Positions 1-64,000 of a stretch of DNA of 64,000 nt are shown one piece after another. Source of the stretch: Nanohaloarchaea archaeon SW_7_43_1 (GTDB taxonomy: Archaea > Nanohalarchaeota > Nanosalinia > Nanosalinales > Nanosalinaceae). Where the stretch lies: the NCBI GenBank assembly GCA_003009795.1, contig PXPE01000001.1, positions 508,739-572,738 of the forward strand, in the 5' to 3' direction. The first letter of the stretch is position 1, and each line of letters starts with the position of its first letter. The position numbers were made by a program, and so were the translations under genes. Below the pieces are notes generated by a model that made no database searches, had not been told where the DNA came from, and worked only from the letters and a program-made list of their open reading frames with translations.

Positions 1-187
1 TTTCACTGCTTTTGGTTTGGGAATAGGCTTTCCTTTACTGTTTTTCTCTCTTGCATCCTCTAGGTGGAGTGATAGAATTATTTCTGTGTTGAAAAGGTAT
101 GAAACGGAGATAAACAGGGTTTCGGGTCTGGTTATGCTGGCGGTCTCAGTTTACTATCTGGTATTTGTTTTCCAGATACTGGGATAG
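1..187 (+). CDS. CcdA/DsbD-type transmembrane protein, C-terminal fragment
   Basis: The window opens inside this gene; frame 2 is open from base 2 to the TAG at 185-187. The fragment is two hydrophobic helices joined by a basic stretch that ends in INRVSG, the pattern seen near the end of CcdA/DsbD membrane domains. These proteins pass electrons from cytoplasmic thioredoxin to the outer face of the membrane. The next genes are an exported MsrA, a thioredoxin-fold protein and a membrane-anchored MsrB, which fits a supply of reductant outside the cell. The catalytic cysteines lie outside the window, so the family call rests on the tail and on context. Confidence 0.6.
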   Translation, partial: FTAFGLGIGFPLLFFSLASSRWSDRIISVLKRYETEINRVSGLVMLAVSVYYLVFVFQILG

Positions 188-188
188 A

Positions 189-881
189 TCAGCTGATTGG
201 GCTTTTCTCCCAGACTCTTTCAACAAATCCTTTCCTGCCGGAAGCTTGTTCATAGGCCTTATACTGTAACGTGTTTTTTTCAGAATAGTTCTGGTGTTTG
301 CTCTCAGCTCTGTAAAACTCTGAAGCGTTCAAAACTTCTGTTACAATTTCTTCCTCAAACTTCCCGCTCTCGCTCAAGTTCTCTTTGGAAGCCTTTGCTA
401 AACTATACTGCTTGTCGTTATGCGTGTATATTGCTGTTGTATACTGGTATCCTCTATCTGAGAACTGTCCTCCTTCATCAGTTGGATTGATGCTTTTCCA
501 GTACATGTCAAGTAGTTCTTCGTAGGATATGACTGAAGGATAGTAATTCACTCTCACAGCCTCTCGGTGATCAGTATCTCCTATTAAAACCTGATCGTAT
601 GTTGCCGTAGATTCTTTTCCTCCTGTATAACCTGAAACTGCTGATTCAATACCTTTTTCATTCTCGTAGACGGCCTCGATACACCAGAAACATCCACCGG
701 CAAAAGTAGCTTCTACAGGTTCCTTGCTATCTAAATTTTCTCTCCATTCAGTATTTGCTTGACTGTCTTTTTGATCCTCTGTTTCAAGTACTTCTGATAT
801 ATTTACAGAAGAGTTGACCGTTGATCCAAGTGCTATTCCAAGTATCAGAATAAGAAATAATGAAATCAGCAGCTTACTCAT
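189..881 (-). CDS. msrA: Exported peptide-methionine (S)-S-oxide reductase MsrA
   Basis: MsrA reduces methionine-S-sulfoxide in proteins. Residues 4-22 form a hydrophobic signal or anchor and a linker of about 30 residues follows, so the enzyme should act outside the membrane. The active site GGCFWC gives nucleophile Cys64 with Cys67 close behind. Further MsrA landmarks are SGYTGG, TYDQV, the TDHREAV segment, NPTDEGGQFSDRG and the KHQNY segment near the C-terminus. It converges on the CcdA-like gene with one base between stops and lies upstream of, and divergent from, the thioredoxin-fold gene. A second MsrA at 18480 lacks a signal peptide, so the organism seems to have one copy on each side of the membrane. 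Confidence 0.95.
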   Translation of the reverse strand: MSKLLISLFLILILGIALGSTVNSSVNISEVLETEDQKDSQANTEWRENLDSKEPVEATFAGGCFWCIEAVYENEKGIESAVSGYTGGKESTATYDQVLIGDTDHREAVRVNYYPSVISYEELLDMYWKSINPTDEGGQFSDRGYQYTTAIYTHNDKQYSLAKASKENLSESGKFEEEIVTEVLNASEFYRAESKHQNYSEKNTLQYKAYEQASGRKGFVERVWEKSPIS

Positions 882-938
882 AGTATGACTCTGGTTTAAT
901 GACCTAAAACTTTATTGGCGCCAGAAATAAGTTTTATT

Positions 939-1274
939 ATGGATTTGAAAGCTGATACTATTCCTTTTCATGGAGCCAAGAGCGATTCCGAGATCGTGAT
1001 CGAGATATATGTAGTGACGGGAAAACACTCTTTTTTCAGTATTCCGGAAAGCTTCTGCAAAGAATGTAATATGTCTTATCATGCAGCAAAGGAGGCAGCA
1101 GATCATGTCGATGTGGAAGTGGATATAAGGGTTAAATCTTACTGGACACGTTTCTTGAGACCTTTACTGAAGGGCGGGTTTCATCCTCCTGTAATTATTG
1201 TAGACGACAAACTGTTTTCTCAGGGATATGATGTTCCTGAGGTAGAATCACTGGTTGATGAGATTGAAAACTAG
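939..1274 (+). CDS. Small thioredoxin/glutaredoxin-fold protein with CxxC
   Basis: A short protein of about 111 residues with a CKEC redox motif preceded by a beta strand and followed by a helix, and a downstream PPVIIVDD that supplies the cis-proline strand of the thioredoxin fold. The open frame extends to a TTG at 915, but the ATG at 939 is preferred because an A/T-rich TATA-like element sits about 25-30 bp before it, as for other leaderless genes here. No signal peptide is visible, so it is probably cytoplasmic. Its place between msrA and msrB suggests it recycles Msr enzymes or feeds the CcdA-like protein; that role is inferred. Confidence 0.7.
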   Translation: MDLKADTIPFHGAKSDSEIVIEIYVVTGKHSFFSIPESFCKECNMSYHAAKEAADHVDVEVDIRVKSYWTRFLRPLLKGGFHPPVIIVDDKLFSQGYDVPEVESLVDEIEN

Positions 1275-1912
1275 TTTTCAGATTCAAACATATCGCTGTA
1301 TTCTCCATAGCCTTTCTCCTCTAGTTTGTCAGCAGGGATAAACTCCAGTGCTGCACTGTTCATACAGTATCTAAGATTTGTAGGAGTATCTGGATGTTCG
1401 AAGAGATGCCCAAGATGGCTTCTGGCATGTTTACTTGCGATTTCAACTCTTACACCGAAAGGTCCAGGATCTTTCCTTTCAACGATATTTTTGGGTTCCA
1501 GAGGCTTGTAGAAGCTCGGCCAACCGGTACCACTATCGAACTTATGTTTGCTGGAGAATAGGGGTTCCCCACTAACTACATCAATATAGATGCCCGGTCT
1601 CTTCTCATCGTATAGCTCGTTTTTGAATGGTGGTTCTGTACCGTTTTGCTGAGTTACATGATATTCTCTCTTCGAGAGACTTTCTATCTCCTCATTGTAG
1701 TCGTTCTTAGCCCGGAAATCACTGTTATTAGAATTATTGCCTGGCTTTTCGTCGCTAAATCTTGTGTCTTCGAGATTGATATTTTGGGTTCCTGTCATCC
1801 ATGCTATTCCTGATCCCAGTTGTTGGTGGAATATTCCGATCGCTGTAACCGTAACTATGAAAACTAGGACTAGGACTATTTTATGATTGTGAAGAGCTTC
1901 TAAAATTTCCAT
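1271..1912 (-). CDS. msrB: Membrane-anchored peptide-methionine (R)-S-oxide reductase MsrB
   Basis: MsrB reduces the R epimer of methionine sulfoxide and so complements the exported MsrA. A hydrophobic segment at residues 11-28 anchors or exports it, and an acidic, Asn-rich linker follows up to about residue 85. The catalytic domain shows SGEPLFSS, KFDSGTGWPSF, SHLGH and RYCMNS with catalytic Cys183. The two zinc CxxC pairs of many MsrB proteins are absent: the first site reads GIYIDVVSG, as in the zinc-free subgroup. The 3' end overlaps the thioredoxin-fold gene by a few bases on the opposite strand. Together with its neighbours this forms a repair module for oxidised surface proteins. Confidence 0.94.
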   Translation of the reverse strand: MEILEALHNHKIVLVLVFIVTVTAIGIFHQQLGSGIAWMTGTQNINLEDTRFSDEKPGNNSNNSDFRAKNDYNEEIESLSKREYHVTQQNGTEPPFKNELYDEKRPGIYIDVVSGEPLFSSKHKFDSGTGWPSFYKPLEPKNIVERKDPGPFGVRVEIASKHARSHLGHLFEHPDTPTNLRYCMNSAALEFIPADKLEEKGYGEYSDMFESEN

Positions 1913-2002
1913 TTGTTAAAATTAATTCATATTTGATTCTGTTTAAGTCCACCGGATATTTTCGGGTCTACTATATTGTCTGCCACAGCTTCAACAATTA
2001 TA

Positions 2003-3292
2003 TTATAGACTTCTGACAAACTCCACAACTTTCTGGATGGTATCAAGAATCTTTCTCAAGACGCTGTTATCTGTCTCCATTTTTTCTATCACGCTATCTG
2101 ATTCTGTTTGATCTCCACTGTCGCCTGTGTTATCATCTTCATCTTCGTTATTAGCTCCCTGATTTGATTCTTCTCCTGAAATATACTCTCTAGCTGGTTC
2201 TATATCTATGTTTCCGTTTCCTTCGGCGTACTGATCTTCATCCAGGGAAAAAGCTGTCTCGGTCATTGCCTCGTAATATTCGCTGTTGCTTGTATCTTCC
2301 TCTTCCATTAGTACTGCTACAGCTCCTGCCATATAAGGCGCTGCCATGCTTGTACCTGATTTACTGGTGTAGTCATCTCTGGTCTGTGCCTCTGCTGCCA
2401 TAATGTTCTCACCCTGTGCAACCATATCCGGTTTTAATCTCCCATCATCAGTCGGTCCTCTACTTGAGAAATCTGATACGTCCTCTTTCATATGAGATGA
2501 TCCGACTGTAAAGGCTTTTTCCGCACAGCCAGGTGCAGTAATTGTTTGCCTGTCAGATCCTTCGTTTCCTGCCGCCACAACAACTGCTACGCCTTTCTCA
2601 GCGGCGTTGTCAACCGCTCTGCTGAGAGGATCGGTACCATCACATTCATCGACTTTCGCACCCAGGCTCAGCACCATTATATCTGAGTCTTCGGATGCTT
2701 CTTCCACACCCTTTATCACAACGCTCATATCGCCTCCACCGGTGTCGTCAAGCACCTTGTAGTTCCTCAAACGCGCCTCAGGCGCAACTCCTACATACTC
2801 GGAGTTGCCTTCGCCCGTACCTGCAACTATTGACCCGACATGGGTTCCGTGTCCATGGCGATCCTCAGGATCGTTTGAGCCATCCCTCATATCTCTGTTA
2901 CTTATTACTTGCTCTTCAAGATCGACGTGGTCATCATCAACCCCTGTATCCAGAATCGCTACGGTACCTGAACCCCCGTAATTTTCCCTGTCGCTGTCAT
3001 CGCCGTCTCCATCCATAACCGGGAGGAAAACCGGTATATCAGGCTGAACAGATTCCACAGAATCTAAAGACTCCATATTGCTGGCAGTTGTTGGACCTGT
3101 CCTGATCGCCTTGCCGTCAATAATCGTATAATCGAAGACTGTCTCGTATTCAAACTGGTTGAGTACGGATTCGTCAAACTCTGAGCTATCGTACGTAACA
3201 ATATAGGTTTCTGTATCCCCAGAACCTGTCAGCTGTGCTGTTCCTGCCGATACAAGCATTAAAAATGCTAGAAATATTGCGGCCTTTTCCAT
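2003..3292 (-). CDS. Exported subtilisin-like serine protease (halolysin type)
   Basis: This is an S8 family protease. Residues 1-20 are a Sec signal peptide, 25-90 resemble an I9 propeptide, and the catalytic domain follows. The triad is visible as Asp115 in AILDTG, His148 in HGHGTHV and Ser315 in SGTSMAAP, with the oxyanion Asn243 in AAGNEG. After about residue 370 comes a very acidic Asp/Glu/Asn/Ser linker and then a basic amphipathic C-terminal helix of about 25 residues that may hold the enzyme at the cell surface. The high acidic content fits a salt-adapted extracellular enzyme. It is transcribed alone, divergent from the phosphoesterase gene. Confidence 0.93.
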   Translation of the reverse strand: MEKAAIFLAFLMLVSAGTAQLTGSGDTETYIVTYDSSEFDESVLNQFEYETVFDYTIIDGKAIRTGPTTASNMESLDSVESVQPDIPVFLPVMDGDGDDSDRENYGGSGTVAILDTGVDDDHVDLEEQVISNRDMRDGSNDPEDRHGHGTHVGSIVAGTGEGNSEYVGVAPEARLRNYKVLDDTGGGDMSVVIKGVEEASEDSDIMVLSLGAKVDECDGTDPLSRAVDNAAEKGVAVVVAAGNEGSDRQTITAPGCAEKAFTVGSSHMKEDVSDFSSRGPTDDGRLKPDMVAQGENIMAAEAQTRDDYTSKSGTSMAAPYMAGAVAVLMEEEDTSNSEYYEAMTETAFSLDEDQYAEGNGNIDIEPAREYISGEESNQGANNEDEDDNTGDSGDQTESDSVIEKMETDNSVLRKILDTIQKVVEFVRSL

Positions 3293-3424
3293 AATTCATA
3301 ATTAGAAGACCGAATTTCAAAAAGGTAACATATGTTGAAGAAGTTCCGGACTCGAGATGCCGGAGCGCTTTCAGGATTAAGTCCGGAGAGGAGCTTTTAA
3401 GACTTCCAATACAAACCTAGTCTT

Positions 3425-4054
3425 ATGAGTCTCAAGATGCTGGTAACAAGTGACTTTCACCAGAAGGAGGACCTTCTTGAAGCAACTGTTGAGGAGATCG
3501 AAAACGGTGATTATGATCTTTACGTTAACTTGGGAGACTATATGAGTGAGGATTATGCTGAAGAGCTTTTTGACAGGATAGATATTCCTGCTCTAGGATG
3601 TACGGGCAACCGGGACATGATGTTCAGCGACAAGTTCCTGGACGGGGAAGTACCGGTTTACAACTTCTTGGAGGCGGATATAGATGAAGAATACCTGATG
3701 ATATTGATTGGCGGAGACTTCCCTGATAATGTTAAACAGAGAGTCTCCGATCTGATCGAAGAACATGGAGACCCTTCAAAAGTTATTATTGGATCTCATT
3801 ATCCCCCACATAAGATTGGTGATAGGATTCACTCCGGTAGAAGGATAGGATTTGAACAGTTCAGAGAACTGATTATAAAGGAGAAACCCGGCATCTGGAT
3901 GAACGGCCACGTACATGAGGACTTTGGCGAAAGAGAGCTTCTCGGAGTGCCGGTACTTAATGCAGCAGCCGAGGAAACGGGCAAAGGATTCTCTGTAACA
4001 ATTGGAGATGAGGGCGGTGTAGAAGAGACAGAGATAGTTGATCTTATCAAGTAA
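3425..4054 (+). CDS. Calcineurin-like metallophosphoesterase (YfcE/MJ0936 type)
   Basis: A cytoplasmic phosphodiesterase of about 209 residues. The metal-binding blocks occur in order: SDFHQ (D-x-H), LGDYM (GD), GNRDM (the GNHD block with Arg for His), GSHYPPH and GHVHED. Length and motif order match the compact archaeal MJ0936-like phosphodiesterases; the natural substrate is unknown. A TATA-like CTTTTAAG lies about 30 bp before the ATG, and an Lrp-type regulator follows 44 bases downstream on the same strand. Confidence 0.85.
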   Translation: MSLKMLVTSDFHQKEDLLEATVEEIENGDYDLYVNLGDYMSEDYAEELFDRIDIPALGCTGNRDMMFSDKFLDGEVPVYNFLEADIDEEYLMILIGGDFPDNVKQRVSDLIEEHGDPSKVIIGSHYPPHKIGDRIHSGRRIGFEQFRELIIKEKPGIWMNGHVHEDFGERELLGVPVLNAAAEETGKGFSVTIGDEGGVEETEIVDLIK

Positions 4055-4098
4055 AAAACCCGGAAATGTTTAACTTCTAAGGTTAAAGTCTGTTTTGT

Positions 4099-4503
4099 AT
4101 GGACGAGACAGATCGCAAAATACTTGATAATTTGAAGAAAGACGGCCGAAGATCATTCACCGATATAGCTGATGAGTTGGATGTGTCGGAGGGAACTGTC
4201 AGGAGAAGGGTACAGGAGATGAAGGATAGAGATGTTATAGAAAGATTTACAGTTGAACCAGGCTCAAGCGGTGCAAAAGCCATAGTGATGATAAAACTTT
4301 CAACTGAATCCGGTATTGATGATGTCATCCAGCAGTTTTCGGGAAATATGGAGATAAATGAGGTGACGGGAGAATATGAGCTTATATTGGAGTTTGAAAG
4401 ACAAGACAACGAGAGTATCAACAATGTTCTTGATAGTATCAGAGGAATTGAAGCAGTAGAGGAAACAAAGACTTACACCGTGTTGAAGCAGAGAAAACTA
4501 TAG
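4099..4503 (+). CDS. Lrp/AsnC family transcriptional regulator
   Basis: The N-terminal 50 residues form the AsnC winged helix: DETDRKILDNLKKDGR, then a recognition helix in DVSEGTVRRRVQEM. Residues 65-134 form the RAM ligand-binding domain, with a segment of the VTGEYELILEFE type followed by a regular helix and a last strand. At 134 residues the length is normal for the family. These regulators respond to amino acids or other small effectors; no effector can be read here. Next downstream, on the opposite strand, is an operon that ends with a DapA-family aldolase and a small protein, which makes amino acid control an option but not a demonstrated one. Confidence 0.9.
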   Translation: MDETDRKILDNLKKDGRRSFTDIADELDVSEGTVRRRVQEMKDRDVIERFTVEPGSSGAKAIVMIKLSTESGIDDVIQQFSGNMEINEVTGEYELILEFERQDNESINNVLDSIRGIEAVEETKTYTVLKQRKL

Positions 4504-4561
4504 TAACTGTTCCCTCTCAGTCAGTGCTTGGTATATCTCGCTCATAAGCATTTTTCTCACC

Positions 4562-4915
4562 TCAGTCCAGTGCAGCCTTTACCTGGTTCAATGGTTCGGT
4601 GGTTTCACGGTTCCCTATCATATCAGCTATTTGTTCAGAGTATCTCTCAAATAGATCGTTATAACTCTCTCTTACTTCATCAGTATTCATATCCTCTTCT
4701 ATGTAGAAGCTGTTCTCCCATCCAGATCTAAGTCTTTTGCGAGAAATATTATCGTACTCCCATTCATCGAAACTTTCACCTACAAAGACCTCAAGATAAT
4801 CTTCCTCATTCTTGATTCTGGCAGGATAGACTTCTTCTCCTTCTTCCAGATCAAAGTTGAGGTATTCTTCTCCTTCCTGGATAGTTCTACTTACGAGTTC
4901 GGTTTCAAATCTCAT
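4562..4915 (-). CDS. Acidic hypothetical protein, last gene of the aldolase operon
   Basis: A 117-residue acidic protein that I do not recognise. It is predicted to be soluble, with short strands in the first 60 residues (repeated Tyr, Phe, Val between Glu runs) and helices after residue 75. No Cys, no signal peptide and no clear catalytic motif are visible. The start lies three bases after the stop of the DapA-family gene, so the two are very likely co-transcribed and translationally linked. The close coupling is the only hint to function. Confidence 0.7.
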   Translation of the reverse strand: MRFETELVSRTIQEGEEYLNFDLEEGEEVYPARIKNEEDYLEVFVGESFDEWEYDNISRKRLRSGWENSFYIEEDMNTDEVRESYNDLFERYSEQIADMIGNRETTEPLNQVKAALD

Positions 4916-4918
4916 TTT

Positions 4919-5869
4919 TTAGTTTAGTTCAAACTCCTTCAGAGCCTCTTCGATTTCTGTCTGATTTTGATGGAGTTCACCGGTAACATCTCTTTCATTT
5001 TCCAGCGGCTGGTGGTTATTGGGCGGTCTTGGCGTCCCAAAGTCGAACCCCATCTGGTTTAATGCATAGTGAACTCCGACAGGATTCACTTCTCCATCCT
5101 GAAACATGGCATTGTGGAGCGGTTCAAATTCCTCGTTAAGCTCTTGTGCTCTATCTGTATCTTCTTCCAATAATCCTGTTTCCCACACCTCCATCGATCT
5201 TTCAGGTGCAATATTTCCGGTTACTGAGATGGCTCCTGATCCGCCTACATTATAGACCAAGTCGTTTCTCGGATCGTCTCCTGACAGTAGATAGAAATCT
5301 TCTCTGTCCCTGAATCTTTCACCAAGCTCCCTTATCTGGTCAGGCATGTTGGATGCCTCTTTCATACCGATAACTCCAGGTATCTCCGAGATCCGTTCCT
5401 GTGTCTCAGGCACAAGGTTTCTCCCTGTTCTACTTGGAACATTGTATGCTATTATGGGTTCTTCAACTTCCTCTGCCACTAGTTCATAGTGCTGTATGTT
5501 TCCTCTCTGCGCTGGCTTGTTTTGATAAGGTGAGATCATGAGATGGGCGTCGATATCTGCGTTTTCCTCAATTCGCTGCGCCAGATCGATAGTCTCGTAT
5601 GTGCTGTTTGTTCCACTACCTGCTATTACATCTAGTCCTAGATCATCCGCCATTCTGGCTACTTCAGTCACATAATCTATATGTTCGTCGTGGAAAAGAG
5701 TGGCAGCATGACCTGTGCATCCTGCAGGAACTACTCCTGGAATACCGTTCTCTGCAAGATATTCCAGGTGCTCTCTGGATGCCTCGTAGTTGATTTCATC
5801 CTCCTCATTCATTGGAGTCGGTAATGCAGGAAAGACACCTTCCGGTTCAAAATCATACTCTTCCGTCAT
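4919..5869 (-). CDS. DapA/NAL-family class I aldolase
   Basis: A (beta/alpha)8 lyase of the dihydrodipicolinate synthase / N-acetylneuraminate lyase superfamily. The substrate-loop motif is AGCTGHA (GTTGE-like), the conserved tyrosine is in YNVPSRTG and the Schiff-base lysine in GMKEAS; GSGAISVTG matches the late family motif. At 316 residues it is slightly longer than a normal DapA. It could make dihydrodipicolinate or cleave a 2-keto-3-deoxy sugar acid. No dapB, lysA partner or sugar dehydratase lies beside it, so the lysine route is not supported by context and the substrate remains open. The start overlaps the preceding gene by 17 bases. Confidence 0.85.
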   Translation of the reverse strand: MTEEYDFEPEGVFPALPTPMNEEDEINYEASREHLEYLAENGIPGVVPAGCTGHAATLFHDEHIDYVTEVARMADDLGLDVIAGSGTNSTYETIDLAQRIEENADIDAHLMISPYQNKPAQRGNIQHYELVAEEVEEPIIAYNVPSRTGRNLVPETQERISEIPGVIGMKEASNMPDQIRELGERFRDREDFYLLSGDDPRNDLVYNVGGSGAISVTGNIAPERSMEVWETGLLEEDTDRAQELNEEFEPLHNAMFQDGEVNPVGVHYALNQMGFDFGTPRPPNNHQPLENERDVTGELHQNQTEIEEALKEFELN

Positions 5870-6230
5870 ATCCGGTGGTTTCCTCCGTAGCGTATGCGAG
5901 GTTCAGATCTGCATTTGATATTATTTCTTCAACTCTGGAGTCGAATTCATCTCTACTCAGGTCCTGTTCGATACTTCCAACGTAAACTGTATCTTCGGAA
6001 GATGCTCTTATCCGGATGCTTTTGCCGGTTTCAGTCACGTTTAGATCGTATTCTTCTCCCTCGTATGTTGCAGTTCCTTTAGCTTGAAGGCTTGAATGAC
6101 CTACAGTTTGCCTTTCATCCAGGTTTATGTTTTCGAGATAACTTTCTTCTGGTTCTAGTAATTCGCTCACATATTGCCATTTACGGGAAAAACTTATAAT
6201 GATTACGAATATCTTTGGTATCAGATTCAT
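5853..6230 (-). CDS. Hypothetical protein heading the aldolase operon
   Basis: An unrecognised acidic protein. The longest frame starts with ATG at 6230 and gives 125 residues with a short hydrophobic stretch at residues 4-14. A GTG at 6170 would give a 105-residue soluble protein starting VSELLEPEE and may be the true start. The body is predicted to be beta-rich followed by a C-terminal helix. Its stop lies inside the start of the DapA-family gene, so translation is coupled. A 13-base palindrome (6235-6247) sits just upstream of the longer start and could be an operator. Confidence 0.6.
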   Translation of the reverse strand: MNLIPKIFVIIISFSRKWQYVSELLEPEESYLENINLDERQTVGHSSLQAKGTATYEGEEYDLNVTETGKSIRIRASSEDTVYVGSIEQDLSRDEFDSRVEEIISNADLNLAYATEETTGYDGRV

Positions 6231-6234
6231 TTTC

Positions 6235-6247
6235 TACGAATTTCGTA
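6235..6247. promoter_or_regulatory. Palindrome before the aldolase operon
   Basis: TACGAA-T-TTCGTA is a perfect inverted repeat with a one-base centre, five bases upstream of the ATG at 6230. A site this close to the start could bind a repressor, for instance the nearby Lrp-type regulator. No binding data can be read from sequence, so this is a candidate only. Confidence 0.3.
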
Positions 6248-6326
6248 AATAACGATGGGTCGGTCAGTGAAAGCCAGTCAATAATTCAATTAAAAGAGTT
6301 TGTCTAAAATTTTGAGACATAAAAAT

Positions 6327-6400
6327 GGGCTCTTAGTTCAGCTTGGCAGAACGTCTCCTTGGCAGGGAGAAGGCCCAGGGTTCAAATCCCTGAGAGTCCA
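6327..6400 (+). tRNA. tRNA-Ala (anticodon GGC)
   Basis: A complete 74-base cloverleaf without intron: acceptor GGGCTCT/AGAGTCC, D stem GTTC/GAAC, anticodon stem TCTCC/GGAGA with loop TTGGCAG (anticodon GGC, reading GCC/GCU), a five-base variable loop and T arm CAGGG-TTCAAAT-CCCTG. The G3-U70 pair, the main alanine identity element, is present and the discriminator is A. The CCA end is not encoded. An A/T-rich promoter region precedes it. It borders a decayed stretch and the PolB gene set, as is common for integration targets, but I found no second copy of its 3' end. Confidence 0.97.
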
Positions 6401-6839
6401 TAAATTCTCTATAACGAAGTCCAATCTTCACGGCAAAAATTGTTCTGAAATCCAGAGACAGTATCCTACGACGTATGATGGAATCTGGAAACTTGATAAT
6501 TGATGCAAGGGTCTTGACCGCTGATTACATGTCCAACAGAATGGTCAATAGGGATAGCGGAAGCAGGAAATAGCCTGTAAATAACAACCTGTTTGGGAAT
6601 ATGAGCATCCTAACTATGCAGACTTATCAAGGACGACTGTAAGAAAAGCTATGGTATCGGAATAAGTGGAACAAGATGCGGGAACGTTTGAGATAGCTGA
6701 AAAAGTCTCTTTCAAGGATTCAAAGACCGGATTCCTCGATAGCGGAATAAACGGAAGCCCGCCCCGATAACCCTGTTTAAGAGTTACGGATCATACTGCG
6801 GTAGAGGGGAGAAACAATTCTACAACAAGAAGATGTAAT
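6401..6839. other. Gene-poor stretch with short decayed reading frames
   Basis: About 440 bases between tRNA-Ala and the RadA-like gene hold no intact gene. On the plus strand short protein-like pieces appear in different frames: one ends ...SYCGRGEKQFYNKKM before a TAA at about 6837, another runs 6682-6770 and ends GINGSPPR. They read like parts of a broken gene, but the family cannot be named. No perfect copy of the tRNA 3' end was seen. Confidence 0.35.
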
Positions 6840-6924
6840 TCAGGACACAGAGAAACAAACGTCTAAAATCAAGAAAGAAGTAATTATCCAGAGCCAGCCA
6901 CAGCTACACAAGGGAATCAACCTG

Positions 6925-7506
6925 TTGCAGAAACCAGAAAAACTACCTGTATTCCAAAGCCTTATCGCTTTCGAACTAGAAAAAGAAAACACCTCAGCAA
7001 TCTGGATAGACAGCAAAAACGAATCATCAACATATGCCCTACAAAGCTGCGGAAGTCCTAAGATACTGGAGAAAGTCCATATCGGAAGAGCATTCACACC
7101 ATTCCAGCATCACCGCCTTGTAAACCAGTTAGAGGACTTCATAAACGAAAACACTGAACTCCTGGTCCTACCAAACATCGACTTTCACTATCTTGATGGA
7201 CAAGTCAAGAAATGGGAAGCCGAAGAACTCTTCCAAGAAACTTGGGAGAAGATACTGAAGCTTCAAGAAGAAAATGACCTCAAAGTTCTGGTATCTCTAT
7301 CAAGCAAAAACTCTGGACTAAGCTACGCCGTAATCTGTGACTCCCAAAACAAGATTAAAGTAGAAGCTACCGAACAAGGATGGAAATACGACTCCGAAAA
7401 CTTCGAACAGTATACCTACCAAGACGGCAGGGAAGTCCAGACCACTATACCTTACTGGATACAGAAAACCTCTGAAAAATCCAAGATCTCAGCGGAGGCA
7501 GTGTAA
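6925..7506 (+). CDS. RadA/RecA-like ATPase paralogue lacking a P-loop
   Basis: The protein aligns by eye with the central part of RadA/Rad55: AIWIDSKNESSTYAL matches the strand after Walker A (VIYIDTE...), HIGRAFTPFQHHRLVNQLE matches the helix before Walker B, and ELLVLPNIDFHYLDG sits at Walker B. No GxxxxGK[ST] precedes these, so ATP binding is probably lost. The first usable start is TTG at 6925; the frame stays open back to a stop at 6802-6804 without ATG or GTG. Three bases separate it from the next small gene and the PolB gene follows, so a stable complex is likely. This order resembles the PolB2 operons proposed as an archaeal mutasome. Confidence 0.6.
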   Translation: MQKPEKLPVFQSLIAFELEKENTSAIWIDSKNESSTYALQSCGSPKILEKVHIGRAFTPFQHHRLVNQLEDFINENTELLVLPNIDFHYLDGQVKKWEAEELFQETWEKILKLQEENDLKVLVSLSSKNSGLSYAVICDSQNKIKVEATEQGWKYDSENFEQYTYQDGREVQTTIPYWIQKTSEKSKISAEAV

Positions 7507-7509
7507 AAA

Positions 7510-7785
7510 ATGGGGAGAACAAATGCAACCTACCGAAACCATCTCGATAACTTCATCGACAAATTCAAGCCGTTCAGAAAAGGACTGAGACAGGAAAATA
7601 AACAACATCTTGAGTCTCTGTGGGAGAAAGCACACAGCCACGCACAGGCAGCAGCATACATGAACTCAGCAAATCCCGGGATGCCGGCTATCATCTCTAT
7701 ACTTCTCGGCATCCAAAAAGAGACACAAGAACACAAAGAAGAAATCGAAAACCTGGAACAACGCATAGAAGAACTTGAAAGCTGA
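7510..7785 (+). CDS. Small helical protein between RadA-like and PolB genes
   Basis: 91 residues, predicted all helical. The first half is basic (NFIDKFKPFRKGLR); the middle contains a small-residue segment AAAYMNSANPGMPA; the last 25 residues form a Glu-rich coiled coil (IENLEQRIEELES). The next start lies directly at its stop (TGATG), so translation with PolB is coupled. I do not know the family. A basic face plus a coiled coil would suit a DNA-binding or bridging subunit for the polymerase. Confidence 0.75.
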   Translation: MGRTNATYRNHLDNFIDKFKPFRKGLRQENKQHLESLWEKAHSHAQAAAYMNSANPGMPAIISILLGIQKETQEHKEEIENLEQRIEELES

Positions 7786-9881
7786 TGGTATTCAAAATCG
7801 ACTTCATAGATGGGAAAACCATCTCTTGGACGAAGACGGAAACAGGTGTCAAAGCAACCCGGCATGAAGAGTACCATCCACGGTTCTACATAGAAGGAGG
7901 TAAGTCAGAGCTGCATAAAAGCCGTCCATGGCTCTCACAACAGAAAGGTGTAGTCGCCACCAAGTTCGAGACCTGGAAACCCACACTAAAGAAACCAGAA
8001 AAACAAGTCCTCCGAATAGACTGCAGATCAGAAGATGCCTTGAAAACCGCTGCCAATACCCTGAAGAAAAGCTTCGGACGCTCCACCTTCCAATTCTATA
8101 ACGTAGGATTTTCACCCCAGTTCCGATTCTGCCTTCAAAACAAGATAAACCCAGTACCTGAAAACAACCTTACACAAGTAAAACTCAACCTACACAGAAA
8201 ACATCTCTCAAATCAGAACATCAGCCAACTACATCTCAACGGAGAGAAACTCGAAGGAAACGAAAAACAGGTTTTGAAACAGGTTAAGCAACACTGGGAG
8301 AGAGAAAACCCAGACCTGCTCATATTAAACAGAGGACAATTATTACAGCTTCTCAACCAGAAAATAAAGGAATACAACCTTGATTTCTCTCTTGGAAGAA
8401 TGGACGAGTTCCAAGAACTAGCAGGAGGAAACACGGTCTCAAGCTTCGGGAAAAGACAGCACAAATCCGCTCGCTACAATGCACCAGGAAGAATAGTAAT
8501 TGATGAAAGCAACAGCTTTATCTTGGGAGAAGCCACTTTAGAAGGACTGTGGGACTTAGTAGAACGCAGTTATCGCCCAATGCAAGAACTCGCCTGGGGC
8601 TCAATCGGTAGATTACTAACCAGCATAGAAGTCAAAAAAGCATACCTGGAAGAAAACACGTTAACACCGTGGAAAAACTGGGAAGGAGAAAAACCGAAGA
8701 AAGCCTCCAAACTCCACAAAGCAGACAGAGGAGGATTTATCTTCAACCCCGAACCCAGTATACACCACGATGTCTACGAAGCAGACTTTGCTTCACTTTT
8801 CCCCAACATAATGGTAAAGAAAAACATTAGCCCAGAAACCGTATGCTGTAATTGTTGTGACAACAACAAGACCCCTGAACTAGACTACAGCATCTGCAAA
8901 AAACAAGAAGGATTCATCGGAAAAGTTCTGAAGCCTCTAGTGGAAGACAGACAAGAAATGAAAGAGAAAGTCAATGACATCGAAGACGAGGGAAGAAAAA
9001 GATATGTTCAAGGCAGTATAGACGCCATAAAATGGATACTTGTATCCTGCTTCGGATACATGGGTCACAGCCACGCATCATACGGTGCAATCAGATGCCA
9101 TCAGGCCATTCAAGCTTTTGACCGAGATATTATGGTTAATGCTAAAGAAATGTTTGAGGAATCAGGCTACAGCATTTCCCACGGCATAATAGACAGCATA
9201 TGGGTTCAGAAAAACGAAGACGCAGAAGACTTCGAACAAGTCTGTCAAAGGATAAGTGAAGAAGTCGGAATCAAGCTCGAATCCGAATACAAGTTTGAAT
9301 GGTGTGCCTTCGTTCCCCGCAGCAGCTCAAATGCAAATATAGCAACCCTAAACCGTTACTTCGGAAAAAAACAGAACGGAGAGTTCAAAACCGCAGGAAT
9401 CGAAGTCGAACAAAAATCAACCTGCCAATATGTAAAAGACTGTCAAATGGAAATGATAGAGGTCCTAGACAATACTATGGAAGCAGGCAGCGTTATCCAA
9501 AAACTAGAGGAAAAAATAGAAAAACTGGAATCTATGGAAGTTCCCGCCGAAGACCTTGTTATCAAGAAAAAAACTTCAAAGCCTTTAGAAGCTTACAAAG
9601 TAGATAATCGCAGTGTTTCCGCCTTAAAAAGGGCGAAGTACCACGGAATAGAGATGAAACCAGGGCAATCAGTTAGCTTTGTAGTTCGAAATGACGAAGC
9701 AGATGCAATGGATAGAACCAGGCTCGATTTCGAAGCACAGGATGGAGACTATGACTCAGAGTTCTACCGAATACAGCTTGTTAGAGCAGCAGAATCAATT
9801 CTTTCTCCACTTGGATTGGATAGAGAGGATATTAGAAGGAGGACTTCAAACAGCAGGAAATCTACTCTCCAAACTTTCTAA
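7785..9881 (+). CDS. Family B DNA polymerase with inactive exonuclease (PolB2-like)
   Basis: Polymerase motif A is DFASLFPNI near residue 333 with the catalytic Asp kept; motif B is KWILVSCFGYMG near 415; motif C reads HGIIDSIWV near 465, where the usual DTD has become IID but the second Asp remains. The N-terminal exonuclease region is collapsed: no D-x-E Exo I and no N-x3-F-D Exo II, so proofreading is absent. At 698 residues it is shorter than replicative PolB3. Loss of the exonuclease and a changed motif C match the archaeal PolB2 group, thought to act in damage tolerance or as a structural subunit. It ends about 100 bases before the convergent surface-protein gene. Confidence 0.82.
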   Translation: MVFKIDFIDGKTISWTKTETGVKATRHEEYHPRFYIEGGKSELHKSRPWLSQQKGVVATKFETWKPTLKKPEKQVLRIDCRSEDALKTAANTLKKSFGRSTFQFYNVGFSPQFRFCLQNKINPVPENNLTQVKLNLHRKHLSNQNISQLHLNGEKLEGNEKQVLKQVKQHWERENPDLLILNRGQLLQLLNQKIKEYNLDFSLGRMDEFQELAGGNTVSSFGKRQHKSARYNAPGRIVIDESNSFILGEATLEGLWDLVERSYRPMQELAWGSIGRLLTSIEVKKAYLEENTLTPWKNWEGEKPKKASKLHKADRGGFIFNPEPSIHHDVYEADFASLFPNIMVKKNISPETVCCNCCDNNKTPELDYSICKKQEGFIGKVLKPLVEDRQEMKEKVNDIEDEGRKRYVQGSIDAIKWILVSCFGYMGHSHASYGAIRCHQAIQAFDRDIMVNAKEMFEESGYSISHGIIDSIWVQKNEDAEDFEQVCQRISEEVGIKLESEYKFEWCAFVPRSSSNANIATLNRYFGKKQNGEFKTAGIEVEQKSTCQYVKDCQMEMIEVLDNTMEAGSVIQKLEEKIEKLESMEVPAEDLVIKKKTSKPLEAYKVDNRSVSALKRAKYHGIEMKPGQSVSFVVRNDEADAMDRTRLDFEAQDGDYDSEFYRIQLVRAAESILSPLGLDREDIRRRTSNSRKSTLQTF

Positions 9882-9982
9882 GCCAAAAATCCTCCTAACT
9901 TATCTCAATGATATTTATCGCACTGTGGGTACTGTCTTAGGGACTAATTCCTGTGTTACATTTCTGTTTGGGAAAGTATCTG

Positions 9983-12900
9983 TTAGTTTCGGAGAAGAAT
10001 CACTGCTGTAGCTGTGATGAAGATGAATGCTATCTGCAAGACTGTTATTCCTGGGATCTCATTTGTTTGTTGACCGCTGTTTGAGTTAGTAGATTCCCTA
10101 ATTTCTGCTTTTAAATAATCTGACCCAAGTTCTTTTGAGTTAACAGCTTCTGCTCTGACAAACAGTTTTGATCCTGGGTCGTTAAAGTCCAGTTGTTTAT
10201 TCCCGCCGAAGATCTCAATCTGGAAAGTCTTTGAGGATCTAGCCGGAACTGCTGTTGTGAAGCTGTTGCCTGGCTGGTCAACTAGATCTGCGAACTGGTA
10301 AGTGGATGGAGTATCAGTTTCTTCTTCCATTACAACTTTGAAGTCTCTTTTCTGTGACCTGGTATTCACCACCTGGAAGGATACTGTCCTAAACTCTCCG
10401 AACGGAACGGAAACCTGTTTCGAGTTTAAGCTGATCGGGAACTTTGAATACCAGGTTCTATCGAAGCAAGTGATTTTAGGATCACCTTGAATGCTTTCAA
10501 AGGTGACGCTTTCTCCTGGATCGAAAAGCTTTCTTTCATCTTCATTAGTCTCATACGGCGTCGAATCTTCGTCAAATATGCATCCTCTGGGATTTTTGTG
10601 TGTACCTATTACGGTACGGTTAGTATCACAGAACCGTGAGCTACAGTCTTGGGTTATTATGTACTCGCTGTCATCGTCTCCTCCACAGAATCCGTAGTTT
10701 GAGGTATTTGGAATAGCTACTTTTGATTTCTTTGTACCGGTATCTACAGGGCTGTGCGTTGAGTTGTAATCACCGCTTTCAGGATCAGAGAAAAGACTGT
10801 TCTGACCTTTTTGTTCGAAGTAATCGCTCCAAGAATCATCTATTCCGCCTTCAACAGCTTCAGGATGCTGGTTGATATAACTGCTGTCAAACCAAGTTAC
10901 TCCCTGAGGACCGTATAGAATGTTTTCCCGGCATAAATCTGGCTTATAATCTTGGTCAAACCACATAGCTTCTTCCCCAGATCTCTGGTAACATACTTCC
11001 CTATCCTGTTTCAGCCTTCCGCTTTCCTCCCCCGGTTCCGCTGCCTGAGCGTAATCATCGCGTTCGAAAAGCGGTCCTCCATTTGCCTCATACGAAACAC
11101 ATTCAGCGTTTGTATCCGCACATATGAATCTTCCTTGCCCTTCTTCCGGGTTCACAGATTCTCCCTGCTCCTCCAATAGATACTCGCTTTCATCATCTCC
11201 ACACATCGGTGGATCAAGTTTGTCTGAACCATTGAATTTGACATCTCCTACGAAAACTCTTTCGTTATCATAGGCTGTGAACTGCTCCGAGCCATAATTA
11301 CTTGTTTCTTTGAATCCTAGTCCTGAGTCCGGACCTGTCATATCTATACCAAAACCTTCGTTGTCTAGGAGATCTGTCCAGTTGTTATAGGCTCCGTAAC
11401 TGTGTTTCCCTGAAGTATTTCCCTGTTTCAGGTTATCCGGGTTTATCCATACCCCGAAACCATTCAACATTGTCTCCCCTCTATAGTTAAAATATCCTTC
11501 CGAGACAACACAGAGTGAGTTACCCATAGCTCTGTCAAGTTTACTGAGGGTTGGATCGTCAGGGTTTGATCTTTCTGGTCCTGTATAGTCGTATCTGTAG
11601 CCTGCGGTAGAAGTTTCAAACGCGTTCCCTCTTCCGGAAACACATTTTGAAATATCCTGGGTTATACCCCACTGATCCGATCTATACTGCGTTCCAATTG
11701 AATCATTCCATAAACTAACCGTGTTTGAATCGGAGTCCTCAGCCATGTTATAGACTGTAGTATTCATTCCTGGTTCCAGTTGCTCTGAATCATCGAATAT
11801 CCGGTCGATATATCCTCTGTAGTAGGCATCGCTGACATGGCTGTCTCCCTCACTGTTTTCTCCCTGAGGATTGAAGTCCTCTTCCCGGTCTCCAGGACTA
11901 AAGAAACTGTAGAAAAGACCGTCCTTAGGTAATGAGGTTTCACAGCCGGAAAGTTCAGGGTCACAGTCGTCCTCTAATGTTACTCCCTCTTGTTCTCCTC
12001 TGGGGTTGAACTCCGGGTGCTGTGGATTATCATTCTGCCTCCAATAGTATCCTATTCTTTCCGGGTCGTTTGTCGAAGACACTAAATCGCTGCCCTCGTT
12101 TCTCAAGTACTGATGGGCCTGTGAGTCATCAAGATTATACCATTCTCCCCATGGTGTTGAGCTGTCGATATCTAGGCATGCACTCCAGTCAGGAGAGTTT
12201 CCACCTACTTGGTACTGCATTCCCCCATACTCAGGTGCAACATTAGCAACCCTTCCTTCAGGAACATTTTCCCCATGGAGTACGCATTCATTCTTTTGAT
12301 CTATACATCCTTGGTGATGTGCAGGATAATCCTCAATCACTGATTCATTGACATCGGATCCTTCCATATAGCCCCAATACTCACCTGGTTCATCTCCACA
12401 GGCTCTGGTGCCTTCAGGTGTTGGAGCCGACATATCTTCCCCGGTATCAGTATTTTGGTACCAGCATGTGATATCATCGTCTTCTGACATTGTCTGGTAG
12501 GTTTCACAGACACCCAGGGAATCACTTGTACTGTAAGGATTTCCGTTAGCATACTTGTAACCTATTGTTCCTGAAGTATCCCGGTTTATGTAAGGTGTGA
12601 CAACGCCTACACATTTAGTAAAATCCCCTGGGCAGTCAGGAACAGGAACATCACTTTGGCTGATATAATTCTGTGAAAAACCGTCTTTAGTTTCAGTTCC
12701 AACTAAGTCACCTGAGTTACCTACAATTCCTTTACTTTCGTCTATGGCCACGAAGGCGCTTGATCTTCCATCTGGTCCAGAAGCATCCCTAACTGTATCG
12801 GTTCGAGGCCACATCACTACTTTACCATCGGAGTGTCCAGGTTTCTGCTCACCTGTATACGCATCATATACTGTGTGAGCCTCGGATTGTGAGTTTGCGT

Positions 12901-14191
12901 GATCATCTGATGGAGAACCTCCCCCTGACCTATATCCACCGTTCGCCGGTCGTCCTCCTACTTTATTACCATTGCCTGTATTGACATTGTAGGTGCTGTA
13001 AGTGTAATCTGCTCTTTGGTAATAGTAGCTTCGAGTATTTTTCGACCTATCACTATCAGTTACCTTATCGTATTCCGAGACACTGTAAGGTGTGTATTCG
13101 GTGTCATTGGCTGCAGTTGCGGTTGAGCAAGCGGATTGTGAATGATAAGTCTCCGACTCTTTTTTCTCCCAACTATCGAATATCCCTGTAGCTGATCTCT
13201 GAGATGTCTTCACATTATAATTGATAGGATCCCACACATCTACATTTTTAGGTACTTGTTTTTGCTCCAACGAGAAACTCTCTTCTAATTCTTTCGTTTC
13301 ATAGGTATCTACCTTGTCGTCTTCACATGAGGTATAATCGCATCCGCCTTTGGAACTACCGTAATAGATACAACTTTTTTTCGTTCCTTTTTCGAACTGT
13401 AGAACCGTTGAGGTCCCGGTTTTCTCATAGCCAGTTATCGTGCCTACCTTCTCTAGATAAGTGTCTATACCCGTTATATGGAGCACCTCGCCATTGTTTA
13501 AGCTGCCAGGTAACTCCGAAGGCATATTTCCATATGCCCGGTTAGGTATTCTATCTGGAGACCTATCTTTTGTAGAAGCGGAGCAACTATATGTGCCACC
13601 CTTACTTTTCCCTCCTTCATTATTGTAAAGGCAGTCTGCCTCCGTATATGCAGTTACACTACTTCCTATCTGTGTATTTCCCAGACTAGCATCGGGCAGT
13701 CCTGCGTCCTGCGGACATGAATCTCTGTCCTCTCCGTAGTCCTCATCACCGTCTCCACATTGTCCACTGTAAGGTCCATCTATCAGGTAAGTAAATTGGT
13801 CATTCGCTTGTTTAGCATCGGAGTCTGATGATTGAACCGACCCAACGTCATCATTTGCCCACTCTGATTTCCCATTTTCAACGTAGAACTCCTCTACATC
13901 ATTGCCTGAAGACTGATCCGGCGAACTACTAATTTCAGGCTGAGCAACTCGTCCAGGCATAAAAATTGAAGGACCATCATTTTTCATGTCAAAAGTACTG
14001 CCTTCGGAGAAAATCCATGACATGTCGGTGTCATATCCATTAGCTGCCAGATCATCTTCCCATAACGGCTGTACGCAAGCTGGGTTATCTGGTTGATCCG
14101 TGCATTCAGTGACGGGTTGTCCAGAGGAAATGGATGAGAAGACTATCACCAACAGAAAAGTAAAGAATAGCCTTCTAAGATAATGGGTCAT
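9983..14191 (-). CDS. Very large Cys-rich surface protein with C-terminal membrane anchor
   Basis: A 1402-residue exported protein. Residues 1-24 are a signal peptide, the last 20 a single membrane helix followed by LLRN, so nearly the whole chain faces outwards. The body is rich in Asp, Gly, Ser, Asn and Tyr, with many cysteines spread along it (for example ECTDQPDNPAC, CGDGDEDYGEDRDSC), implying a disulfide-bonded fold. A beta-sandwich-like region before the anchor (about 1240-1350) resembles archaeal surface Ig-like domains. No catalytic motif is evident. Plausible roles are host attachment or S-layer-like cover in a symbiotic nanohaloarchaeon; this is inference. It is divergent from a Tat lipoprotein gene across a shared palindromic region. 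Confidence 0.8.
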   Translation of the reverse strand: MTHYLRRLFFTFLLVIVFSSISSGQPVTECTDQPDNPACVQPLWEDDLAANGYDTDMSWIFSEGSTFDMKNDGPSIFMPGRVAQPEISSSPDQSSGNDVEEFYVENGKSEWANDDVGSVQSSDSDAKQANDQFTYLIDGPYSGQCGDGDEDYGEDRDSCPQDAGLPDASLGNTQIGSSVTAYTEADCLYNNEGGKSKGGTYSCSASTKDRSPDRIPNRAYGNMPSELPGSLNNGEVLHITGIDTYLEKVGTITGYEKTGTSTVLQFEKGTKKSCIYYGSSKGGCDYTSCEDDKVDTYETKELEESFSLEQKQVPKNVDVWDPINYNVKTSQRSATGIFDSWEKKESETYHSQSACSTATAANDTEYTPYSVSEYDKVTDSDRSKNTRSYYYQRADYTYSTYNVNTGNGNKVGGRPANGGYRSGGGSPSDDHANSQSEAHTVYDAYTGEQKPGHSDGKVVMWPRTDTVRDASGPDGRSSAFVAIDESKGIVGNSGDLVGTETKDGFSQNYISQSDVPVPDCPGDFTKCVGVVTPYINRDTSGTIGYKYANGNPYSTSDSLGVCETYQTMSEDDDITCWYQNTDTGEDMSAPTPEGTRACGDEPGEYWGYMEGSDVNESVIEDYPAHHQGCIDQKNECVLHGENVPEGRVANVAPEYGGMQYQVGGNSPDWSACLDIDSSTPWGEWYNLDDSQAHQYLRNEGSDLVSSTNDPERIGYYWRQNDNPQHPEFNPRGEQEGVTLEDDCDPELSGCETSLPKDGLFYSFFSPGDREEDFNPQGENSEGDSHVSDAYYRGYIDRIFDDSEQLEPGMNTTVYNMAEDSDSNTVSLWNDSIGTQYRSDQWGITQDISKCVSGRGNAFETSTAGYRYDYTGPERSNPDDPTLSKLDRAMGNSLCVVSEGYFNYRGETMLNGFGVWINPDNLKQGNTSGKHSYGAYNNWTDLLDNEGFGIDMTGPDSGLGFKETSNYGSEQFTAYDNERVFVGDVKFNGSDKLDPPMCGDDESEYLLEEQGESVNPEEGQGRFICADTNAECVSYEANGGPLFERDDYAQAAEPGEESGRLKQDREVCYQRSGEEAMWFDQDYKPDLCRENILYGPQGVTWFDSSYINQHPEAVEGGIDDSWSDYFEQKGQNSLFSDPESGDYNSTHSPVDTGTKKSKVAIPNTSNYGFCGGDDDSEYIITQDCSSRFCDTNRTVIGTHKNPRGCIFDEDSTPYETNEDERKLFDPGESVTFESIQGDPKITCFDRTWYSKFPISLNSKQVSVPFGEFRTVSFQVVNTRSQKRDFKVVMEEETDTPSTYQFADLVDQPGNSFTTAVPARSSKTFQIEIFGGNKQLDFNDPGSKLFVRAEAVNSKELGSDYLKAEIRESTNSNSGQQTNEIPGITVLQIAFIFITATAVILLRN

Positions 14192-14222
14192 GCTCCAAAC
14201 TACTTTATACTCAAATAAATAA

Positions 14223-14268
14223 GCTAGGTGCTAACAATGCTTTGAGCTTGATGTTACCTGTACCTAGC
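14223..14268. promoter_or_regulatory. Imperfect palindrome between two divergent surface-protein genes
   Basis: GCTAGGT (14223-14229) pairs with ACCTAGC (14262-14268), and inner TAAC/GTTA add to the symmetry. TATA-like sequences lie on either side, one for the minus-strand surface protein (about 14203-14210) and one for the plus-strand lipoprotein (about 14274-14284). This is a good place for one regulator to control both genes. Confidence 0.4.
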
Positions 14269-14308
14269 AACACTTTTTTAATAATGTATGTTTCAAGTTT
14301 GTGTTGTT

Positions 14309-15799
14309 ATGCCGGATACTCCAAATAAAACTCGAAGAAAATTTCTAAAAGGAATTACAGCGGCAGGCGCAACATTGATATCAGGATGTGATTCTCCTTC
14401 CAGAAAGAATCCAAATGACAACCAAACAACAAAAACAGACAAAAGTCAGACAGACACCTCAACAGATTCAGGAGGGTCAAAAACGGAGTTTCTCCAAATT
14501 AATGATCAAGAGGACTCAGTCTATAGTTACAATAAAAAACCCCAAAATCAGTTTGATCTGGATAGCAGTTTTCAGAACCGACATCGTCAAGAGATAGATC
14601 GAGTACTAGATAATTACCCTACATTCTCTACGTGGCTGGAATCATTAGATCAGGAAGAGAAATACACGGAAAGATTAAAATCAGAACCCGTCGGAACAGT
14701 ATATCCGTACCGATATACAGAAACCGGCAACGGCCCAAATGATTACGAACGATTCTGGTTCAATAAGCCTGAAGGACAAGATTTCAGCATTAACGAGGTA
14801 ACTGAAAAACAATCATTTAAAAGCTCACAAACTCTCCAAGAGGCACTCAATTGGCTTCACCCTTATATGAACAGATGGCAGAATGACAAACTCCCAGAAC
14901 GCCCAATACCAGAGCATAGTGACAGGTTTGCACCTCTGCTGCAAGAAGGAGTTCAGCAGCATCATGACTTTGAAATTGATATATTCCCTATCCGGATGTA
15001 TGAAGTTAAGGAAGGAGGTACCTATGCTGTCGAAGTTGCTCCTAGAGACGAAGATAACAGATATGAGGCAATGATAGGGATAGACCGATCAAATAACGAT
15101 ACTCTTCTCATAGAGTCAAATCCATCTGCTGAATATGATAACGACCAAGCTGCTTTTTTAAGCTACAAGTTTGTACAACCGAGGGCGGAACCGGGAGCAT
15201 TTGACGAAACTCAAAATCCCTACGAATGGGGTGATGTAATCCATACCAAGGCCGAAAACTCTATTCACCTGCCAGAGCACGCAGAGATAGACAGTATTCT
15301 AGAGCCACAGGATGGAGCAACAAGTGAGAACGGAAAGAAACTATATCAGGAAGGTATAGTAGATTACAATGGTGATCCTTTGGAGCCACAAATTGAAGAA
15401 GTTAACGACAACTACTGGCATCCACTACGGTTTAACCGTCAAGAACCTGATGTAGAAGGGTTAGATTACAGCACTGCAAGTAAGTTGGTGGGAGAAATGT
15501 TCCTCAACACCACGAGACCACAGGACGTTGAGAATCCTGATTTCGAAGGAATCGCTTTCACACCAGATTATCTGGATTCGGTGAAGGATACGATATTAAA
15601 TCACAAAGCATTTGACTACGACCAACTAAAACTGGAATCAAGAGCTGCTAACACGTTAGAACAAAGTGCAGAGGCAGGAGTAGTGGTATCCGGAAGGATA
15701 GGAGAATCATATGCTGTTAAAGCCGATCAAAACACTGTTGAAGATGTCTGGAGCGATGTAAAAGGCGAGTATAATGACATACATGAAAATTCTTCGTAG
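14309..15799 (+). CDS. Tat-exported lipoprotein of unknown function
   Basis: The N-terminus has a twin-arginine signal (TRRKFLKG), a short hydrophobic stretch and a lipobox ending ISGC, so the mature protein is exported folded and lipid-anchored. A Thr/Asp/Ser/Lys-rich linker follows. The remaining 420 residues are acidic and aromatic-rich without a family I recognise. The frame extends to an ATG at 14288, but the ATG at 14309 gives a normal Tat peptide and sits about 25-30 bp after an A/T-rich TATA element. It is divergent from the giant surface protein; the pair may form one surface structure. Confidence 0.78.
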   Translation: MPDTPNKTRRKFLKGITAAGATLISGCDSPSRKNPNDNQTTKTDKSQTDTSTDSGGSKTEFLQINDQEDSVYSYNKKPQNQFDLDSSFQNRHRQEIDRVLDNYPTFSTWLESLDQEEKYTERLKSEPVGTVYPYRYTETGNGPNDYERFWFNKPEGQDFSINEVTEKQSFKSSQTLQEALNWLHPYMNRWQNDKLPERPIPEHSDRFAPLLQEGVQQHHDFEIDIFPIRMYEVKEGGTYAVEVAPRDEDNRYEAMIGIDRSNNDTLLIESNPSAEYDNDQAAFLSYKFVQPRAEPGAFDETQNPYEWGDVIHTKAENSIHLPEHAEIDSILEPQDGATSENGKKLYQEGIVDYNGDPLEPQIEEVNDNYWHPLRFNRQEPDVEGLDYSTASKLVGEMFLNTTRPQDVENPDFEGIAFTPDYLDSVKDTILNHKAFDYDQLKLESRAANTLEQSAEAGVVVSGRIGESYAVKADQNTVEDVWSDVKGEYNDIHENSS

Positions 15800-15827
15800 G
15801 TTTGAAGTCAGCTTTTGTCTGGGAGAA

Positions 15828-16070
15828 TTAAGAATTTTGTTTAGATAGATACAGATACTGTATCAGCAGCGACAACAGTATTATAATAACTGAGAAAACT
15901 GCCAGACCCGGCAAAGCACCTAGGTAATAGACAGCGAAAAGACCTGCCAATGCTGAGACCAAGTTCAATGTGAGGAAAAGCAACAGTAGTTTACCTGTTT
16001 TCCTGTCAAGTTCCATGTGATTAAATTGACGTAAAAATTGTTCAACGTGTTTCCATGGCCGTTTTTCCAT
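15828..16070 (-). CDS. Small protein with two membrane helices
   Basis: 80 residues. A basic N-terminal 20-25 residues precede two hydrophobic helices (about 27-49 and 52-73), then a short polar tail KQNS. It is convergent with the lipoprotein gene. I recognise no family; hairpin-like small membrane proteins of this kind are common in the region (see the genes at 16229, 16460 and 28749). Confidence 0.6.
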   Translation of the reverse strand: MEKRPWKHVEQFLRQFNHMELDRKTGKLLLLFLTLNLVSALAGLFAVYYLGALPGLAVFSVIIILLSLLIQYLYLSKQNS

Positions 16071-16228
16071 ACATTGTCAGGGCTGTATTCTTTCTGGCTC
16101 CGTCCGAATCCACCTTAATTCCCGGTTTCTGTAGGTTTGAAATTTTTCCCCAATCTCTCAATACATTAAGTGTATTTCTACGCTCCTCATCAGCAGGCTT
16201 TAATATCTAGGTATTGACAATTTTCTGT

Positions 16229-16450
16229 ATGACAGCTTTTGATGTTTTAGGAGGATTTGTGATCGGTGTTGTAGTCGGAGCGGGATCGGTTTTATTTTAC
16301 ATTAAGTGGAAAATTGGAAGGGAGCTCGGAGCTATGCAGGACGAGATGGAGAACTTGATGAACATGACATCTGAGGTCCAGGATATGGACTGGGATGAAC
16401 AGGAACCAGATTTTGAAGTTGAGGAAATGGAAGATTCTGGAGAAGAATAG
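16229..16450 (+). CDS. Single-pass membrane protein with acidic cytoplasmic tail
   Basis: The ATG at 16229 gives 73 residues: a Gly/Val-rich membrane helix at about 4-25 (GGFVIGVVVGAGSVLFYIKW), then a helical segment and a very acidic tail rich in Glu, Asp and Met. The frame extends to a TTG at 16214, but a TATA-like TTTAATATC about 25 bp before the ATG supports the shorter form. The layout is like a TatA-type or tethering protein (helix plus amphipathic plus acidic tail), though no TatA signature is visible. It converges on the DUF378 gene. Confidence 0.6.
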   Translation: MTAFDVLGGFVIGVVVGAGSVLFYIKWKIGRELGAMQDEMENLMNMTSEVQDMDWDEQEPDFEVEEMEDSGEE

Positions 16451-16459
16451 AATTGATAT

Positions 16460-16708
16460 CTATTCGCTGTCGTAGAGCTCGTAACCAAAGTATATTTGGT
16501 ACAGGCCGGACAGTCCGATAACCAGGTATACAACTGCTTCAGCCTCAGGTGAACCAAGTTCTTGAGTTAAAAGAATCTCAACAATGTTGAGGTTTTTCTG
16601 GGCGAATGTTCCTAGTCCCTCAAGACCCCAGTTAACAGCTCCTAATACAACTAAGGTTAGTGTTGCCCAGTCGAGGTATTTCACTTCATTCATTCTTACG
16701 TTTGACAA
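16460..16708 (-). CDS. DUF378 family membrane protein
   Basis: The sequence LDWATLTLVVLGAVNWGLEG followed by a second helix VVYLVIGLSGLYQIY is typical of DUF378 (YuzA-like), small two-helix membrane proteins of unknown role. At 82 residues the length is normal. Its stop lies ten bases from the convergent small membrane protein gene. Confidence 0.8.
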   Translation of the reverse strand: MSNVRMNEVKYLDWATLTLVVLGAVNWGLEGLGTFAQKNLNIVEILLTQELGSPEAEAVVYLVIGLSGLYQIYFGYELYDSE

Positions 16709-16732
16709 TTGGTAGACATCTATTTTAAGGAT

Positions 16733-17092
16733 TTAGTTCTTCTCCATCTTATCTGCTGTTTTCTCCATTTCATTTGAGATGGATCTCAGCTGTTCGATAA
16801 ATTCTTCGGTTCTCGCCGAGTACTGTTCCTCGATCTCGATGTTTCTCAGTGCTACTCTGACATGTGCTTCTTTCACTTTCGCCATCATCTCCCCTTCATC
16901 AGCTGTCTCGTCAATGATCTCGTCGAGAAGCTCCGATAGAACACAGTTGATTACATGAGGGACATCGCCGTCAAGGGTCTGTTTTTCATCCATGTTCTCT
17001 CTCAGCAGTCTCGATATTCTTCCCTCCGAGAGCGCGAGATCAGAGTTTTCAAGCTGTCCATAGTTATCCGGGATTATCTTCTCCAGATTCAT
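16733..17092 (-). CDS. Histone-fold protein resembling H2A, with a helical tail
   Basis: Residues 20-90 line up with a histone fold: a first helix EGRISRLLRENM (compare H2A GRVHRLLRK), a long second helix VINCVLSELLDEIIDE (compare VLEYLTAEILE) and a third helix AHVRVALRNIEIEE (compare HLQLAIRNDEEL). Archaeal histones are about 67 residues; this one has about 20 extra residues at the N-terminus and a C-terminal helix of about 30 rich in Glu, Lys and Met. It is acidic, so DNA contact is uncertain and a partner histone may be needed. A second histone-fold protein of another type lies at 40871. The match was made by eye without profile search. Confidence 0.5.
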   Translation of the reverse strand: MNLEKIIPDNYGQLENSDLALSEGRISRLLRENMDEKQTLDGDVPHVINCVLSELLDEIIDETADEGEMMAKVKEAHVRVALRNIEIEEQYSARTEEFIEQLRSISNEMEKTADKMEKN

Positions 17093-17117
17093 ATGAGAAC
17101 TGTTTCCGCTAAGTTAC

Positions 17118-17414
17118 TTAAATTCCAAGCCTTCCTTCCAGGATCTTATTCACTACGTTCTCAGATACTTCCTTGAATTCGTCCGCTGTCTCATTGTATA
17201 CGAAAGCATCCAGTTCAACATCCTCTGAAGGATCGTAATTCGTGGTAAATGCATCGTAGAATGTTTCAGGTTTCCCATCAATATCTACTGCATAGAACTG
17301 TTCCCGGTATTCAATTATTTTGAACGAGTCAGGAAGATGATCAGAGTTTTCCGCGGTTTTTCTTACTTTGGTACGAGAGAATTCACTGTATTCGGTTTCA
17401 TCAACCTTAGACAT
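17118..17414 (-). CDS. Acidic hypothetical protein
   Basis: 98 residues, acidic, without Cys, signal peptide or membrane helix. The middle is predicted beta (FKIIEYREQFYAVDID, then VELDAFVYNE) and the end a helix. I do not recognise it. It lies between the lipase gene and the H2A-like gene on the same strand, with gaps of 25-30 bases on each side, so the three may share a transcript. Confidence 0.6.
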   Translation of the reverse strand: MSKVDETEYSEFSRTKVRKTAENSDHLPDSFKIIEYREQFYAVDIDGKPETFYDAFTTNYDPSEDVELDAFVYNETADEFKEVSENVVNKILEGRLGI

Positions 17415-17444
17415 TAAGTATCATTTATGTTTCAAACTTTATTT

Positions 17445-18380
17445 TTATTCGGTAACCGTGCGAGTCAATGAAACTGCGGAATCCTCAATGAATGATTTAA
17501 GGAAGTCGTCTTCGCTTTGAACATTTTCCTCATCTAAGTATTCAGCTATTTTCTTCCAAGCTTCATCATTGTAAAGCATTCCTAAATGTCCGGTCAGGAA
17601 GTCTTGTACTTCGGTCCGATGAAGTTCGGAACGAAGACCTGAATATCTCACCTTCCGGTTTCTAACCGTCGGGAGATCTTTCCAGTAATTCGGCTTTACA
17701 AGTTTCAATGGATTTTCAAGACTGTCTTTGAATAATCGTTTGTTGGTCTCGATTAAATCATCTGCTACACCAACACCTACTTTCATGAAACCAGCCGCTT
17801 TTTGTTCCATCTCCGTCTGAAAGCTTTCCCCTACTTCAATATTTGTGACATTACCGGATTCGGGAAGTTTTGCATTGTCGTAAGGTGAGATCATTGGATC
17901 GTCTTCTGTGTATATATTTAGATAGTTGACCTTTTCCGAGACACCGTCGCGGTTAAGATCCTGTATAAAATTGCTTCCGGTTGAGAGGTCTTTAGCGCCG
18001 TCGAAGAGAGCGCTGAATGGCTTTGCTATATCTGTTCCTTGGTGAGGAGTTCCAAATGTGATTAAGCTGTCAACCTGATCATCATATCCCAGTTCCTCCA
18101 TGAAGTAACGAGTGGTTAAACCACCCATCGAATGCCCGACAACAATGACTTCATCGTAGCCGTGTTTCTCAAGGCCCTCAACTTTCTCATCGATCTGATC
18201 CTGTAACTGGTTAGCGTACTTCTGAGGTGAGTCAACTGTCTTCAGAATACCGTCAAAACCTATTTCCTTGGTTTTGTAGCCCCAATTGTTGAATTTCTCT
18301 TCGACAGGACGCCACCAAGGTGTAAAGTAGTCATCGGCAAATCCATGCGCAATTACAGCTAACTTGTCTTCCTGAGACAC
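17445..18380 (-). CDS. Alpha/beta hydrolase (lipase/esterase-like)
   Basis: The N-terminal strand and loop KLAVIAHGF give the oxyanion hole, and VVGHSMGGL gives the nucleophile elbow with Ser84. FGTPHQG is typical of PGAP1-like and bacterial lipases. Candidate acid and base are an Asp in YTEDDPM and the His in LTGHLGM. With 311 residues, no signal peptide and an acidic C-terminus, it should be cytoplasmic. Lipid esters or thioesters are possible substrates; none can be fixed from sequence. Confidence 0.82.
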   Translation of the reverse strand: MSQEDKLAVIAHGFADDYFTPWWRPVEEKFNNWGYKTKEIGFDGILKTVDSPQKYANQLQDQIDEKVEGLEKHGYDEVIVVGHSMGGLTTRYFMEELGYDDQVDSLITFGTPHQGTDIAKPFSALFDGAKDLSTGSNFIQDLNRDGVSEKVNYLNIYTEDDPMISPYDNAKLPESGNVTNIEVGESFQTEMEQKAAGFMKVGVGVADDLIETNKRLFKDSLENPLKLVKPNYWKDLPTVRNRKVRYSGLRSELHRTEVQDFLTGHLGMLYNDEAWKKIAEYLDEENVQSEDDFLKSFIEDSAVSLTRTVTE

Positions 18381-18479
18381 ACCTAAAATTTGGATCTCTG
18401 AGTTAAAAATTTTCGGTCATAAAGGTTTTCAGCACTAGAATTCCGAACAGTTCTAAAGGATTGAACCCAATTATTAACT

Positions 18480-18995
18480 ATGATAACAGAGGAACTTGAG
18501 ACCGCATCATTCGGGATTGGATGTTTTTGGAGTGAGACAGAGTTTGGAAGGCTTGATGGTGTTAAAAAGACCCGAGTAGGATATTCGGGAGGAGAAAAAG
18601 ACGACCCGACCTACCAGGATATCGGAGATCATACAGAGACAGTTCAGTTAGATTACGATCCTGAAGAGATTAGCTATGAGGAGTTGCTGGATGTTTTCTG
18701 GAACTCTCATTCCCCAGTTGTAAAGAAAAAGCTGCAGTATAGATCAGTGATCTTCTACCACACAGATAAGCAGAAAAGGAAAGCAGAGGAAAGCTTGGAG
18801 AAGGAGGAAGAAAAAGCCGGTCCTTTGGAGACGGAAGTTGAACCTATGAAGAAGTTCTATGTCGCTGAGGATTACCACCAAAAGTATCATCTCAGGAACA
18901 GCAAAAGGTTCAAGCAGTTTGAAGATATGAGCGATGAGGAATTCCGGGAATGTAAGAAAGCTGCAAAAGTAAATGCTGAAGTAGCCGGAAAATAG
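18480..18995 (+). CDS. msrA: Cytoplasmic peptide-methionine (S)-S-oxide reductase MsrA
   Basis: A second MsrA without signal peptide. The active site is GIGCFWSE with Cys15; VGYSGG, DPTYQDIGDHTE and AEDYHQKYHLR follow in the usual order. The residue after Trp is Ser, unlike the exported copy (FWC), so resolving cysteines must come from elsewhere; one Cys is present near the C-terminus (ECKK). With 171 residues it is a normal one-domain MsrA. The ATG is preceded by an A/T-rich promoter stretch without strong Shine-Dalgarno sequence, as in leaderless archaeal genes. Confidence 0.93.
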   Translation: MITEELETASFGIGCFWSETEFGRLDGVKKTRVGYSGGEKDDPTYQDIGDHTETVQLDYDPEEISYEELLDVFWNSHSPVVKKKLQYRSVIFYHTDKQKRKAEESLEKEEEKAGPLETEVEPMKKFYVAEDYHQKYHLRNSKRFKQFEDMSDEEFRECKKAAKVNAEVAGK

Positions 18996-19019
18996 CGGCG
19001 CACACATTAATCCCGAACT

Positions 19020-19241
19020 TTTATAAAAGCCGGATTGTAATGTAGAGATATGAGTCTTACAGCCGTGACCTGGAAGAATATGTTCGAAAGGTCTATGAGG
19101 AGCTGTAAGGCTATCTTCTATAAGTCTTTCACCAATCTGAATATCCTGTATTTCTGATACAGGATAAGTAGGTTGGACAAACCTGACCTGGCTCACAACT
19201 CAGTGGGTCCCGGGTAAAAGGGTTCAACCGAAAAAATTCGG
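19020..19241 (+). ncRNA. Candidate structured noncoding RNA
   Basis: After a TATA box (TTTATAAAA, 19020-19028) four inverted repeats follow in 190 bases: an outer stem AGTCTTACAGC/GCTGTAAGGCT (19053-19063 with 19102-19112, one G-U) enclosing GACCT/AGGTC (19067-19071 with 19089-19093); a perfect 10-bp hairpin (19142-19151 with 19157-19166); AGGTT/AACCT (19170-19184); and CCGAA/TTCGG (19228-19241). The only plus-strand frame here is 35 codons. It does not match tRNA or the conserved SRP or RNase P blocks that I know. The strand is inferred from the TATA box. Confidence 0.35.
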
Positions 19242-19244
19242 ACA

Positions 19245-19473
19245 TATAGTTTCACAACGTGAAAGACCAATGCAAAACACTTCAAACAACGAATAGCGTC
19301 AGCTACATCCAAAAAAAGTCTGCCATCACACCAAACGGACGCCATCTCCACACCACAAAAACCCGGAAAACCAGCCAAGAGGTGACATTACAACCAAAAA
19401 CACTGAACACGAATTCGGACCAATCTCATTTCTCTTTATTATCCTTTTTATCTTTCCTCTCTAAACTTTCTGT
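19245..19473. other. Intergenic region before the sugar dehydrogenase
   Basis: About 230 bases with no convincing gene. The plus-strand frame beginning GTG at 19259 gives a Thr/Ser/Lys-rich peptide with a pyrimidine-derived end and does not look like a protein of this genome. A T-rich segment (19425-19465, CTCTTTATTATCCTTTTTA) precedes the next ATG and may contain its promoter. Confidence 0.4.
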
Positions 19474-20577
19474 ATGAAGACGAGAAACCTTGGCATAGTG
19501 GCAGTTTCTGTACTTTTACTGATGTCGGGAGCCTTGCTTTTCGATGATATCAAACGTTCCATCTTCGAGCCCACACCGACTGATCTAGAGAAAGGAGTAT
19601 CTGCAGAAAATGTCTCCTATACAGTAGAAGCGGAAAACCTGAGTGTTCCCTGGGATATAGAGTTTCTTCCGGATGATGATATGCTGGTAACTGAGAGACC
19701 AGGTTACTTACTCAGGATCGGCGGCATCAACGATACCTATGAGGTACCTGGGGTTCAGGAAGCAGGTGAAGGAGGACTTCTCGGAGTCACTTTACATCCC
19801 GATTTCCAGGAGAACCGGTACATCTATCTTTACCAGACAACTGAGACAGAGGAAGGGTTGACCAACCGGGTTGTCAGATACAGATTTAAGGACAACAAGG
19901 TTCAGGAACCTGAGACTATAATCGAAGGTCTTCCAGGCGCATTCTATCATGATGGTGGAAGGATTGACTTTGGACCTGAAGGATTTCTCTATGTAACAGT
20001 TGGGGACGCGACGGAGAAGCAGAAAGCCCAAGACACTTCAACTCTCCACGGCTCTATTTTGAGATTGAATCCGAATGGTTCAGTTCCCGAAAATCCTTTC
20101 GACAACGAAATCTATAGTTATGGCCACAGAAACTCGCAGGGTATCACATGGGATAATGAGGGAAGAATGTGGTCAACGGAGCATGGAGACTCTGGGACTG
20201 ATGAAATCAATATTATCGAAGAAGGGGCGAACTACGGATGGCCGAAGATCGAAGGTAATGAAACCCGGCAGGGAATGAAAGCCCCGGTAAAACACTCAGG
20301 CTTCGACGAGACTTGGGCGCCAGGAGGAGTGACTTACCTTGAAGAATCTCTTTACTTCACCGGTCTGAGAGGTCAGAGCCTATACCAGGCGGAACTGGAT
20401 GGGGAAAGTATTGTCTCCGTAAAAACTCATTTCCGGAACGACTTCGGAAGACTCAGAGATGTAACTGTCGGACCTGACGGAAGAATGTATATTACAACCA
20501 GCAACACCGACGGAAGAGGCGCGCCTCAGGAAAACGACGACAGGATAATCAGTTTTGACCCCGCTGAGCTCGAGTAA
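19474..20577 (+). CDS. PQQ-dependent soluble aldose sugar dehydrogenase-like protein
   Basis: A six-bladed beta-propeller of the GDH-B/YliI family, which oxidises aldose sugars with PQQ. Residues 5-25 are a signal peptide or anchor. Family motifs are visible: VPWDIEFLPDDDMLVTERPG, the catalytic-His block FYHDGGRIDFGPEGFLYV, SYGHRNSQG, EHGDSGTDEIN and NYGWP. At 367 residues it has normal length. PQQ genes are absent nearby, so the cofactor would have to come from other cells or from elsewhere in the genome. It stands alone, with the coiled-coil gene 41 bases downstream on the same strand. Confidence 0.88.
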   Translation: MKTRNLGIVAVSVLLLMSGALLFDDIKRSIFEPTPTDLEKGVSAENVSYTVEAENLSVPWDIEFLPDDDMLVTERPGYLLRIGGINDTYEVPGVQEAGEGGLLGVTLHPDFQENRYIYLYQTTETEEGLTNRVVRYRFKDNKVQEPETIIEGLPGAFYHDGGRIDFGPEGFLYVTVGDATEKQKAQDTSTLHGSILRLNPNGSVPENPFDNEIYSYGHRNSQGITWDNEGRMWSTEHGDSGTDEINIIEEGANYGWPKIEGNETRQGMKAPVKHSGFDETWAPGGVTYLEESLYFTGLRGQSLYQAELDGESIVSVKTHFRNDFGRLRDVTVGPDGRMYITTSNTDGRGAPQENDDRIISFDPAELE

Positions 20578-20618
20578 CTGGAAAATGTAATAAGTAAAGA
20601 GAAAGTAATCAGAAAATA

Positions 20619-21842
20619 ATGGTAGTAGTACTTGACAGGGTAAAAAACTATTTCTCGGATAGGGAGGAAGTGATCAAACTATTTGAGGCAACGAATTTCT
20701 ACCGAGAAGAGAACAGCGAAGGGATAGAAAGAGCTGAAAGGAAGTCGGAAAACCTTATGCGGGAAACCGATGAATTACTTGGGAAGTTTGAAGATTCTCT
20801 TGAAGAACTGAAAGGATACGAACATGAGAAAGGTATACAGGCGGTCGAAGATGTGGCTGATAATTTCTATACTACCAGAAAGAAGATGCTGAAAAGATTT
20901 GAAGATCCTGATGAAATCCGGGAGCATTCTAAGGAGTTCAACGAACTTGTTGAGGAGGTAAATGACGTGTCAAGGAAAGAAGGAGAGGTTCTGAAGTTCA
21001 TCGAGAAACAGTCCGGTGACCTTCCCGGTGTAATCCAGAAACTGGTCAATCACAGAGAGAACCTGGAGGAGTTCCTGGAAAAAGAATACTCCGCTGTAGA
21101 AATGGAGGAAGAACTGGAAGAAGTTCTGGAAGAAATCGATGAAAGAAGAAAAGAGATATCAAAACTGGAGAAAGAGATAAAGGACAGTACTGTCGAGAAT
21201 CTTGAGGAGAATCTGGATGAAGCCTGTGAGAATCTCAAAGAACTTGAAAACAGTGAAGGCTGGATGGAGAAAAAGAATAAACAGAACCGGATTGAGAAAC
21301 TTGAGGATGAACGAGACAGAATACTATCCGATCTATCAAAAGAGGTTTCAAGAACTGAAAGACCGGTGAAAAAGATTCTTTACTCGATCAAAAATGATGA
21401 AACCGAGTTCAGCTCAAACCATGAGAAACTGGAGAAGATGCTTGAAAGAAAGTTCAAACAACTTGAAGGCCTGGACCAAGTTCTTGAAGAGGCAGGCGAC
21501 CTGATGGAGGAAAAGGATATTGTCGACAAGGATAAACAGAAGAAGTTTGAGGAAGCCAGGGAAGAACTTTCCAGACTGGATGAGATAAAAGAGGATTTGA
21601 AACAAAAAGAACAGGAAATTGAGATACTGGAACAGGAACTTGAGGAAATGAGTATACAGGAAAGAGTAGAGAAACTGGAGAAAAAGATAGGGGAACTTGA
21701 GAACAGGATTGATGAAGCAGAAAGGGAGAAATCAAGAAATAGGAAACTTGTAGAGGATAAGAAAGAGGAGATTAAAGACAAAAGAAATAAAGTCAATTCT
21801 TTGATGGAAAAGAGTCTCGGATTTGAAGTCAAGCTGCGTTAA
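20619..21842 (+). CDS. Long coiled-coil protein
   Basis: 407 residues, almost entirely coiled coil from about residue 25 to 400, rich in Glu and Lys with heptad Leu/Ile (for example LEKKIGELENRIDEAEREK). No Walker A, zinc hook or membrane helix is visible, so it is not an SMC or Rad50 protein by itself. The stop overlaps the convergent Cas4-like gene by four bases. It could be a structural or bridging protein; any link to DNA defence comes only from position. Confidence 0.75.
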   Translation: MVVVLDRVKNYFSDREEVIKLFEATNFYREENSEGIERAERKSENLMRETDELLGKFEDSLEELKGYEHEKGIQAVEDVADNFYTTRKKMLKRFEDPDEIREHSKEFNELVEEVNDVSRKEGEVLKFIEKQSGDLPGVIQKLVNHRENLEEFLEKEYSAVEMEEELEEVLEEIDERRKEISKLEKEIKDSTVENLEENLDEACENLKELENSEGWMEKKNKQNRIEKLEDERDRILSDLSKEVSRTERPVKKILYSIKNDETEFSSNHEKLEKMLERKFKQLEGLDQVLEEAGDLMEEKDIVDKDKQKKFEEAREELSRLDEIKEDLKQKEQEIEILEQELEEMSIQERVEKLEKKIGELENRIDEAEREKSRNRKLVEDKKEEIKDKRNKVNSLMEKSLGFEVKLR

Positions 21843-22501
21843 TGTTCAGCATCGTTCCACCCACAGAAATCACAATCATTATCGTGATCGGGAATATCAC
21901 CTTCTAAAGTATTGACTGCGTCTTTCACCATTTTCTTGGCTTTCTTCATATCGACTTTCGTTCTTCTGATCTCAGTGTTGAAAACGAATTCTCCGCTTTC
22001 TGTAAACTTCTCTGGATAGAAATACAGGATCAAACCGTAGTCTGTAGTCTGATGACCGTTTTCCCTCAATATCAGGTTGTAGAGGTTGACCTGTCTACTG
22101 TAGTAATCCGGTACACCATTTTCTCCTTTCGGAGGATAGCCTCTGGTCTTATAATCCATAACCACAGTTTTGTTTCCATCTTTCAGAAGATCGTCTACAC
22201 CACCTCTCAAAATGAAATCTTGCTCCTCACTTCTCCATTTCGGTTCTCTTCGCCAATCCCTAGCCTTCTCTAGAAACTCCTTGTCTTTCAGTAGTTGAAG
22301 GTCGAGATCCTCCAGTTCCGGCGGAGCCTTTTCTTTGTCTCTGAAATGGTCAAAGTGGTTTTTCACCTTCTTATCAATACCTGAAGGCAAGGATGGAAAC
22401 GGACCGCTCGGTCGTTTTACTTTTCTGTTAACTCTCAACCAGAAACATCTTTTACATTCGAAAAACAGGTTCATCCGTGAAGGCGATATCTTGTAGGTCA
22501 T
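21839..22501 (-). CDS. Cas4/RecB-like PD-(D/E)xK nuclease with likely Fe-S cluster
   Basis: Nuclease motifs appear in order: GGVDDLL (the conserved Asp), VMDYKTRG (D-x-K) and RQVNLY (motif QxxxY-like). Cysteines bracket the domain: FFECKRCFW near residue 15-19 and DCDFCGW near the C-terminus, the arrangement that holds a 4Fe-4S cluster in Cas4 and AddB. At 220 residues it is the size of a stand-alone Cas4. No cas1, cas2 or CRISPR repeats are in the window, so a solo Cas4-like role in DNA repair or defence is more likely than spacer acquisition. It is divergent from the restriction-modification gene. Confidence 0.8.
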   Translation of the reverse strand: MTYKISPSRMNLFFECKRCFWLRVNRKVKRPSGPFPSLPSGIDKKVKNHFDHFRDKEKAPPELEDLDLQLLKDKEFLEKARDWRREPKWRSEEQDFILRGGVDDLLKDGNKTVVMDYKTRGYPPKGENGVPDYYSRQVNLYNLILRENGHQTTDYGLILYFYPEKFTESGEFVFNTEIRRTKVDMKKAKKMVKDAVNTLEGDIPDHDNDCDFCGWNDAEH

Positions 22502-22641
22502 GTAAATTTAGTTGTAACCGTCTATTTAAGAAGTGAACCAAACAATTCCGCTAGCTCCGGTACTGTGATAGATGGCAGAAAGTCCTGACACCTTGGTAAG
22601 GCCACTTCTGTAACTGAAGATCCAGTAGAAAACCTTCAGTA

Positions 22642-25107
22642 TTGGATAGAGCTGAGGAACAGAAAAACACCACATCCATACTTTGGACGGGAGAACCAGA
22701 AGAAAGTTTGAAAACAGTTCTCAGAGAATACATGTACAGAGGCCCGAAATTCTTGACGCAGGAACCGGAAACTCCATACAATAACAATTTGTTCTCAAAC
22801 CACTTCCTCAAGGAAAGATTGGAGAACCTTGAAGAGTGGAAACAAGCCGATGTAGAACAAGAATTTGAGGAATTACGGGAACTATGGGATGAAAAGAAGC
22901 GATACCTAAAGAACCAGCCCAATGAAGATAATACACAGGACGAGTGGATTGATGAGGTACTCAATATAATTGGACATAAGCAATGGAGTAACGAACCTAC
23001 AAAGACTATAGGGAACGGAAGAAACCTTAATCCAGACTACCTGTTCTTCAAAGACTTTGAGACTAGGCTGGACTCGGATGACAGTGAAAACGAATTCGAG
23101 GAAGGTTATCTAATCGGGGAAGCCAAGAAATACGGAAGAACACTTGACAAATCGATGGACAACCATGAGAACCCATCATTTCAGATCTTCAACTATGTAG
23201 ACCGGCTACGAACACCGTGGGGATTACTCACCAACGGAAAGAGATGGAGACTATACAGCTACGAAGACTGTGAAGCCGATGTCTTCTACGAAATCGATAT
23301 AGTAGAAAACATACTCAAAAAAAGTGACAGAGAAACAGCCTTACAGAACTTCAAACACTTCTACCTATTCTTCAGGAAGGAAAGCTTCCAACCAAGCCAG
23401 AACGGGTTCGTAGACCAAATATTCGAGGGATCGGAAAACTACTCTAGAGGCTTGGAAGATGACTTAGAAGACGATATCTATGCAGCCCTAGAGGTAACAG
23501 CCAGAGGATTCTTCGAAACCAATGATATAGAGAAAACAGAAGAGAACATAGAGGAAGTTCACAGAGCTTCACTCATTCTTCTCTACAGAATGTTGTTTAT
23601 CTTGAACGCTGAGAGCCGTGGACTCATGCCGATGGACGAGAAGAAGTACAGATTAAAACTCAGCCTCGAATACCTCAAAGGACAGCTGGAAGACGAAAAC
23701 AACGATGTCTTTAGCCAAGATACATGGGCTTGGGATAGAAGAATCCGACCGCTGTTTGAAGCTATTAACGAGGGAGAACAGTACGGCGAATTCAAGATCA
23801 CAGCCTACAATGGAGGGCTTTTCGATGAAGAAAAACATCCCTTCCTCGCCCAATATGAACTACAGGGAAACCACGTTAAAGACATAATGGAACTTCTCGC
23901 TCAATCCACTGACAAGGAAACAGAAGACAAGGTACTCGTAGACTACCGTGACCTCAACATCCGACACTTAGGAAGCGTATACGAAGGGCTACTAGAACAC
24001 GAACTACGGAAAGCTGAAGAGGATCTTGTATTAGAAAACGGAGAATGGAATTCAGCCTCAGACTCCAAAAAAGACCTCGAAGAGCTACCAAGAAAACAAA
24101 AAGTCAGAGAAGGCGAAGTATACCTTACCAACGAGTCCGATGAGAGAAAGGCTACAGGAAGTTATTATACTCCAGAGTATATCGTTGAATACATAGTAGA
24201 AAATACTGTAGGTCCGAAGGTAGAAGATAAGATAGAGGAAAGCGATTCAGAAGACCTACTCGATCATGTTCTGGACCTGAATATCTGTGATCCAGCTATG
24301 GGCTCAGGACACTTCCTAACCGAAGCCACCAGCTTCATCGCCCGAAGATTAATCGAACACGGAAAGATACCGGATGAAGAAGTAGAAGGAGAGAACGAAT
24401 TTGTATGGGTAAAGCGACAGGTCGTAAGCCACTGTATCTACGGAGTTGACATAAATCCTCTCGCAGTAGAACTCGGTAAATTATCACTCTGGATCGAAAC
24501 CATGGCTGAAGGAAAACCGCTATCCTTCCTCGACCACCACCTAAAAGTCGGAAACAGCTTAATTGGTTCTGACTTCGATGAGATCTTCTCACATCCTACA
24601 GAAACACAGAAAAGAGTTGACAGCGACAGATGGCAGTTCGTAGGCTCTCCAGAAGACCTGAAAAAACAGTTCCAAGAAGACTACAAGGAAATCGAGGAAA
24701 TGGAAGAAGACACTAAAGAAAAAGTCCATGAAAAGGAACAGGAGTATCAGGAATTCAAAAACTCCACACTATACACACAAATCCAACAACTCGCTAACAT
24801 CCACACAAGACAATTCTTTGAGGAGGAAGCTAACTCCAGTGACTACGAAGACTTCATCGTAAACATTGGCAAGGAAGAAAACGCCATGAAAACCATGGAC
24901 TGGTTCAAATCAGCCCAGAAAGACGCTGAAGACAGAAACTACTTCCACTGGCAACTAGAATTCCCAAAGGTATTCTTCAGCCAACAAAAAGGAAAAGCTG
25001 AGCAAAAAGAAAGTGGACACACACACACACACGATTTCTTCTACAGGCTTCGACGCAGTAATAGGAAACCCTCCATGGGTAAGCTTTGGTCTGAGAAATG
25101 CAGGTGA
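22642..25107 (+). pseudogene. Eco57I-like restriction-modification enzyme, 5' part, ends by frameshift at (AC)8
   Basis: This frame carries a PD-(D/E)xK-like nuclease domain near the N-terminus (NPDYLFF near residue 131, LIGEAKKYG near 159), a helical region, and the first half of an N6-adenine methyltransferase: TGSYYTPEYIVEYIV, the SAM motif DPAMGSGHFL near 550, and GVDINPLAVELGKLSLW. The last sensible residues are FHWQLEFPKVFF; the frame then runs through the AC tract and stops 25 codons later. The catalytic NPPW lies in the next frame. The start is uncertain: TTG at 22642 is the first codon available, and protein-like sequence also appears upstream in another frame. As written, the enzyme would be inactive. 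Confidence 0.85.
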
Positions 25108-26836
25108 ACTTCCAGATAATGTCGAGAACTACTATCGCCAATCCTATCCTAACTCTGCACAGTACAAGCTAAGTACTTACGCTATCTTTATGGATAGAGC
25201 ATTGCAAATATGCTCTGAAGACGGTTTTAACAGTTTTATAGTGCCAGATAGTTACTTGTTAGGCCAATACTTCGAAAAGATTAGGAAAAGAATTCTATCT
25301 AGCACCTCGGTTAAAGAAATAACTCTTATTTTGGAGGACTTTTGGGAAGATGCCACTACAGGTAGAAACACTGTTTACTGTTTTGAAAAAGGAAATGAAA
25401 CAGAGAATGAAATGAGAATTCAGGTTGCCCAAACGCTTGAAGAATTTGAGAACAATGACCAAAGAGGAACAGTGTATAGTCAGTCCTTCTTCAATAGCCG
25501 ACCTCTAAATAGATTCCACCTTTTCTTCGAAGATTCACAGAAGTCGTTTGTAGAAACTGTAGAAGGTGAATCAAGTAGAGTGATGAAAGATGACTTAGAT
25601 ATCAATACCGGAATGCGTTCAAGAACTACTCAAGATGAAATCAAGGGAGGAGAGAAGAAAGGAAAGAAATGGAAGAAAGGAATAATTTCCAGCGGTCAAG
25701 TTCTTCCTTACTCAGTGTCATATGGAGGAGATTATCTACATGCTGAAGGCGAAAAACTTTTCCATGGAGGCTGGGATCCTGATATAGTAGAACAAGACGA
25801 AAAGATTATGATTCGGCAGACGGGGGACAGAATCATTGCGGGATACGATGATAATCAACTTTATCATCTAAATAATACTCACTCAGCAGTAACTCGATCG
25901 GATGTTGAAGCGCCGGTGATGTTCTATGTATCCTATCTTAATTCCAGCTTGCTGTTCTCATACTATATTCTCACGACACTTGAATACGGCAGAACTATGG
26001 CTCAAACAGATATAGAAACTCTGGAAAAATTACCTTTGAAAGTTCCAGAAGAGCTGAATGATCTGAACTTTGACGAAGAGGATCTTTTAGAGAGTAGAAA
26101 AATCGATGATCTGAATCTCTCTGAAGATAAAATTCCAGCAGCTCTCTCAAAATTAGGATTTGAAATTAATGAGTTAAGAGAGGAATTGAATTCAATCAAT
26201 CTCAGCATCCTGGATTATCTTGGGAATTATTCTGACGGTAAAACTCTCGAAGACCTCTACACGCCGGTTGAAGGGCTTTCCGACAGAATTCTTAGTGATA
26301 CTTCTGCTGATCGTGATTCTTTGAAGATTGAAAGTGTTGAGTTTGAAGAGAGAAACGGTCAGTTAGTCTTGAAGGCTTCTGCTCGTTATAAGCCCGAAGA
26401 CAGTGGAGACATTGATGAAGATGAGTTGGACCAGTGGGGTTACTTTGAGACCGAGTTAGTGCCCGTAATGAGGTTTGATGTGGATGAGAAGTTGAAGCCT
26501 TTGATTGAGGAGTTTGTCAGTTTAGCTGTGGATGAGGCTGGCGGCTTCGCCAACTTCAGGGAGTCAGCTACAAAAACCAACTCTGTCGTCGACAGATTGG
26601 AAAAATTGACTTTGCCAAGACTAGAAGATGTAGAAGATGGACTTGAAAAATTCATTGAAAACAGGAAAGAAGCTGAAGAACTGGAAAAAGAGATTCAAGA
26701 GACTGACGAATTGATCGATGCAATCGTCTTCGATCTCTACGGTCTGACAGAGGAGGAAGTTAAGGTAGTATTAGACTCGTTGGATGTGGATGAGGATGAA
26801 AATAATTCTATCTTGGACAAATTTGGTGAAATTTGA
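25013..26836 (+). pseudogene. Eco57I-like restriction-modification enzyme, 3' part
   Basis: This frame continues the enzyme with GFDAVIGNPPW, the catalytic NPP[YWF] motif of N6-adenine methyltransferases, then the remaining methyltransferase fold, a target-recognition region and a C-terminal coiled coil. It is one base out of step with the upstream frame. A GTG at 25013 is the first start-like codon but lies beside the AC tract without a Shine-Dalgarno sequence, so separate expression is doubtful. Adding one AC unit, or removing two, joins both parts into about 1398 residues, the size of a single-chain type IIG enzyme. Its TGA overlaps the ATG of the next gene. Confidence 0.85.
25017..25032 (+). 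repeat. (AC)8 dinucleotide tract at the frameshift
   Basis: Eight perfect AC units lie exactly where the restriction-modification reading frame breaks, between the LEFPKVFF block and the GNPPW block. Eight units put the second half out of frame; nine or six would put it in frame. Slipped-strand mispairing at such tracts is the classic on/off switch of phase-variable restriction-modification genes. Confidence 0.9.
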
Positions 26837-27186
26837 TGGCAAAGACAATGAGTGACTTTGACAGACCTGAAGATTTTGAGGGACTAATTAGGAGTCTGTA
26901 TAGTGTTTTTCCTAATGGCAGTAAGAGCAAAAAGGTTCTGGATGAAATTATTGTCGCTGACAACGTTAAGGATGATTTAGTTGAAAATGGCTACTTGGTC
27001 GAACATCCAGTTAGAGGTGAGGGCGGAGAAGATAAGAAATGGTATACGTTAGGTCCTCAAGGCATCCTGCTAATTAATTCTTGGAATATCAAAGAATTAA
27101 CCAAGAAAACGGCTTATCTGACTTACTTAATTGCTTTTCTTACTTTCCTAAACCTGATTTTTCTGACTATACAGGTAATTACTTAG
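26836..27186 (+). CDS. Winged-helix-like protein with C-terminal membrane helix
   Basis: 116 residues starting at the ATG within TGATG, one base overlapping the stop of the restriction-modification gene, so translation is coupled. Residues 5-75 look like a winged helix (helix, KKVLDEIIVADNVKDDLVENGYLV, then a wing with KKWYTLGPQG). The last 30 residues are hydrophobic and should span the membrane once. I do not recognise a family. A membrane-tied regulator or effector coupled to a restriction-modification gene is unusual. The 3' end overlaps the convergent HEPN gene by three or four bases. Confidence 0.65.
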   Translation: MAKTMSDFDRPEDFEGLIRSLYSVFPNGSKSKKVLDEIIVADNVKDDLVENGYLVEHPVRGEGGEDKKWYTLGPQGILLINSWNIKELTKKTAYLTYLIAFLTFLNLIFLTIQVIT

Positions 27187-27575
27187 ATTTCCTTTTTCAT
27201 TATATCACAGAGATTCCTGGCTCCTTTGTATGCTTCTTCTGCATCGTTTTTGGAGCATGATGCGTATTTGTACTGTATTTCGCTTTTCCTTTGTTCCGTC
27301 CATTTTTTGACTGTGTGGATATTGGCGCTGAAGCTTTCCGGTATTTATTCTTTTTTGTAGAGTTCTTGCAGATTTTTTGATGTTTGCTCATGGCCCCTGC
27401 CTCCGCCCTTTGGCAGATAGCCGATGAACTCTAGGTATCCAGCATCGATCGTTGAGATGATTGCTTGCTGGCAGTTAACTATAGCGGGGTTCCAACGTTT
27501 TGGGTTGTTTTCAAGCTGGTTTTCCGCTATTTCAAGGTAGATCTCGGCTTCTTTAAGACATTCTCGTGGTTTCAT
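27183..27575 (-). pseudogene. HEPN-domain protein interrupted by an in-frame TAA
   Basis: The first 76 codons give an amphipathic HEPN-like start (KPRECLKEAEIYLEIAENQL, then IVNCQQAIISTIDAGYLEF). After the TAA at 27345-27347 the same frame remains open for 53 codons and ends with a regular helix of HEPN type (DAEEAYKGARNLCDIMKKE), stopping at 27183-27185. The joined length of 130 residues is normal for HEPN. The preceding MNT gene overlaps its start (ATGA). HEPN/MNT pairs are toxin-antitoxin modules in which HEPN is the RNase; a clear R-x4-6-H is not visible here. The stop may be a real inactivating mutation or a sequence error. Confidence 0.7.
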
Positions 27576-28240
27576 ATTATTTTTTCACCTTCAAGTACGA
27601 TTCCGTCTTTTTCCACGTTTTCCTCAAATTTTCTGCCGTTTTCCAGATTCTCTTTGAACTCTGAGGCAGTTTCGATTAGCGGTATGAATGCGGTGTTGTG
27701 TGTTATATGATTCGGGACTGATCCTTCTTCTGTATTCCCGATCCTTTTTTCCATGAACTCTTTCCAGTCTTTGCCTATTCTATCAGTTATCTCATCGTCT
27801 ACGAGCACGAGAAGATCAATGTCCGAACCAATTTCTGCTGTACCTCTGGCTACTGAGCCGTACAGTATGATAGATTGGATAAGGCCATCCGTCCTTTCGT
27901 CTTCCTTTTTCAGATGTCCTGCATATTCTCTGGCCTGTTTCTCCATTGCCTCGGACTGTGTTCTTAACAGTTTTTTAATCAAGCCTGCGTAAGCGTTCTC
28001 TTCGTTGTATTTTATTATTAGACTGTTCCCTTTTTTCTCCATGTCTACTGCGCTCCATTCATCAAGATTATGGACAAAGCTTCTGACAGATCCATAAGAG
28101 CCGGAGACACGTTCACTTAGCTTCTTTATAGTGAATCCATAACTAGGCCTCTCCACAAGCTCCCGTAACACATCAAGCTTCCAGTCCGCTACAAGAACCT
28201 GAGAGAAATTCTTTCCACCATTATTATTTTCTTTTGCCAT
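27572..28240 (-). CDS. MNT nucleotidyltransferase with N-terminal winged helix
   Basis: The C-terminal half is a minimal nucleotidyltransferase: GSVARGTAEIGSDIDLLV holds the GS and D-x-D catalytic motif near residue 115-130. The N-terminal 75 residues form a winged helix with recognition segment SGSYGSVRSFVHNLDEW. This HTH-MNT form is the antitoxin of HEPN/MNT modules; MNT proteins of this class can AMPylate or otherwise neutralise the HEPN partner. The stop overlaps the HEPN start. With the partner interrupted, it may now be a solitary regulator. A run of ACAAAATATTGTTAG just upstream of the start could be the self-regulated promoter. Confidence 0.85.
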   Translation of the reverse strand: MAKENNNGGKNFSQVLVADWKLDVLRELVERPSYGFTIKKLSERVSGSYGSVRSFVHNLDEWSAVDMEKKGNSLIIKYNEENAYAGLIKKLLRTQSEAMEKQAREYAGHLKKEDERTDGLIQSIILYGSVARGTAEIGSDIDLLVLVDDEITDRIGKDWKEFMEKRIGNTEEGSVPNHITHNTAFIPLIETASEFKENLENGRKFEENVEKDGIVLEGEKII

Positions 28241-28364
28241 TCTAACAAAATATTGTTAGTTCTAACATTTAAATAATACTTGGTGAAATTTCAAACAATT
28301 TGTTTCCTCTAGTTTTGGATGAGGCCGTCGGGTTACATATCTTTTACAGTTTATCCGGGTAAAA

Positions 28365-28514
28365 TCAATGATCCTGTTTCTTTCCTTCAATCCGGTCTTT
28401 AACCTCTTCAACTTTGGAGGTTTGACCTTCTACAACATCTCTGGCGGACTCTTTAAATCTTTCTAAAAGCTCTTCAACATTTCGATCCTCAGGTTTCTCT
28501 ATCGTCTTCGGCAT
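28365..28514 (-). CDS. Small charged helical protein of 49 residues
   Basis: The frame starts with ATG at 28514 and gives a helical, charged peptide (TIEKPEDRNVEELLERF, then KVEEVKDRIEGKKQDH). Codon use fits neighbouring genes. It has no known family. A 15-base palindrome lies 20 bases upstream. Its position close to the HEPN/MNT and restriction-modification block leaves open a small regulatory role, but nothing in the sequence shows it. Confidence 0.5.
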   Translation of the reverse strand: MPKTIEKPEDRNVEELLERFKESARDVVEGQTSKVEEVKDRIEGKKQDH

Positions 28515-28533
28515 ATTAATTGTAATTACACAG

Positions 28534-28548
28534 AACTGTTAAACAGTT
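28534..28548. promoter_or_regulatory. AACTGTT-A-AACAGTT palindrome
   Basis: A perfect inverted repeat of seven-base arms around one base, 20 bases upstream of the small gene at 28514. It is placed where an operator would overlap the promoter of that gene. Confidence 0.35.
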
Positions 28549-28748
28549 TATGGTTTTCTTGAAGTCTTCATGATAGATTTTCATTTGACTATGAATAATA
28601 CCGGCGAATTCACTATGTTTGGGGAGCCAGCTACCACTCTTTCACTGTTTTTGGTGTCAGTAGGATTGTTTAAACATGGTGTGTTTCTAGGTTTATGGTT
28701 TCGAATCTGTCCAAAACCCTATTTAAGGAGCTAAGCTAAATTTTGTTC

Positions 28749-28970
28749 ATGGAAGAAAATGTGGGAGGCTTGGATCAACAGGTGAGAGTTGCTGTTGGTG
28801 CAGTTTTTGGACTTGCCGCTTTAGCAATTCTAGGCGGTTACACAGGTAGTTACAACACTCCGATGTGGGTTTCGCCAGTGCTTGGAGTTTTATCGCTGGG
28901 TTTGCTTGGAACAGCTTATACCTGTGAATGCAGGTTAAACGAGCTCCTAGAAATAAACACGGCTCAGTGA
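28749..28970 (+). CDS. DUF2892 family small membrane protein
   Basis: The start MEENVGGLDQQVRVAVGAVF is the DUF2892 signature (N-V-G-x-x-D-R), followed by two membrane helices and a C-terminal CEC motif. Proteins of this family are about 70 residues and are often fused or linked to rhodaneses; their role is unknown. The ATG at 28749 is preferred over the TTG at 28743, with CTATTTAAG acting as TATA about 27 bp upstream. Confidence 0.8.
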   Translation: MEENVGGLDQQVRVAVGAVFGLAALAILGGYTGSYNTPMWVSPVLGVLSLGLLGTAYTCECRLNELLEINTAQ

Positions 28971-28989
28971 TCTAACTCAATTTTTCTAT

Positions 28990-29844
28990 TTATTTTTCTC
29001 CAATTTCTACTGAGTAAATTTTCAGACCTCTTTCATCCTCTACAGTTAAAGCTACAGAACCTGTCTCCAAGCTATCCCTGATGGTATTGATGTTTAGAGC
29101 TTCTCCATTCCGCTGCGGGTTATAATCAAATCCTTTCTCTCTAAGGTATTTGCTAGTTGTATGTCCCACTACCTGTTTAACATCGGTATCCAACTGATTG
29201 AACCGGTTCCATATAGCACCGCCCTTCAAACCTTCAGGATGCCTTTTTGCTTCGAAGAGTTCAGGATACTTCGATCTCAGCTCCGTGCCATTTTCTGTCT
29301 CAACAGTCCAGACTAGTTCATTCTGAGCCTCAACGTAAGCTTCTGGTCCGTCCCTGTACCCCTCCAGCAGCTTTTCTCCCGCCTCCTGTAATTGAGAGTT
29401 AAGTGTCTCCACATCTGGGTTTTCCAGACCGGCATGTATGTAGATACACTCATGTCCTTTGAAAGCAGCACTGAGGTCTCCTGAAGCGGCTGCCTCTATC
29501 AGTTTCTCTCGATCACTTTCGGGCATTTCCCTCCAGTAAAGACTACTTTCCGTAGAATTTTCGATATATTCTTCTGATACGAAATCCCGTGTTACATCCG
29601 GAAACAACGCAAAAAATTCATGGTTGCCGATTATATACTCATCCGCATTCTCCAGCACCCATTCCAGAGAATCTTGGTTCCGCGGTCCTCTGTCAAATAC
29701 ATCTCCGTTAACTACAAGTTTGTGATCGGAAACCCATTTTCCATCTTCTAGAAATGTTTTCCCAGTTTCTTCTTCCAGTTCTTGGAATGATTCTAGAGCT
29801 CTATCTAGATATCCATGTATATCCGTCAGGCAAGTTACTTTCAC
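28990..29844 (-). CDS. PPP-type metallophosphoesterase
   Basis: The metal-site blocks of the Ser/Thr phosphatase / diadenosine tetraphosphatase group are all present: LTDIHGYLD, NGDVFDRGPRN, IGNHEFF, a His in YIHAG and VGHTTS. The 284-residue chain has no signal peptide. It may act on phosphoproteins or on dinucleoside polyphosphates; motifs alone do not decide. It is transcribed alone, divergent from the gamma-glutamylcysteine ligase gene. Confidence 0.87.
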   Translation of the reverse strand: MKVTCLTDIHGYLDRALESFQELEEETGKTFLEDGKWVSDHKLVVNGDVFDRGPRNQDSLEWVLENADEYIIGNHEFFALFPDVTRDFVSEEYIENSTESSLYWREMPESDREKLIEAAASGDLSAAFKGHECIYIHAGLENPDVETLNSQLQEAGEKLLEGYRDGPEAYVEAQNELVWTVETENGTELRSKYPELFEAKRHPEGLKGGAIWNRFNQLDTDVKQVVGHTTSKYLREKGFDYNPQRNGEALNINTIRDSLETGSVALTVEDERGLKIYSVEIGEK

Positions 29845-29943
29845 ATATTATCTCTGGTTTTAACTATTAAATTCCTCAGCTATATTTTTACCATACCTGA
29901 GTAAGAAAAAGGAATAAAAATTTTTAGTTGGAATTGATGAATA

Positions 29944-31293
29944 ATGCCAAAGTTGGAAGAATTTCTGCAGTCAGAAGAAGAGACTAGTATGAGAGAGGCT
30001 TTTGACGAACAGGTTCAGGATATTCTTGAAAACGAGGATAAATACAGGAAAGAATATGATCATCCAAAGGTTGGTTTGGAGGTGGAGTACCCTGCAGTTG
30101 ACCGGAACCTGGATCCGATCACCGAGGAAACCAGAAACAAAATAATTGATCCATTTGAATATGCTGTACCCGAGATAGGAGCCACTCAAGTGGAGATCAA
30201 AACCGATCCTATTGAGCCATCAAGGCTTGAAGATCTTGAAGACGCACTGGAAAACCGTGAATCCAATATAGTCAATAAAGCGAAGTCAGAAAACGTGAAT
30301 ATCCTCCGTACTGGTACAAACCCGTTCGTAGATATGGATAATATTGAGAAAACCACCGACCCAAAATATGAGAGAGTTCCGGGCTTCCATGATAGACACA
30401 GGAACGGCGTGGTACCGGAAAGTTTCGGTAAGAAAGAAACTGTAGATCCACGGAACGCAGATATTGCCGCTTTAATCAATTCTACGCAGCTAAACATTGA
30501 AGCTGACAGTTTTGAGGACGCTGTCGATAAAGCAAACTATACCTACATGATAACTCCTTACTTATGCGCCGTCTCTGCCAATTCCCGTTTTATTGACGGT
30601 AAGGACACAGGTTATGCGGATACTAGAATGCCTCTTTGGGAGAAAAGCCATGATCTACGAACGGAGGACCGACTTGAAGAAGATGTTGATGCGGGCAAAA
30701 TGAGTTCATACTACGATGATCTAAAGGATTACCTAGGAAGGGTTAGATCTGAGCCGTTTATTATCCACGAGGAGGTGGCAGCACTTGATATAGGGATTGG
30801 AACTTACTGGAAAGATTCAAGGATCAAATTCAGAGATGAAAATGAAGAGGATATACATGATATCATTGTAGAATCACGGGCAATATCAACACAACCTACT
30901 TTGGAAGATGAAACCGCCATGCACGGTTTTGTTTTAGGCCGATTAGCCTACGCACAGAATGTTGAAGAGGAATTAATGGATATCGAAAAGGTTAATCGGA
31001 ACAGATATTCCGCGATGTATAACGGACTTGATACCAAACTGTACACTCCTGAAGGCGATTTGGAGGATGCGGAAAAAGTACTTGAAAAAGAACTTGAGAA
31101 GGCAGAGAAAGGACTTGAATACTGCAATGTAGAGGATGATGGCTACCTTGACATCCTATACAACAGGTTAGATGAAGGTGTTCCATCTGCCCAGATCGCA
31201 GAGGAGTTCTATTCCCGGAAAGAAAACGAGTCAAATACTCATGAGGCCATGGAAAAAGCTTTGAAGAGTCAAGATGCTGTTCTAGGTGAATAA
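29944..31293 (+). CDS. Glutamate-cysteine ligase family protein (GCS2)
   Basis: The N-terminus shows VGLEVEYPAVD and ATQVEIKTDP, the Mg-ATP and substrate segments of the GCS2/YbdK family, followed by ILRTGTNPF. Haloarchaea use gamma-glutamylcysteine as their main thiol and make it with such an enzyme, so this is the likely product, made in the cytoplasm from glutamate and cysteine. The 449 residues include an acidic helical C-terminal extension. It forms an operon with a zinc deacylase, whose start overlaps its stop. It fits with the three Msr enzymes in this window. Other amino acids are possible acceptors. Confidence 0.75.
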   Translation: MPKLEEFLQSEEETSMREAFDEQVQDILENEDKYRKEYDHPKVGLEVEYPAVDRNLDPITEETRNKIIDPFEYAVPEIGATQVEIKTDPIEPSRLEDLEDALENRESNIVNKAKSENVNILRTGTNPFVDMDNIEKTTDPKYERVPGFHDRHRNGVVPESFGKKETVDPRNADIAALINSTQLNIEADSFEDAVDKANYTYMITPYLCAVSANSRFIDGKDTGYADTRMPLWEKSHDLRTEDRLEEDVDAGKMSSYYDDLKDYLGRVRSEPFIIHEEVAALDIGIGTYWKDSRIKFRDENEEDIHDIIVESRAISTQPTLEDETAMHGFVLGRLAYAQNVEEELMDIEKVNRNRYSAMYNGLDTKLYTPEGDLEDAEKVLEKELEKAEKGLEYCNVEDDGYLDILYNRLDEGVPSAQIAEEFYSRKENESNTHEAMEKALKSQDAVLGE

Positions 31294-31294
31294 T

Positions 31295-32047
31295 GTGAAA
31301 GTGGAAATACTTGGAGACGGCGAACCACAGTATGCGGTAATTGCATGTGTTCACGGCGATGAACCGGAAGGTTGGGACGCAATACAAAGATTCAAAAAAT
31401 CAGGTTATGAAGTTAATGAACCTCTGAAATTGGTTCTAGCGAATGAAGAGGCTAAAGCTGAAGACGAAAGATTTCTGGAAAAAGATCTTAACCGTGTATT
31501 CCCTGGGGATTCTGAAGGTGTTCACGAGGAAAGACTTGCAGCAAAACTTTTCGATGAACTAAAGGGAATGAAGTCTCTGGATTTACATACCACAAACTCA
31601 AGAGCGGCATCTTTTGCGATTATCTCAAATCCCAATGAAACAGAGAAACAACTGGCAGAATCCACTGGAATTGAAAAGGTAGTTGACATGTCGTTTGTGG
31701 AAGGAGGAATGGATGATGAACTAGATATGGTGGTAGCGGAAGCATCTCGTGAAGGTGAAACAACCGATCACCTCTACAAAACGATCATAAACTTTCTTGC
31801 CGCTGAAGGCGTCATAGACGAGGATTTCAGGCAGACCGACCCAGAATTTTTCCATGTCTATGACAAGGAAGAAGGAACTAATTACCGGTTTACGGCGCAG
31901 AATTTCCAGCTGGTTCAGGAAGGAGAAGTATTCGCTGAAAAAGAAGACGATACAAAGATTGCTTCAGAAGATTTCTATCCTATACTAATGTCAACAGACG
32001 GATACGATGATATGATAGGGTTTAAAGCCAGGAAAACCGAACTCTAG
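31295..32047 (+). CDS. Succinylglutamate desuccinylase/aspartoacylase-like zinc hydrolase
   Basis: An M14-like deacylase: CVHGDEPEG supplies His and Glu for zinc, KDLNRVFPG the Arg block, and LDLHTT the second zinc His. The family removes acyl groups from amino acids such as N-acetylaspartate or succinylglutamate. The frame reaches GTG at 31286 inside the previous gene; GTG at 31295, two bases after that stop, gives a cleaner start (VKVEILGDG). Coupling to the GCS2 ligase suggests turnover of a glutamyl or acyl amino acid; this is inference. The 3' end overlaps the convergent gene by four bases. Confidence 0.8.
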   Translation: MKVEILGDGEPQYAVIACVHGDEPEGWDAIQRFKKSGYEVNEPLKLVLANEEAKAEDERFLEKDLNRVFPGDSEGVHEERLAAKLFDELKGMKSLDLHTTNSRAASFAIISNPNETEKQLAESTGIEKVVDMSFVEGGMDDELDMVVAEASREGETTDHLYKTIINFLAAEGVIDEDFRQTDPEFFHVYDKEEGTNYRFTAQNFQLVQEGEVFAEKEDDTKIASEDFYPILMSTDGYDDMIGFKARKTEL

Positions 32048-32472
32048 CCCTCAGGATTATTCTTTACGACTTTTTCTACTTCTTCCTCAGCCTTTTCCTT
32101 ATCCGAGTAACCGTATCGGGGAACATCCAGTTCTTCCCCTATATCGAGTCCTTCTGCTTCTATCATCCAGTAACCGATCTCATTTTTCTCCAGCTCTATA
32201 ACAGTTCCAGATGAATGCTTCCAGACATCATCCTCTCTAACCCAGTTACCAACTTTTCTCAGATCTTCACAGTAAGAGGAATAACGCCGATTACCTTCCT
32301 TGCTCCAGAGCCTTGTACCATCTTCCCCGTAAATCTCGTACTCTCCGCCGGAAGGTCCAGCAACCAAGACTCTATCTTCTTCAACCTTTGAAACCTCCAG
32401 TGGCTGCTTTCTATCATCGAATAGAATTTTATCGCCCGACTCCAGTTCATCAAGATTTTCTATTTCCTCCAT
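32044..32472 (-). CDS. Acidic hypothetical protein with SH3-like N-terminus
   Basis: 142 residues. The first 50 look like a small beta barrel (SGDKILFDDRKQPLEVSKV, then RVLVAGPSGGEYEIYG), the rest mixes strands and a C-terminal Glu/Lys helix. No family is recognised. Its start overlaps the stop of the HD-domain gene by one base, so they are co-translated. Confidence 0.65.
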   Translation of the reverse strand: MEEIENLDELESGDKILFDDRKQPLEVSKVEEDRVLVAGPSGGEYEIYGEDGTRLWSKEGNRRYSSYCEDLRKVGNWVREDDVWKHSSGTVIELEKNEIGYWMIEAEGLDIGEELDVPRYGYSDKEKAEEEVEKVVKNNPEG

Positions 32473-33110
32473 CAGAAATCCTCTGCATTCCTCTCCCTTT
32501 CAATGTTTTCAACCGCTTCTTTGTGTCTTTCCAAACGTTTTCTCGCTATCTCTCTGGTTTCCTCAAAATACATTTCCTCAATTTTCTGTTGATACTCATT
32601 TACAGCTGTATCCCAGAAATATTCAAAACTGTCTTCAAGATCTAGCTCATGGTAGGAGGCATAATGTATCTGACGCCAGAGATTATTGACTCCAAAGTTT
32701 GAGAGATCATCGGCGTCCTGCATAATCCTCCCTTCCAGTGTCTTAGCCTCTGAATGATGATTTCTTATCATCTTCTCGATCTTTTCCAGTTCTTCCTTTG
32801 AAACATTCTCTGAAATAAATTCTCCAACTTTTTCTGCACCTCTTTCATCATGTCCTTCATGACCTTTAAACGGATCCATTTCTCCGTCTTCTATATCTTC
32901 GGCTCTTCCGATATCATGGTAAAGAGCGGCGATTTCCAGGACTTTCCTGTCTGGATCTTCATCTATTTTCTCGGCGAGTTTTAGCGCTAGTTTTCGAACT
33001 GCTTCCAGCTGATGGAAACGGTAGTTTTTGCCTCCGGAGATTTCGTAGTAATCTGAAAATTCCCGTTCTAACCGGTTTTTCAATTCCTTCCTTTTTTCCT
33101 CTTCCAACAT
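32472..33110 (-). CDS. HD-domain phosphohydrolase
   Basis: The HD superfamily metal site is complete: the His of YRFHQLEAVRKLA, LYHDIGRAED (HD), GHEGHDERGA, then RNHHSEAK and MQDADDLSNFG (the final Asp). The best start is ATG at 33108-33110, giving 212 residues; an upstream extension to 33410 runs into the divergent gene and has no protein character. Such enzymes hydrolyse nucleotides or other phosphomonoesters; substrate unknown. Translation is coupled to the downstream gene at 32472. Confidence 0.88.
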   Translation of the reverse strand: MLEEEKRKELKNRLEREFSDYYEISGGKNYRFHQLEAVRKLALKLAEKIDEDPDRKVLEIAALYHDIGRAEDIEDGEMDPFKGHEGHDERGAEKVGEFISENVSKEELEKIEKMIRNHHSEAKTLEGRIMQDADDLSNFGVNNLWRQIHYASYHELDLEDSFEYFWDTAVNEYQQKIEEMYFEETREIARKRLERHKEAVENIERERNAEDF

Positions 33111-33204
33111 ATACAACACCTTTATACTTAATGTCAAAAACTTGTTAGGAAGTAATCGAACAATCAGCATCTTCTTTATAAATTGAGAAGACATACTCTG
33201 AGCT

Positions 33205-33801
33205 ATGAGATTACACATAGTTCCAGTACTTCTTCTGGTGGCATTTTTCACGGTTTCCGATGCAACTGCGGTTGTCGGAGGCCCGGAACCAAGAGAAGGC
33301 GAGATGGCTATTATGTTATCAGGCTCCGATGATTTTGCTCCGACCACAGTTGGAGGGAACGGAACTAGCTGGAGGGCAGAGACCAGTATGTTAAACCGTT
33401 CCAGCAGCATTACCGAGCCGAGACTCGAAAACGTTCAGTTCTCCGAGGAAGATAATACTGTAACTTTCACTGGAAATATCGTAGCTTCGACTCCATGCCA
33501 TGTGATACAACACGAAGTTGAAGAAACCGAAGACAAGTACATCCTGAGCGTAAAAACTGTGAATGATCAACTTGGTTCTGACGGCAATGAATCGATTCAG
33601 GCCTGTGCAGAGGTACTGACAATGATAAAGTATGAGGCAGAATTCTCTGATGATGAGGCGTTTAGGCTTGAGGTCAGACAAAACAACGATACGATCAGAA
33701 CGTTAAGCCATCCGGGAATCGGGGGACAAAATACGCCTTTACCAGGACCTGATGCAGATCTCTTCAGTTCACTGGAGAATCTCTATTCAGGGTTGTTCTG
33801 A
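33205..33801 (+). CDS. Exported protein of unknown function
   Basis: 198 residues with a Sec signal peptide (LHIVPVLLLVAFFTVSDA). The mature part is acidic and beta-rich, with two cysteines (STPCHV and QACAEV) that could form a disulfide. The region around IVASTPCHVIQHEVEE and the strand pattern resemble small secreted haloarchaeal proteins, but no family is assigned. It is divergent from the HD-domain gene. Confidence 0.6.
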   Translation: MRLHIVPVLLLVAFFTVSDATAVVGGPEPREGEMAIMLSGSDDFAPTTVGGNGTSWRAETSMLNRSSSITEPRLENVQFSEEDNTVTFTGNIVASTPCHVIQHEVEETEDKYILSVKTVNDQLGSDGNESIQACAEVLTMIKYEAEFSDDEAFRLEVRQNNDTIRTLSHPGIGGQNTPLPGPDADLFSSLENLYSGLF

Positions 33802-33879
33802 ATTCTTTCTTATTCTGCACAAAGTAAGAACTTTTTTAATTCTACATTGATATTAGTATTAATGTAAGGAGGTTATGCA

Positions 33880-34131
33880 ATGGTAGCTGAAGATGCAAGT
33901 GTTACGAGCAAGGGTCAGGTCACAATTCCCAAGAATATAAGGAGTAAACTTGGTATTGGATCTGGTTCAAAAGTCTCCTTCATATTAAGAGATGGCGAGG
34001 TTGTTATGATTCCGAAGTCAGATAATCCTCTGGAGGAAATGCGGGAGATGCGTTCTGAGATAGCTTTCAGTAAGAAAGAGATTGATGATATGATAGAGGA
34101 ATCAAATAGCAAGTGGGCTGATCAGAGATGA
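33880..34131 (+). CDS. AbrB/MazE-type antitoxin (VapB-like)
   Basis: The swapped-hairpin AbrB fold is clear: SVTSKGQVTIPKNIRSKLGI, then SKVSFILRDGEVVMIP. The C-terminal 35 residues form the helix that should wrap the toxin. Residue count (83) is normal. TTAATGTAAGGAGGTTATGC just upstream has a strong Shine-Dalgarno sequence (AGGAGGT). The stop overlaps the toxin start by four bases, the usual VapBC layout. Confidence 0.9.
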   Translation: MVAEDASVTSKGQVTIPKNIRSKLGIGSGSKVSFILRDGEVVMIPKSDNPLEEMREMRSEIAFSKKEIDDMIEESNSKWADQR

Positions 34132-34535
34132 TTTTCCTTGATTCCTGGATATGGTTGGAATTCTTTCAGGAAGACGAAAAATCTGCAGAGACAGAAAAGA
34201 TAATAGAGAGTGTAGAGGATAATTCGGCTATAATTTCCGCGACAGTCTTGATGGAGGTAAGGTATCAGATTCAGAGAAAATACGGTCGTAGAAAGGCCGA
34301 TAGATTAACCAGCCTAATACGGAGTTTTGACAATCTGGAAATAATGCCTGTTACAGAGGAGGTTGCAGTATATGCAGCCGATCTGCGTAACAAATACTAC
34401 GAAAGACAGAAAAACGCGATTTCATACGCAGATTCGATTCATATTGCCATCACTGAGATGACCGGATGTAACAAGTTATATACTGGCGACCCAGATTTCA
34501 GCGATATCGAGGAAGTAGAAACCGAGATAATCTAG
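34128..34535 (+). CDS. PIN-domain toxin (VapC-like ribonuclease)
   Basis: PIN acidic residues are in place: FLDSWIWLEFF (first Asp), ATVLMEVRYQI (Glu), SYADSIHIA (Asp) and TGDPDF (last Asp). The 135-residue length is typical. With the AbrB-type antitoxin upstream and the four-base overlap this is a type II toxin-antitoxin pair; VapC toxins cut tRNA or rRNA. It converges on the ychF gene. Confidence 0.9.
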   Translation: MIFLDSWIWLEFFQEDEKSAETEKIIESVEDNSAIISATVLMEVRYQIQRKYGRRKADRLTSLIRSFDNLEIMPVTEEVAVYAADLRNKYYERQKNAISYADSIHIAITEMTGCNKLYTGDPDFSDIEEVETEII

Positions 34536-34559
34536 ACAAGTGTTTTGATTTCTGCAGAT

Positions 34560-35756
34560 CTACTGATTAGCAGAAACTACTTCTACAACATCAAGATGCT
34601 TAAGTTCATGGTTTGAGCCGATTTGTCGGTTCTCTCTGCAGTCGATACCATGTAAAAATCCTTCTCCTAGATCGCTGTGAATTGTGAATGCAAAGTCTTC
34701 CGCTGTTGCTCCTTCCGGAACCAGGAATACATCGGGTAGAATGTTGCCGTGTTCGTCGCCGAGTCCGTCCGCACCTCCGGGAAAAACTGCCATAACTCCG
34801 AGTTCATCGAACAGTGCGGTTTCCATGGCTTCCTGAACTCCTGTACCATCATAATTCTGTATGAAGTCTCTGATCTTCTCCAGTCCTTTCTCCTTCTCCT
34901 CGGATAGTTCGGTCCTTATTTCGAAGTCTTCATCACCCGGATAGTAATCCACTGCGTCCTCTTTCGCTGCGTTTTTCAGCGCTTTCTCGGCATGAGCAGA
35001 GCAAGGTATAATAATTAGATCCTCGTACTCTGAATCGTTGATAATTTCCTCATAGTTTTTCTGTGCTTTCTCTGTATCCATTTTATTAGCTGCAATCACC
35101 ATTGGCTTGGTCTCTTTCCTGATAGTTCTCGCCAGTTGTTCACGATCTTCTTCATTCCAGTTTCCTGGTTCAAGTTCCAGCCCTAGGGACAGTATTATCT
35201 GTTTGATCTCGTTCTTGTTGGTCTTAAATGCTGACATCTGTTCTGCCAGCTCTTCCTCCAGTTTTGGTTCATGCTGACCTTTCTTATTCTTATATCTCTG
35301 GATTCCCTTTTCAAGTATCTCCAGGTACCACATATCCAGCTCGTTCTCCAGGAAATCAATGTCTTCCCGTGGATCATGTCCTTCCGTCGGTTCTCCTTCG
35401 ATATCTGTTTCTCCAGAGAAATCCACTATATGAATCAGAACATCTGCCTCGTTGAGATCGGTCAGAAACTTGTTTCCAAGTCCTTTTCCTTCATGAGCGC
35501 CAGGAATAAGACCGGCGACATCCACCATTTTAATCGGTACATGTCTTGTACCGTTATGACAGAAACCTGTTCTAGGGTCACAGGACTCACTAAAATCCGG
35601 TGCTGCACAGTCTACCCGAACGTAAGCCTCTCCAACAGATGGCTCAATTGTTGTGAAGGGATAGTTTCCCTCTTCTACTGTATTCATTGTTGCAGCGTTG
35701 AAGAATGTTGATTTCCCAACCGAGGGTTTTCCAACTAATCCGATTTTGTAGGGCAT
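34560..35756 (-). CDS. ychF: YchF/OLA1-type ribosome-associated ATPase
   Basis: The G1 motif GKPSVGKST (residues 8-16), G3 DVAGLIPGAHEGKGLG, and a later AANKMDTEKA in place of NKxD of standard GTPases mark the Obg-like ATPase family. Inside the G domain an archaeal insertion carries cysteines (DCAAPDFSESCDPRTGFC). The C-terminus is a TGS domain (TIHSDLGEGFLHGIDCR). YchF binds ribosomes and prefers ATP. The gene is single, with a TATA-like CTTAAAAAG about 30 bp upstream. Confidence 0.93.
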   Translation of the reverse strand: MPYKIGLVGKPSVGKSTFFNAATMNTVEEGNYPFTTIEPSVGEAYVRVDCAAPDFSESCDPRTGFCHNGTRHVPIKMVDVAGLIPGAHEGKGLGNKFLTDLNEADVLIHIVDFSGETDIEGEPTEGHDPREDIDFLENELDMWYLEILEKGIQRYKNKKGQHEPKLEEELAEQMSAFKTNKNEIKQIILSLGLELEPGNWNEEDREQLARTIRKETKPMVIAANKMDTEKAQKNYEEIINDSEYEDLIIIPCSAHAEKALKNAAKEDAVDYYPGDEDFEIRTELSEEKEKGLEKIRDFIQNYDGTGVQEAMETALFDELGVMAVFPGGADGLGDEHGNILPDVFLVPEGATAEDFAFTIHSDLGEGFLHGIDCRENRQIGSNHELKHLDVVEVVSANQ

Positions 35757-36000
35757 GTTGAACCATCTCTTGAAAACTCTTTTTAAGTTCTCTTTTTGTG
35801 CTAGATCTGGGAGAAAAGAAAGCCTCTGCCATCGAGTTCTGTAATTAATAGGTGTAAAAAGACTATCAGAGATTAACTCCGAGGTCTCAAGTTATGGGAG
35901 AACCGATCCAATTTGGTTGGTAGAAACTGGTTGAGGACCGGATGATAAACTTATTTCCTAAATCTCCATTCTTAAATCATTTCGAAACATTAATGCAGAC

Positions 36001-36387
36001 ATGAGAAAGTTGAAACTCCCGGGAAGAGACAGGACCAGGCCCAGACTGGATGAAAATGATATCCGGTTAATCAAAGAACAGGGTATAGAAAAGGTGAAGC
36101 ATGATGCAGAAAGGATTGTTGAGAGAAAACTGGAAGAACCCGAGTCAGATCCCATGATTCCAACCGCGGGGAACCCGGTTTACAAGGCTATGCATGCCTG
36201 CAACGCAACTTCTAGGGAACAGCTGTTTATGTCGCATAGGATCCAACCGGAGAAAGAACTGACAGATGCGCAGATAGAGTCTGTAAAGAATCTGTTAACC
36301 CGATGGATTGTCAGAGAATACAATTTCTATAGGGAGGAAGAGAGGGAGAAGCAGATAAAATTGAGAGATTTTTACAGCCGTCGTTAA
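36001..36387 (+). CDS. DUF4186 family protein
   Basis: The order LDENDIRLIKEQGIEKVKHD..., then AGNPVYKAMHACNATSREQL, and finally ELTDAQIESVKNLLTRWI matches DUF4186, whose members have HPVFxAQHATxTCCRxCL and ELTEEE...VxxIxxWI at the same places. Only one of the family's cysteines survives (ACNATS), so any metal site may be altered. Function is unknown. The stop overlaps that of the convergent hisS gene by four bases. Confidence 0.65.
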   Translation: MRKLKLPGRDRTRPRLDENDIRLIKEQGIEKVKHDAERIVERKLEEPESDPMIPTAGNPVYKAMHACNATSREQLFMSHRIQPEKELTDAQIESVKNLLTRWIVREYNFYREEEREKQIKLRDFYSRR

Positions 36388-37682
36388 AGGAATTTTTCCC
36401 TCTCCAGGTGTTCAACTACTTCATCTTTCTCGATTTCTTCTTCCTTCCCCGAATCCATATGTTTCATCGTTACCTGATCGTTTTCCAGGTCACGTTCTCC
36501 GACAATCAGCACTCTTTTCGCGTTGATCGAGTCAGCATAACCTAACTGTTCCCCAAAACCTCTTCCGGAGAGATCAGTTTCCACAGACAGTCCTTTCTCT
36601 CTTAATGTCGTTGCATACTTAAGTGCGGTGTCTCTCACGTTTTCACTTACTGAGAGAACATAGATATCAGTCTCAACCTCTTTCAGAGGCCATTGATCCT
36701 CCTTCTTGAGAAGTTCCACAGTAGTGGAGTATCCGAAGGCAAAGCCAACCGCCGGTACTTCCTGGCTCCCAAAAATACCGACCAGTTCATCGTATCTTCC
36801 CCCACCGAATAATGCTCGAAGATCTCCTTCATCGTCAAATGCCTCGAAAACCAGTCCAGTATAGTAAGCGAGTCCTCTAACAATCGATAGATCAAGGCGG
36901 CATTGATCCGCTACATCGTAGGATTCAAGGGCTTCGGAGAGATTCTCCATTCTATCTACCGATTCCTGTGCTTCTTCCGGTGCTTTTTCCCTTAACTCAC
37001 CTATCTGTTCGCTTATCGGACCTGAGATTCCGGTTAAATCATCGATTTTCTCTGCCTTTCCGGAGTCTACTCCTGTCTCTTCCATCTCTTTGAGGAATTC
37101 TTCAGTACTTATTTTCTCCTTGTCGTCAATTACCTGCATTACCTCCTCAGTGTTCTCTACTCCGTGAGCTTCAAGCATTGACTCGAGAAGATTTCTGTCG
37201 TTCAGCTGGAACCTTACCCGATCCGTTAGATCAAGTTTTTCATATATTCTTGCGGCTGCTGCGATTACCTCGGCATCGGCCTCAACTGATTCAATTCCGA
37301 AGATGTCAAAGTCTCCTTGGAAGAACTCTCTATCTCGACCTTTCTGGACGTTCTCGTACCTCCATCTTTTGGATGTGTCATACCATTTGATCGGTGTCTT
37401 CAAATCCTTTCTCTGCTGAACCAAACGGGCCCGTGTAGGAGTCTGCTCCGGTGTGAGTGATACCTCCCGATTACCCTTATCTTCAAAACTGTACATCTGA
37501 TCCATCAGTTCATCGCCAGACTTCACTCTGTAAAGATCAGCTTTCTCCAGGTTCGGAGTATCTATCTGTCTGAAGCCGAACTCCTCAGCTGTTTCATCCA
37601 CTACTTCAATCAGTTTCTTCCAGCTGCTCCATTCATCCGGGTACCGGTCATAAAATCCTTTCAGGCTCTGAATCTCTGTCAT
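36384..37682 (-). CDS. hisS: Histidyl-tRNA synthetase
   Basis: A class II synthetase of 432 residues: motif 2 KRWRYENVQKGRDREFFQ, the His-specific LDLSIVRGLAYYTG, motif 3 FGGGRYDELVGIFG with AVGFAFG, and a C-terminal HGTP anticodon-binding domain (YVLSVSENVRDTALKY..., LIVGERDLEN). It charges tRNA-His in the cytoplasm. The internal insertion between motif 2 and LDLSIVRG is helical and acidic. No stop or frameshift is present. Confidence 0.96.
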   Translation of the reverse strand: MTEIQSLKGFYDRYPDEWSSWKKLIEVVDETAEEFGFRQIDTPNLEKADLYRVKSGDELMDQMYSFEDKGNREVSLTPEQTPTRARLVQQRKDLKTPIKWYDTSKRWRYENVQKGRDREFFQGDFDIFGIESVEADAEVIAAAARIYEKLDLTDRVRFQLNDRNLLESMLEAHGVENTEEVMQVIDDKEKISTEEFLKEMEETGVDSGKAEKIDDLTGISGPISEQIGELREKAPEEAQESVDRMENLSEALESYDVADQCRLDLSIVRGLAYYTGLVFEAFDDEGDLRALFGGGRYDELVGIFGSQEVPAVGFAFGYSTTVELLKKEDQWPLKEVETDIYVLSVSENVRDTALKYATTLREKGLSVETDLSGRGFGEQLGYADSINAKRVLIVGERDLENDQVTMKHMDSGKEEEIEKDEVVEHLEREKFL

Positions 37683-37723
37683 ATTTTGATTTCCTCTAAT
37701 TGAAGATTCTATCCTCTACCTTT

Positions 37724-38635
37724 TCAAGTCTTACCGATTTGAGTTTTTTGGATTTGGGAATAAATTTCCTTAGTCATATTCCGATCCACATTTTTAGGAT
37801 ATCTTATATTGGGTTTTCTTTGCTTCTGGGGCCGTCTTTCAGTAACAAGCATTCCTCTAGTATTTGTTCCTTTTGTCTCTACTACCGCATTAGTTTTTCT
37901 GAAATCTGCAATTTTCGGATTAACTGAGATTGCAGCAGCAAGAGGGTCATACATCACAGCTCCTTCAAAAATACTGTTCTCACGGTAATATCGTATATAG
38001 GGTTTGAAAATGGTTTCGTACTTAGAATTGTCGAATAGGTTTTTCATTTTCTTTCTTGAAATTTGCACTTCTCTGCAGGCGTTAACAGGCACTATTTTTG
38101 TGTCTTGAAGAGAGTTTTGAATTACGGTGTTAGCTGCTTTTGGATCCACCCAGAAGTTAAACTCGGCAACTCTGTTTACGTTTCCGAAAGTATTTATTGC
38201 TCCTCCCATTACTGTTACGGAATTATATTTACTGAGTACATCTTGTTTTCTGTTTACAGCCTTTGCAATATTTGTGAGAGGTCCTAAAGTAAGGAGATCG
38301 GTGTCTGAATTAGCATTTTCTATTATTGCTTCTACAGCATTTCCATTCGAGTAATTATATTCTTCAGATACCTCTAGATCGCCTAAACCGTTTTCTCCAT
38401 GGCTTTCCGCTGTTTCAAGTTCTCTGCTTAGAGGTTTTTCTGATCCTCTGTAAACAGGCGATTCAATATCTGCTAATTCAGTAAGATAGTTCGCATTTTT
38501 CAGACAGTTTCCTTGTGTGCTATTACCTGCTGCAACTGTGATAGACTCTATCTCAACCTCTTCCATAGAAGAGAGGTATAGAAGGGCGAGAGCATCGTCA
38601 ATCCCAGGATCGGTATCGACAACTAAACCTGTCAT
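37724..38635 (-). CDS. Inosine/uridine-preferring nucleoside hydrolase
   Basis: The N-terminal VVDTDPGIDDALAL is the calcium site of nucleoside N-ribohydrolases; LLTLGPLTNIA, TVMGGAINTFGNVN, AEFNFWVDPKAA and YDPLAAAISVNP follow in the family order. It cleaves ribonucleosides to base and ribose. At 303 residues it is complete. Its start overlaps the stop of an unknown gene by four bases, and an AbrB-type regulator gene precedes that, so the three form a compact operon. Purine salvage is the plain reading; a base-depleting effector under AbrB control is an alternative suggested only by layout. Confidence 0.9.
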   Translation of the reverse strand: MTGLVVDTDPGIDDALALLYLSSMEEVEIESITVAAGNSTQGNCLKNANYLTELADIESPVYRGSEKPLSRELETAESHGENGLGDLEVSEEYNYSNGNAVEAIIENANSDTDLLTLGPLTNIAKAVNRKQDVLSKYNSVTVMGGAINTFGNVNRVAEFNFWVDPKAANTVIQNSLQDTKIVPVNACREVQISRKKMKNLFDNSKYETIFKPYIRYYRENSIFEGAVMYDPLAAAISVNPKIADFRKTNAVVETKGTNTRGMLVTERRPQKQRKPNIRYPKNVDRNMTKEIYSQIQKTQIGKT

Positions 38636-38973
38636 TTCTTGCTCTCCTCCAATGGCTGTGAAAGATCTTCAATTTTTCCTCTACATCTATCAATTTCTTC
38701 TTCAACCCTTTCTTCTTCTCCCTCAAGTATGTAACCAATCATCCTTGAGTATTCTTGGTTTAAAGGTCTGTAGTCAACCCACTTGGATCCGTTCTCTTCA
38801 TATGGTTCACGAACTACCTCACCCAGAACCTCACTTCCTCCGTCCCGGTATAATACTTCCGTACCATCAACTTCGTCAATCTCAGGTTTTTCTTTTCGTT
38901 TACTTTTGGGATTGAGGTGCCCTCCAAAAGTAACAATTCGAGATTTGTAGGGTTCTCTCCTGACATTATCCAT
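38632..38973 (-). CDS. Unknown protein between AbrB-like regulator and nucleoside hydrolase
   Basis: 113 residues, charged, with a basic start (REPYKSRIVTFGGHLNPKSK) and a C-terminal helical part (VEEEIDRCRGKIEDLSQPL). The segment GSKWVDYRPLNQEYSRMIGYI is probably beta-alpha. No membrane helix or known motif. It overlaps both neighbours (8 bases with the AbrB-like gene, 4 with the hydrolase), the spacing typical of paired regulators and effectors. Confidence 0.65.
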   Translation of the reverse strand: MDNVRREPYKSRIVTFGGHLNPKSKRKEKPEIDEVDGTEVLYRDGGSEVLGEVVREPYEENGSKWVDYRPLNQEYSRMIGYILEGEEERVEEEIDRCRGKIEDLSQPLEESKK

Positions 38974-39208
38974 CCAAGACCACCTCTAAAAAATCGTCCG
39001 AGTAACTGAAACTCTTCACGAAATTCAGGCTGGATAGAAGTTTAATTGCTTCTTCTCTGTTTTCTACTTGTTTCTGGATGACTCTGGTAGAGTTTAGGGA
39101 CAGTGATATCCGGTCGCCCTGAGAAATTCCTAGTTTCTTCCTGATTCTTGCAGGTATAGTGACTCTACCCTTGGAGTCTACCCTTGCTTTCCAGGTGAAC
39201 GCAGCCAC
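38966..39208 (-). CDS. AbrB/SpoVT-type DNA-binding protein
   Basis: The swapped-hairpin motif ARVDSKGRVTIPARIRKKLG with GDRISLSLN is canonical for the AbrB superfamily. The C-terminal half of this 80-residue protein differs from the VapB-like protein at 33880 and ends FSYSDDFLEVVLDG. It heads the operon with the unknown 113-residue protein and the nucleoside hydrolase and probably controls it. Confidence 0.87.
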   Translation of the reverse strand: MAAFTWKARVDSKGRVTIPARIRKKLGISQGDRISLSLNSTRVIQKQVENREEAIKLLSSLNFVKSFSYSDDFLEVVLDG

Positions 39209-39521
39209 CTGAGGTTAGAAGAGAGCTGGAGCTGTTTAAACTGGTTTTAGAATTTTGTTCTGATAGATCGTTGTTTGTGAACATATTCACCTTTCATTAT
39301 AGATCACGTCTGTAGGATACGGTATGTACCATGACTTATAAACCGATTTGGGAGAAGAGTGGGATAGAATCGGAGCTGATAGTTTTTTGCTAAGTCATAG
39401 AGATCATCCTATACTGACCAAGACCTTCAATAGGTTGAAGAACTGCTTAACAGTATGAATATGGATCAAGGTTTATTGGAGGAGCCATCACTTAATAATC
39501 AGTTTCCGGAATCTATTCTAC
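39209..39521. other. Intergenic region between AbrB-like operon and DUF457 gene
   Basis: 313 bases with only short frames on both strands. A/T-rich stretches near the left edge (GTTTAAACTGG region at 39230) can serve the minus-strand operon and TAATAATC near 39493 the plus-strand gene. No RNA structure or repeat was found by eye. Confidence 0.4.
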
Positions 39522-39989
39522 ATGGGAGATTTTTCGGAACACGTTCTGTTCGGTTTCTTGACCGCTGTATTGATTGCTTTCTTGACGAAGAATATGTTCA
39601 GCTTCAATCCATTTGAATCAGTTGCATCGGTTATCGCGGTATTTATGGGTTCTGTCTTACCTGATGTTGATCACAAGAATTCCTATGTTCATAGAGCGGC
39701 CAAAGCAGTAGTCTCACTGGTATCAGCCTCAGTTGTATTTTTCCTTCCCGTGAGTGTTCAATACCAATATCTGTTGTATGTAGTTATACTTCTATCTGTC
39801 TACTGGAGCATTGGCATGATGGAGATCAGGCACAGAGGATTCACTCATTCAATCTCTTTCTGTGCTATGACAGCGTGTACTGGTGCAACGGTGTCAGTTC
39901 TGACACTTGGAAGCGCTCTACCAGGTGTAGCTTTAGGAATAGGTCTTCTCTCCCACCTGATTTTGGATGAAGAGTTCAAGATGGATTAG
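39522..39989 (+). CDS. DUF457/YdjM-type membrane metal-dependent hydrolase
   Basis: 155 residues with four or five membrane helices. Conserved polar motifs sit at helix ends: GSVLPDVDHKN, EIRHRGFTHSI and LLSHLILDEEFKM, the LPDxDH, HRGxTHS and HxxxD blocks of the DUF457/LexA-binding-type membrane hydrolases. Metal binding is expected; the reaction is unknown. It converges on the MBF1 gene with no gap between stops. Confidence 0.8.
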   Translation: MGDFSEHVLFGFLTAVLIAFLTKNMFSFNPFESVASVIAVFMGSVLPDVDHKNSYVHRAAKAVVSLVSASVVFFLPVSVQYQYLLYVVILLSVYWSIGMMEIRHRGFTHSISFCAMTACTGATVSVLTLGSALPGVALGIGLLSHLILDEEFKMD

Positions 39990-40436
39990 CTAGTCTATGT
40001 CTGCTACGTCTTCCATCGTTGCTTTACGGTTATCAACGCTGTCTCCTGTATCGTAATTTGTAACCTCTGGATTGGTGTAGAGTGTGATGTCGAACTTCTT
40101 CGCCAGTTTCTCCGCCAGCGATTTATCAGGTTTCAGATCCTCTTTTTCTATCTTTGCTATAAGAGATTCCTTCTCGTTGAGATCATCTGCCACCTCCTCG
40201 ATAGATAGTTGCTGTCCTTCTCGGGCTTCCTTGAGTTTTTCTCCGTATCCGTTTACCAGTGTATCTTCTTTGGTTCTTCTGGTTGTCGACTTCTTTTTCT
40301 TCCGTTTCTTCTTCGACCCGGTCGCTACTTCCTCACCCATTTCCGCACATGAATCACATGCTTTCAGAGTTGCTTCTTCGATTTTAACTTTTTTTAGAGA
40401 ATCAACGTCTCTTCCACATAGTTCACATGATGCCAT
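39990..40436 (-). CDS. MBF1-like transcription bridging factor
   Basis: The archaeal multiprotein-bridging-factor layout is complete: an N-terminal zinc ribbon (CELCGRD and CDSCAEM), a basic Lys/Arg linker (KKKRKKKKS), and a Cro-type HTH from about residue 62 (LKEAREGQQLSIEEVADDL, then SLIAKIEKEDLKPDK). MBF1 links regulators to TBP in eukaryotes and associates with ribosomes in archaea. The 148-residue length is normal. Confidence 0.93.
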   Translation of the reverse strand: MASCELCGRDVDSLKKVKIEEATLKACDSCAEMGEEVATGSKKKRKKKKSTTRRTKEDTLVNGYGEKLKEAREGQQLSIEEVADDLNEKESLIAKIEKEDLKPDKSLAEKLAKKFDITLYTNPEVTNYDTGDSVDNRKATMEDVADID

Positions 40437-40870
40437 TTTAGTGGTTCACTTCAAAGTTGGAATATGTTTGGATGTTTGCAATTGTGGCTTGTTAATGAAA
40501 GTTTATTAACCTATTACAGGCTTCACTTCTACCTACTGTATATCAGGTCGAGTTTACTCAATGTATAGCAGTAAGACATTCCTACGGCCGAGAGAGCAAG
40601 TAAACGCTTTTAGATGCAAACAGTGCAGTATTTGAGTCTGTCAAATTGATTATACTTGGTTCATCATATCTGGTACCTTTGGCAGTTCTCTACGGAATTA
40701 TAGGCTGTTAACGCGAGTCAAACAGAGGAGGCTTTAAAACCTTCTCTACCTTTACTTTTTTATGTTTCTGTAGTAAAACCTTTCAGGCTGGCGCTGGCAA
40801 CCCATTTTTCAGGTAGAAAAAGCCATACCTATAAAAAAGAGGCCAGTTAATACTTTCTTGGTTGATTACC
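40437..40870. other. Intergenic region upstream of the histone-fold gene
   Basis: 434 bases without a supported gene. A TATA box (TATAAAAAA, 40830-40838) with purine-rich flank lies 33-41 bp before the ATG at 40871. A second A/T-rich site (TTTTTTATG, 40757-40765) precedes it. Short plus-strand frames encode only a 20-residue hydrophobic peptide without ATG or GTG start. Confidence 0.5.
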
Positions 40871-41038
40871 ATGGTAGATGTACTTAAGAAATCAGGCGTC
40901 CGAGACGCTGCACACGGAGTCAACGTCGGCTCCGACTTCTATGATGCACTTGATGATGAGGTAAAAGAACACATCGAGAGAGCTGTAGAAAGAGCAGAAG
41001 CAAACGGACGCAGAACAGTCAAAGCAAGAGACGTGTAA
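40871..41038 (+). CDS. DUF1931-type histone-fold protein
   Basis: A 55-residue protein below many length cut-offs. It reads VDVLKKSGVRDAAHG, then SDFYDALDDEVKEHIERAVE and RAEANGRRTVKARDV, the pattern of DUF1931 archaeal histone-like proteins, where the last block is the loop-2 and start of helix 3 seen in histones (GRRTV-K-ARD). It is likely a chromatin or DNA-associated protein. A strong TATA box at 40830 and a short leader are consistent with high expression. It differs from the H2A-like protein at 16733. Confidence 0.88.
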   Translation: MVDVLKKSGVRDAAHGVNVGSDFYDALDDEVKEHIERAVERAEANGRRTVKARDV

Positions 41039-41224
41039 TAGCGTTCTTGCTCTAAACCCAATTTTCTTCTCTTTCTTATTTTTGATTCACCTGTATTTAC
41101 GGTTAGACCAAGTTTACACTATTTTAATTTTAGGTCATTTGTCAAGAGAGGGGTTTGAGGAAGGTGAATCTGTAGATACGATGATAAATAAATAATAGAC
41201 AGTTTTCCCAATTAAGTATTAAGG

Positions 41225-41706
41225 ATGAAAATACGAGATGCAAAGCCGGAAGATGCGGGGATATTCAGCAGGCTGCTGAGCAGACCTGGAAAGAGACCTA
41301 CATAGAGATACTGGATCGGGACACTATTGATAGAATAATTAATGACTGGTATGAGGAGGATAGCCTAAAGCAGGATATTGAGGAGTCAGATCATTTCTAC
41401 ATTGTTGAGGTTGAAGGTGAACTGGCAGGATTTATCCATGCATCTGTTGAAAATACGGTTGCGAAGTTGCATAGGCTTTACATCTATCCTGATTACTGGC
41501 GGCAAGTATTTGGAACCGAGCTTTATTACGAAGTAGAGGAGAAGCTTTCTTCTATAATTGATAAAGTGCGGTTGAAAGTTATACCTGAGAATGATCTTGC
41601 TGTCCGGTTTTATCACGAGATTGGCTTTGAAACAGTAGAGGAGGAGAAAACAGAGCTTAAAGGGGAAGAAGTTGAGCAGGAAGTAATGGAGAAGGATATA
41701 GACTAG
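41225..41706 (+). pseudogene. GNAT acetyltransferase with N-terminal frameshift
   Basis: ATG at 41225 gives MKIRDAKPEDAGIFSR, the normal first strand and helix of a GNAT enzyme, but the frame stops 11 codons later. From about 41270 the next frame continues without interruption as AAEQTWKETYIEIL to the C-terminus, with the acetyl-CoA strand LHRLYIYPDYWRQVFGTEL and the late VRFYHEIGFE motif. One base is missing (or two extra) near the CAGGCTGCTG sequence at 41266-41276. The GxG pyrophosphate loop is also altered (RQVFGT). It may be a recent pseudogene or an assembly error. Confidence 0.75.
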
Positions 41707-41918
41707 AGCTCCTCTTTCCGTCTTTCCATTTCTTCGAGATGTGTTTCTACTTTGTTGAGTGCTTCTCGAAGTTCTTCGACAGTGTTAAGGTTCTCGATTG
41801 GAAGCCTTCCCAGGTCCCCGTCGTTAATCGCTATTATTGCCTTTCCATCATCGGTTTTTACCGTGAACTCTAGGACATCGTACGGCCCTTCGCTGAATTC
41901 GTGTAGTATCTCTGTCAT
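41703..41918 (-). CDS. Small acidic hypothetical protein
   Basis: 71 residues: a beta-rich first half (YDVLEFTVKTDDGKAIIAIND) and a helical second half with Leu heptads (TVEELREALNKVETHLEEM). No family recognised. It lies just downstream of the nucleotide-sugar operon start side, 24 bases before the end of the HAD-mutase gene, and overlaps the GNAT stop by four bases. Confidence 0.6.
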   Translation of the reverse strand: MTEILHEFSEGPYDVLEFTVKTDDGKAIIAINDGDLGRLPIENLNTVEELREALNKVETHLEEMERRKEEL

Positions 41919-41942
41919 AGTATATAATTAGCTGAGAGGGTT

Positions 41943-43727
41943 TTATGTGTTCTGGATAAGTTTCTCCGATTTCTTCAGTACATTCTCAGCGCCTTTTTCA
42001 GTGTTTGATTCAGCTGTTATTCTAAGCTTATGGGAGGAACCTGAGGAACGTATCAGAACCCGGGAATTATCGGTCTGAAACTTTATTCCGTCGATTTCTG
42101 AAATAATCTTGAACCTTTTCTTCACTTCTTTCTTCACCTTTTCCATAGAACTGTATTTGTCATCGACTTCTATGCTTTTCTTCATGATACTTATATCCGG
42201 AAGCTTCTTTTTGATCTCATTAAGGTTTGATCCAGCGATCATTGCGGCTGCGAGGGTTCCTGAGTTGTATGGAACAAACTGTGTGAAGCAGTAGTGGCCA
42301 TTAGGTTCTCCGGACAGTTTTGCTCCTGTTCCGATTGTTCTGTCGATAACGAATGGATCGCCGACCTGTGTGTATTCTATCTCGCCGTGTTTCTCTGCTG
42401 TTTCCTCAATTATTTCTGTGGAGTCGATTGAGGCAACTACCTTTTCCGGTTTCATTACCTCGATCAGTACTGCAAATATTTCATCGCCGGAAAGCCATTC
42501 GTCCTGATAGTAGATAGCTATTCTGTCAGCATCCATATCGGTTGCGATACCCATATCCGATCCTGTTTCCTCCACTTTTCTCTCGATATGTCTCAAGTTT
42601 TCAGGCTTCGGGTCTGGAGGATCTATCTTCGGCTTGTCACCGGAGAGATTGATTACTTCTGCTCCCAATGTTTCCAGTAGTTCCCCTGCCCGACTTGATT
42701 TTATACCCCCAAGATTATCAAGCACGATTTTCCGTTCAGTATCCTGAAAGTGTTTCAGGGTGAAATCCTCTGCCGCGTCAAGGTACTTGCTGTAGTATGT
42801 TTTTTCGATTTCCGCTCCATCTTCTTCTCTCTGAAAGCTGTTTTCCCGGAATATCTGCTTTAAACAATCCAAATCCTTGTTCATGAAACCATTTCCTTCG
42901 GGGTATACAAGTTTGAACCCATTGAATTCAAGCTTCATATGAGAAGATGTTACCTGAATACCGACTGAATTTTCCTCTACGGAAGAGAACGCCAGGTAAT
43001 CAGTAGATCCTGTACCAGAGTCAACTACATAAACTCCGCCGTTTTTTATACCTCTTATCAGCGATTTCTTCAGGTTGTCTGAGGTTTCTTTAGGATCTTT
43101 GCAAACTACTACCTGTTTTTCCCATGTTCTTTTCCTTACCAGTTTTGCAACTGATCTTCCCAGTCGATAGGCAAAATATTCATTGACTTCTTCAGGGTAT
43201 TTTCCTCTTACATCGTATCTTTTGAACACTTTCTTGTACTCCGGGATATTAAGATATTCAATAACTTTCTCCATTCCTTCTTTCTGCCTGTCAATCAGTA
43301 GACCGGGAAGATCTATTCTCTCCAGTTCTTCCTTCCAGTCATCGACCAAAAAATCAATACCTCTCACATCTTTTGATCCATCTGTAACTATCTCGTAGCC
43401 GTCGAAGTATTCCAGTGCTCCTGAGTACTCCAGCTTCTCTTTCTGTAAAACAGGATCGCCTCGGGTGACAATGATTAGTTCATGTTTATCTTTCAGTTTC
43501 TCAAGCTTCTCCACATCGCTGTAGAGATACTCCTCGCATTTTCTCATCTCTGCCAGAAGTTTTTCCTCCTCTACGCCAAGTAACTTGGCATGTTTCTCTA
43601 GATTGTAGTAATTATCCTTCTTGGCCTGATCATAGGTTTCATTGAACTCTGGGAACTTCTCTGTTAAGTTTTTCTTGAACCCGTCTGTGTCGAATAGAAC
43701 CCGATCGAAATCTATTCCTATCTTCAC
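41943..43727 (-). CDS. HAD-like domain fused to phosphohexomutase (PMM/PGM)
   Basis: Residues 1-165 form a HAD-like phosphatase domain (IGIDFDRVLFDTDG at the start, VTRGDP as motif II and VDDW near motif IV). Residues 165-594 form a phosphohexomutase beginning FKRYDVRGKYPEEV. The phosphoserine loop reads VTSSHMKLEFNG (usually ASHNP), the metal loop TDMDADRIA and the sugar loop GEPNGH. The enzyme should convert glucosamine-, mannose- or glucose-6-phosphate to the 1-phosphate for the sugar nucleotidyltransferases encoded directly upstream. Fusion with a HAD phosphatase is unusual and could give a phosphatase step in the same chain. Start and upstream stop overlap by four bases. Confidence 0.83.
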   Translation of the reverse strand: MKIGIDFDRVLFDTDGFKKNLTEKFPEFNETYDQAKKDNYYNLEKHAKLLGVEEEKLLAEMRKCEEYLYSDVEKLEKLKDKHELIIVTRGDPVLQKEKLEYSGALEYFDGYEIVTDGSKDVRGIDFLVDDWKEELERIDLPGLLIDRQKEGMEKVIEYLNIPEYKKVFKRYDVRGKYPEEVNEYFAYRLGRSVAKLVRKRTWEKQVVVCKDPKETSDNLKKSLIRGIKNGGVYVVDSGTGSTDYLAFSSVEENSVGIQVTSSHMKLEFNGFKLVYPEGNGFMNKDLDCLKQIFRENSFQREEDGAEIEKTYYSKYLDAAEDFTLKHFQDTERKIVLDNLGGIKSSRAGELLETLGAEVINLSGDKPKIDPPDPKPENLRHIERKVEETGSDMGIATDMDADRIAIYYQDEWLSGDEIFAVLIEVMKPEKVVASIDSTEIIEETAEKHGEIEYTQVGDPFVIDRTIGTGAKLSGEPNGHYCFTQFVPYNSGTLAAAMIAGSNLNEIKKKLPDISIMKKSIEVDDKYSSMEKVKKEVKKRFKIISEIDGIKFQTDNSRVLIRSSGSSHKLRITAESNTEKGAENVLKKSEKLIQNT

Positions 43728-44920
43728 AGAGTATCCCCGTCTCTCAATGTTGTTTCTGACGGAATATTATCATCGACTTTCTCTCCGCTGTCAGTCACTG
43801 ATTTATAACCTATTTTCCGGCCAGGCTTGATCGAATTGTTTACACCGATTTTTGCCTCAGATCCTACAATTGCTCCCATTTTCTCTCTTCCGGTGTCATG
43901 TATTTCTCCCTTTACTTTCATCCTGACGGTTTTTTCCTTCCCGAGTAGGTTGGCGGTCTTTGTTCCGGCTCCGATGTTGACGTTCTTCCCGATGTAGGAG
44001 TCTCCGATATAACTGAAATGCGGGACCGCAGAACCTTCTCTTATCACCGAGTTCTTGATCTCTGAGTTTCCGATTTCAACATTTTCTTCCAGAACGGTTC
44101 CCGGCCTAATGTGGCTGTTCAGTCCGATCTCACAGCCCGATTTTATGATTGCAGGTCCTTCAATAACACAGTTTTTGTCTATCTCTACATCTCCTTCAAT
44201 CCGGACTTCTCCGCGTACAGCTGTTGATTCAGGTACCTCTGACTGGATCTTCTTGTGAAAATCTAGAAGTTCTCCGTTTGCGTTAATCAACTGCCATGGA
44301 TAACTGCAGGGAAGCCATCTGTCGGCTCTTACCATTTCAACGGTTGTCTCCTGGATATACTGTTTCAGTGCGTCCGTTATCTCGTATTCTCCACGTTTCG
44401 ACTTTTCTACCTTTTCAAGCAGATCGAAGAAATCTACATCTACAGAAAAGCAGCCGGTATTAACAAGACTGGAAGGTGGATTGTCAGGTTTTTCTACAAG
44501 GCCGTTAATCTCTCCATCACTCTCGCTGTAAACTCCGTAATTACCCGGTTTTTCCGCCTCTGCTGCAAGAACCGAGTTACCTCCCTCAATTACTTTTTGG
44601 ATGCTTCCGCCATAGATATCATCTCCGTTCATTATAACAGCTGATTCCTCAATGAATTCACGGACCTGAACTGCAGCGTCTGCGGTTCCCCGAGCTTCTT
44701 CCTGCTCAATTACTTTTACATCGGTAGCCGAGAAGTATTCCTGAAACTGTTCTATCCTATAGCCGGCGACCACCAATATTTCATTGACATAGCTATCTAT
44801 GAGATCAATATTGTGCTGTATTATCGGTTTACCGGCTACCGGGAGAAGCGGTTTTGGTGTGTCTTCTGTGAGAGGTTTCATCCTCGTTCCCTTTCCCGCC
44901 GCGAGAATTACTGCTTTCAT
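43724..44920 (-). CDS. Bifunctional sugar-1-phosphate nucleotidyltransferase/acetyltransferase (GlmU-like)
   Basis: The N-terminal Rossmann domain has the full signature LAAGKGTRMKPLTEDTPKP and the MNGDDIYGG metal site; ITDALKQY is typical of archaeal nucleotidyltransferases. The C-terminal left-handed beta helix (about residues 225-398) ends with PHFSYIGDSYIGKNVNIGAGT, the acetyl-CoA site of GlmU and of archaeal ST0452-like enzymes. The likely path is GlcN-1-P to GlcNAc-1-P to UDP-GlcNAc, though other sugars are possible. It lies between a second nucleotidyltransferase and the phosphohexomutase in one operon. Confidence 0.85.
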   Translation of the reverse strand: MKAVILAAGKGTRMKPLTEDTPKPLLPVAGKPIIQHNIDLIDSYVNEILVVAGYRIEQFQEYFSATDVKVIEQEEARGTADAAVQVREFIEESAVIMNGDDIYGGSIQKVIEGGNSVLAAEAEKPGNYGVYSESDGEINGLVEKPDNPPSSLVNTGCFSVDVDFFDLLEKVEKSKRGEYEITDALKQYIQETTVEMVRADRWLPCSYPWQLINANGELLDFHKKIQSEVPESTAVRGEVRIEGDVEIDKNCVIEGPAIIKSGCEIGLNSHIRPGTVLEENVEIGNSEIKNSVIREGSAVPHFSYIGDSYIGKNVNIGAGTKTANLLGKEKTVRMKVKGEIHDTGREKMGAIVGSEAKIGVNNSIKPGRKIGYKSVTDSGEKVDDNIPSETTLRDGDTL

Positions 44921-44960
44921 CTTTATCCTTTGTTTTGTTAGAAAGCTTTCTTTACAGTTT

Positions 44961-46061
44961 CTATTTACTGATCTCTCCTAGATCGGTTCTCGCATCCGGT
45001 ACGAACTTGACGCCGTAGATCGAATTGTTCATCTCAACAAAGCTTCTTGGCCCGATAAATGATTCCTTGATGGTGGTGTTTGACTTGATATCGGATTCTT
45101 CCCCGAGAATACAGTCCTCTAAGTGAGTCAATGGGTCGATGATATTTTTCTCGAATAGTAGGGATTTATCTACTGAAGCGCCACGGAGCCGGCTATTTCT
45201 CGTTACCGTGGAGTCTCTGATCAGAGTGTTTGAGCCGATTACACTGTTCCTGCCGATAAATGTTTTTCCCTCAATTACAGCTCCTGGATTGATCTGAGCG
45301 TTCTTCTCTATAATTATCTCTCCGTCTATAACTGCATCTCCATGCACTTGCGCGTCTTCATGTATATCTGTTTTAAGTATCTCGTTTTCCCGTTTTACAC
45401 GGTCGGCTTTCCAGAGTTTCCGGTTTGATCCTATGTCTATCCAGTAGTTCTCCACCATTTCAAACCTGACATCCTGTTCCTCTACCATTTTCTGGACTGC
45501 ATAGGTCAGCTCTTTTTCGCCCTCCATCTCATCCAGAATGCTGAATATTTCCGGGTTGAAAACGTATATACCTGTGTTGACGAGAGGGTTTTCCGGTTCC
45601 TCTGGTTTCTCGGTTATACGCTCTACTTTGTCGTTCTTTATGCTGAGAACTCCGAACTTTTCCGGGCTTTCCTCTGTTGCAGCCAGTATAGTTGAACTTG
45701 AGTTGTTTTCCCGGTGCTTTTCCAGAAGTGCGGAGATATCTTCTCCCGATGTTACGACATCTCCATTGATCACAATGAAGTCTTCTTCAATGAAACTGCA
45801 GGTCTCTACTGCTCCGCCTGTACCGTTCAGTTCCTCCTGTGTAACGATGTTAACATTTGTATATTCGTCGAACTCTTCTCTGAAGTCTTCCTCTCTGTGG
45901 TTTGCGACTATGTAAATATCATCTACTTCTTGGCTCTGAAGATCGGAGATCAAATGTTTGACGATCGGTTTTCCCATTACCGGTATCATCCCGGTTGGCT
46001 TTGACTCAGTAAACGGGTATAGGGATTCTTCTTTCTTGGCACATGGTATAACAGCTTTCAT
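44961..46061 (-). CDS. Nucleotidyltransferase-like protein with degenerate signature and beta-helix
   Basis: 366 residues with nucleotidyltransferase fold (GKPIVKHLISDLQ, VINGDVVTSGE, LVNTGIYVFNPE) and a C-terminal left-handed beta helix (VIDGEIIIEKNAQINPG...). The signature loop that binds the nucleotide triphosphate, normally GxGxRLxP, reads PCAKKEESLYPFTESKP, so Gly residues and Arg are missing. Either it uses another loop or it is a regulatory subunit, as eukaryotic GMPPA is to GMPPB. It sits next to the intact GlmU-like enzyme, which supports that pairing. Confidence 0.75.
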   Translation of the reverse strand: MKAVIPCAKKEESLYPFTESKPTGMIPVMGKPIVKHLISDLQSQEVDDIYIVANHREEDFREEFDEYTNVNIVTQEELNGTGGAVETCSFIEEDFIVINGDVVTSGEDISALLEKHRENNSSSTILAATEESPEKFGVLSIKNDKVERITEKPEEPENPLVNTGIYVFNPEIFSILDEMEGEKELTYAVQKMVEEQDVRFEMVENYWIDIGSNRKLWKADRVKRENEILKTDIHEDAQVHGDAVIDGEIIIEKNAQINPGAVIEGKTFIGRNSVIGSNTLIRDSTVTRNSRLRGASVDKSLLFEKNIIDPLTHLEDCILGEESDIKSNTTIKESFIGPRSFVEMNNSIYGVKFVPDARTDLGEISK

Positions 46062-46065
46062 TGGT

Positions 46066-47337
46066 TTATCCTGCTATTTTCTCAGATTCTTCAGCTTCAA
46101 TAACTTTTCTGTCCTCCACAATGAGGCTTCTGATTTTTTCCTGTGCTTTTTCCAGTTCGGAGTAGTAGTCTCTATCGTATCTTATTGTATCTTTGATATC
46201 GAATATGGCGTTCATGAAGATGTCAATTTCTTTTTCTGAAATAATTTCCACGTCTTTACCTGATGCGTGGAAAACCGCTTTTTCCAGGACGCGGTAGAGC
46301 TGGTCATGAAGATAGTTCTCGGTTTCAATTTCCTCGCCTGTGTCTAGATTAAACAAACTTCCGCTCATCATATCTCCGGCTAAGTCTTTTTCACCTCTGA
46401 TTATGAAGAACCGGGCTTCCTCGTTTACGTATGCCTTACCGTTCATCTCGGAAAAGTTGCGTTTGAAGAATCTGTGACCGGTTTTCTCCTCAAGTGACTG
46501 TGAGGCGAACATTGCTTCCTCACTTAATCCCATCCAGCTGGAATGGAGTTTCAGCTCTGTATCATCAGCTTTAAACAGGGCCTGTGTCATTCCTGTCGAT
46601 GTTTCCGAATTAATTCTATCGGTGTGGCCGCTGTAAACCCCGGTAAATCTTTCACCATCCGTAGTCCTAGGGTGGAAGTACCGGCATTCGACATCTTTCA
46701 ATTCAAGGTCTATACTGTTTCCGGCTTTCTCCAGTACATCGAGGGTGTAAATTTCATTTATCATCTTGTCCAGTATATCTCCGCCTTTCACTCCAAGCCT
46801 TGCAGCGTTGTCGATAGCCTTTTCAATTCCTACGGAACTCTCCCTGAAGGTCTCAATCTTCTCAATATTCTTATCCTGTACGAGTTCCATAGCTTTCTTT
46901 ACCGTCGGGTTCTCTCTTTCAATGAAATCTACTTTCCACATTGCATTTCCCTTCTCTGAGAGTCTTTTCTCTCTAATATGTTCTCCTCGGTTCATTGACG
47001 GCGGTTTCTCTGCTAGATGGAAAAAATTATGTTGCATCGATTTGTAGATATTCTCTGAGTGATCCGTGGCTGGCCCTGCATCATAAACCATAAGCTCTGT
47101 TCCAGTACCCGAGTTTTGTTCGGCGTTTGAGTACATTTCCTCTGTTCGCTGGAATGTCTCAATCTCAATATCGTTTATTTCAGCGAATTTCTCAGCGCTT
47201 TCCAGCCTTTCAAAATCCTTGTCACACACACCGCATAGCTCAATTTTCTCGAACTCACGTGAAAGCTCCACCAGTTTGTCGAACCCATGTCTTCCAAAGT
47301 CGTCAAGCCCTATCTGATAGATTTTTACCTTATCCAT
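46066..47337 (-). CDS. Gfo/Idh/MocA-like oxidoreductase, first gene of the sugar operon
   Basis: The N-terminal segment VKIYQIGLDDFGRHGFDKL is a Rossmann start with a changed glycine motif, followed by CGVCDKD at the end of strand 2, and HLAEKPPSM is the EKP motif of Gfo/Idh/MocA dehydrogenases that modify sugar nucleotides. Length (423) is a little above the family norm. It begins a four-gene operon on the minus strand (oxidoreductase, two nucleotidyltransferases, HAD-mutase), probably making a modified nucleotide sugar for surface glycans. The exact sugar cannot be told. Confidence 0.65.
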   Translation of the reverse strand: MDKVKIYQIGLDDFGRHGFDKLVELSREFEKIELCGVCDKDFERLESAEKFAEINDIEIETFQRTEEMYSNAEQNSGTGTELMVYDAGPATDHSENIYKSMQHNFFHLAEKPPSMNRGEHIREKRLSEKGNAMWKVDFIERENPTVKKAMELVQDKNIEKIETFRESSVGIEKAIDNAARLGVKGGDILDKMINEIYTLDVLEKAGNSIDLELKDVECRYFHPRTTDGERFTGVYSGHTDRINSETSTGMTQALFKADDTELKLHSSWMGLSEEAMFASQSLEEKTGHRFFKRNFSEMNGKAYVNEEARFFIIRGEKDLAGDMMSGSLFNLDTGEEIETENYLHDQLYRVLEKAVFHASGKDVEIISEKEIDIFMNAIFDIKDTIRYDRDYYSELEKAQEKIRSLIVEDRKVIEAEESEKIAG

Positions 47338-47391
47338 GAATGAGAATTAGGAAACTGATGTGTTTAAAATGAACGGCTCGGGGAAGGTGTT

Positions 47392-47529
47392 TCACCTTTC
47401 GACCTTTTTCTCCCGTGCCACTTTAAGAGCGGCTTGGTAATGACGTACACAGAATACGGAGATATCCTCGTCCGTCTCGTGTACGTGCACCCCTCGCATT
47501 TCACAGTTGTTTATACTACAGCTCACCAC
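47392..47529 (-). CDS. Small putative zinc-binding protein (45 residues)
   Basis: GTG at 47527-47529 (or 47524-47526) opens a frame with SCSINNCEMRGVHVH and DISVFCVRHYQAALKV. Two cysteines four residues apart, a later Cys and an RHY His form a C-x4-C...C-x2-H set that could hold one zinc, followed by a basic helix (VAREKKVER). Small zinc proteins of this kind are common and conserved in halophilic archaea. A TATA-like TTTATATT lies about 35 bp upstream (47562-47569). Confidence 0.5.
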   Translation of the reverse strand: MVSCSINNCEMRGVHVHETDEDISVFCVRHYQAALKVAREKKVER

Positions 47530-47795
47530 ACACCACTATGTTGTCATTGATCAGTAAATAATATAAATTGGAAGGTAGTTTCGGCTCTGCACAATAAAGG
47601 TATCTATTCCTGTATGGGTATTTCATCCACATAATTTTGGAATTCTGGTTGAACACCGAGTATATGAACCCACTACTGTAAGCTTTGGCCGTTGAAACTT
47701 CTCGTATCTCAAAATGGCGAAGAACTGTTCCAAGAAGATTGCTTGGGAAAGTAAGGATCAGATAAACTCCATACAGCGGCGGTTAATCGGACAAA

Positions 47796-48179
47796 TCAAG
47801 GCACGATTATCTTCGCTTGTTCAACCTTGCTCGATGCCTGCAATTTGTTGTATAGCTGTTTTACTTTACCTGCTTCTCCGTGTAGCATAAATACTTCCAG
47901 ACATTTGTGTTCGTCCATATGATTGTGGAGTTGAGTCGTAATCGTTTCCTGGTAGTCGTGCTGTATATCGTCGATTTCTCCTGAATCTTCGTCCTTATGA
48001 GTTACAATTACTACAGCATCTACTATTCCCTCAAGATCTGATATTTCTTTTCTGTCTCTGAGTAATGCTCTGACAGCTGTTCTCATAACTTCACTTCTAC
48101 CTGAGAAACCTTGTTCGTCCATAAAGTCGTCAATATCTTCAAGCAGTGTATCGTTCAGTGATACGCTTACAACACTCAT
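47796..48179 (-). CDS. NikR-like ribbon-helix-helix metal regulator
   Basis: The first 45 residues are a ribbon-helix-helix DNA-binding domain (SVVSVSLNDTLLEDIDDFM, GFSGRSEVMRTAVRALL). The C-terminal ACT-like domain carries HDYQETITTQLHNHMDEHKC, which places His, His and Cys as in the nickel site of NikR. The 127-residue length is near normal. Nickel or another metal may be the effector. No nickel transporter lies nearby; the closest metal-related gene is the CooC-like ATPase 2 kb downstream, divergent and without proven link. Confidence 0.82.
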   Translation of the reverse strand: MSVVSVSLNDTLLEDIDDFMDEQGFSGRSEVMRTAVRALLRDRKEISDLEGIVDAVVIVTHKDEDSGEIDDIQHDYQETITTQLHNHMDEHKCLEVFMLHGEAGKVKQLYNKLQASSKVEQAKIIVP

Positions 48180-48382
48180 ATTGTTACATTTTTCTACTAA
48201 TTTTATTAAGAATTGTTAATCATTGCTCGTGCCCAAAACAGGCGTTTATCAGTAAAGAGTAAGATGTTCATAAAACGGATTTTCGCCAACTGTAAATATA
48301 ACTAATCAGATCTGAATTGATCTTGTATAGATAGTTATTTTACTGTTCAGGAATTCTCAAGAAGGAATAAGAAAAAGAATTT

Positions 48383-49204
48383 CTAGTTGGCTAGTCCTAC
48401 ATAATGTGGTTCTGCCATCGAGAATAAGCCAACCGGGCTGACTCGAAGTTCCATTGAGTCAGTGTCTGCTGATTCTGGGACATCGTATGCTACATTCCCA
48501 TCTACTTGGACCCCTGGATTGAGTTGTTCAAATGTAAAGCTATCTTCCATGTAAGCCCACGCTTCTGAGCTTGTACTATATTCTGCTTCATCAATCATTA
48601 GCTTCAAACTTGACTCTCTCATCCTAATCGCTTCATTTGCCTCATTCATTACAGTCATATCTACAAGTATAAACTTTCCATCTGCTTCCACTCCTATCAA
48701 TGTGCCATAACTTCGTTCTCCTATCTCTTTTCTTGTTTTCACGCCATTTACCTGATATCTGACATCTCCGACTGTGAACTCATCACCTATTGAGTGTGTA
48801 CGGCTTTCTTTAGTGTTCTGGGATTCTTGTTCATTTTCTGAATTTACCTGTTTATTTGATGGCTGTTCTTCTTTTTCCGACTCATTTTGCTGATTATTAG
48901 AGTCTTGCGTAGGTTGCTCCTGCTGATTATCTGCCTTCGATGTCGTAGCTGAAGTTCCTGTACTATCTTGAGTAATAGCTGCTCCTAGTCCGATTCCCAC
49001 AAATGCTATCAATACTACAACCCATCTTGAAAATTTTATACCCAATCTATCATCTATTCCTTGTCTAACATTAGGTATTAGAAATATTCCTGTTATGAAG
49101 TAGATTATTGCTGCCGGTACGCTCATTGTGAGGGAGCCAAGCCCTGCGAGAATCAGTAGGATGCCAAAGCCCCAACTAGCCATGTTGCTCAGTTTTATGT
49201 TCAC
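48383..49204 (-). CDS. Membrane protein with DUF4352-like external domain
   Basis: 273 residues: two membrane segments at about 12-46 and 60-80, a low-complexity Gln/Asn/Ser/Glu linker (about 83-135), then a beta-rich domain with SIGDEFTVGDVRYQVNGV and FILVDMTVMNEANEAIRM, the pattern of the DUF4352/telokin-like immunoglobulin fold. This is a typical surface anchor-linker-domain protein in haloarchaea and Gram-positives. Function unknown. Confidence 0.7.
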   Translation of the reverse strand: MNIKLSNMASWGFGILLILAGLGSLTMSVPAAIIYFITGIFLIPNVRQGIDDRLGIKFSRWVVVLIAFVGIGLGAAITQDSTGTSATTSKADNQQEQPTQDSNNQQNESEKEEQPSNKQVNSENEQESQNTKESRTHSIGDEFTVGDVRYQVNGVKTRKEIGERSYGTLIGVEADGKFILVDMTVMNEANEAIRMRESSLKLMIDEAEYSTSSEAWAYMEDSFTFEQLNPGVQVDGNVAYDVPESADTDSMELRVSPVGLFSMAEPHYVGLAN

Positions 49205-49275
49205 ATTCTCTATTTAGGAATTGAAGCTTATAAAGTGGTACGCCATGATGTACGATAGCTGTAATTTCGTTATTC

Positions 49276-49582
49276 ATGTCTCTGAAGCCTGATACGGTTC
49301 ATGAAAGACGAAGATTGAAAAATCCTATCCAAAATCAAAAGATCTAACTACAGGCTTAAAATCCTCAAATACTTGCAAGACATAGGAGAGCCCAGAACAC
49401 CTACCGAGATAAGTTCCAAAACAGATATTTCCAGAAGCCACGTGAGCCGTACACTAGGTAACCTGAAAGACTCAAACTTGGTTGAGGTTCTAAATCCTGA
49501 CGCACACTACGACAGAAGATACAGGATTACTGAAAAAGGAACAAAAATAATAGAGAAAATTAAAGAGATCCAGGAAGAGTGA
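49276..49582 (+). pseudogene. MarR/ArsR-like winged-helix regulator with frameshift near its start
   Basis: From 49319 one frame gives a clean winged helix: YRLKILKYLQDIGEPRTPTE, DISRSHVSRTLGNLKDSNLV, then the wing and RYRITEKGTKIIEK. The only ATG that fits its length, at 49276 (MSLKPDTVHERRRLK), is one base out of step and joins at an A5 run (49318-49322); another ATG at 49301 is in frame but meets a TGA at 49316. Without a frameshift the first usable start is TTG at 49373, which removes helix 1. Either one A is extra in the sequence or the gene is decaying. It converges on the SerK-like gene. Confidence 0.6.
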
Positions 49583-49596
49583 AAAATCACCGATTC

Positions 49597-49953
49597 TCAC
49601 TGAATCTCGCTGTGTCTGGATGTCTTCGGAGGGAAAAGCTCATTACTGAGGCCTTTCTCAATAACTTCTTCCTTGGTTATCTCTCCATTCTGGTGTGGTT
49701 CAACCGTTATTTCATCCGAATTATAGTTGACAAGTTTGCACGGAATCTCCTCTAGTCCAAGCAGAGCGAATGCCTCTGCCCTGTGATGTCCGTCAAGGAT
49801 TACTCTAGTTTTTTTATCGACTATTATAGGTTCCTTCAGTCTTTTTTCGACTTTAAGAGAGGTTAGAACTTTCTTCAGGTTTTCTTCAATTACTTGCTCG
49901 TGTGGACTGAGTTTTCTGATTTCTATGTTCTGTATCTGTTCTTTGTCTTGCAT
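49597..49953 (-). CDS. ParB/Srx-fold protein, SerK/SbnI-like serine kinase candidate
   Basis: A 118-residue ParB-like domain: KEPIIVDKKTRVILDGHHRA is the nucleotide-binding motif (DGxHR) found in ParB, sulfiredoxin and the archaeal free-serine kinase SerK, and IPCKLVNYNSDEITVEPH matches the segment after it in SerK/SbnI proteins. Serine kinases of this fold make O-phospho-L-serine. The next genes, divergent by 170-220 bases, encode a CysK-like enzyme that could use O-phosphoserine and a PLP decarboxylase. It is shorter than SerK (about 240), so only the catalytic core is present; a ParB-type DNA or regulatory role remains possible. Confidence 0.6.
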   Translation of the reverse strand: MQDKEQIQNIEIRKLSPHEQVIEENLKKVLTSLKVEKRLKEPIIVDKKTRVILDGHHRAEAFALLGLEEIPCKLVNYNSDEITVEPHQNGEITKEEVIEKGLSNELFPPKTSRHSEIQ

Positions 49954-50162
49954 TTCGTTCTGCCTCGTAGAGTCGATATTTGGCGTTGATAGTTTTTCCG
50001 TTTCAGATTTATATTAATGCTATACTTCTGTCTTAACTTATATTATTAAAAAACTTAAGATTCTTTAACAAAAACATGATAGGAAGAACTCAAAACGAAT
50101 CTGTTGATACAACTATAATGACAGGATGGCTTGGAGCAGAGCAAGCAACTCGGACAAAAACA

Positions 50163-50170
50163 GAGGTGAT
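50163..50170 (+). promoter_or_regulatory. Strong Shine-Dalgarno fixing the start of the CooC-like gene
   Basis: GAGGTGAT lies four bases before the GTG at 50174 and matches the 16S 3' end. It argues for GTG 50174, right before the P-loop strand, over the longer frame that starts at 50126. Confidence 0.6.
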
Positions 50171-50173
50171 AAT

Positions 50174-51127
50174 GTGAGAACAGCATTTGTAGGAAAAGGT
50201 GGAAGCGGGAAATCAACACTAGCCGCACTGTTCATAGAATATCTCAAAGACCAGGAGAAGCAGTTTCTAGCGGCGGATGCTGACATCAACCAGCATCTTG
50301 CAGAGCTGATAGACGCAGATTTTGAAGCCGAGCTTGCAGTATCAAAAGAGGAGAACTCGAAGAAAGTCAGAGAGTATGTCAAGGGCGATAACTCTCGGAT
50401 TAAAGATCAATCAAATGTTGTGAAAAGCACGCCTCCAGGCAGAGGCTCAAACTTCATCAGATTAAACGGAAAAAATAAGATTCTCAGCGATTTGGCGACC
50501 GAATACAGCGATAACTGGTTTATGCACATCGGAACATACGAAAAAGAAGGAATTGGAGCAAGCTGCTACCATACATCGTTAACTTCTTTCGAAAACATTC
50601 TCTCACACCTGAAACTGGAGAAAGATGAATGGCTCGTATCCGATATGGTGGCGGGGACTGATGCATTCGCAAACACACTTCATGCACAGTTCGACCTCAT
50701 AGTTCTCGTGGTTGAGCCAACACCTGAAGGAGTCAAAGTCTATGAACAGTATAAAGAGCTTTCACAGGAAGCCGGAGTTTTCGAGAGTATAGCTGTGGTC
50801 GGTAACAAAGTAGATTGTAAGCACGACAGAGAATATCTGCAGGAAAACATCGACTCGGAGATAATCGGTTATCTGCCGAGAAAGCCCGAAATCAAGATGG
50901 CACGACAACAGCACAATCCGTTAAGCTTGGATCTACTGAACTCGGATGAAAAACAGGTCTTCCAGAGGATAGCGGAAACCTCAGAGGATCGGAAAGTCGA
51001 GTCTGATGAAAGACTTGAGAAACTAAAGGAAATCCACCGCAAGGTCTCTAAGAAACAGCATATTAAGGATGCCTGCGGGGATGTCAAAACCCAGATAGAT
51101 GAAGAGTTCTCCTGGAGTGAAGTATAA
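50174..51127 (+). CDS. CooC/MinD-type P-loop ATPase
   Basis: The chain starts with RTAFVGKGGSGKST, the deviant Walker A of the MinD/CooC/Mrp group. DADIN, the SDMVAGTDAFANT switch and LIVLVVEPTPEGVKV follow in the order of CooC, the ATPase for nickel insertion in CO dehydrogenase; IGASCYHTS sits where CooC has its Cys motif. No CO dehydrogenase is nearby. The stop overlaps the next ATG (TAATG), so it is coupled to the PLP decarboxylase and may mature or gate an enzyme of this cluster. Function beyond ATPase is inference. Confidence 0.75.
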   Translation: MRTAFVGKGGSGKSTLAALFIEYLKDQEKQFLAADADINQHLAELIDADFEAELAVSKEENSKKVREYVKGDNSRIKDQSNVVKSTPPGRGSNFIRLNGKNKILSDLATEYSDNWFMHIGTYEKEGIGASCYHTSLTSFENILSHLKLEKDEWLVSDMVAGTDAFANTLHAQFDLIVLVVEPTPEGVKVYEQYKELSQEAGVFESIAVVGNKVDCKHDREYLQENIDSEIIGYLPRKPEIKMARQQHNPLSLDLLNSDEKQVFQRIAETSEDRKVESDERLEKLKEIHRKVSKKQHIKDACGDVKTQIDEEFSWSEV

Positions 51128-52545
51128 TGCTGGAACTGACTCCAAAAACCAATAGAGTAGTAGACAAAATCGTTCAAGACGAAGAAACACTGAAAGAACT
51201 GGCAGATGGCTTCGGCTCTCCGCTAAACATAATGCTGCCAGAAAACTTCTCAAAGAATATTCAGGCATTCAGAGATGTCTTCGATGAACACGGAATTGAA
51301 GGCAAAATATTCTTCGCCCACAAAGCCAACAAGTCAGAATCCTTAATCGCTCAAGGCAGAACGGAAGATATCGGTATTGATGTGGCATCGGAAAACGAAC
51401 TCAAAAATGCCTTATCGAAAGGATTCAAGGGAGAGGAGATACTTGCAACAGGTCCGAAAAATAGAGAGTTTCTCCGTTTAGCAGTTCATCACGGATGTAC
51501 ACTGCATATCGACAGCTTTGAAGAGCTTAAGAAAGTCGAAGAATACAGCCGCCAGTTTGAAACGGAAACTGATGTCTTGATTAGGTTGAACAATTTTGTT
51601 CCGAGAGACAGGAAAGCTATACAGAAAAATTCACGGTTCGGAATATCTACAGGAAAGAAAGACGAGGTAATCCGGAAGCTCGATGAATACGACTCAGTAA
51701 ACTTCCAGGGCTTTGCGTTTCACTTGGACACTGCGAATATGCGGAAGAAGGCTATCGCTCTTCAGAACATTTTTGATCTGGTGAAAGAGTTCCACTTAGC
51801 AGGATACCAAACCCAGATACTGGACATCGGAGGTGGAATGAAAGTAAACTACCTGGAGAGCGGAGAGGAATGGAGCGAATACCTTGAAGCAATTCAGGAA
51901 TCTGTAGCAGGTAAGAGAGAAGGAATAACATGGGACAGCCACAGTTTTGGACTGCGTTCCGAAAACCAGAGCGTGAAAGGCTCGGTCGATTTATACAGTT
52001 ACTACAATGAAACAGCGAAAGACGACTATCTCTGCAAACTGCTTTCCAGAGAAATACCAGGCTATGAGAGAACGTTCAGAGATCTTCTCAGGGATTATAT
52101 GATAGAGCTTTACATCGAGCCAGGAAGAGCTTTACTCGATTTAGCAGGCATAACAGTCGGCAAAGTCAGTTTCGTGAAAGAAGATGCCTGTGGAGAAAAA
52201 CTGGTCGGGCTCGATATGAACAATTCAAATATCAACCCGAAGAACTGGGAACTGATGGTAGACCCATACATCATCCACAGAGACGAAGACAGGGAAGATC
52301 TTGATGGAGGCGTATTTTTCGTGGGCAACCTCTGCCTGGAATCAGACTTTATCTACAAACACAAGACCTTTCTTGACAAGAAACCAGAAGAAGAAGGCGA
52401 TCTCATAGTTTTCGTGAACACCGCAGCATACCATATGGACTTCGGAGAATCAAGAACGATTCAGCACGATACAGCGGACAAAATAGCCGTTTACGGCGAC
52501 AACAACTGGAAAAAAGACGAACTCTATACGGGTGAAGAAATGTGA
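51127..52545 (+). CDS. Fold-III PLP decarboxylase (LysA/SbnH/Y4yA-like)
   Basis: 472 residues in the ornithine/diaminopimelate decarboxylase fold. The PLP lysine is in FFAHKANKSES, a barrel strand in GFAFHLDTAN, the phosphate loop in LDIGGGMKVNY and the substrate Glu/Arg in YIEPGRALLD; the dimer-contributed C-terminal Cys/Asp lies in GNLCLESDFI and an aromatic block in AAYHMDF. Altered HxGS and GAY motifs separate it from ordinary LysA. SbnH of staphyloferrin B and the Y4yA family are similar in type. It overlaps the CysK-like gene by four bases, so their products probably act in sequence. Confidence 0.78.
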   Translation: MLELTPKTNRVVDKIVQDEETLKELADGFGSPLNIMLPENFSKNIQAFRDVFDEHGIEGKIFFAHKANKSESLIAQGRTEDIGIDVASENELKNALSKGFKGEEILATGPKNREFLRLAVHHGCTLHIDSFEELKKVEEYSRQFETETDVLIRLNNFVPRDRKAIQKNSRFGISTGKKDEVIRKLDEYDSVNFQGFAFHLDTANMRKKAIALQNIFDLVKEFHLAGYQTQILDIGGGMKVNYLESGEEWSEYLEAIQESVAGKREGITWDSHSFGLRSENQSVKGSVDLYSYYNETAKDDYLCKLLSREIPGYERTFRDLLRDYMIELYIEPGRALLDLAGITVGKVSFVKEDACGEKLVGLDMNNSNINPKNWELMVDPYIIHRDEDREDLDGGVFFVGNLCLESDFIYKHKTFLDKKPEEEGDLIVFVNTAAYHMDFGESRTIQHDTADKIAVYGDNNWKKDELYTGEEM

Positions 52546-53849
52546 AATATGACTCGATAACAGAGCTGATCGGCGATACCCCGATGCTGAAACTCGATAG
52601 AGGAGTCACAGGACTTGAAAATATAGATGTGTATGTCAAACTGGAGTATCATAGTCCTTTTGGCTCGATCAAAGACAGGGTCGCCTGGGAATTAATCAGA
52701 GACGACATAGATGAAATCAAGGAAAAGAATCAGACGCTTCTGGAGTCTTCAAGTGGAAACACAGCTAAAGCAATTCAGGGAATCGCAGGGGCAAATGGAC
52801 TTGACTTCAAGACAATCACTAACCGTATCAAAGTTGATGAGGTCAAGGATATTCTCATCATGATGGGAGCGGAGATAGAGGAGCTTCCAGGGAAAAGTGA
52901 ATGTCCAGATCCAAACGATCCTGAAGATCCGCTTACATATCTCGACCAGTTAATGGCGAGAGAGGGCGAAAAATACTTCCGCACAGGACAGTATACCAAC
53001 AAGAAAAACACTCAGGTTCACAGGGAGCAGACAGGACAGGAAATACTTGACGACCTTGGGAAAGTCGATTACCTCTTCGGCGGACTCGGAACAACAGGCT
53101 CAACTAAAGGCACAGCACAGAAGCTCAAGGAAGAAAATCCCGAGCTCAAAGTAACAGGTATAGTATCATCACAGGACGACTTCATACCAGGAATCAGAAC
53201 CGCAAATGAGATGTGGGAAGTCGGGCTATACGAGAAGGAACTCTATAATGACAGAGCAGTAATCGATTCAAAAGACGCCTTGGAGGGAATGCTGACACTG
53301 ATTAGAAACTGTGGTATCCTGGCTGGTCCAACCACGGGAGCAAACTTCGTAGCGCTGAAACGAAAGCTTTCAGAAATCGACCAGGAACTGGAAGAAAAAC
53401 GAACAGCGATATTCTTCGCCTGCGACCGATTCGAACACTATCGCTCATACATCAAGGAAAGAAAACCAGAAATCTTCGGTGGAAAGGAGAGAGAAGGCAC
53501 AGAAACACTGACGGAACAAGAGCTTGAACAGGTTCCAGAAATATCGGTAGATAACGCAGAAGAATGGATTGAAGAGGAAAAACCAATTATTGTTGATTCA
53601 AGGTCCAACCCTGCCTACCAGATGGCACATATACCAGGCTCAATCAACATACCTGAAGAAAAACTCAAAGAGATGATAGAAACAGGCAAACCTATCAACA
53701 TGAATCAGAAAATACTGCTGGTCTGTCCAGGAGGCAGAAAATCCAGGAAATTCGCCGCCTTGTTACAGAGAGACAACTTTGAAGCATACAACCTGAAAGA
53801 AGGAGTTACAGGATGGAAAAGCGGGGAGAAAGAACTCGGGACGGTTTGA
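52542..53849 (+). CDS. CysK-like PLP enzyme fused to a rhodanese domain
   Basis: Residues 1-325 form a cysteine-synthase-type fold II enzyme: SPFGSIKDRVAWE carries the PLP lysine, ESSSGNTAKAI the substrate loop and GGLGTTGSTKGT the phosphate loop. Residues 345-435 form a rhodanese domain with an active-site Cys in LLVCPGGRKSRKF. The enzyme could exchange the beta-substituent of O-phosphoserine or O-acetylserine for sulfide, an amine or another nucleophile, with the rhodanese carrying sulfur. SbnA uses the same chemistry with glutamate. The GTG start overlaps the previous stop and has GGTGAA upstream. Confidence 0.82.
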   Translation: MKYDSITELIGDTPMLKLDRGVTGLENIDVYVKLEYHSPFGSIKDRVAWELIRDDIDEIKEKNQTLLESSSGNTAKAIQGIAGANGLDFKTITNRIKVDEVKDILIMMGAEIEELPGKSECPDPNDPEDPLTYLDQLMAREGEKYFRTGQYTNKKNTQVHREQTGQEILDDLGKVDYLFGGLGTTGSTKGTAQKLKEENPELKVTGIVSSQDDFIPGIRTANEMWEVGLYEKELYNDRAVIDSKDALEGMLTLIRNCGILAGPTTGANFVALKRKLSEIDQELEEKRTAIFFACDRFEHYRSYIKERKPEIFGGKEREGTETLTEQELEQVPEISVDNAEEWIEEEKPIIVDSRSNPAYQMAHIPGSINIPEEKLKEMIETGKPINMNQKILLVCPGGRKSRKFAALLQRDNFEAYNLKEGVTGWKSGEKELGTV

Positions 53850-53940
53850 CTTCAAAATATAGTTAGTTTTCTCGTTTGCAAATCTTCTTCATCATGTAAG
53901 AACCTGTTCTCCTGTGATTAGCTCAGAGATCTAAAAAGTA

Positions 53941-54156
53941 TTAATCCCTGGATACATCGATATCAGGTTTAAACAGGTCTTCTATTTGACAGCTGAAGTA
54001 AGTCGAGAGTTTGAACGCCAGCTCAAGAGACGGATTGTAACGGTTCCGCTCGATTGCATTTATTGTCTGTCTTGAGACACCAACGGCTTCCGCTAACTCT
54101 TCCTGTGTCACTTCTTCCTGTTCACGATATACAACAATCTCGTTTTTCATACCCAT
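53941..54156 (-). CDS. Cro/C1-type HTH regulator (YozG-like)
   Basis: A short regulator of about 69-71 residues; ATG at 54150 (MKNEIVVYREQEEV) or 54156. The HTH is VTQEELAEAVGVSRQTINAIE, then RYNPSLELAFKLSTYFSCQIEDLF, typical of the single-domain regulators paired with small membrane proteins. It lies five bases after the membrane-protein gene. Confidence 0.9.
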   Translation of the reverse strand: MGMKNEIVVYREQEEVTQEELAEAVGVSRQTINAIERNRYNPSLELAFKLSTYFSCQIEDLFKPDIDVSRD

Positions 54157-54161
54157 AGAAA

Positions 54162-54605
54162 TCAGCTGTATTGCCGTCCCACGTACCAGTGAGCAGCTCC
54201 AAAAACAAAGATCAACAGGAGATACGCCCAGATTGCTCCTCGGAGCGCTGCCGGAGCCGTGTAAGTGCCAGTCACACTTAGAACGACATCAGCCGGAATA
54301 CCGATTATAGCGACAGCAGTAATGAATGTGTATGTTGCCTGGCTTGCCTCCCACAAAATGTGTTGTTCAAATTCGTCTCTCACTAATACTGGTGAAGCCC
54401 AGTAACCTATACCCATCCCAAGGCAGCCGAGCCAGTAAATCCCAAGACCGGCATACAAAGCCAGAGGTGCTTCAGTGATCCACCAAACTACATTCGCAAT
54501 GAAGAATCCGGTGACTCCAATTCCAACAGTTCGGGTAATCCATGTGCGGTATTTTTCACGCTTCTGGACACGCTCTTGTTCCGTAATATTTTCGCTTTCT
54601 GGCAT
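54162..54605 (-). CDS. Four-helix membrane protein paired with a small HTH regulator
   Basis: 147 residues with about four membrane helices (near 28-45, 50-67, 90-108 and 118-137) and a charged N-terminus. Its coupling to a YozG-like HTH gene is a recurrent bacterial and archaeal pair (DUF2178-type and relatives), in which the HTH regulates the membrane protein. Codon use is close to neighbouring genes; the mix of Trp, Ala and Gly suggests transfer from a haloarchaeon but does not prove it. Confidence 0.7.
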   Translation of the reverse strand: MPESENITEQERVQKREKYRTWITRTVGIGVTGFFIANVVWWITEAPLALYAGLGIYWLGCLGMGIGYWASPVLVRDEFEQHILWEASQATYTFITAVAIIGIPADVVLSVTGTYTAPAALRGAIWAYLLLIFVFGAAHWYVGRQYS

Positions 54606-54825
54606 CTTTGTTTAAAGCTCCTTTTGTGTAAAGATGGCTTTACATATTTATTAATGTCTTGCTTGGTGATTTTCCGTTTGATACAGAATATAGTGACTAT
54701 TTATGCGTGAGTATCTCATCTTCCCAATTTTAGAAGTTGTCTGCTGTCACTGCTGAGGTTCATAGATACTGTTAGAGGAATGGTTATTCGAAAAACTTAT
54801 TACCTAATAACCGATATTATATTAT

Positions 54826-55278
54826 ATGAATAGATTATCGGAAATATATACTGATCTTGAGTCCATGCATATTGGCGAGTCTGAGAGAACATCAGAAATG
54901 GTTAAAGAATTTGACATCGATGAATACTCAGCTGTGAGCCATGAACACTTAGCTGGCCTATATGGAATGGATCACGGAAGTTTTTCAGGTACTTACTTTG
55001 GAAATGTGAGAAGAGGTGAAAATGAATTGCCTGCTATCCAGGATAAAAGACCTGCCTACCACTTTGTAGTAACTGAAGATAAAGGGTTATACCAAATTAC
55101 AGATGATAAAACCTATGCAGCAGGTATAGGCAGTGGTGAGATCGAAGTCAGAGATGAAGAACTATGGCAGAATGAAGTCTTTCAAGAAGTACTGTCTGAG
55201 TGGTCAGAATGGAGAGATGATCAAAACATCTTGGGGACATTCGACACGAGAGACTTGAAAATACATAAGAATTTCTGA
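54826..55278 (+). CDS. Acidic hypothetical protein
   Basis: 150 residues without signal peptide or membrane helix. The start follows a clear TATA box (TTATATTATA, about 54813-54822) at leaderless distance. The middle portion is beta-rich (RPAYHFVVTEDKGLYQITD). I recognise no family. Confidence 0.6.
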   Translation: MNRLSEIYTDLESMHIGESERTSEMVKEFDIDEYSAVSHEHLAGLYGMDHGSFSGTYFGNVRRGENELPAIQDKRPAYHFVVTEDKGLYQITDDKTYAAGIGSGEIEVRDEELWQNEVFQEVLSEWSEWRDDQNILGTFDTRDLKIHKNF

Positions 55279-55372
55279 AGCACTATTGGGTCCTGTATCT
55301 TCTTATTTGTCTCAAGAAAGTCTGTGCATAAGATGATAGCATGACACTGATAATCTTCCGAATCAGATTGAA

Positions 55373-56379
55373 CTAATACCAGATCGTGTGGTCCACTCTA
55401 TGGATTTCATGGTCGTTTTCAGCTTCTTCTTTATAGTCAGTGAAAAGAGCTCCATCAAGGCCTGCGGCAGTAACTTCTTCGTCAGTGCGACTGTCAAGTT
55501 CGTTGATGAGATTTCTTCCGTGATAAACTGCTGCTGCCCGGAGTTCTGCTTCCCGTCGGCCACCTCCATCAAGTTCATTGCCTGCCTCGATGTCGTTGAC
55601 AAGTTCTTCATCGTATTCGTGGAGGCCGAGATGGCGGAAGATATTGGGGAAATGATAGTCCGCTGCTATTTCGAAGTTCTCTTCATCTTCAACTTTTAAC
55701 GGGTTTTCAGTCCCTGTTACTTCGAGATGTCCGAGCGGCATCCATACGGCAAGTTGTGCACGTTTGTAGAAATCGATTTCATTTCCATCAACTCTAACAC
55801 TGTCATTATAGGTTTCAAAGTCAGTTATATTGTCTATTAAACCGTTTCCGTCGCTGTAAAGCCGTTTGTCTGATCTTTCAACGAGCTTATGGAAGCTTCC
55901 GTCATATTCTTCGCTGAGCTGTTCTCCTATGCTGTTGAGGATTGTTCTTCTATCTTCTAGCTGAGGGAGTTCGACATCGTTATCTGCGCTGAATAACTCT
56001 TTGATGTCGGTTTCGTCTAGTTCTGCTAATCGTTTGCCATTGAGAATGGAGGAGTCTTCCTCATAGGCGTTGTGAAGTGCGGCCCACATACCAAATGCTC
56101 CTTCGTGAAGCTGTCCGTTTCGTTCGTGACCATATCTTCGCCTGTTTTTGGATCGCGGAACTGGAAGTTGATGGCGTTTCCAACCATGAAGAAGTCGATA
56201 ATATCTTTTTCACCTATTTCATCGGCATTCGGGAATGGCGGCCAGTTCCAGGGAACGTAGCCAAATTCTTTTTCTTCTATTTCGTCTACAACGTTTCCAT
56301 AATTATCTTCTTTAAGATCTATGTGTTCAAGGTCATCTTCGACAAATTCTTGTACTGATGTGCGTACCGGATTCGTCAT
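55373..56379 (-). pseudogene. Queuosine-salvage glycosidase (QNG1/DUF2419 family), frameshifted
   Basis: Two frames together make a DUF2419 protein. The first (56379 to about 56120) holds IIDFFMVGNAINFQFRD, the family NFxFW-type segment, and MVTNE. The second continues as GQLHEGAFGMWAALHNAYEE, then EIAADYHFPNIFRHLGLHEY and AELRAAAVYHGRNL, matching the ADYRxPQxLRxLG and EIRA blocks of Qng1, which frees queuine from queuosine nucleotides. One base is missing near 56118-56124. The joined length, about 330, is normal for the family. Whether the break is real or a sequencing error cannot be told here. Confidence 0.75.
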
Positions 56380-56556
56380 GAGTAAGGATTCCCTGTGTTA
56401 AGGCATAAAGCGTTGATTCTTAAATAGATAAGAGGTAATCAGCCCGTATTTCTTTTTAGTACGGATCGTCCAGTCAGCTGTATTTATGTCGAGGAATAAG
56501 TCTCTGAATGCTTTGGACCCAGTTTTTACTGAGAAAGTTTTGAATGGCTGAATCCT

Positions 56557-57282
56557 TCACATCAGAGGATTATTTTTGGGCTGTCGATGTCGCCAGCTAC
56601 GGTGATTTAAATGAGGTATTATGGCTTTGGCTTGTCCTAAGACCTCTCCTTCTACTACAGCTTCTGCATAAGTATCTTTGGCTTCTTCAGATACATACTC
56701 TTCTACTTCAGAAAGAGTTTCTCCAGTGTAGGAATTATCGTCAACTATCAGCACGTCATCATTACTGTAATCGCCATCAACTTCTTGAACTGTTTCATCC
56801 CCGTGGTCGTTTTTTGAATATCTTACAACACTTAATTCGGCATCAAGAAGCTCTCCAGCGACAATACCTGGTTCAAGACCGCCAGCTGCTACAGGAACAA
56901 CTTTTTCGATATTTTCTGGACCATAATCTAGTCTTTCAGCCCAAGACTCGATAACGGCGTCATCACCGGGAAGTCCTGATTCACGGGTTTCCCTGTCCGT
57001 TGTTGGTGTATAGATTTCTCCTTGGTTGTTTCCAGCATAAAAGCTCTTAACGTTGTCTAACGTGGAGTCCTTGACCTGAAGATACTCTTCCTCGGAGACT
57101 TTTCCTTCCAAGTATCCGTCTACAGCAATTTGGAGGGACTGGACTGACATATTTTTCTTTACTCTTGAGTTGCTCTTCTCATATCTTTCCTCTATTTCTT
57201 CTGAATCTCTTCCACCCAAATTTGTGAATCCGAGAGCTCTCTTACCGCCTCCTAACCGATCAAGGACTTCTTCCCAGGACAT
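56557..57282 (-). CDS. Type I phosphoribosyltransferase-like protein
   Basis: The PRPP loop VLIVDDNSYTGET near residue 180 is the type I phosphoribosyltransferase signature, and VVPVAAGGLEPGIVAGEL is the preceding PPi loop. The N-terminal 100 residues are helical and unlike standard purine or pyrimidine transferases, so substrate is unknown. It lies 178 bases upstream of the queuosine-salvage gene on the same strand, and could salvage a base released by it; this is inference. The last 25 residues (after GEVLGQAKAI) look unrelated to the fold. Confidence 0.7.
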   Translation of the reverse strand: MSWEEVLDRLGGGKRALGFTNLGGRDSEEIEERYEKSNSRVKKNMSVQSLQIAVDGYLEGKVSEEEYLQVKDSTLDNVKSFYAGNNQGEIYTPTTDRETRESGLPGDDAVIESWAERLDYGPENIEKVVPVAAGGLEPGIVAGELLDAELSVVRYSKNDHGDETVQEVDGDYSNDDVLIVDDNSYTGETLSEVEEYVSEEAKDTYAEAVVEGEVLGQAKAIIPHLNHRSWRHRQPKNNPLM

Positions 57283-57401
57283 AGATGTTATTTAGTAGTA
57301 GTAACTTAAAAACTTTTTGGGTAAAAGGCTTTGCTCATGTAATGCCGATTGTCCACGATTCTTCATTCTTACGAACTCATGGGTAAAATGTCTGATCGTT
57401 C

Positions 57402-58043
57402 CTATCTTATGAAAACCCCTTTATCTGAGGGATCTTTTTCATCAGATACAAACTCTCTAGCGGATTTCTTCAGTGCAGATTCCATTTCCTCCTCATAAAA
57501 TTGATCTAGTTTATCTACAGTCCGTCCAAGAGTCTCTAAATCCTCAGAAAGTTTTCCAGGCCTTAAATCAAAAGCCGGGGCTGAAACACGTATTATGCCT
57601 GTACTTACGATTTCTTTTTCGCTCAAGTCTTCCGGAATTTGATTCACATAGGTAGCATCTTCTGGAATTGCTTCACCTGCAGCTTTTCTATTCACTCGAG
57701 AAATCTCATCTTGGAAGCCTGCTAAAGCCGGCTCAAACCGATAGTTCAATGTTCCAGTTAACATTTTATCGTTCCTCACATCAGGAAATTGAAGATTGAG
57801 AGCGGCGTCTGTATCCTCTTTATGATTATCGTAGCTTAGAATCACTTGATACCCATTCTGTCCATCTTTATCCAATAAATTTTCCAGATTCTCTTCAACT
57901 TCAGCTACTATACGATCATATTTTCCAGGTGTTGAAGGTTTCCAGCCTTCAGCAGTCTCAAATATATCTACAATTTCGGACGTATAACTAGGTATTCCAT
58001 CATTTGATTCTAAATCTTGAACTCTCTCAATCAGTTCCGACAT
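57402..58043 (-). CDS. Acidic hypothetical protein
   Basis: 213 soluble residues with no signal peptide, Cys or clear motif. A beta-rich middle (NGYQVILSYDNHKEDTDAAL, GTLNYRFEPALAGFQ) is followed by helices (LETLGRTVDKLDQFYEEEME). I recognise no family. It is transcribed alone, divergent from the L10e gene. Confidence 0.6.
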   Translation of the reverse strand: MSELIERVQDLESNDGIPSYTSEIVDIFETAEGWKPSTPGKYDRIVAEVEENLENLLDKDGQNGYQVILSYDNHKEDTDAALNLQFPDVRNDKMLTGTLNYRFEPALAGFQDEISRVNRKAAGEAIPEDATYVNQIPEDLSEKEIVSTGIIRVSAPAFDLRPGKLSEDLETLGRTVDKLDQFYEEEMESALKKSAREFVSDEKDPSDKGVFIR

Positions 58044-58141
58044 ATTAATCTGTTAGTTTTCAGTTCTTATATCTTTTAGCAGGTAACTGGTAGAAGAAAA
58101 ACTTTTGGAAAAACTCCAACCCTATATAAAGCTTAACTCCG

Positions 58142-58155
58142 CTTAACCGGTTAAG
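58142..58155. promoter_or_regulatory. 14-bp palindrome in the L10e leader
   Basis: CTTAACCGGTTAAG is a perfect palindrome between the TATA box (CTATATAAAG, 58119-58128) and the ATG of the ribosomal protein L10e gene at 58167. As DNA it could be an operator; as RNA a weak hairpin near the GAGGTTATT Shine-Dalgarno site. Confidence 0.4.
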
Positions 58156-58166
58156 AGGTTATTGAA

Positions 58167-58688
58167 ATGGGAGATAGACCTGCAAGCATCTATAGAGAGA
58201 AACCGAACCAGCCGTACACAAGGAAGTCTCAGAAAGGGAAAGACAATTATATTAGCGGAGCACCAGCTCCAAGAGTCACACAGTACGATATGGGAGCCCG
58301 GAATACAGAGTTTGAACGCTCCATAGTTCTACAGGTAGAGGAAGGATGCGCCATTAGAAGCGAAGCACTGGAATCTGGAAGAATAGCAGCAAATTCTCAT
58401 CTCAGCAAGGTTCTTGACCCTGAAGAAGAATACTACATGAAAATCCTGCCGTATCCTCATCATGTCCTGAGATACCACCCACTGGCAGGAGTAGCACAGG
58501 CAGACCGTTACTATGAAGGTATGAGGAAGCCGTTCGGAAGACCGATTGGCAGAGCAGCACTGGTAGATGATGATCAGACTGTAATGAGAGTTGAAGTAGA
58601 AGACGGAGATGAGCAGGAGGCAAGGAAAGCCCTAAAGAGAGCAAACCACAAGATGCCTGTCAGCTGCAGAGTCAAGATCGAGGAATAG
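58167..58688 (+). CDS. rpl10e: Ribosomal protein L10e (uL16)
   Basis: 173 residues with the archaeal/eukaryotic uL16 pattern: an N-terminal YREKPNQPYTRKSQ, then LPYPHHVLRYHPL (central-loop region) and GMRKPFGRPIGRAA. It sits at the tRNA entry site of the large subunit. Length is normal and the gene is intact; GAGGTTATTGAAATG gives a usable Shine-Dalgarno site. Confidence 0.96.
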   Translation: MGDRPASIYREKPNQPYTRKSQKGKDNYISGAPAPRVTQYDMGARNTEFERSIVLQVEEGCAIRSEALESGRIAANSHLSKVLDPEEEYYMKILPYPHHVLRYHPLAGVAQADRYYEGMRKPFGRPIGRAALVDDDQTVMRVEVEDGDEQEARKALKRANHKMPVSCRVKIEE

Positions 58689-58725
58689 AATTTTTTCCCC
58701 CAATTATTAATTTCTCCAATTTCCA

Positions 58726-60312
58726 ATGTATTACATGGTTGAGTGGAAAGGCCATCTAGAAGGAGATATTGGACAGAAGGCGAGAATGCTTGACAGGGCT
58801 GAGAACTTTCAGGTACCTAATTTTTTCGTTATAACCTCGGAAGAACTCGAACAGATTTTTGACAATTTTACTTCCGCTGAACAGATACTTAACGCTAGTA
58901 TTGGTTCAGATTATCGGAAGGAAATTAAGGATGCATACAAGGATATAGGGATGAGCTCCGAGGTCAGAAACTCGACAGGAAAAGCTAAGAACCTTGTCGG
59001 AGGACAGAGGAATAACCAGTTTGTATCGATCAGGGTATCAAATAGACGGGCGCATGCCAAATACAGGTTAAATGTCGGCTCGTCGGACCTCTTTGAAGCT
59101 TTGAAGGACGTAACCGGCTCTTACTATGAGAAAACCGGTGAAATGCCGTCTATAATTGTACAGAAAATGATTGAATCCGAGTACTCTGGTTCGGCTATTA
59201 CGGGAGGTATGGAAACCCCTGGACTTGTCGAAGTTGTTGAAGGACTTGGTACCTCTTTGGAGGAAGGAGAGAACCGGCCCTACTTCTACACCCTTGACTC
59301 CGGAGAAATTGACTCGAAGAAGCCGGAGGAACACAGGAAGATCACCCGGAACCCTATGAACGGAGAGGAGAGACACAAAAAGGTTGAACCAGAGATGCCG
59401 TTTGAGGATTCAGAGATCAAGGAACTGCTTGGAAAACTTGACAGACAGGATATTAATGCCAAGTTTGCTTACAAACGCGGAGATTTCTATATTGTGGATG
59501 TTTGGGAAGAAAAGCCACGTTACGAAGTACTGAAAAATCCTGAGATACAGGGGTTAAAGGTATCAGAAGGCGATATCAGCGGAACTGTCGGCCAGGAAAT
59601 TACTTATTCAGAAACTACATTGTCACCAAAGAAGTATAGAAAACATCTTGTGACTGGAGCAGGAGGTTACACCAGCAGAGATGCCGAAAAAGCCCGGGAA
59701 GAGGGCAAAACCGCTGTATTCAGCTTTGCTGAAAAACTTGAAAACGGGCAGAGAATCAATATGAAGGAGCAAAAAAGCGGTCGAAAGAATAAAAGACAGG
59801 CCAGAATGGACGGTGGAACCAGAGATAGTTTCCCATTCAGTCGAGATAGCAATGACTCCAGAGATACGAAAGCGATAACCGAAGATACTACTGATTCGCC
59901 GGTCGCCACAGAAGTTCTACCTCTTAATCCCAGAAACGGTAGAGGAGTTTTTACTTCGCCACCATACGGAGATGGCTACGTACTCAATGATAAGGCTGCA
60001 GGAGAAAATCAGTTCTCCAGAAAAAACTACGTTGATACAGCCGAACAGGCCTTCGTGTTCGACGGAGATAATTTAATGTTGGATGTGAGAAAGCTGGGGA
60101 GAGAAAGCAAAGAAATGATCAAGTATCTGGATGCCGAGAAAAAAGTTCTTATTGTAAATCGGCCGAAAATCGATGTTTTAAAAGAAGCAGTGGTAAAAGG
60201 TTACGATGCAGTTTCCTGTGAGAAACGTTTCATGGATGATTTGGAGAAAAAAGTTCAAAGAGCAGAAAAGAAGTTCATGCTGGAGAAAATCCGGGAAATT
60301 GATTCTAACTAA
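58726..60312 (+). CDS. PEP-synthase-like pseudoenzyme (PPDK N-terminal plus mobile domain)
   Basis: 528 residues. The N-terminal part resembles the pyruvate/ATP-binding domain of PpsA (SIRVSNRRAHAKYRLNVGS; PSIIVQKMIESEYSGSAITG; VEVVEGLGTSLEEGE). A swivelling domain follows with GGYTSRDAEKAREEGKTAVF near residue 313-332, where PpsA has GGxTSHxAIVAREL; the phospho-accepting His is Arg. The C-terminal catalytic PEP-binding barrel is missing. So it is unlikely to make PEP and may bind or phosphorylate something else. It lies between L10e and dph2 on the same strand. Confidence 0.65.
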   Translation: MYYMVEWKGHLEGDIGQKARMLDRAENFQVPNFFVITSEELEQIFDNFTSAEQILNASIGSDYRKEIKDAYKDIGMSSEVRNSTGKAKNLVGGQRNNQFVSIRVSNRRAHAKYRLNVGSSDLFEALKDVTGSYYEKTGEMPSIIVQKMIESEYSGSAITGGMETPGLVEVVEGLGTSLEEGENRPYFYTLDSGEIDSKKPEEHRKITRNPMNGEERHKKVEPEMPFEDSEIKELLGKLDRQDINAKFAYKRGDFYIVDVWEEKPRYEVLKNPEIQGLKVSEGDISGTVGQEITYSETTLSPKKYRKHLVTGAGGYTSRDAEKAREEGKTAVFSFAEKLENGQRINMKEQKSGRKNKRQARMDGGTRDSFPFSRDSNDSRDTKAITEDTTDSPVATEVLPLNPRNGRGVFTSPPYGDGYVLNDKAAGENQFSRKNYVDTAEQAFVFDGDNLMLDVRKLGRESKEMIKYLDAEKKVLIVNRPKIDVLKEAVVKGYDAVSCEKRFMDDLEKKVQRAEKKFMLEKIREIDSN

Positions 60313-60338
60313 AAAAGTTTACCGCACATTCTTCTAAC

Positions 60339-61343
60339 ATGACTGGAGCTCAAAAACAGGAAAGACAACAGTACAACTACGAGACCTTTGAAGAAGTTCT
60401 TGAGGAACTGGAGGGAAAAGACTACGATAAGATCGGCCTCCAGGGCCCTGATGGCATTAAACCGCAGATAATTGACTTCGCATCGGATCTAGAGGATGAA
60501 GGATTTGAAACAGTTATAGTTGGAGCCTCGACTTTTGGCGCATGTGGAATTGCTGATGAAAAAGTGAATAGAATGGGTGCTGATGCCCTGGTTCACGTTG
60601 GCCATACACGGTTTCTGCACCCTGAGAAAGCAGATATGAAAGACTACGATGTATACTATCTTCCATACAGGGAGGATCGTGACCTCATGAGCGTGCTCGA
60701 AGAAAATTATGATGAAATCGATGAGGATGAGACATTGGGACTTGTCGGTGTTACCCAGTACATGGATAGAGCGGAAAAGGCTCGTGACTTCTTAGAAAGT
60801 AAGGGTTTCGAAGTGGTTGAAGGTAAGACCGGGCTTCGAACCTCAGAGCCTGGACAGGTACTGGGATGTGACGCAGGCGCCGCCCACAATATCGCTCATA
60901 AAGTAGATGCTTTCGTCTTTCTCGGCTCTGGACATTTCCACCCTTCACAGGTATCGGAGGCTGGAAAGAAAGTATATGTCGTAGATCCATACGAAAAACA
61001 TATCTGGATCGAACCAGCTAATTCACTTGATGACAAGATGCAGGCAGAGTACGCCAGAGTTCTCAAGCACAAGGATAAGCAGAAATGGGGTATTGTAACC
61101 TCCTCAAAGAAAGGACAGAACTACATGAAAGCCGTTGAGATCGCTAAAGAGAAACTTGAGGAACATGGCAAAGATGTCTATGTATTTGTCGAGGATAGAA
61201 TCTTCGAAGCAGACTATAGAGGATACGGAATCGATATCTATGTCAACTGTGCGTGTCCACGTATGACTAAAGACTGGCAGGACCTTGCATTTGTCTCCCC
61301 TAGGGCGCTAAGAGTTCTGGATGATGATTTTGGAGATGAATAA
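60339..61343 (+). CDS. dph2: 2-(3-amino-3-carboxypropyl)histidine synthase (Dph2)
   Basis: The first step of diphthamide synthesis on EF-2. The three Fe-S cysteines of archaeal Dph2 are present: FGACGIAD, VLGCDAGAA and NCACPRMTKD. The chain also has DKIGLQGPDGIK and VEDRIFEADY in the expected places. At 334 residues it matches the archaeal homodimeric enzyme. It uses S-adenosylmethionine through a non-classical radical. It marks the genome as archaeal. Confidence 0.95.
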   Translation: MTGAQKQERQQYNYETFEEVLEELEGKDYDKIGLQGPDGIKPQIIDFASDLEDEGFETVIVGASTFGACGIADEKVNRMGADALVHVGHTRFLHPEKADMKDYDVYYLPYREDRDLMSVLEENYDEIDEDETLGLVGVTQYMDRAEKARDFLESKGFEVVEGKTGLRTSEPGQVLGCDAGAAHNIAHKVDAFVFLGSGHFHPSQVSEAGKKVYVVDPYEKHIWIEPANSLDDKMQAEYARVLKHKDKQKWGIVTSSKKGQNYMKAVEIAKEKLEEHGKDVYVFVEDRIFEADYRGYGIDIYVNCACPRMTKDWQDLAFVSPRALRVLDDDFGDE

Positions 61344-61422
61344 GGCTAGGATGAGGAGAGGATTATTCTGTTAATTTTCGTGTCATTTGCACCTCAGAGA
61401 ACGTGAATTTCTGAACTGAGAC

Positions 61423-62610
61423 CTAGGTCCAGTACTTTTTATCGAGCAGTTCTTCCCTGTTCTCAATTTTTTCTTTCTCTTTAATCATTCTCTTGATCTC
61501 TTCTTGTCCTTTAGTAAATCCTATCATTACAGCTCCAACAAGTCTTTTATCGTCAAAGAATAGTCTTCTGTAATGATTTTCTTCACCGTATTTTCTTGAT
61601 AGAGTTTTTCCGGTCCAGTCCCCGATTGCCAAAAACTGTGCATTAAAATGTCCTACGCCATAAGTGTTTACATAATCAAATTCTTTTTCTGATCCAACCA
61701 TGTTTTTTCCGGCGGTTTCTCCCATGGCTTCGCTGTGATCCCAGGAACCGTTTACAGTCTGTCGCTCAAATACAGGCGAGTAATATTCTACCATGTTCCC
61801 CGCAGCCAATATGTCTTTATCTGATGTCTGGAGATATTCATCAGTCTTAATCATTTTTGATTCGTTTCTCTCTACATCTACTATGTCAGAGTTCGGTACT
61901 TGGCCGATAGCGACCGCTACTGCATCACATTCATAGTTTTTGCCGTTACTCGCTTCCACACTTGTGACATCTCCGTTCTCAGCGTTCAATTCCTCTACAA
62001 CGGTATTTGTTATTACTTTTACTCCTTTCTCCTCCAGTTTTCGATGTATGATCTCAGCGCCTCCAGCATTAATTCCTCTGTTCCACCAACACTCATCCTT
62101 TATCAGGTAGTATGTCTCGGCATCGTTCTCTGCATAAGCCATCGCAAGATCAATTCCAAGTAAACCACCTCCAACTACTACCGCTTTTTCAGCCTCCTCA
62201 GCTGATTCTTTAATTGTTTCTGCGTTCCCCATCGTCCACATGTAATGAAGATTGTTATAATCATCGTCCTGAGGAAGCTTTCTTGGTGATCCGCCTGTCG
62301 CAATCAGTAACTTGTCGTATTCAAATTTGTCGCCTTCAGCCGTCTCAACCATTTTTTTCTGACGATCAATGTTATCGACTTTCTTGTCAAGGTTGAGGTC
62401 GATATCTCTTTTTTCATACCAGTTCTCATCGTGAACCCGGGTGTACTGTTTCGGCAGTGTACCCTTCATGTATGTTTTCAACATTATACGATTGTACAAT
62501 GGTTCGGACTCTTTGGTGACCAATTTTATATCTGCGTCTTGGTTTTCTTCTTTTATCGTTTCTGCTGCGGATGCTCCCGCTATTCCATCTCCAATAATTA
62601 CGTGTTTCAT
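61423..62610 (-). CDS. FAD/NAD(P)-dependent pyridine nucleotide-disulfide-type oxidoreductase
   Basis: 395 residues with the two-dinucleotide-binding-domain layout: IIGDGIAGASAAETI at the FAD site, LLIATGGSPRKLP, then VVVGGGLLGIDLAMAY at the NAD(P) site and a later ILAAGNMVEYY. CWWNRGINAGGAEII resembles the NirB/NADH-rubredoxin oxidoreductase branch. The first Gly motif is GDGIAG instead of GxGxxG plus A. It likely passes electrons from NAD(P)H to a small redox protein; none is encoded next to it. It overlaps the GT4 gene by four bases. Confidence 0.85.
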   Translation of the reverse strand: MKHVIIGDGIAGASAAETIKEENQDADIKLVTKESEPLYNRIMLKTYMKGTLPKQYTRVHDENWYEKRDIDLNLDKKVDNIDRQKKMVETAEGDKFEYDKLLIATGGSPRKLPQDDDYNNLHYMWTMGNAETIKESAEEAEKAVVVGGGLLGIDLAMAYAENDAETYYLIKDECWWNRGINAGGAEIIHRKLEEKGVKVITNTVVEELNAENGDVTSVEASNGKNYECDAVAVAIGQVPNSDIVDVERNESKMIKTDEYLQTSDKDILAAGNMVEYYSPVFERQTVNGSWDHSEAMGETAGKNMVGSEKEFDYVNTYGVGHFNAQFLAIGDWTGKTLSRKYGEENHYRRLFFDDKRLVGAVMIGFTKGQEEIKRMIKEKEKIENREELLDKKYWT

Positions 62611-63656
62611 TTCCCTATCTCCTCTTGATATATTTTCTCTAACTGATTGACTGTTTTATTCAATCCGTATTTCTGAACTGCTTCCCTAGTATTAAACTCT
62701 GAATTCAATGCTTCTTTAACTTTCTGTTTCAGATCTTTCTCTGAATTGTCTTTGTATAACATGCCGTTCTCAGATTTTATCGTCCTGTTGAAAGGAAAGA
62801 CTTCTGGTGCTATCACAGGTGTTCCACAGGCATTGGCTTCTAAAGGGGAAAGACCGAGAGTATCTCCTGTTGAAGCAGTTACATAGAGATCTATACTTGA
62901 GTAAAAATCCGTAAGCTTATCTCTTGGTAGAAAATCAAATGTATAGACGTTTTCTGGTTTTATCCTATCTATCTTTTCACGAGTAGGGCCTTCCCCTACC
63001 AATAGAACTGTTCCATCAAACTGTTCAGCAAAATCTATTATCTCCTCTAAGTTTTTTTCCATGCTCATTCTTCCACTGTATCCTAAAACAGGTTCGTCCC
63101 AGTCCTCATCTTCTTTGAATTCCTGATCTGATGGCTGGAAAAACTCTAAATCTAGTCCCACAGGTAGTTGTCGAAACTGGCAGTTCCTTGAGGGCTCCCC
63201 TACGGATGCCGTTTTCACATCGTATTTTCTCAGATAATAGTTTTCCATCGGTACATAGATTCTCTTGAGGAACTCTGCCAAGGTATTGATGTGGATTGCT
63301 TGTTCGAAGTATTCCTCGACTGGAGTATGATGGGTATAAATTTTCGGTGTATCATGCAGGCAACCATACATTAAACCGGACATACTTGCAGGTCCAGGTC
63401 CGTGGCAATGAATTATATCTAGCTCATCGAACTCGAAGTTTAGCTGGAACAGTGGAGCTCTGTAACCGCTATAGAAAGGATTGGGTAGAGATCTTAATGG
63501 ATGTTCATTTTCATCCGGTAAGTAATCAGGTGATCCCGGATAAATTATATGTACATCGTGACCTTTTTCTTCAAGTCTATCTCTCCAGGCTTTCAGGGTA
63601 TAGGTTACTCCATCGATTTCCGGGAAGTAGCTGTCTGTGAAAAAACCAATTTTCAT
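62607..63656 (-). CDS. GT4 family glycosyltransferase
   Basis: A GT-B enzyme of 349 residues. The N-terminal domain begins IGFFTDSYFPEIDGVTYTLK, typical of GT4 enzymes acting on lipids such as diacylglycerol mannosyl- or glucosyltransferases. The C-terminal domain has LGYSGRMSMEKNLEEIIDF and LGLSPLEANACGTPVIAP, the E-x7-E region for the donor sugar nucleotide. It probably glycosylates a membrane lipid or glycan on the inner face of the membrane. The start overlaps a second GT4 gene. Confidence 0.9.
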   Translation of the reverse strand: MKIGFFTDSYFPEIDGVTYTLKAWRDRLEEKGHDVHIIYPGSPDYLPDENEHPLRSLPNPFYSGYRAPLFQLNFEFDELDIIHCHGPGPASMSGLMYGCLHDTPKIYTHHTPVEEYFEQAIHINTLAEFLKRIYVPMENYYLRKYDVKTASVGEPSRNCQFRQLPVGLDLEFFQPSDQEFKEDEDWDEPVLGYSGRMSMEKNLEEIIDFAEQFDGTVLLVGEGPTREKIDRIKPENVYTFDFLPRDKLTDFYSSIDLYVTASTGDTLGLSPLEANACGTPVIAPEVFPFNRTIKSENGMLYKDNSEKDLKQKVKEALNSEFNTREAVQKYGLNKTVNQLEKIYQEEIGK

Positions 63657-64000
63657 TTGATCGTATCACCGTCTAGGTCAACATAGATCTCTAAAAGTTT
63701 ATTGCCTACATTTTGAAGCGTGTGTTTTTCTGCTGTTTCTCTGGCGTTCTCTCCAATTTTCCCTCTTAACTCTTCATTGTCTCTGAGTCTTTCAAGCTGT
63801 TTTGCGAATCCATCTACAGAGTCTGCTTTTAAACAGTTTACTTCATGTTCCAGAAGATCTTCATAAACTTCAATATCTCTCACTACTAAAGGTTTCTCCC
63901 GGTAAGCGGCCTCGAGAAGCGAAATTCCTTGATTTTCTTCTCTGGTAGGGAAAAAGAATACATCTGCAAGTGTGAAGGCATCTCTAACATCTTCGAGATA
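63653..64000 (-). CDS. GT4 family glycosyltransferase, C-terminal part
   Basis: The right edge cuts this gene. Translation of 64000-63653 gives an end-on C-terminal GT-B domain: ADVFFFPTREENQGISLLEA contains the E-x7-E donor motif, followed by KPLVVRDIEVYEDLL and a terminal helix. The stop overlaps the next start by four bases. With its neighbour it is part of a surface glycan or glycolipid operon that continues outside the window. Confidence 0.85.
   Translation of the reverse strand, partial: YLEDVRDAFTLADVFFFPTREENQGISLLEAAYREKPLVVRDIEVYEDLLEHEVNCLKADSVDGFAKQLERLRDNEELRGKIGENARETAEKHTLQNVGNKLLEIYVDLDGDTIK

Follow-up and report, generated by a model that had tools for sequence, protein, structure and literature searches.

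The ADP-dependent serine kinase SerK of Thermococcus supplies cysteine synthesis (PMC5120207). The staphyloferrin B (sbn) system combines an SbnI/SerK-like kinase, an SbnA-like PALP enzyme and a fold-III decarboxylase. In fungi, aspergillomarasmine A synthetase, which uses O-phosphoserine (OPS) to make a chelator, has the same architecture of PALP plus rhodanese as Fusarium poae Fda4, and Fda4, a CysK-like/rhodanese protein, joins OPS and L-Ala (PMC12751119). The "aminopolycarboxylic-acid" clusters of the [S,S]-EDDS type are described as including a cysteine synthase, a DapDC-like decarboxylase and an OCD protein (PMC13206832), and EDDS itself is under zinc/Zur control (PMC6103462; PMC9252823).

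The locus described here lies in a 64,000-nucleotide stretch of DNA (the window) from the 957-kb genome of the nanohaloarchaeon SW_7_43_1. The cluster is real, and all four genes are open and present (Table 1). As proposed in an initial annotation of this DNA, three plus-strand genes, for a CooC-like ATPase, a fold-III PLP decarboxylase and a CysK-rhodanese fusion, are joined by stop/start overlaps, and the gene for a ParB-fold, SerK-like protein diverges from them. The first overlap is a TAATG at 51125-51129, in which one base is common to the CooC stop and the decarboxylase start; the second is a GTGA at 52542-52545, a four-base overlap of decarboxylase stop and CysK start. A nikR gene on the opposite strand had been overlooked; its product matches NikR_C (E=2e-18) and PRK01002 (E=8e-27).

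Table 1. Features of the cluster and its surroundings, in window positions
Feature	Position	Strand	Remarks
NikR nickel-responsive regulator	47796..48179	-	NikR_C and PRK01002 matches
SerK/SbnI-like short protein, ParB fold; candidate free L-serine kinase (product OPS)	49597..49953	-	118 aa
Candidate operator, perfect dyad TCTTAA-N18-TTAAGA	50031..50060	.	between SerK-like and CooC-like genes
cobW 5' end remnant	50076..50177	+	gene intact in relative G016
CooC-like MinD-superfamily ATPase	50174..51127	+	317 aa; likely GTG start 50174; ORF reaches 50126
Fold-III PLP decarboxylase, Y4yA/DapDC-like type	51127..52545	+	472 aa
CysK/SbnA-like PALP + rhodanese fusion; candidate OPS-dependent beta-replacement enzyme	52542..53849	+	435 aa

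From the gene content, its conservation, the intact active sites and the metal-gene context, we infer the reactions, product and regulation of an OPS-based pathway to a small metal ligand (a metallophore or metal-handling chelator), nickel-linked in these archaea and often linked to zinc in bacteria, an explanation to which we give slightly better than even chances. The SerK-like candidate kinase would convert serine to OPS. The CysK-rhodanese protein would form a PLP aminoacrylate from OPS and couple its beta carbon to a nucleophile. An amino acid's amino group is the likeliest candidate, by analogy with aspergillomarasmine A synthetase and with Fda4, and rhodanese-delivered sulfur a less likely one; the new bond may be either C-N, as in EDDS- or aspergillomarasmine-like compounds, or C-S. 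The Y4yA-type decarboxylase would then remove a carboxylate from the conjugate to leave an ethylenediamine-like (or aminothiol-like) ligand, the CooC-like ATPase, with CobW where it is kept, would handle or deliver the metal, and NikR would regulate the set. What counts for this explanation is the identical four-gene set in exactly 3 of 28 genomes of the phylum, the core pair of decarboxylase and fusion, the metal-related neighbors, the invariant catalytic residues and a structural match.

The four genes co-occur in two further phylum genomes, one from another genus, whose CooC and decarboxylase proteins are 88-92% identical to those of the window; with the core pair also conserved among bacteria, this rules out a chance arrangement. 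The combination, called unusual in the initial annotation, was found again and is not unique, since alphaproteobacteria have similar sets (short SerK, OCD, decarboxylase, CysK and MATE).

Among curated families, the SerK-like protein best matches SerK (NF053625, E=6e-16), with SbnI second (E=1e-6), which agrees with its earlier designation as a SerK/SbnI-like kinase except that it is a short form whose score of 58 bits against the SerK family lies below the full-length cut-off of 380 bits. It shares the ParB-fold core and the PHEQ, DGHHR and PKT-x-x-H motifs with Thermococcus SerK and SbnI, but it has 118 aa compared to 242-254 aa in those proteins (242 aa in SerK, about 100 central residues of which are missing). 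The solved SerK structure 5x0b matches it (E=2e-9), with PHEQ, DGHHR and PPKTSRH aligned. It retains the catalytic Glu of PHEQ, which is the residue mutated in solved SerK variants, as well as DGHHR and, at its C terminus, PPKTxxH; bacterial short SerK forms keep the same motifs. An AlphaFold model of the short SerK built from three sequences was uninformative (mean pLDDT, 38.5), so the fold is deduced from sequence only. We regard the protein as a candidate free L-serine kinase.

The decarboxylase matches Orn_Arg_deC_N (E=1e-30), which bears out the fold-III PLP assignment, and K66, H199, E331, R334, C403, E405, D407 and Y435 are kept in its homologues. Its plasmid relatives carry the Y4yA family annotation, and it is closer to the Y4yA/DapDC types than to the SbnH-like type. 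The literature searches made brought up no study of what Y4yA does, nor any of this decarboxylase paired with a CysK-rhodanese protein. The type of decarboxylase argues against an incomplete staphyloferrin-B-like pathway that would supply L-2,3-diaminopropionate for some further product, as does the genome as a whole: tblastn, covering all but 2.3 kb, found no SbnB/OCD-like dehydrogenase and no match to NIS synthetases, in keeping with their absence as first noted. The parallel does hold in that SerK/SbnI, SbnA-like and SbnH-like chemistries are all present, and short SerK occurs in bacterial siderophore-type clusters, in alphaproteobacterial sets with OCD and in NIS clusters. We consider such a route very improbable. 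The metals implied at this locus are nickel and zinc, not iron.

The predicted fusion of CysK and rhodanese domains was confirmed by matches to PALP (E=2e-44) and Rhodanese (E=6e-17). K44 and R219 of the CysK half and C395, P396, G398 and S401 of the rhodanese half are invariant (n=81 sequences), and the rhodanese catalytic loop C-P-x-G-x-x-S is intact in all of them. The CysK half is SbnA/CysM-like, which supports the earlier comparison with SbnA, with Arg219 aligned with Arg220 of Mycobacterium tuberculosis CysM, but the nearest overall match is a different protein: the top Foldseek matches over both domains are the aspergillomarasmine A synthetase structures 8h4h and 8h4q, solved with OPS bound. 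We did not keep a simple SbnA label: the family scores for SbnA and CysK hardly differ, and neither reaches the cut-off. The fusion is a candidate OPS-dependent enzyme. No other CysK-like gene was found in the genome, which is reduced, and this is compatible with plain cysteine synthesis. A route to cysteine or a cysteine-derived thiol would run from SerK to OPS and, with rhodanese persulfide sulfur, through CysK to cysteine, with cysteamine formation or some other role for the decarboxylase; the Thermococcus OPS pathway, in which SerK feeds cysteine synthesis, and the sulfur-carrier CysM route of Mycobacterium are its models. The aligned CysM arginine, the intact rhodanese loop, a SufS-like desulfurase homologue detected elsewhere in the genome by tblastn and the conserved desulfurase cysteine of the bacterial loci (below) all favor it, yet such a route would be circular with a cysteine desulfurase as partner, a fungal protein that shares this architecture forms a C-N bond, and the decarboxylase and the NikR, CobW, CooC and Zur/Znu contexts are left unexplained. 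We judge it credible but unlikely.

The core pair extends well beyond archaea. We fetched 80 loci by presence of the fusion, mostly from Actinomycetota and largely from Streptomyces and Micromonospora, and in 79 of them the decarboxylase gene is directly upstream of the fusion, the remaining locus ending at a contig end. The usual actinobacterial order is decarboxylase, PALP-rhodanese, SufS-like desulfurase and methyltransferase; the desulfurase is present in 76 bacterial loci, and its Cys is conserved in 77/77 bacterial partners. The strictly conserved rhodanese Cys together with the desulfurase suggests sulfur chemistry for which a pure C-N pathway has no need. Sulfur from desulfurase and rhodanese might instead be placed on an OPS-derived backbone that is decarboxylated and, in bacteria, methylated, yielding a new aminothiol or thioether metallophore. 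This reading, which we hold to be quite unlikely, fits the conserved gene order, the invariant sulfur-transfer cysteines, the metal-starvation context and a methyltransferase gene that follows CysK-rhodanese in a nanohaloarchaeal relative, but no desulfurase or methyltransferase gene stands beside the window genes, and the literature searches turned up no compound of this kind.

A ZnuA gene occurs in 15 of 78 of these loci, compared with about 2-3 such genes per 9 Mb of genome, and any of ZnuA, ZnuB, CobW or Fur in 27; the other 51 have none of these within the flank examined, and the 78 are not phylogenetically independent. We prefer this count to a ZnuA test on 16 chosen genomes, which was dropped as partly biased, some having been picked with the ZnuA neighbor known. 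Zur-box-like sites upstream of the decarboxylase number 8 loci with up to 3 mismatches (1.0 expected) and 14 of 76 with up to 4 (2.7 expected), and are missing there in most bacterial loci. A de novo search for a common operator in these loci returned mainly GC-rich dyads common to close relatives, and no such operator was accepted.

The CooC-like ATPase has a CbiA/ParA-type domain (CbiA, E=7e-9), and its best solved match is CooC itself (3kje, E=6e-11), as first proposed; only its start is moved, from ATG 50126 to the more likely GTG 50174, because homologues begin MRTAFVGKGG and the overlapping upstream sequence is a cobW remnant (MIGRTQNESVDTTIMTGWLGA, aligned to MMRRTQDESVDATILTGRLGAGKTT of CobW). 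An intact CobW GTPase gene (Pfam CobW, E=1e-16) lies inside the operon of Nanohaloarchaea archaeon SG9 (G016). C131-Y132-H133 is invariant in archaea and two Streptomyces and aligns with QCYC of CooC. In those two Streptomyces the CooC homologue adjoins the decarboxylase/CysK-rhodanese module; a Nonomuraea homologue was rejected as a module partner, its gene not being adjacent.

In both relatives that carry the four-gene set, nikR directly follows the SerK-like gene, with a gap of 26 nt. NikR was rejected as an exclusive cluster marker, being found in 16 of the 28 phylum genomes. The dyad between the divergent genes is the single exact copy in the window, and a copy with two mismatches at 48182-48211 adjoins the nikR start; as a candidate operator it is suggestive only, the 8 sites with up to two mismatches being near the chance expectation of 7.7 and its arms being incompletely kept in G016. 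No exporter or importer was recognized beside the archaeal cluster genes, the CbiM nickel importer was not found in the phylum, ZnuA and the family-5 binding protein had no tblastn match in the genome, and a MATE-like tblastn match is weak, distant and away from the cluster; secretion of a metallophore is therefore unproven. Among the products first listed for the cluster, a metal ligand is the best supported, given the NikR, CobW and Zur/Znu neighbors, and nothing specific speaks for a polyamine route. The original interpretation is partly supported, and its SerK and metal-ligand ideas hold.

If the proposed metal-ligand pathway is correct, a reduced-genome DPANN archaeon has such a pathway with a nickel-linked architecture, and the CysK-rhodanese/decarboxylase pair gains a testable function at 79 loci or more, mostly in culturable Streptomyces and Micromonospora; since bacteria with the core pair are cultured, the question is directly testable. 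The pathway could also be a source of new nickel/zinc chelators. More speculatively, and on balance improbably, DPANN archaea and Actinomycetota might share a widespread metallophore class: CysK-rhodanese, supplied with persulfide, and a decarboxylase dedicated to the pathway would make a sulfur-containing nickel/zinc ligand from OPS, and the CooC-like ATPase would load the metal or move it.

The proposed metal-ligand pathway, if correct, would allow archaeal SerK, EDDS-type zincophores and the aspergillomarasmine chemistry of fungi to be compared side by side. The sbn system has SbnB and NIS synthetases, which were not found here, and is tied to iron, not to nickel or zinc. CooC is likewise a MinD-type ATPase, in its case for nickel insertion, but it has 254 aa compared to 317 here, and its nickel-binding CxC motif is missing from the window protein, which carries C-Y-H there instead, a motif shared across domains. 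The EDDS-type clusters share a CysK-like enzyme and a DapDC-like decarboxylase with the window, and zinc/Zur control in the known case; they contain OCD, and no rhodanese is described for them in the literature read, whereas rhodanese, CooC, NikR and short SerK are all present in the window and OCD is not. Fda4 and aspergillomarasmine A synthetase match the fusion in architecture, the synthetase also in fold, and the window enzyme may use OPS as Fda4 does, although the synthetase is ~20% identical, its domain placement differs from that in the window-protein model (rmsd about 19 A), and both proteins are fungal, with no partner decarboxylase, SerK, CooC or NikR reported.

All four genes that the initial annotation had grouped as a SerK/SbnI-like kinase, a CooC-like ATPase, a decarboxylase and a CysK-rhodanese fusion are present in the window, in a genome of 956,550 bases on one contig. 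The CooC-like stop and the decarboxylase start have one base in common, the decarboxylase stop and the CysK start overlap by four, and the SerK-like gene is divergent from the other three. The families also co-occur elsewhere, since in a phylum comparison set of 28 genomes the complete set is found in the same three: this one, Nanohaloarchaea archaeon SW_4_43_9 (G027) and Nanohaloarchaea archaeon SG9 (G016). In G025, a CysK-rhodanese gene (56% identical) lies at the end of a contig, with a methyltransferase gene next after it.

Positions of the cluster genes and of other features, with related gene sets
Feature	Sequence	Position	Strand
SerK-like gene	window	49597-49953	-
CooC-like ATPase	window	50174-51127	+
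Decarboxylase	window	51127-52545	+
CysK-rhodanese	window	52542-53849	+
nikR	window	47796-48179	-
cobW remnant	window	50076-50177	+
DUF4352 gene, and open frame similar to a winged-helix regulator, ending at 49582	window	48383-49582	
Two overlapping ORFs, 821 and 607 aa	window	22642-26836	+
nikR beside SerK-like gene	L009 (G027)	5548-5862	
Short SerK, GNAT acetyltransferase and cysteine-synthase-family gene, consecutive, without decarboxylase	L016 (Sinorhizobium meliloti plasmid)	7980-10401	
Two CysK-rhodanese genes, a desulfurase-like gene after each	L021 (Obscuribacterales MAG)	202-2913 and 8313-13899	
His/Asp-rich small protein, similar in 13 loci	L048	14972-15271	
Short SerK, OCD, decarboxylase, CysK, MATE, iron ABC importer, in order	Agrobacterium vitis		
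CysK, OCD, Y4yA, MATE, in order	Mycobacterium avium plasmid pMAH135		
Short SerK at end of IucA/IucC siderophore cluster	Methylocystis		

In G027 and G016, nikR lies ~26 nt past the SerK-like gene; in the window other sequence now separates them, and the DUF4352 gene and winged-helix-like frame found there were not seen at the same place in those two genomes. NikR is common in the phylum (16/28 genomes). The G027 nikR stops early in another frame, without the nickel-binding C-terminus, which could be an assembly error; a second NikR lies on contig 21. The first genes of the G016 operon are one for a CobW-family GTPase and another of 163 aa, and a 201-aa gene lies between decarboxylase and CysK-rhodanese. 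Only the first codons of cobW remain in the window and G027, and CobW is otherwise rare across the set. Elsewhere in the window, two overlapping ORFs, the second with an NPPW methylase motif, resemble a single restriction-modification enzyme broken in two by a frameshift.

The 118-aa ParB-like protein matches SerK best (6e-16) and SbnI next (1e-6), both far under full-length cut-offs. Aligned with solved SerK, it keeps the Glu mutated to Gln or Ala in solved variants and the DGHHR motif; its C-terminal PPKTSRH segment has a SerK counterpart ~100 residues further on. Bacterial short forms (30-33% identity) have the same motifs with some substitutions. Motifs and context support reading the protein as a candidate kinase; it misses a defining feature of the SerK family, its length. 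Similarly, CooC is the nearest solved protein to the 317-aa ATPase, but the family-defining CxC is missing: CooC QCYC aligns with SCYH, whose C-Y-H is invariant in all sequences compared, from two Streptomyces and the three archaea.

Bacterial and archaeal genomes scanned with the fusion yielded 254 relatives. Among the best 80, the decarboxylase is directly upstream in 79, the remaining locus being cut by a contig end; a SufS-like desulfurase accompanies 76 and a methyltransferase 72. Most are from Streptomyces, Micromonospora and Actinoplanes, and one is from an Obscuribacterales MAG, in which one of two CysK-rhodanese sets also has a decarboxylase, GNAT gene and adjoining Fur-family gene. 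Many Streptomyces copies adjoin an ArsR-type regulator and small His/Asp-rich proteins with HGDHTDYAHDGH repeats, likely metal-binding.

Profile searches found ZnuA genes in 15/78 loci, and 27/78 had at least one of ZnuA, ZnuB, CobW and Fur. Genomes of 7-11 Mb carry one to five ZnuA copies, a density that predicts ~0.4 for the 1.5 Mb of loci; the comparison gives no formal probability since the loci are mutually related. In Streptomyces loci L024 and L062, zur-znu genes are divergent and a CooC homologue is nearby. Sites near the actinobacterial Zur consensus (TGAAAATGATTTTCA) occur upstream of the decarboxylase in 8/76 loci at ≤3 mismatches (1.0 expected). In the flanks examined, neither feature is present at the majority of loci, and zinc control is thus not shared by all. 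The earlier suggestion of a metal-ligand product is supported by gene context.

The decarboxylase belongs to fold III and its N-terminal domain is DapDC-like; plasmid relatives are annotated as Y4yA. Residues H199, E331, R334, C403, E405, D407 and Y435 are kept in 80/80 sequences and K66 in 79 (one gap). The fusion joins a PALP domain to a rhodanese, and K44 (PLP lysine), R219 and rhodanese C395-P396-x-G398-x-x-S401 are invariant in 81/81. R219 aligns with Arg220 of M. tuberculosis CysM, a residue for O-phosphoserine (OPS) recognition. The four best PDB matches of its AlphaFold model (mean pLDDT 84), over both domains, are aspergillomarasmine A synthetase, including an OPS complex, ahead of CysK, CysM and SbnA, although domain placement differs. 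An OPS-amino acid conjugate, once decarboxylated, would give an ethylenediamine-type ligand, the EDDS core; all reactions of this pathway are ones that we infer. A C-S bond may be formed instead, as the sulfur-transfer residues are intact and the bacterial loci have a desulfurase partner (C369 kept in 77/77), but the fused rhodanese alone does not imply sulfur incorporation, because Fda4, also a CysK-like/rhodanese protein, couples OPS with L-Ala (PMC12751119).

The Agrobacterium vitis, pMAH135 and Methylocystis sets fit the idea that siderophore-type pathways receive OPS from a short SerK. The cluster is not a staphyloferrin B system: SbnB and NIS synthetases are lacking, as first claimed. 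Such absences in the genome come from tblastn with bacterial queries over all but 2.3 kb of it, a search that could miss divergent genes. EDDS production is under zinc/Zur control (PMC6103462, PMC9252823) and EDDS-type clusters are described as comprising a cysteine synthase, DapDC-like decarboxylase and OCD (PMC13206832); the cluster, without OCD, is not a standard one. The core pair of decarboxylase and fusion is widespread and could be tested in bacteria that grow in culture; the papers found do not characterize it. We place the cluster in no named system and infer that it operates in the manner of a chelator pathway built on OPS.
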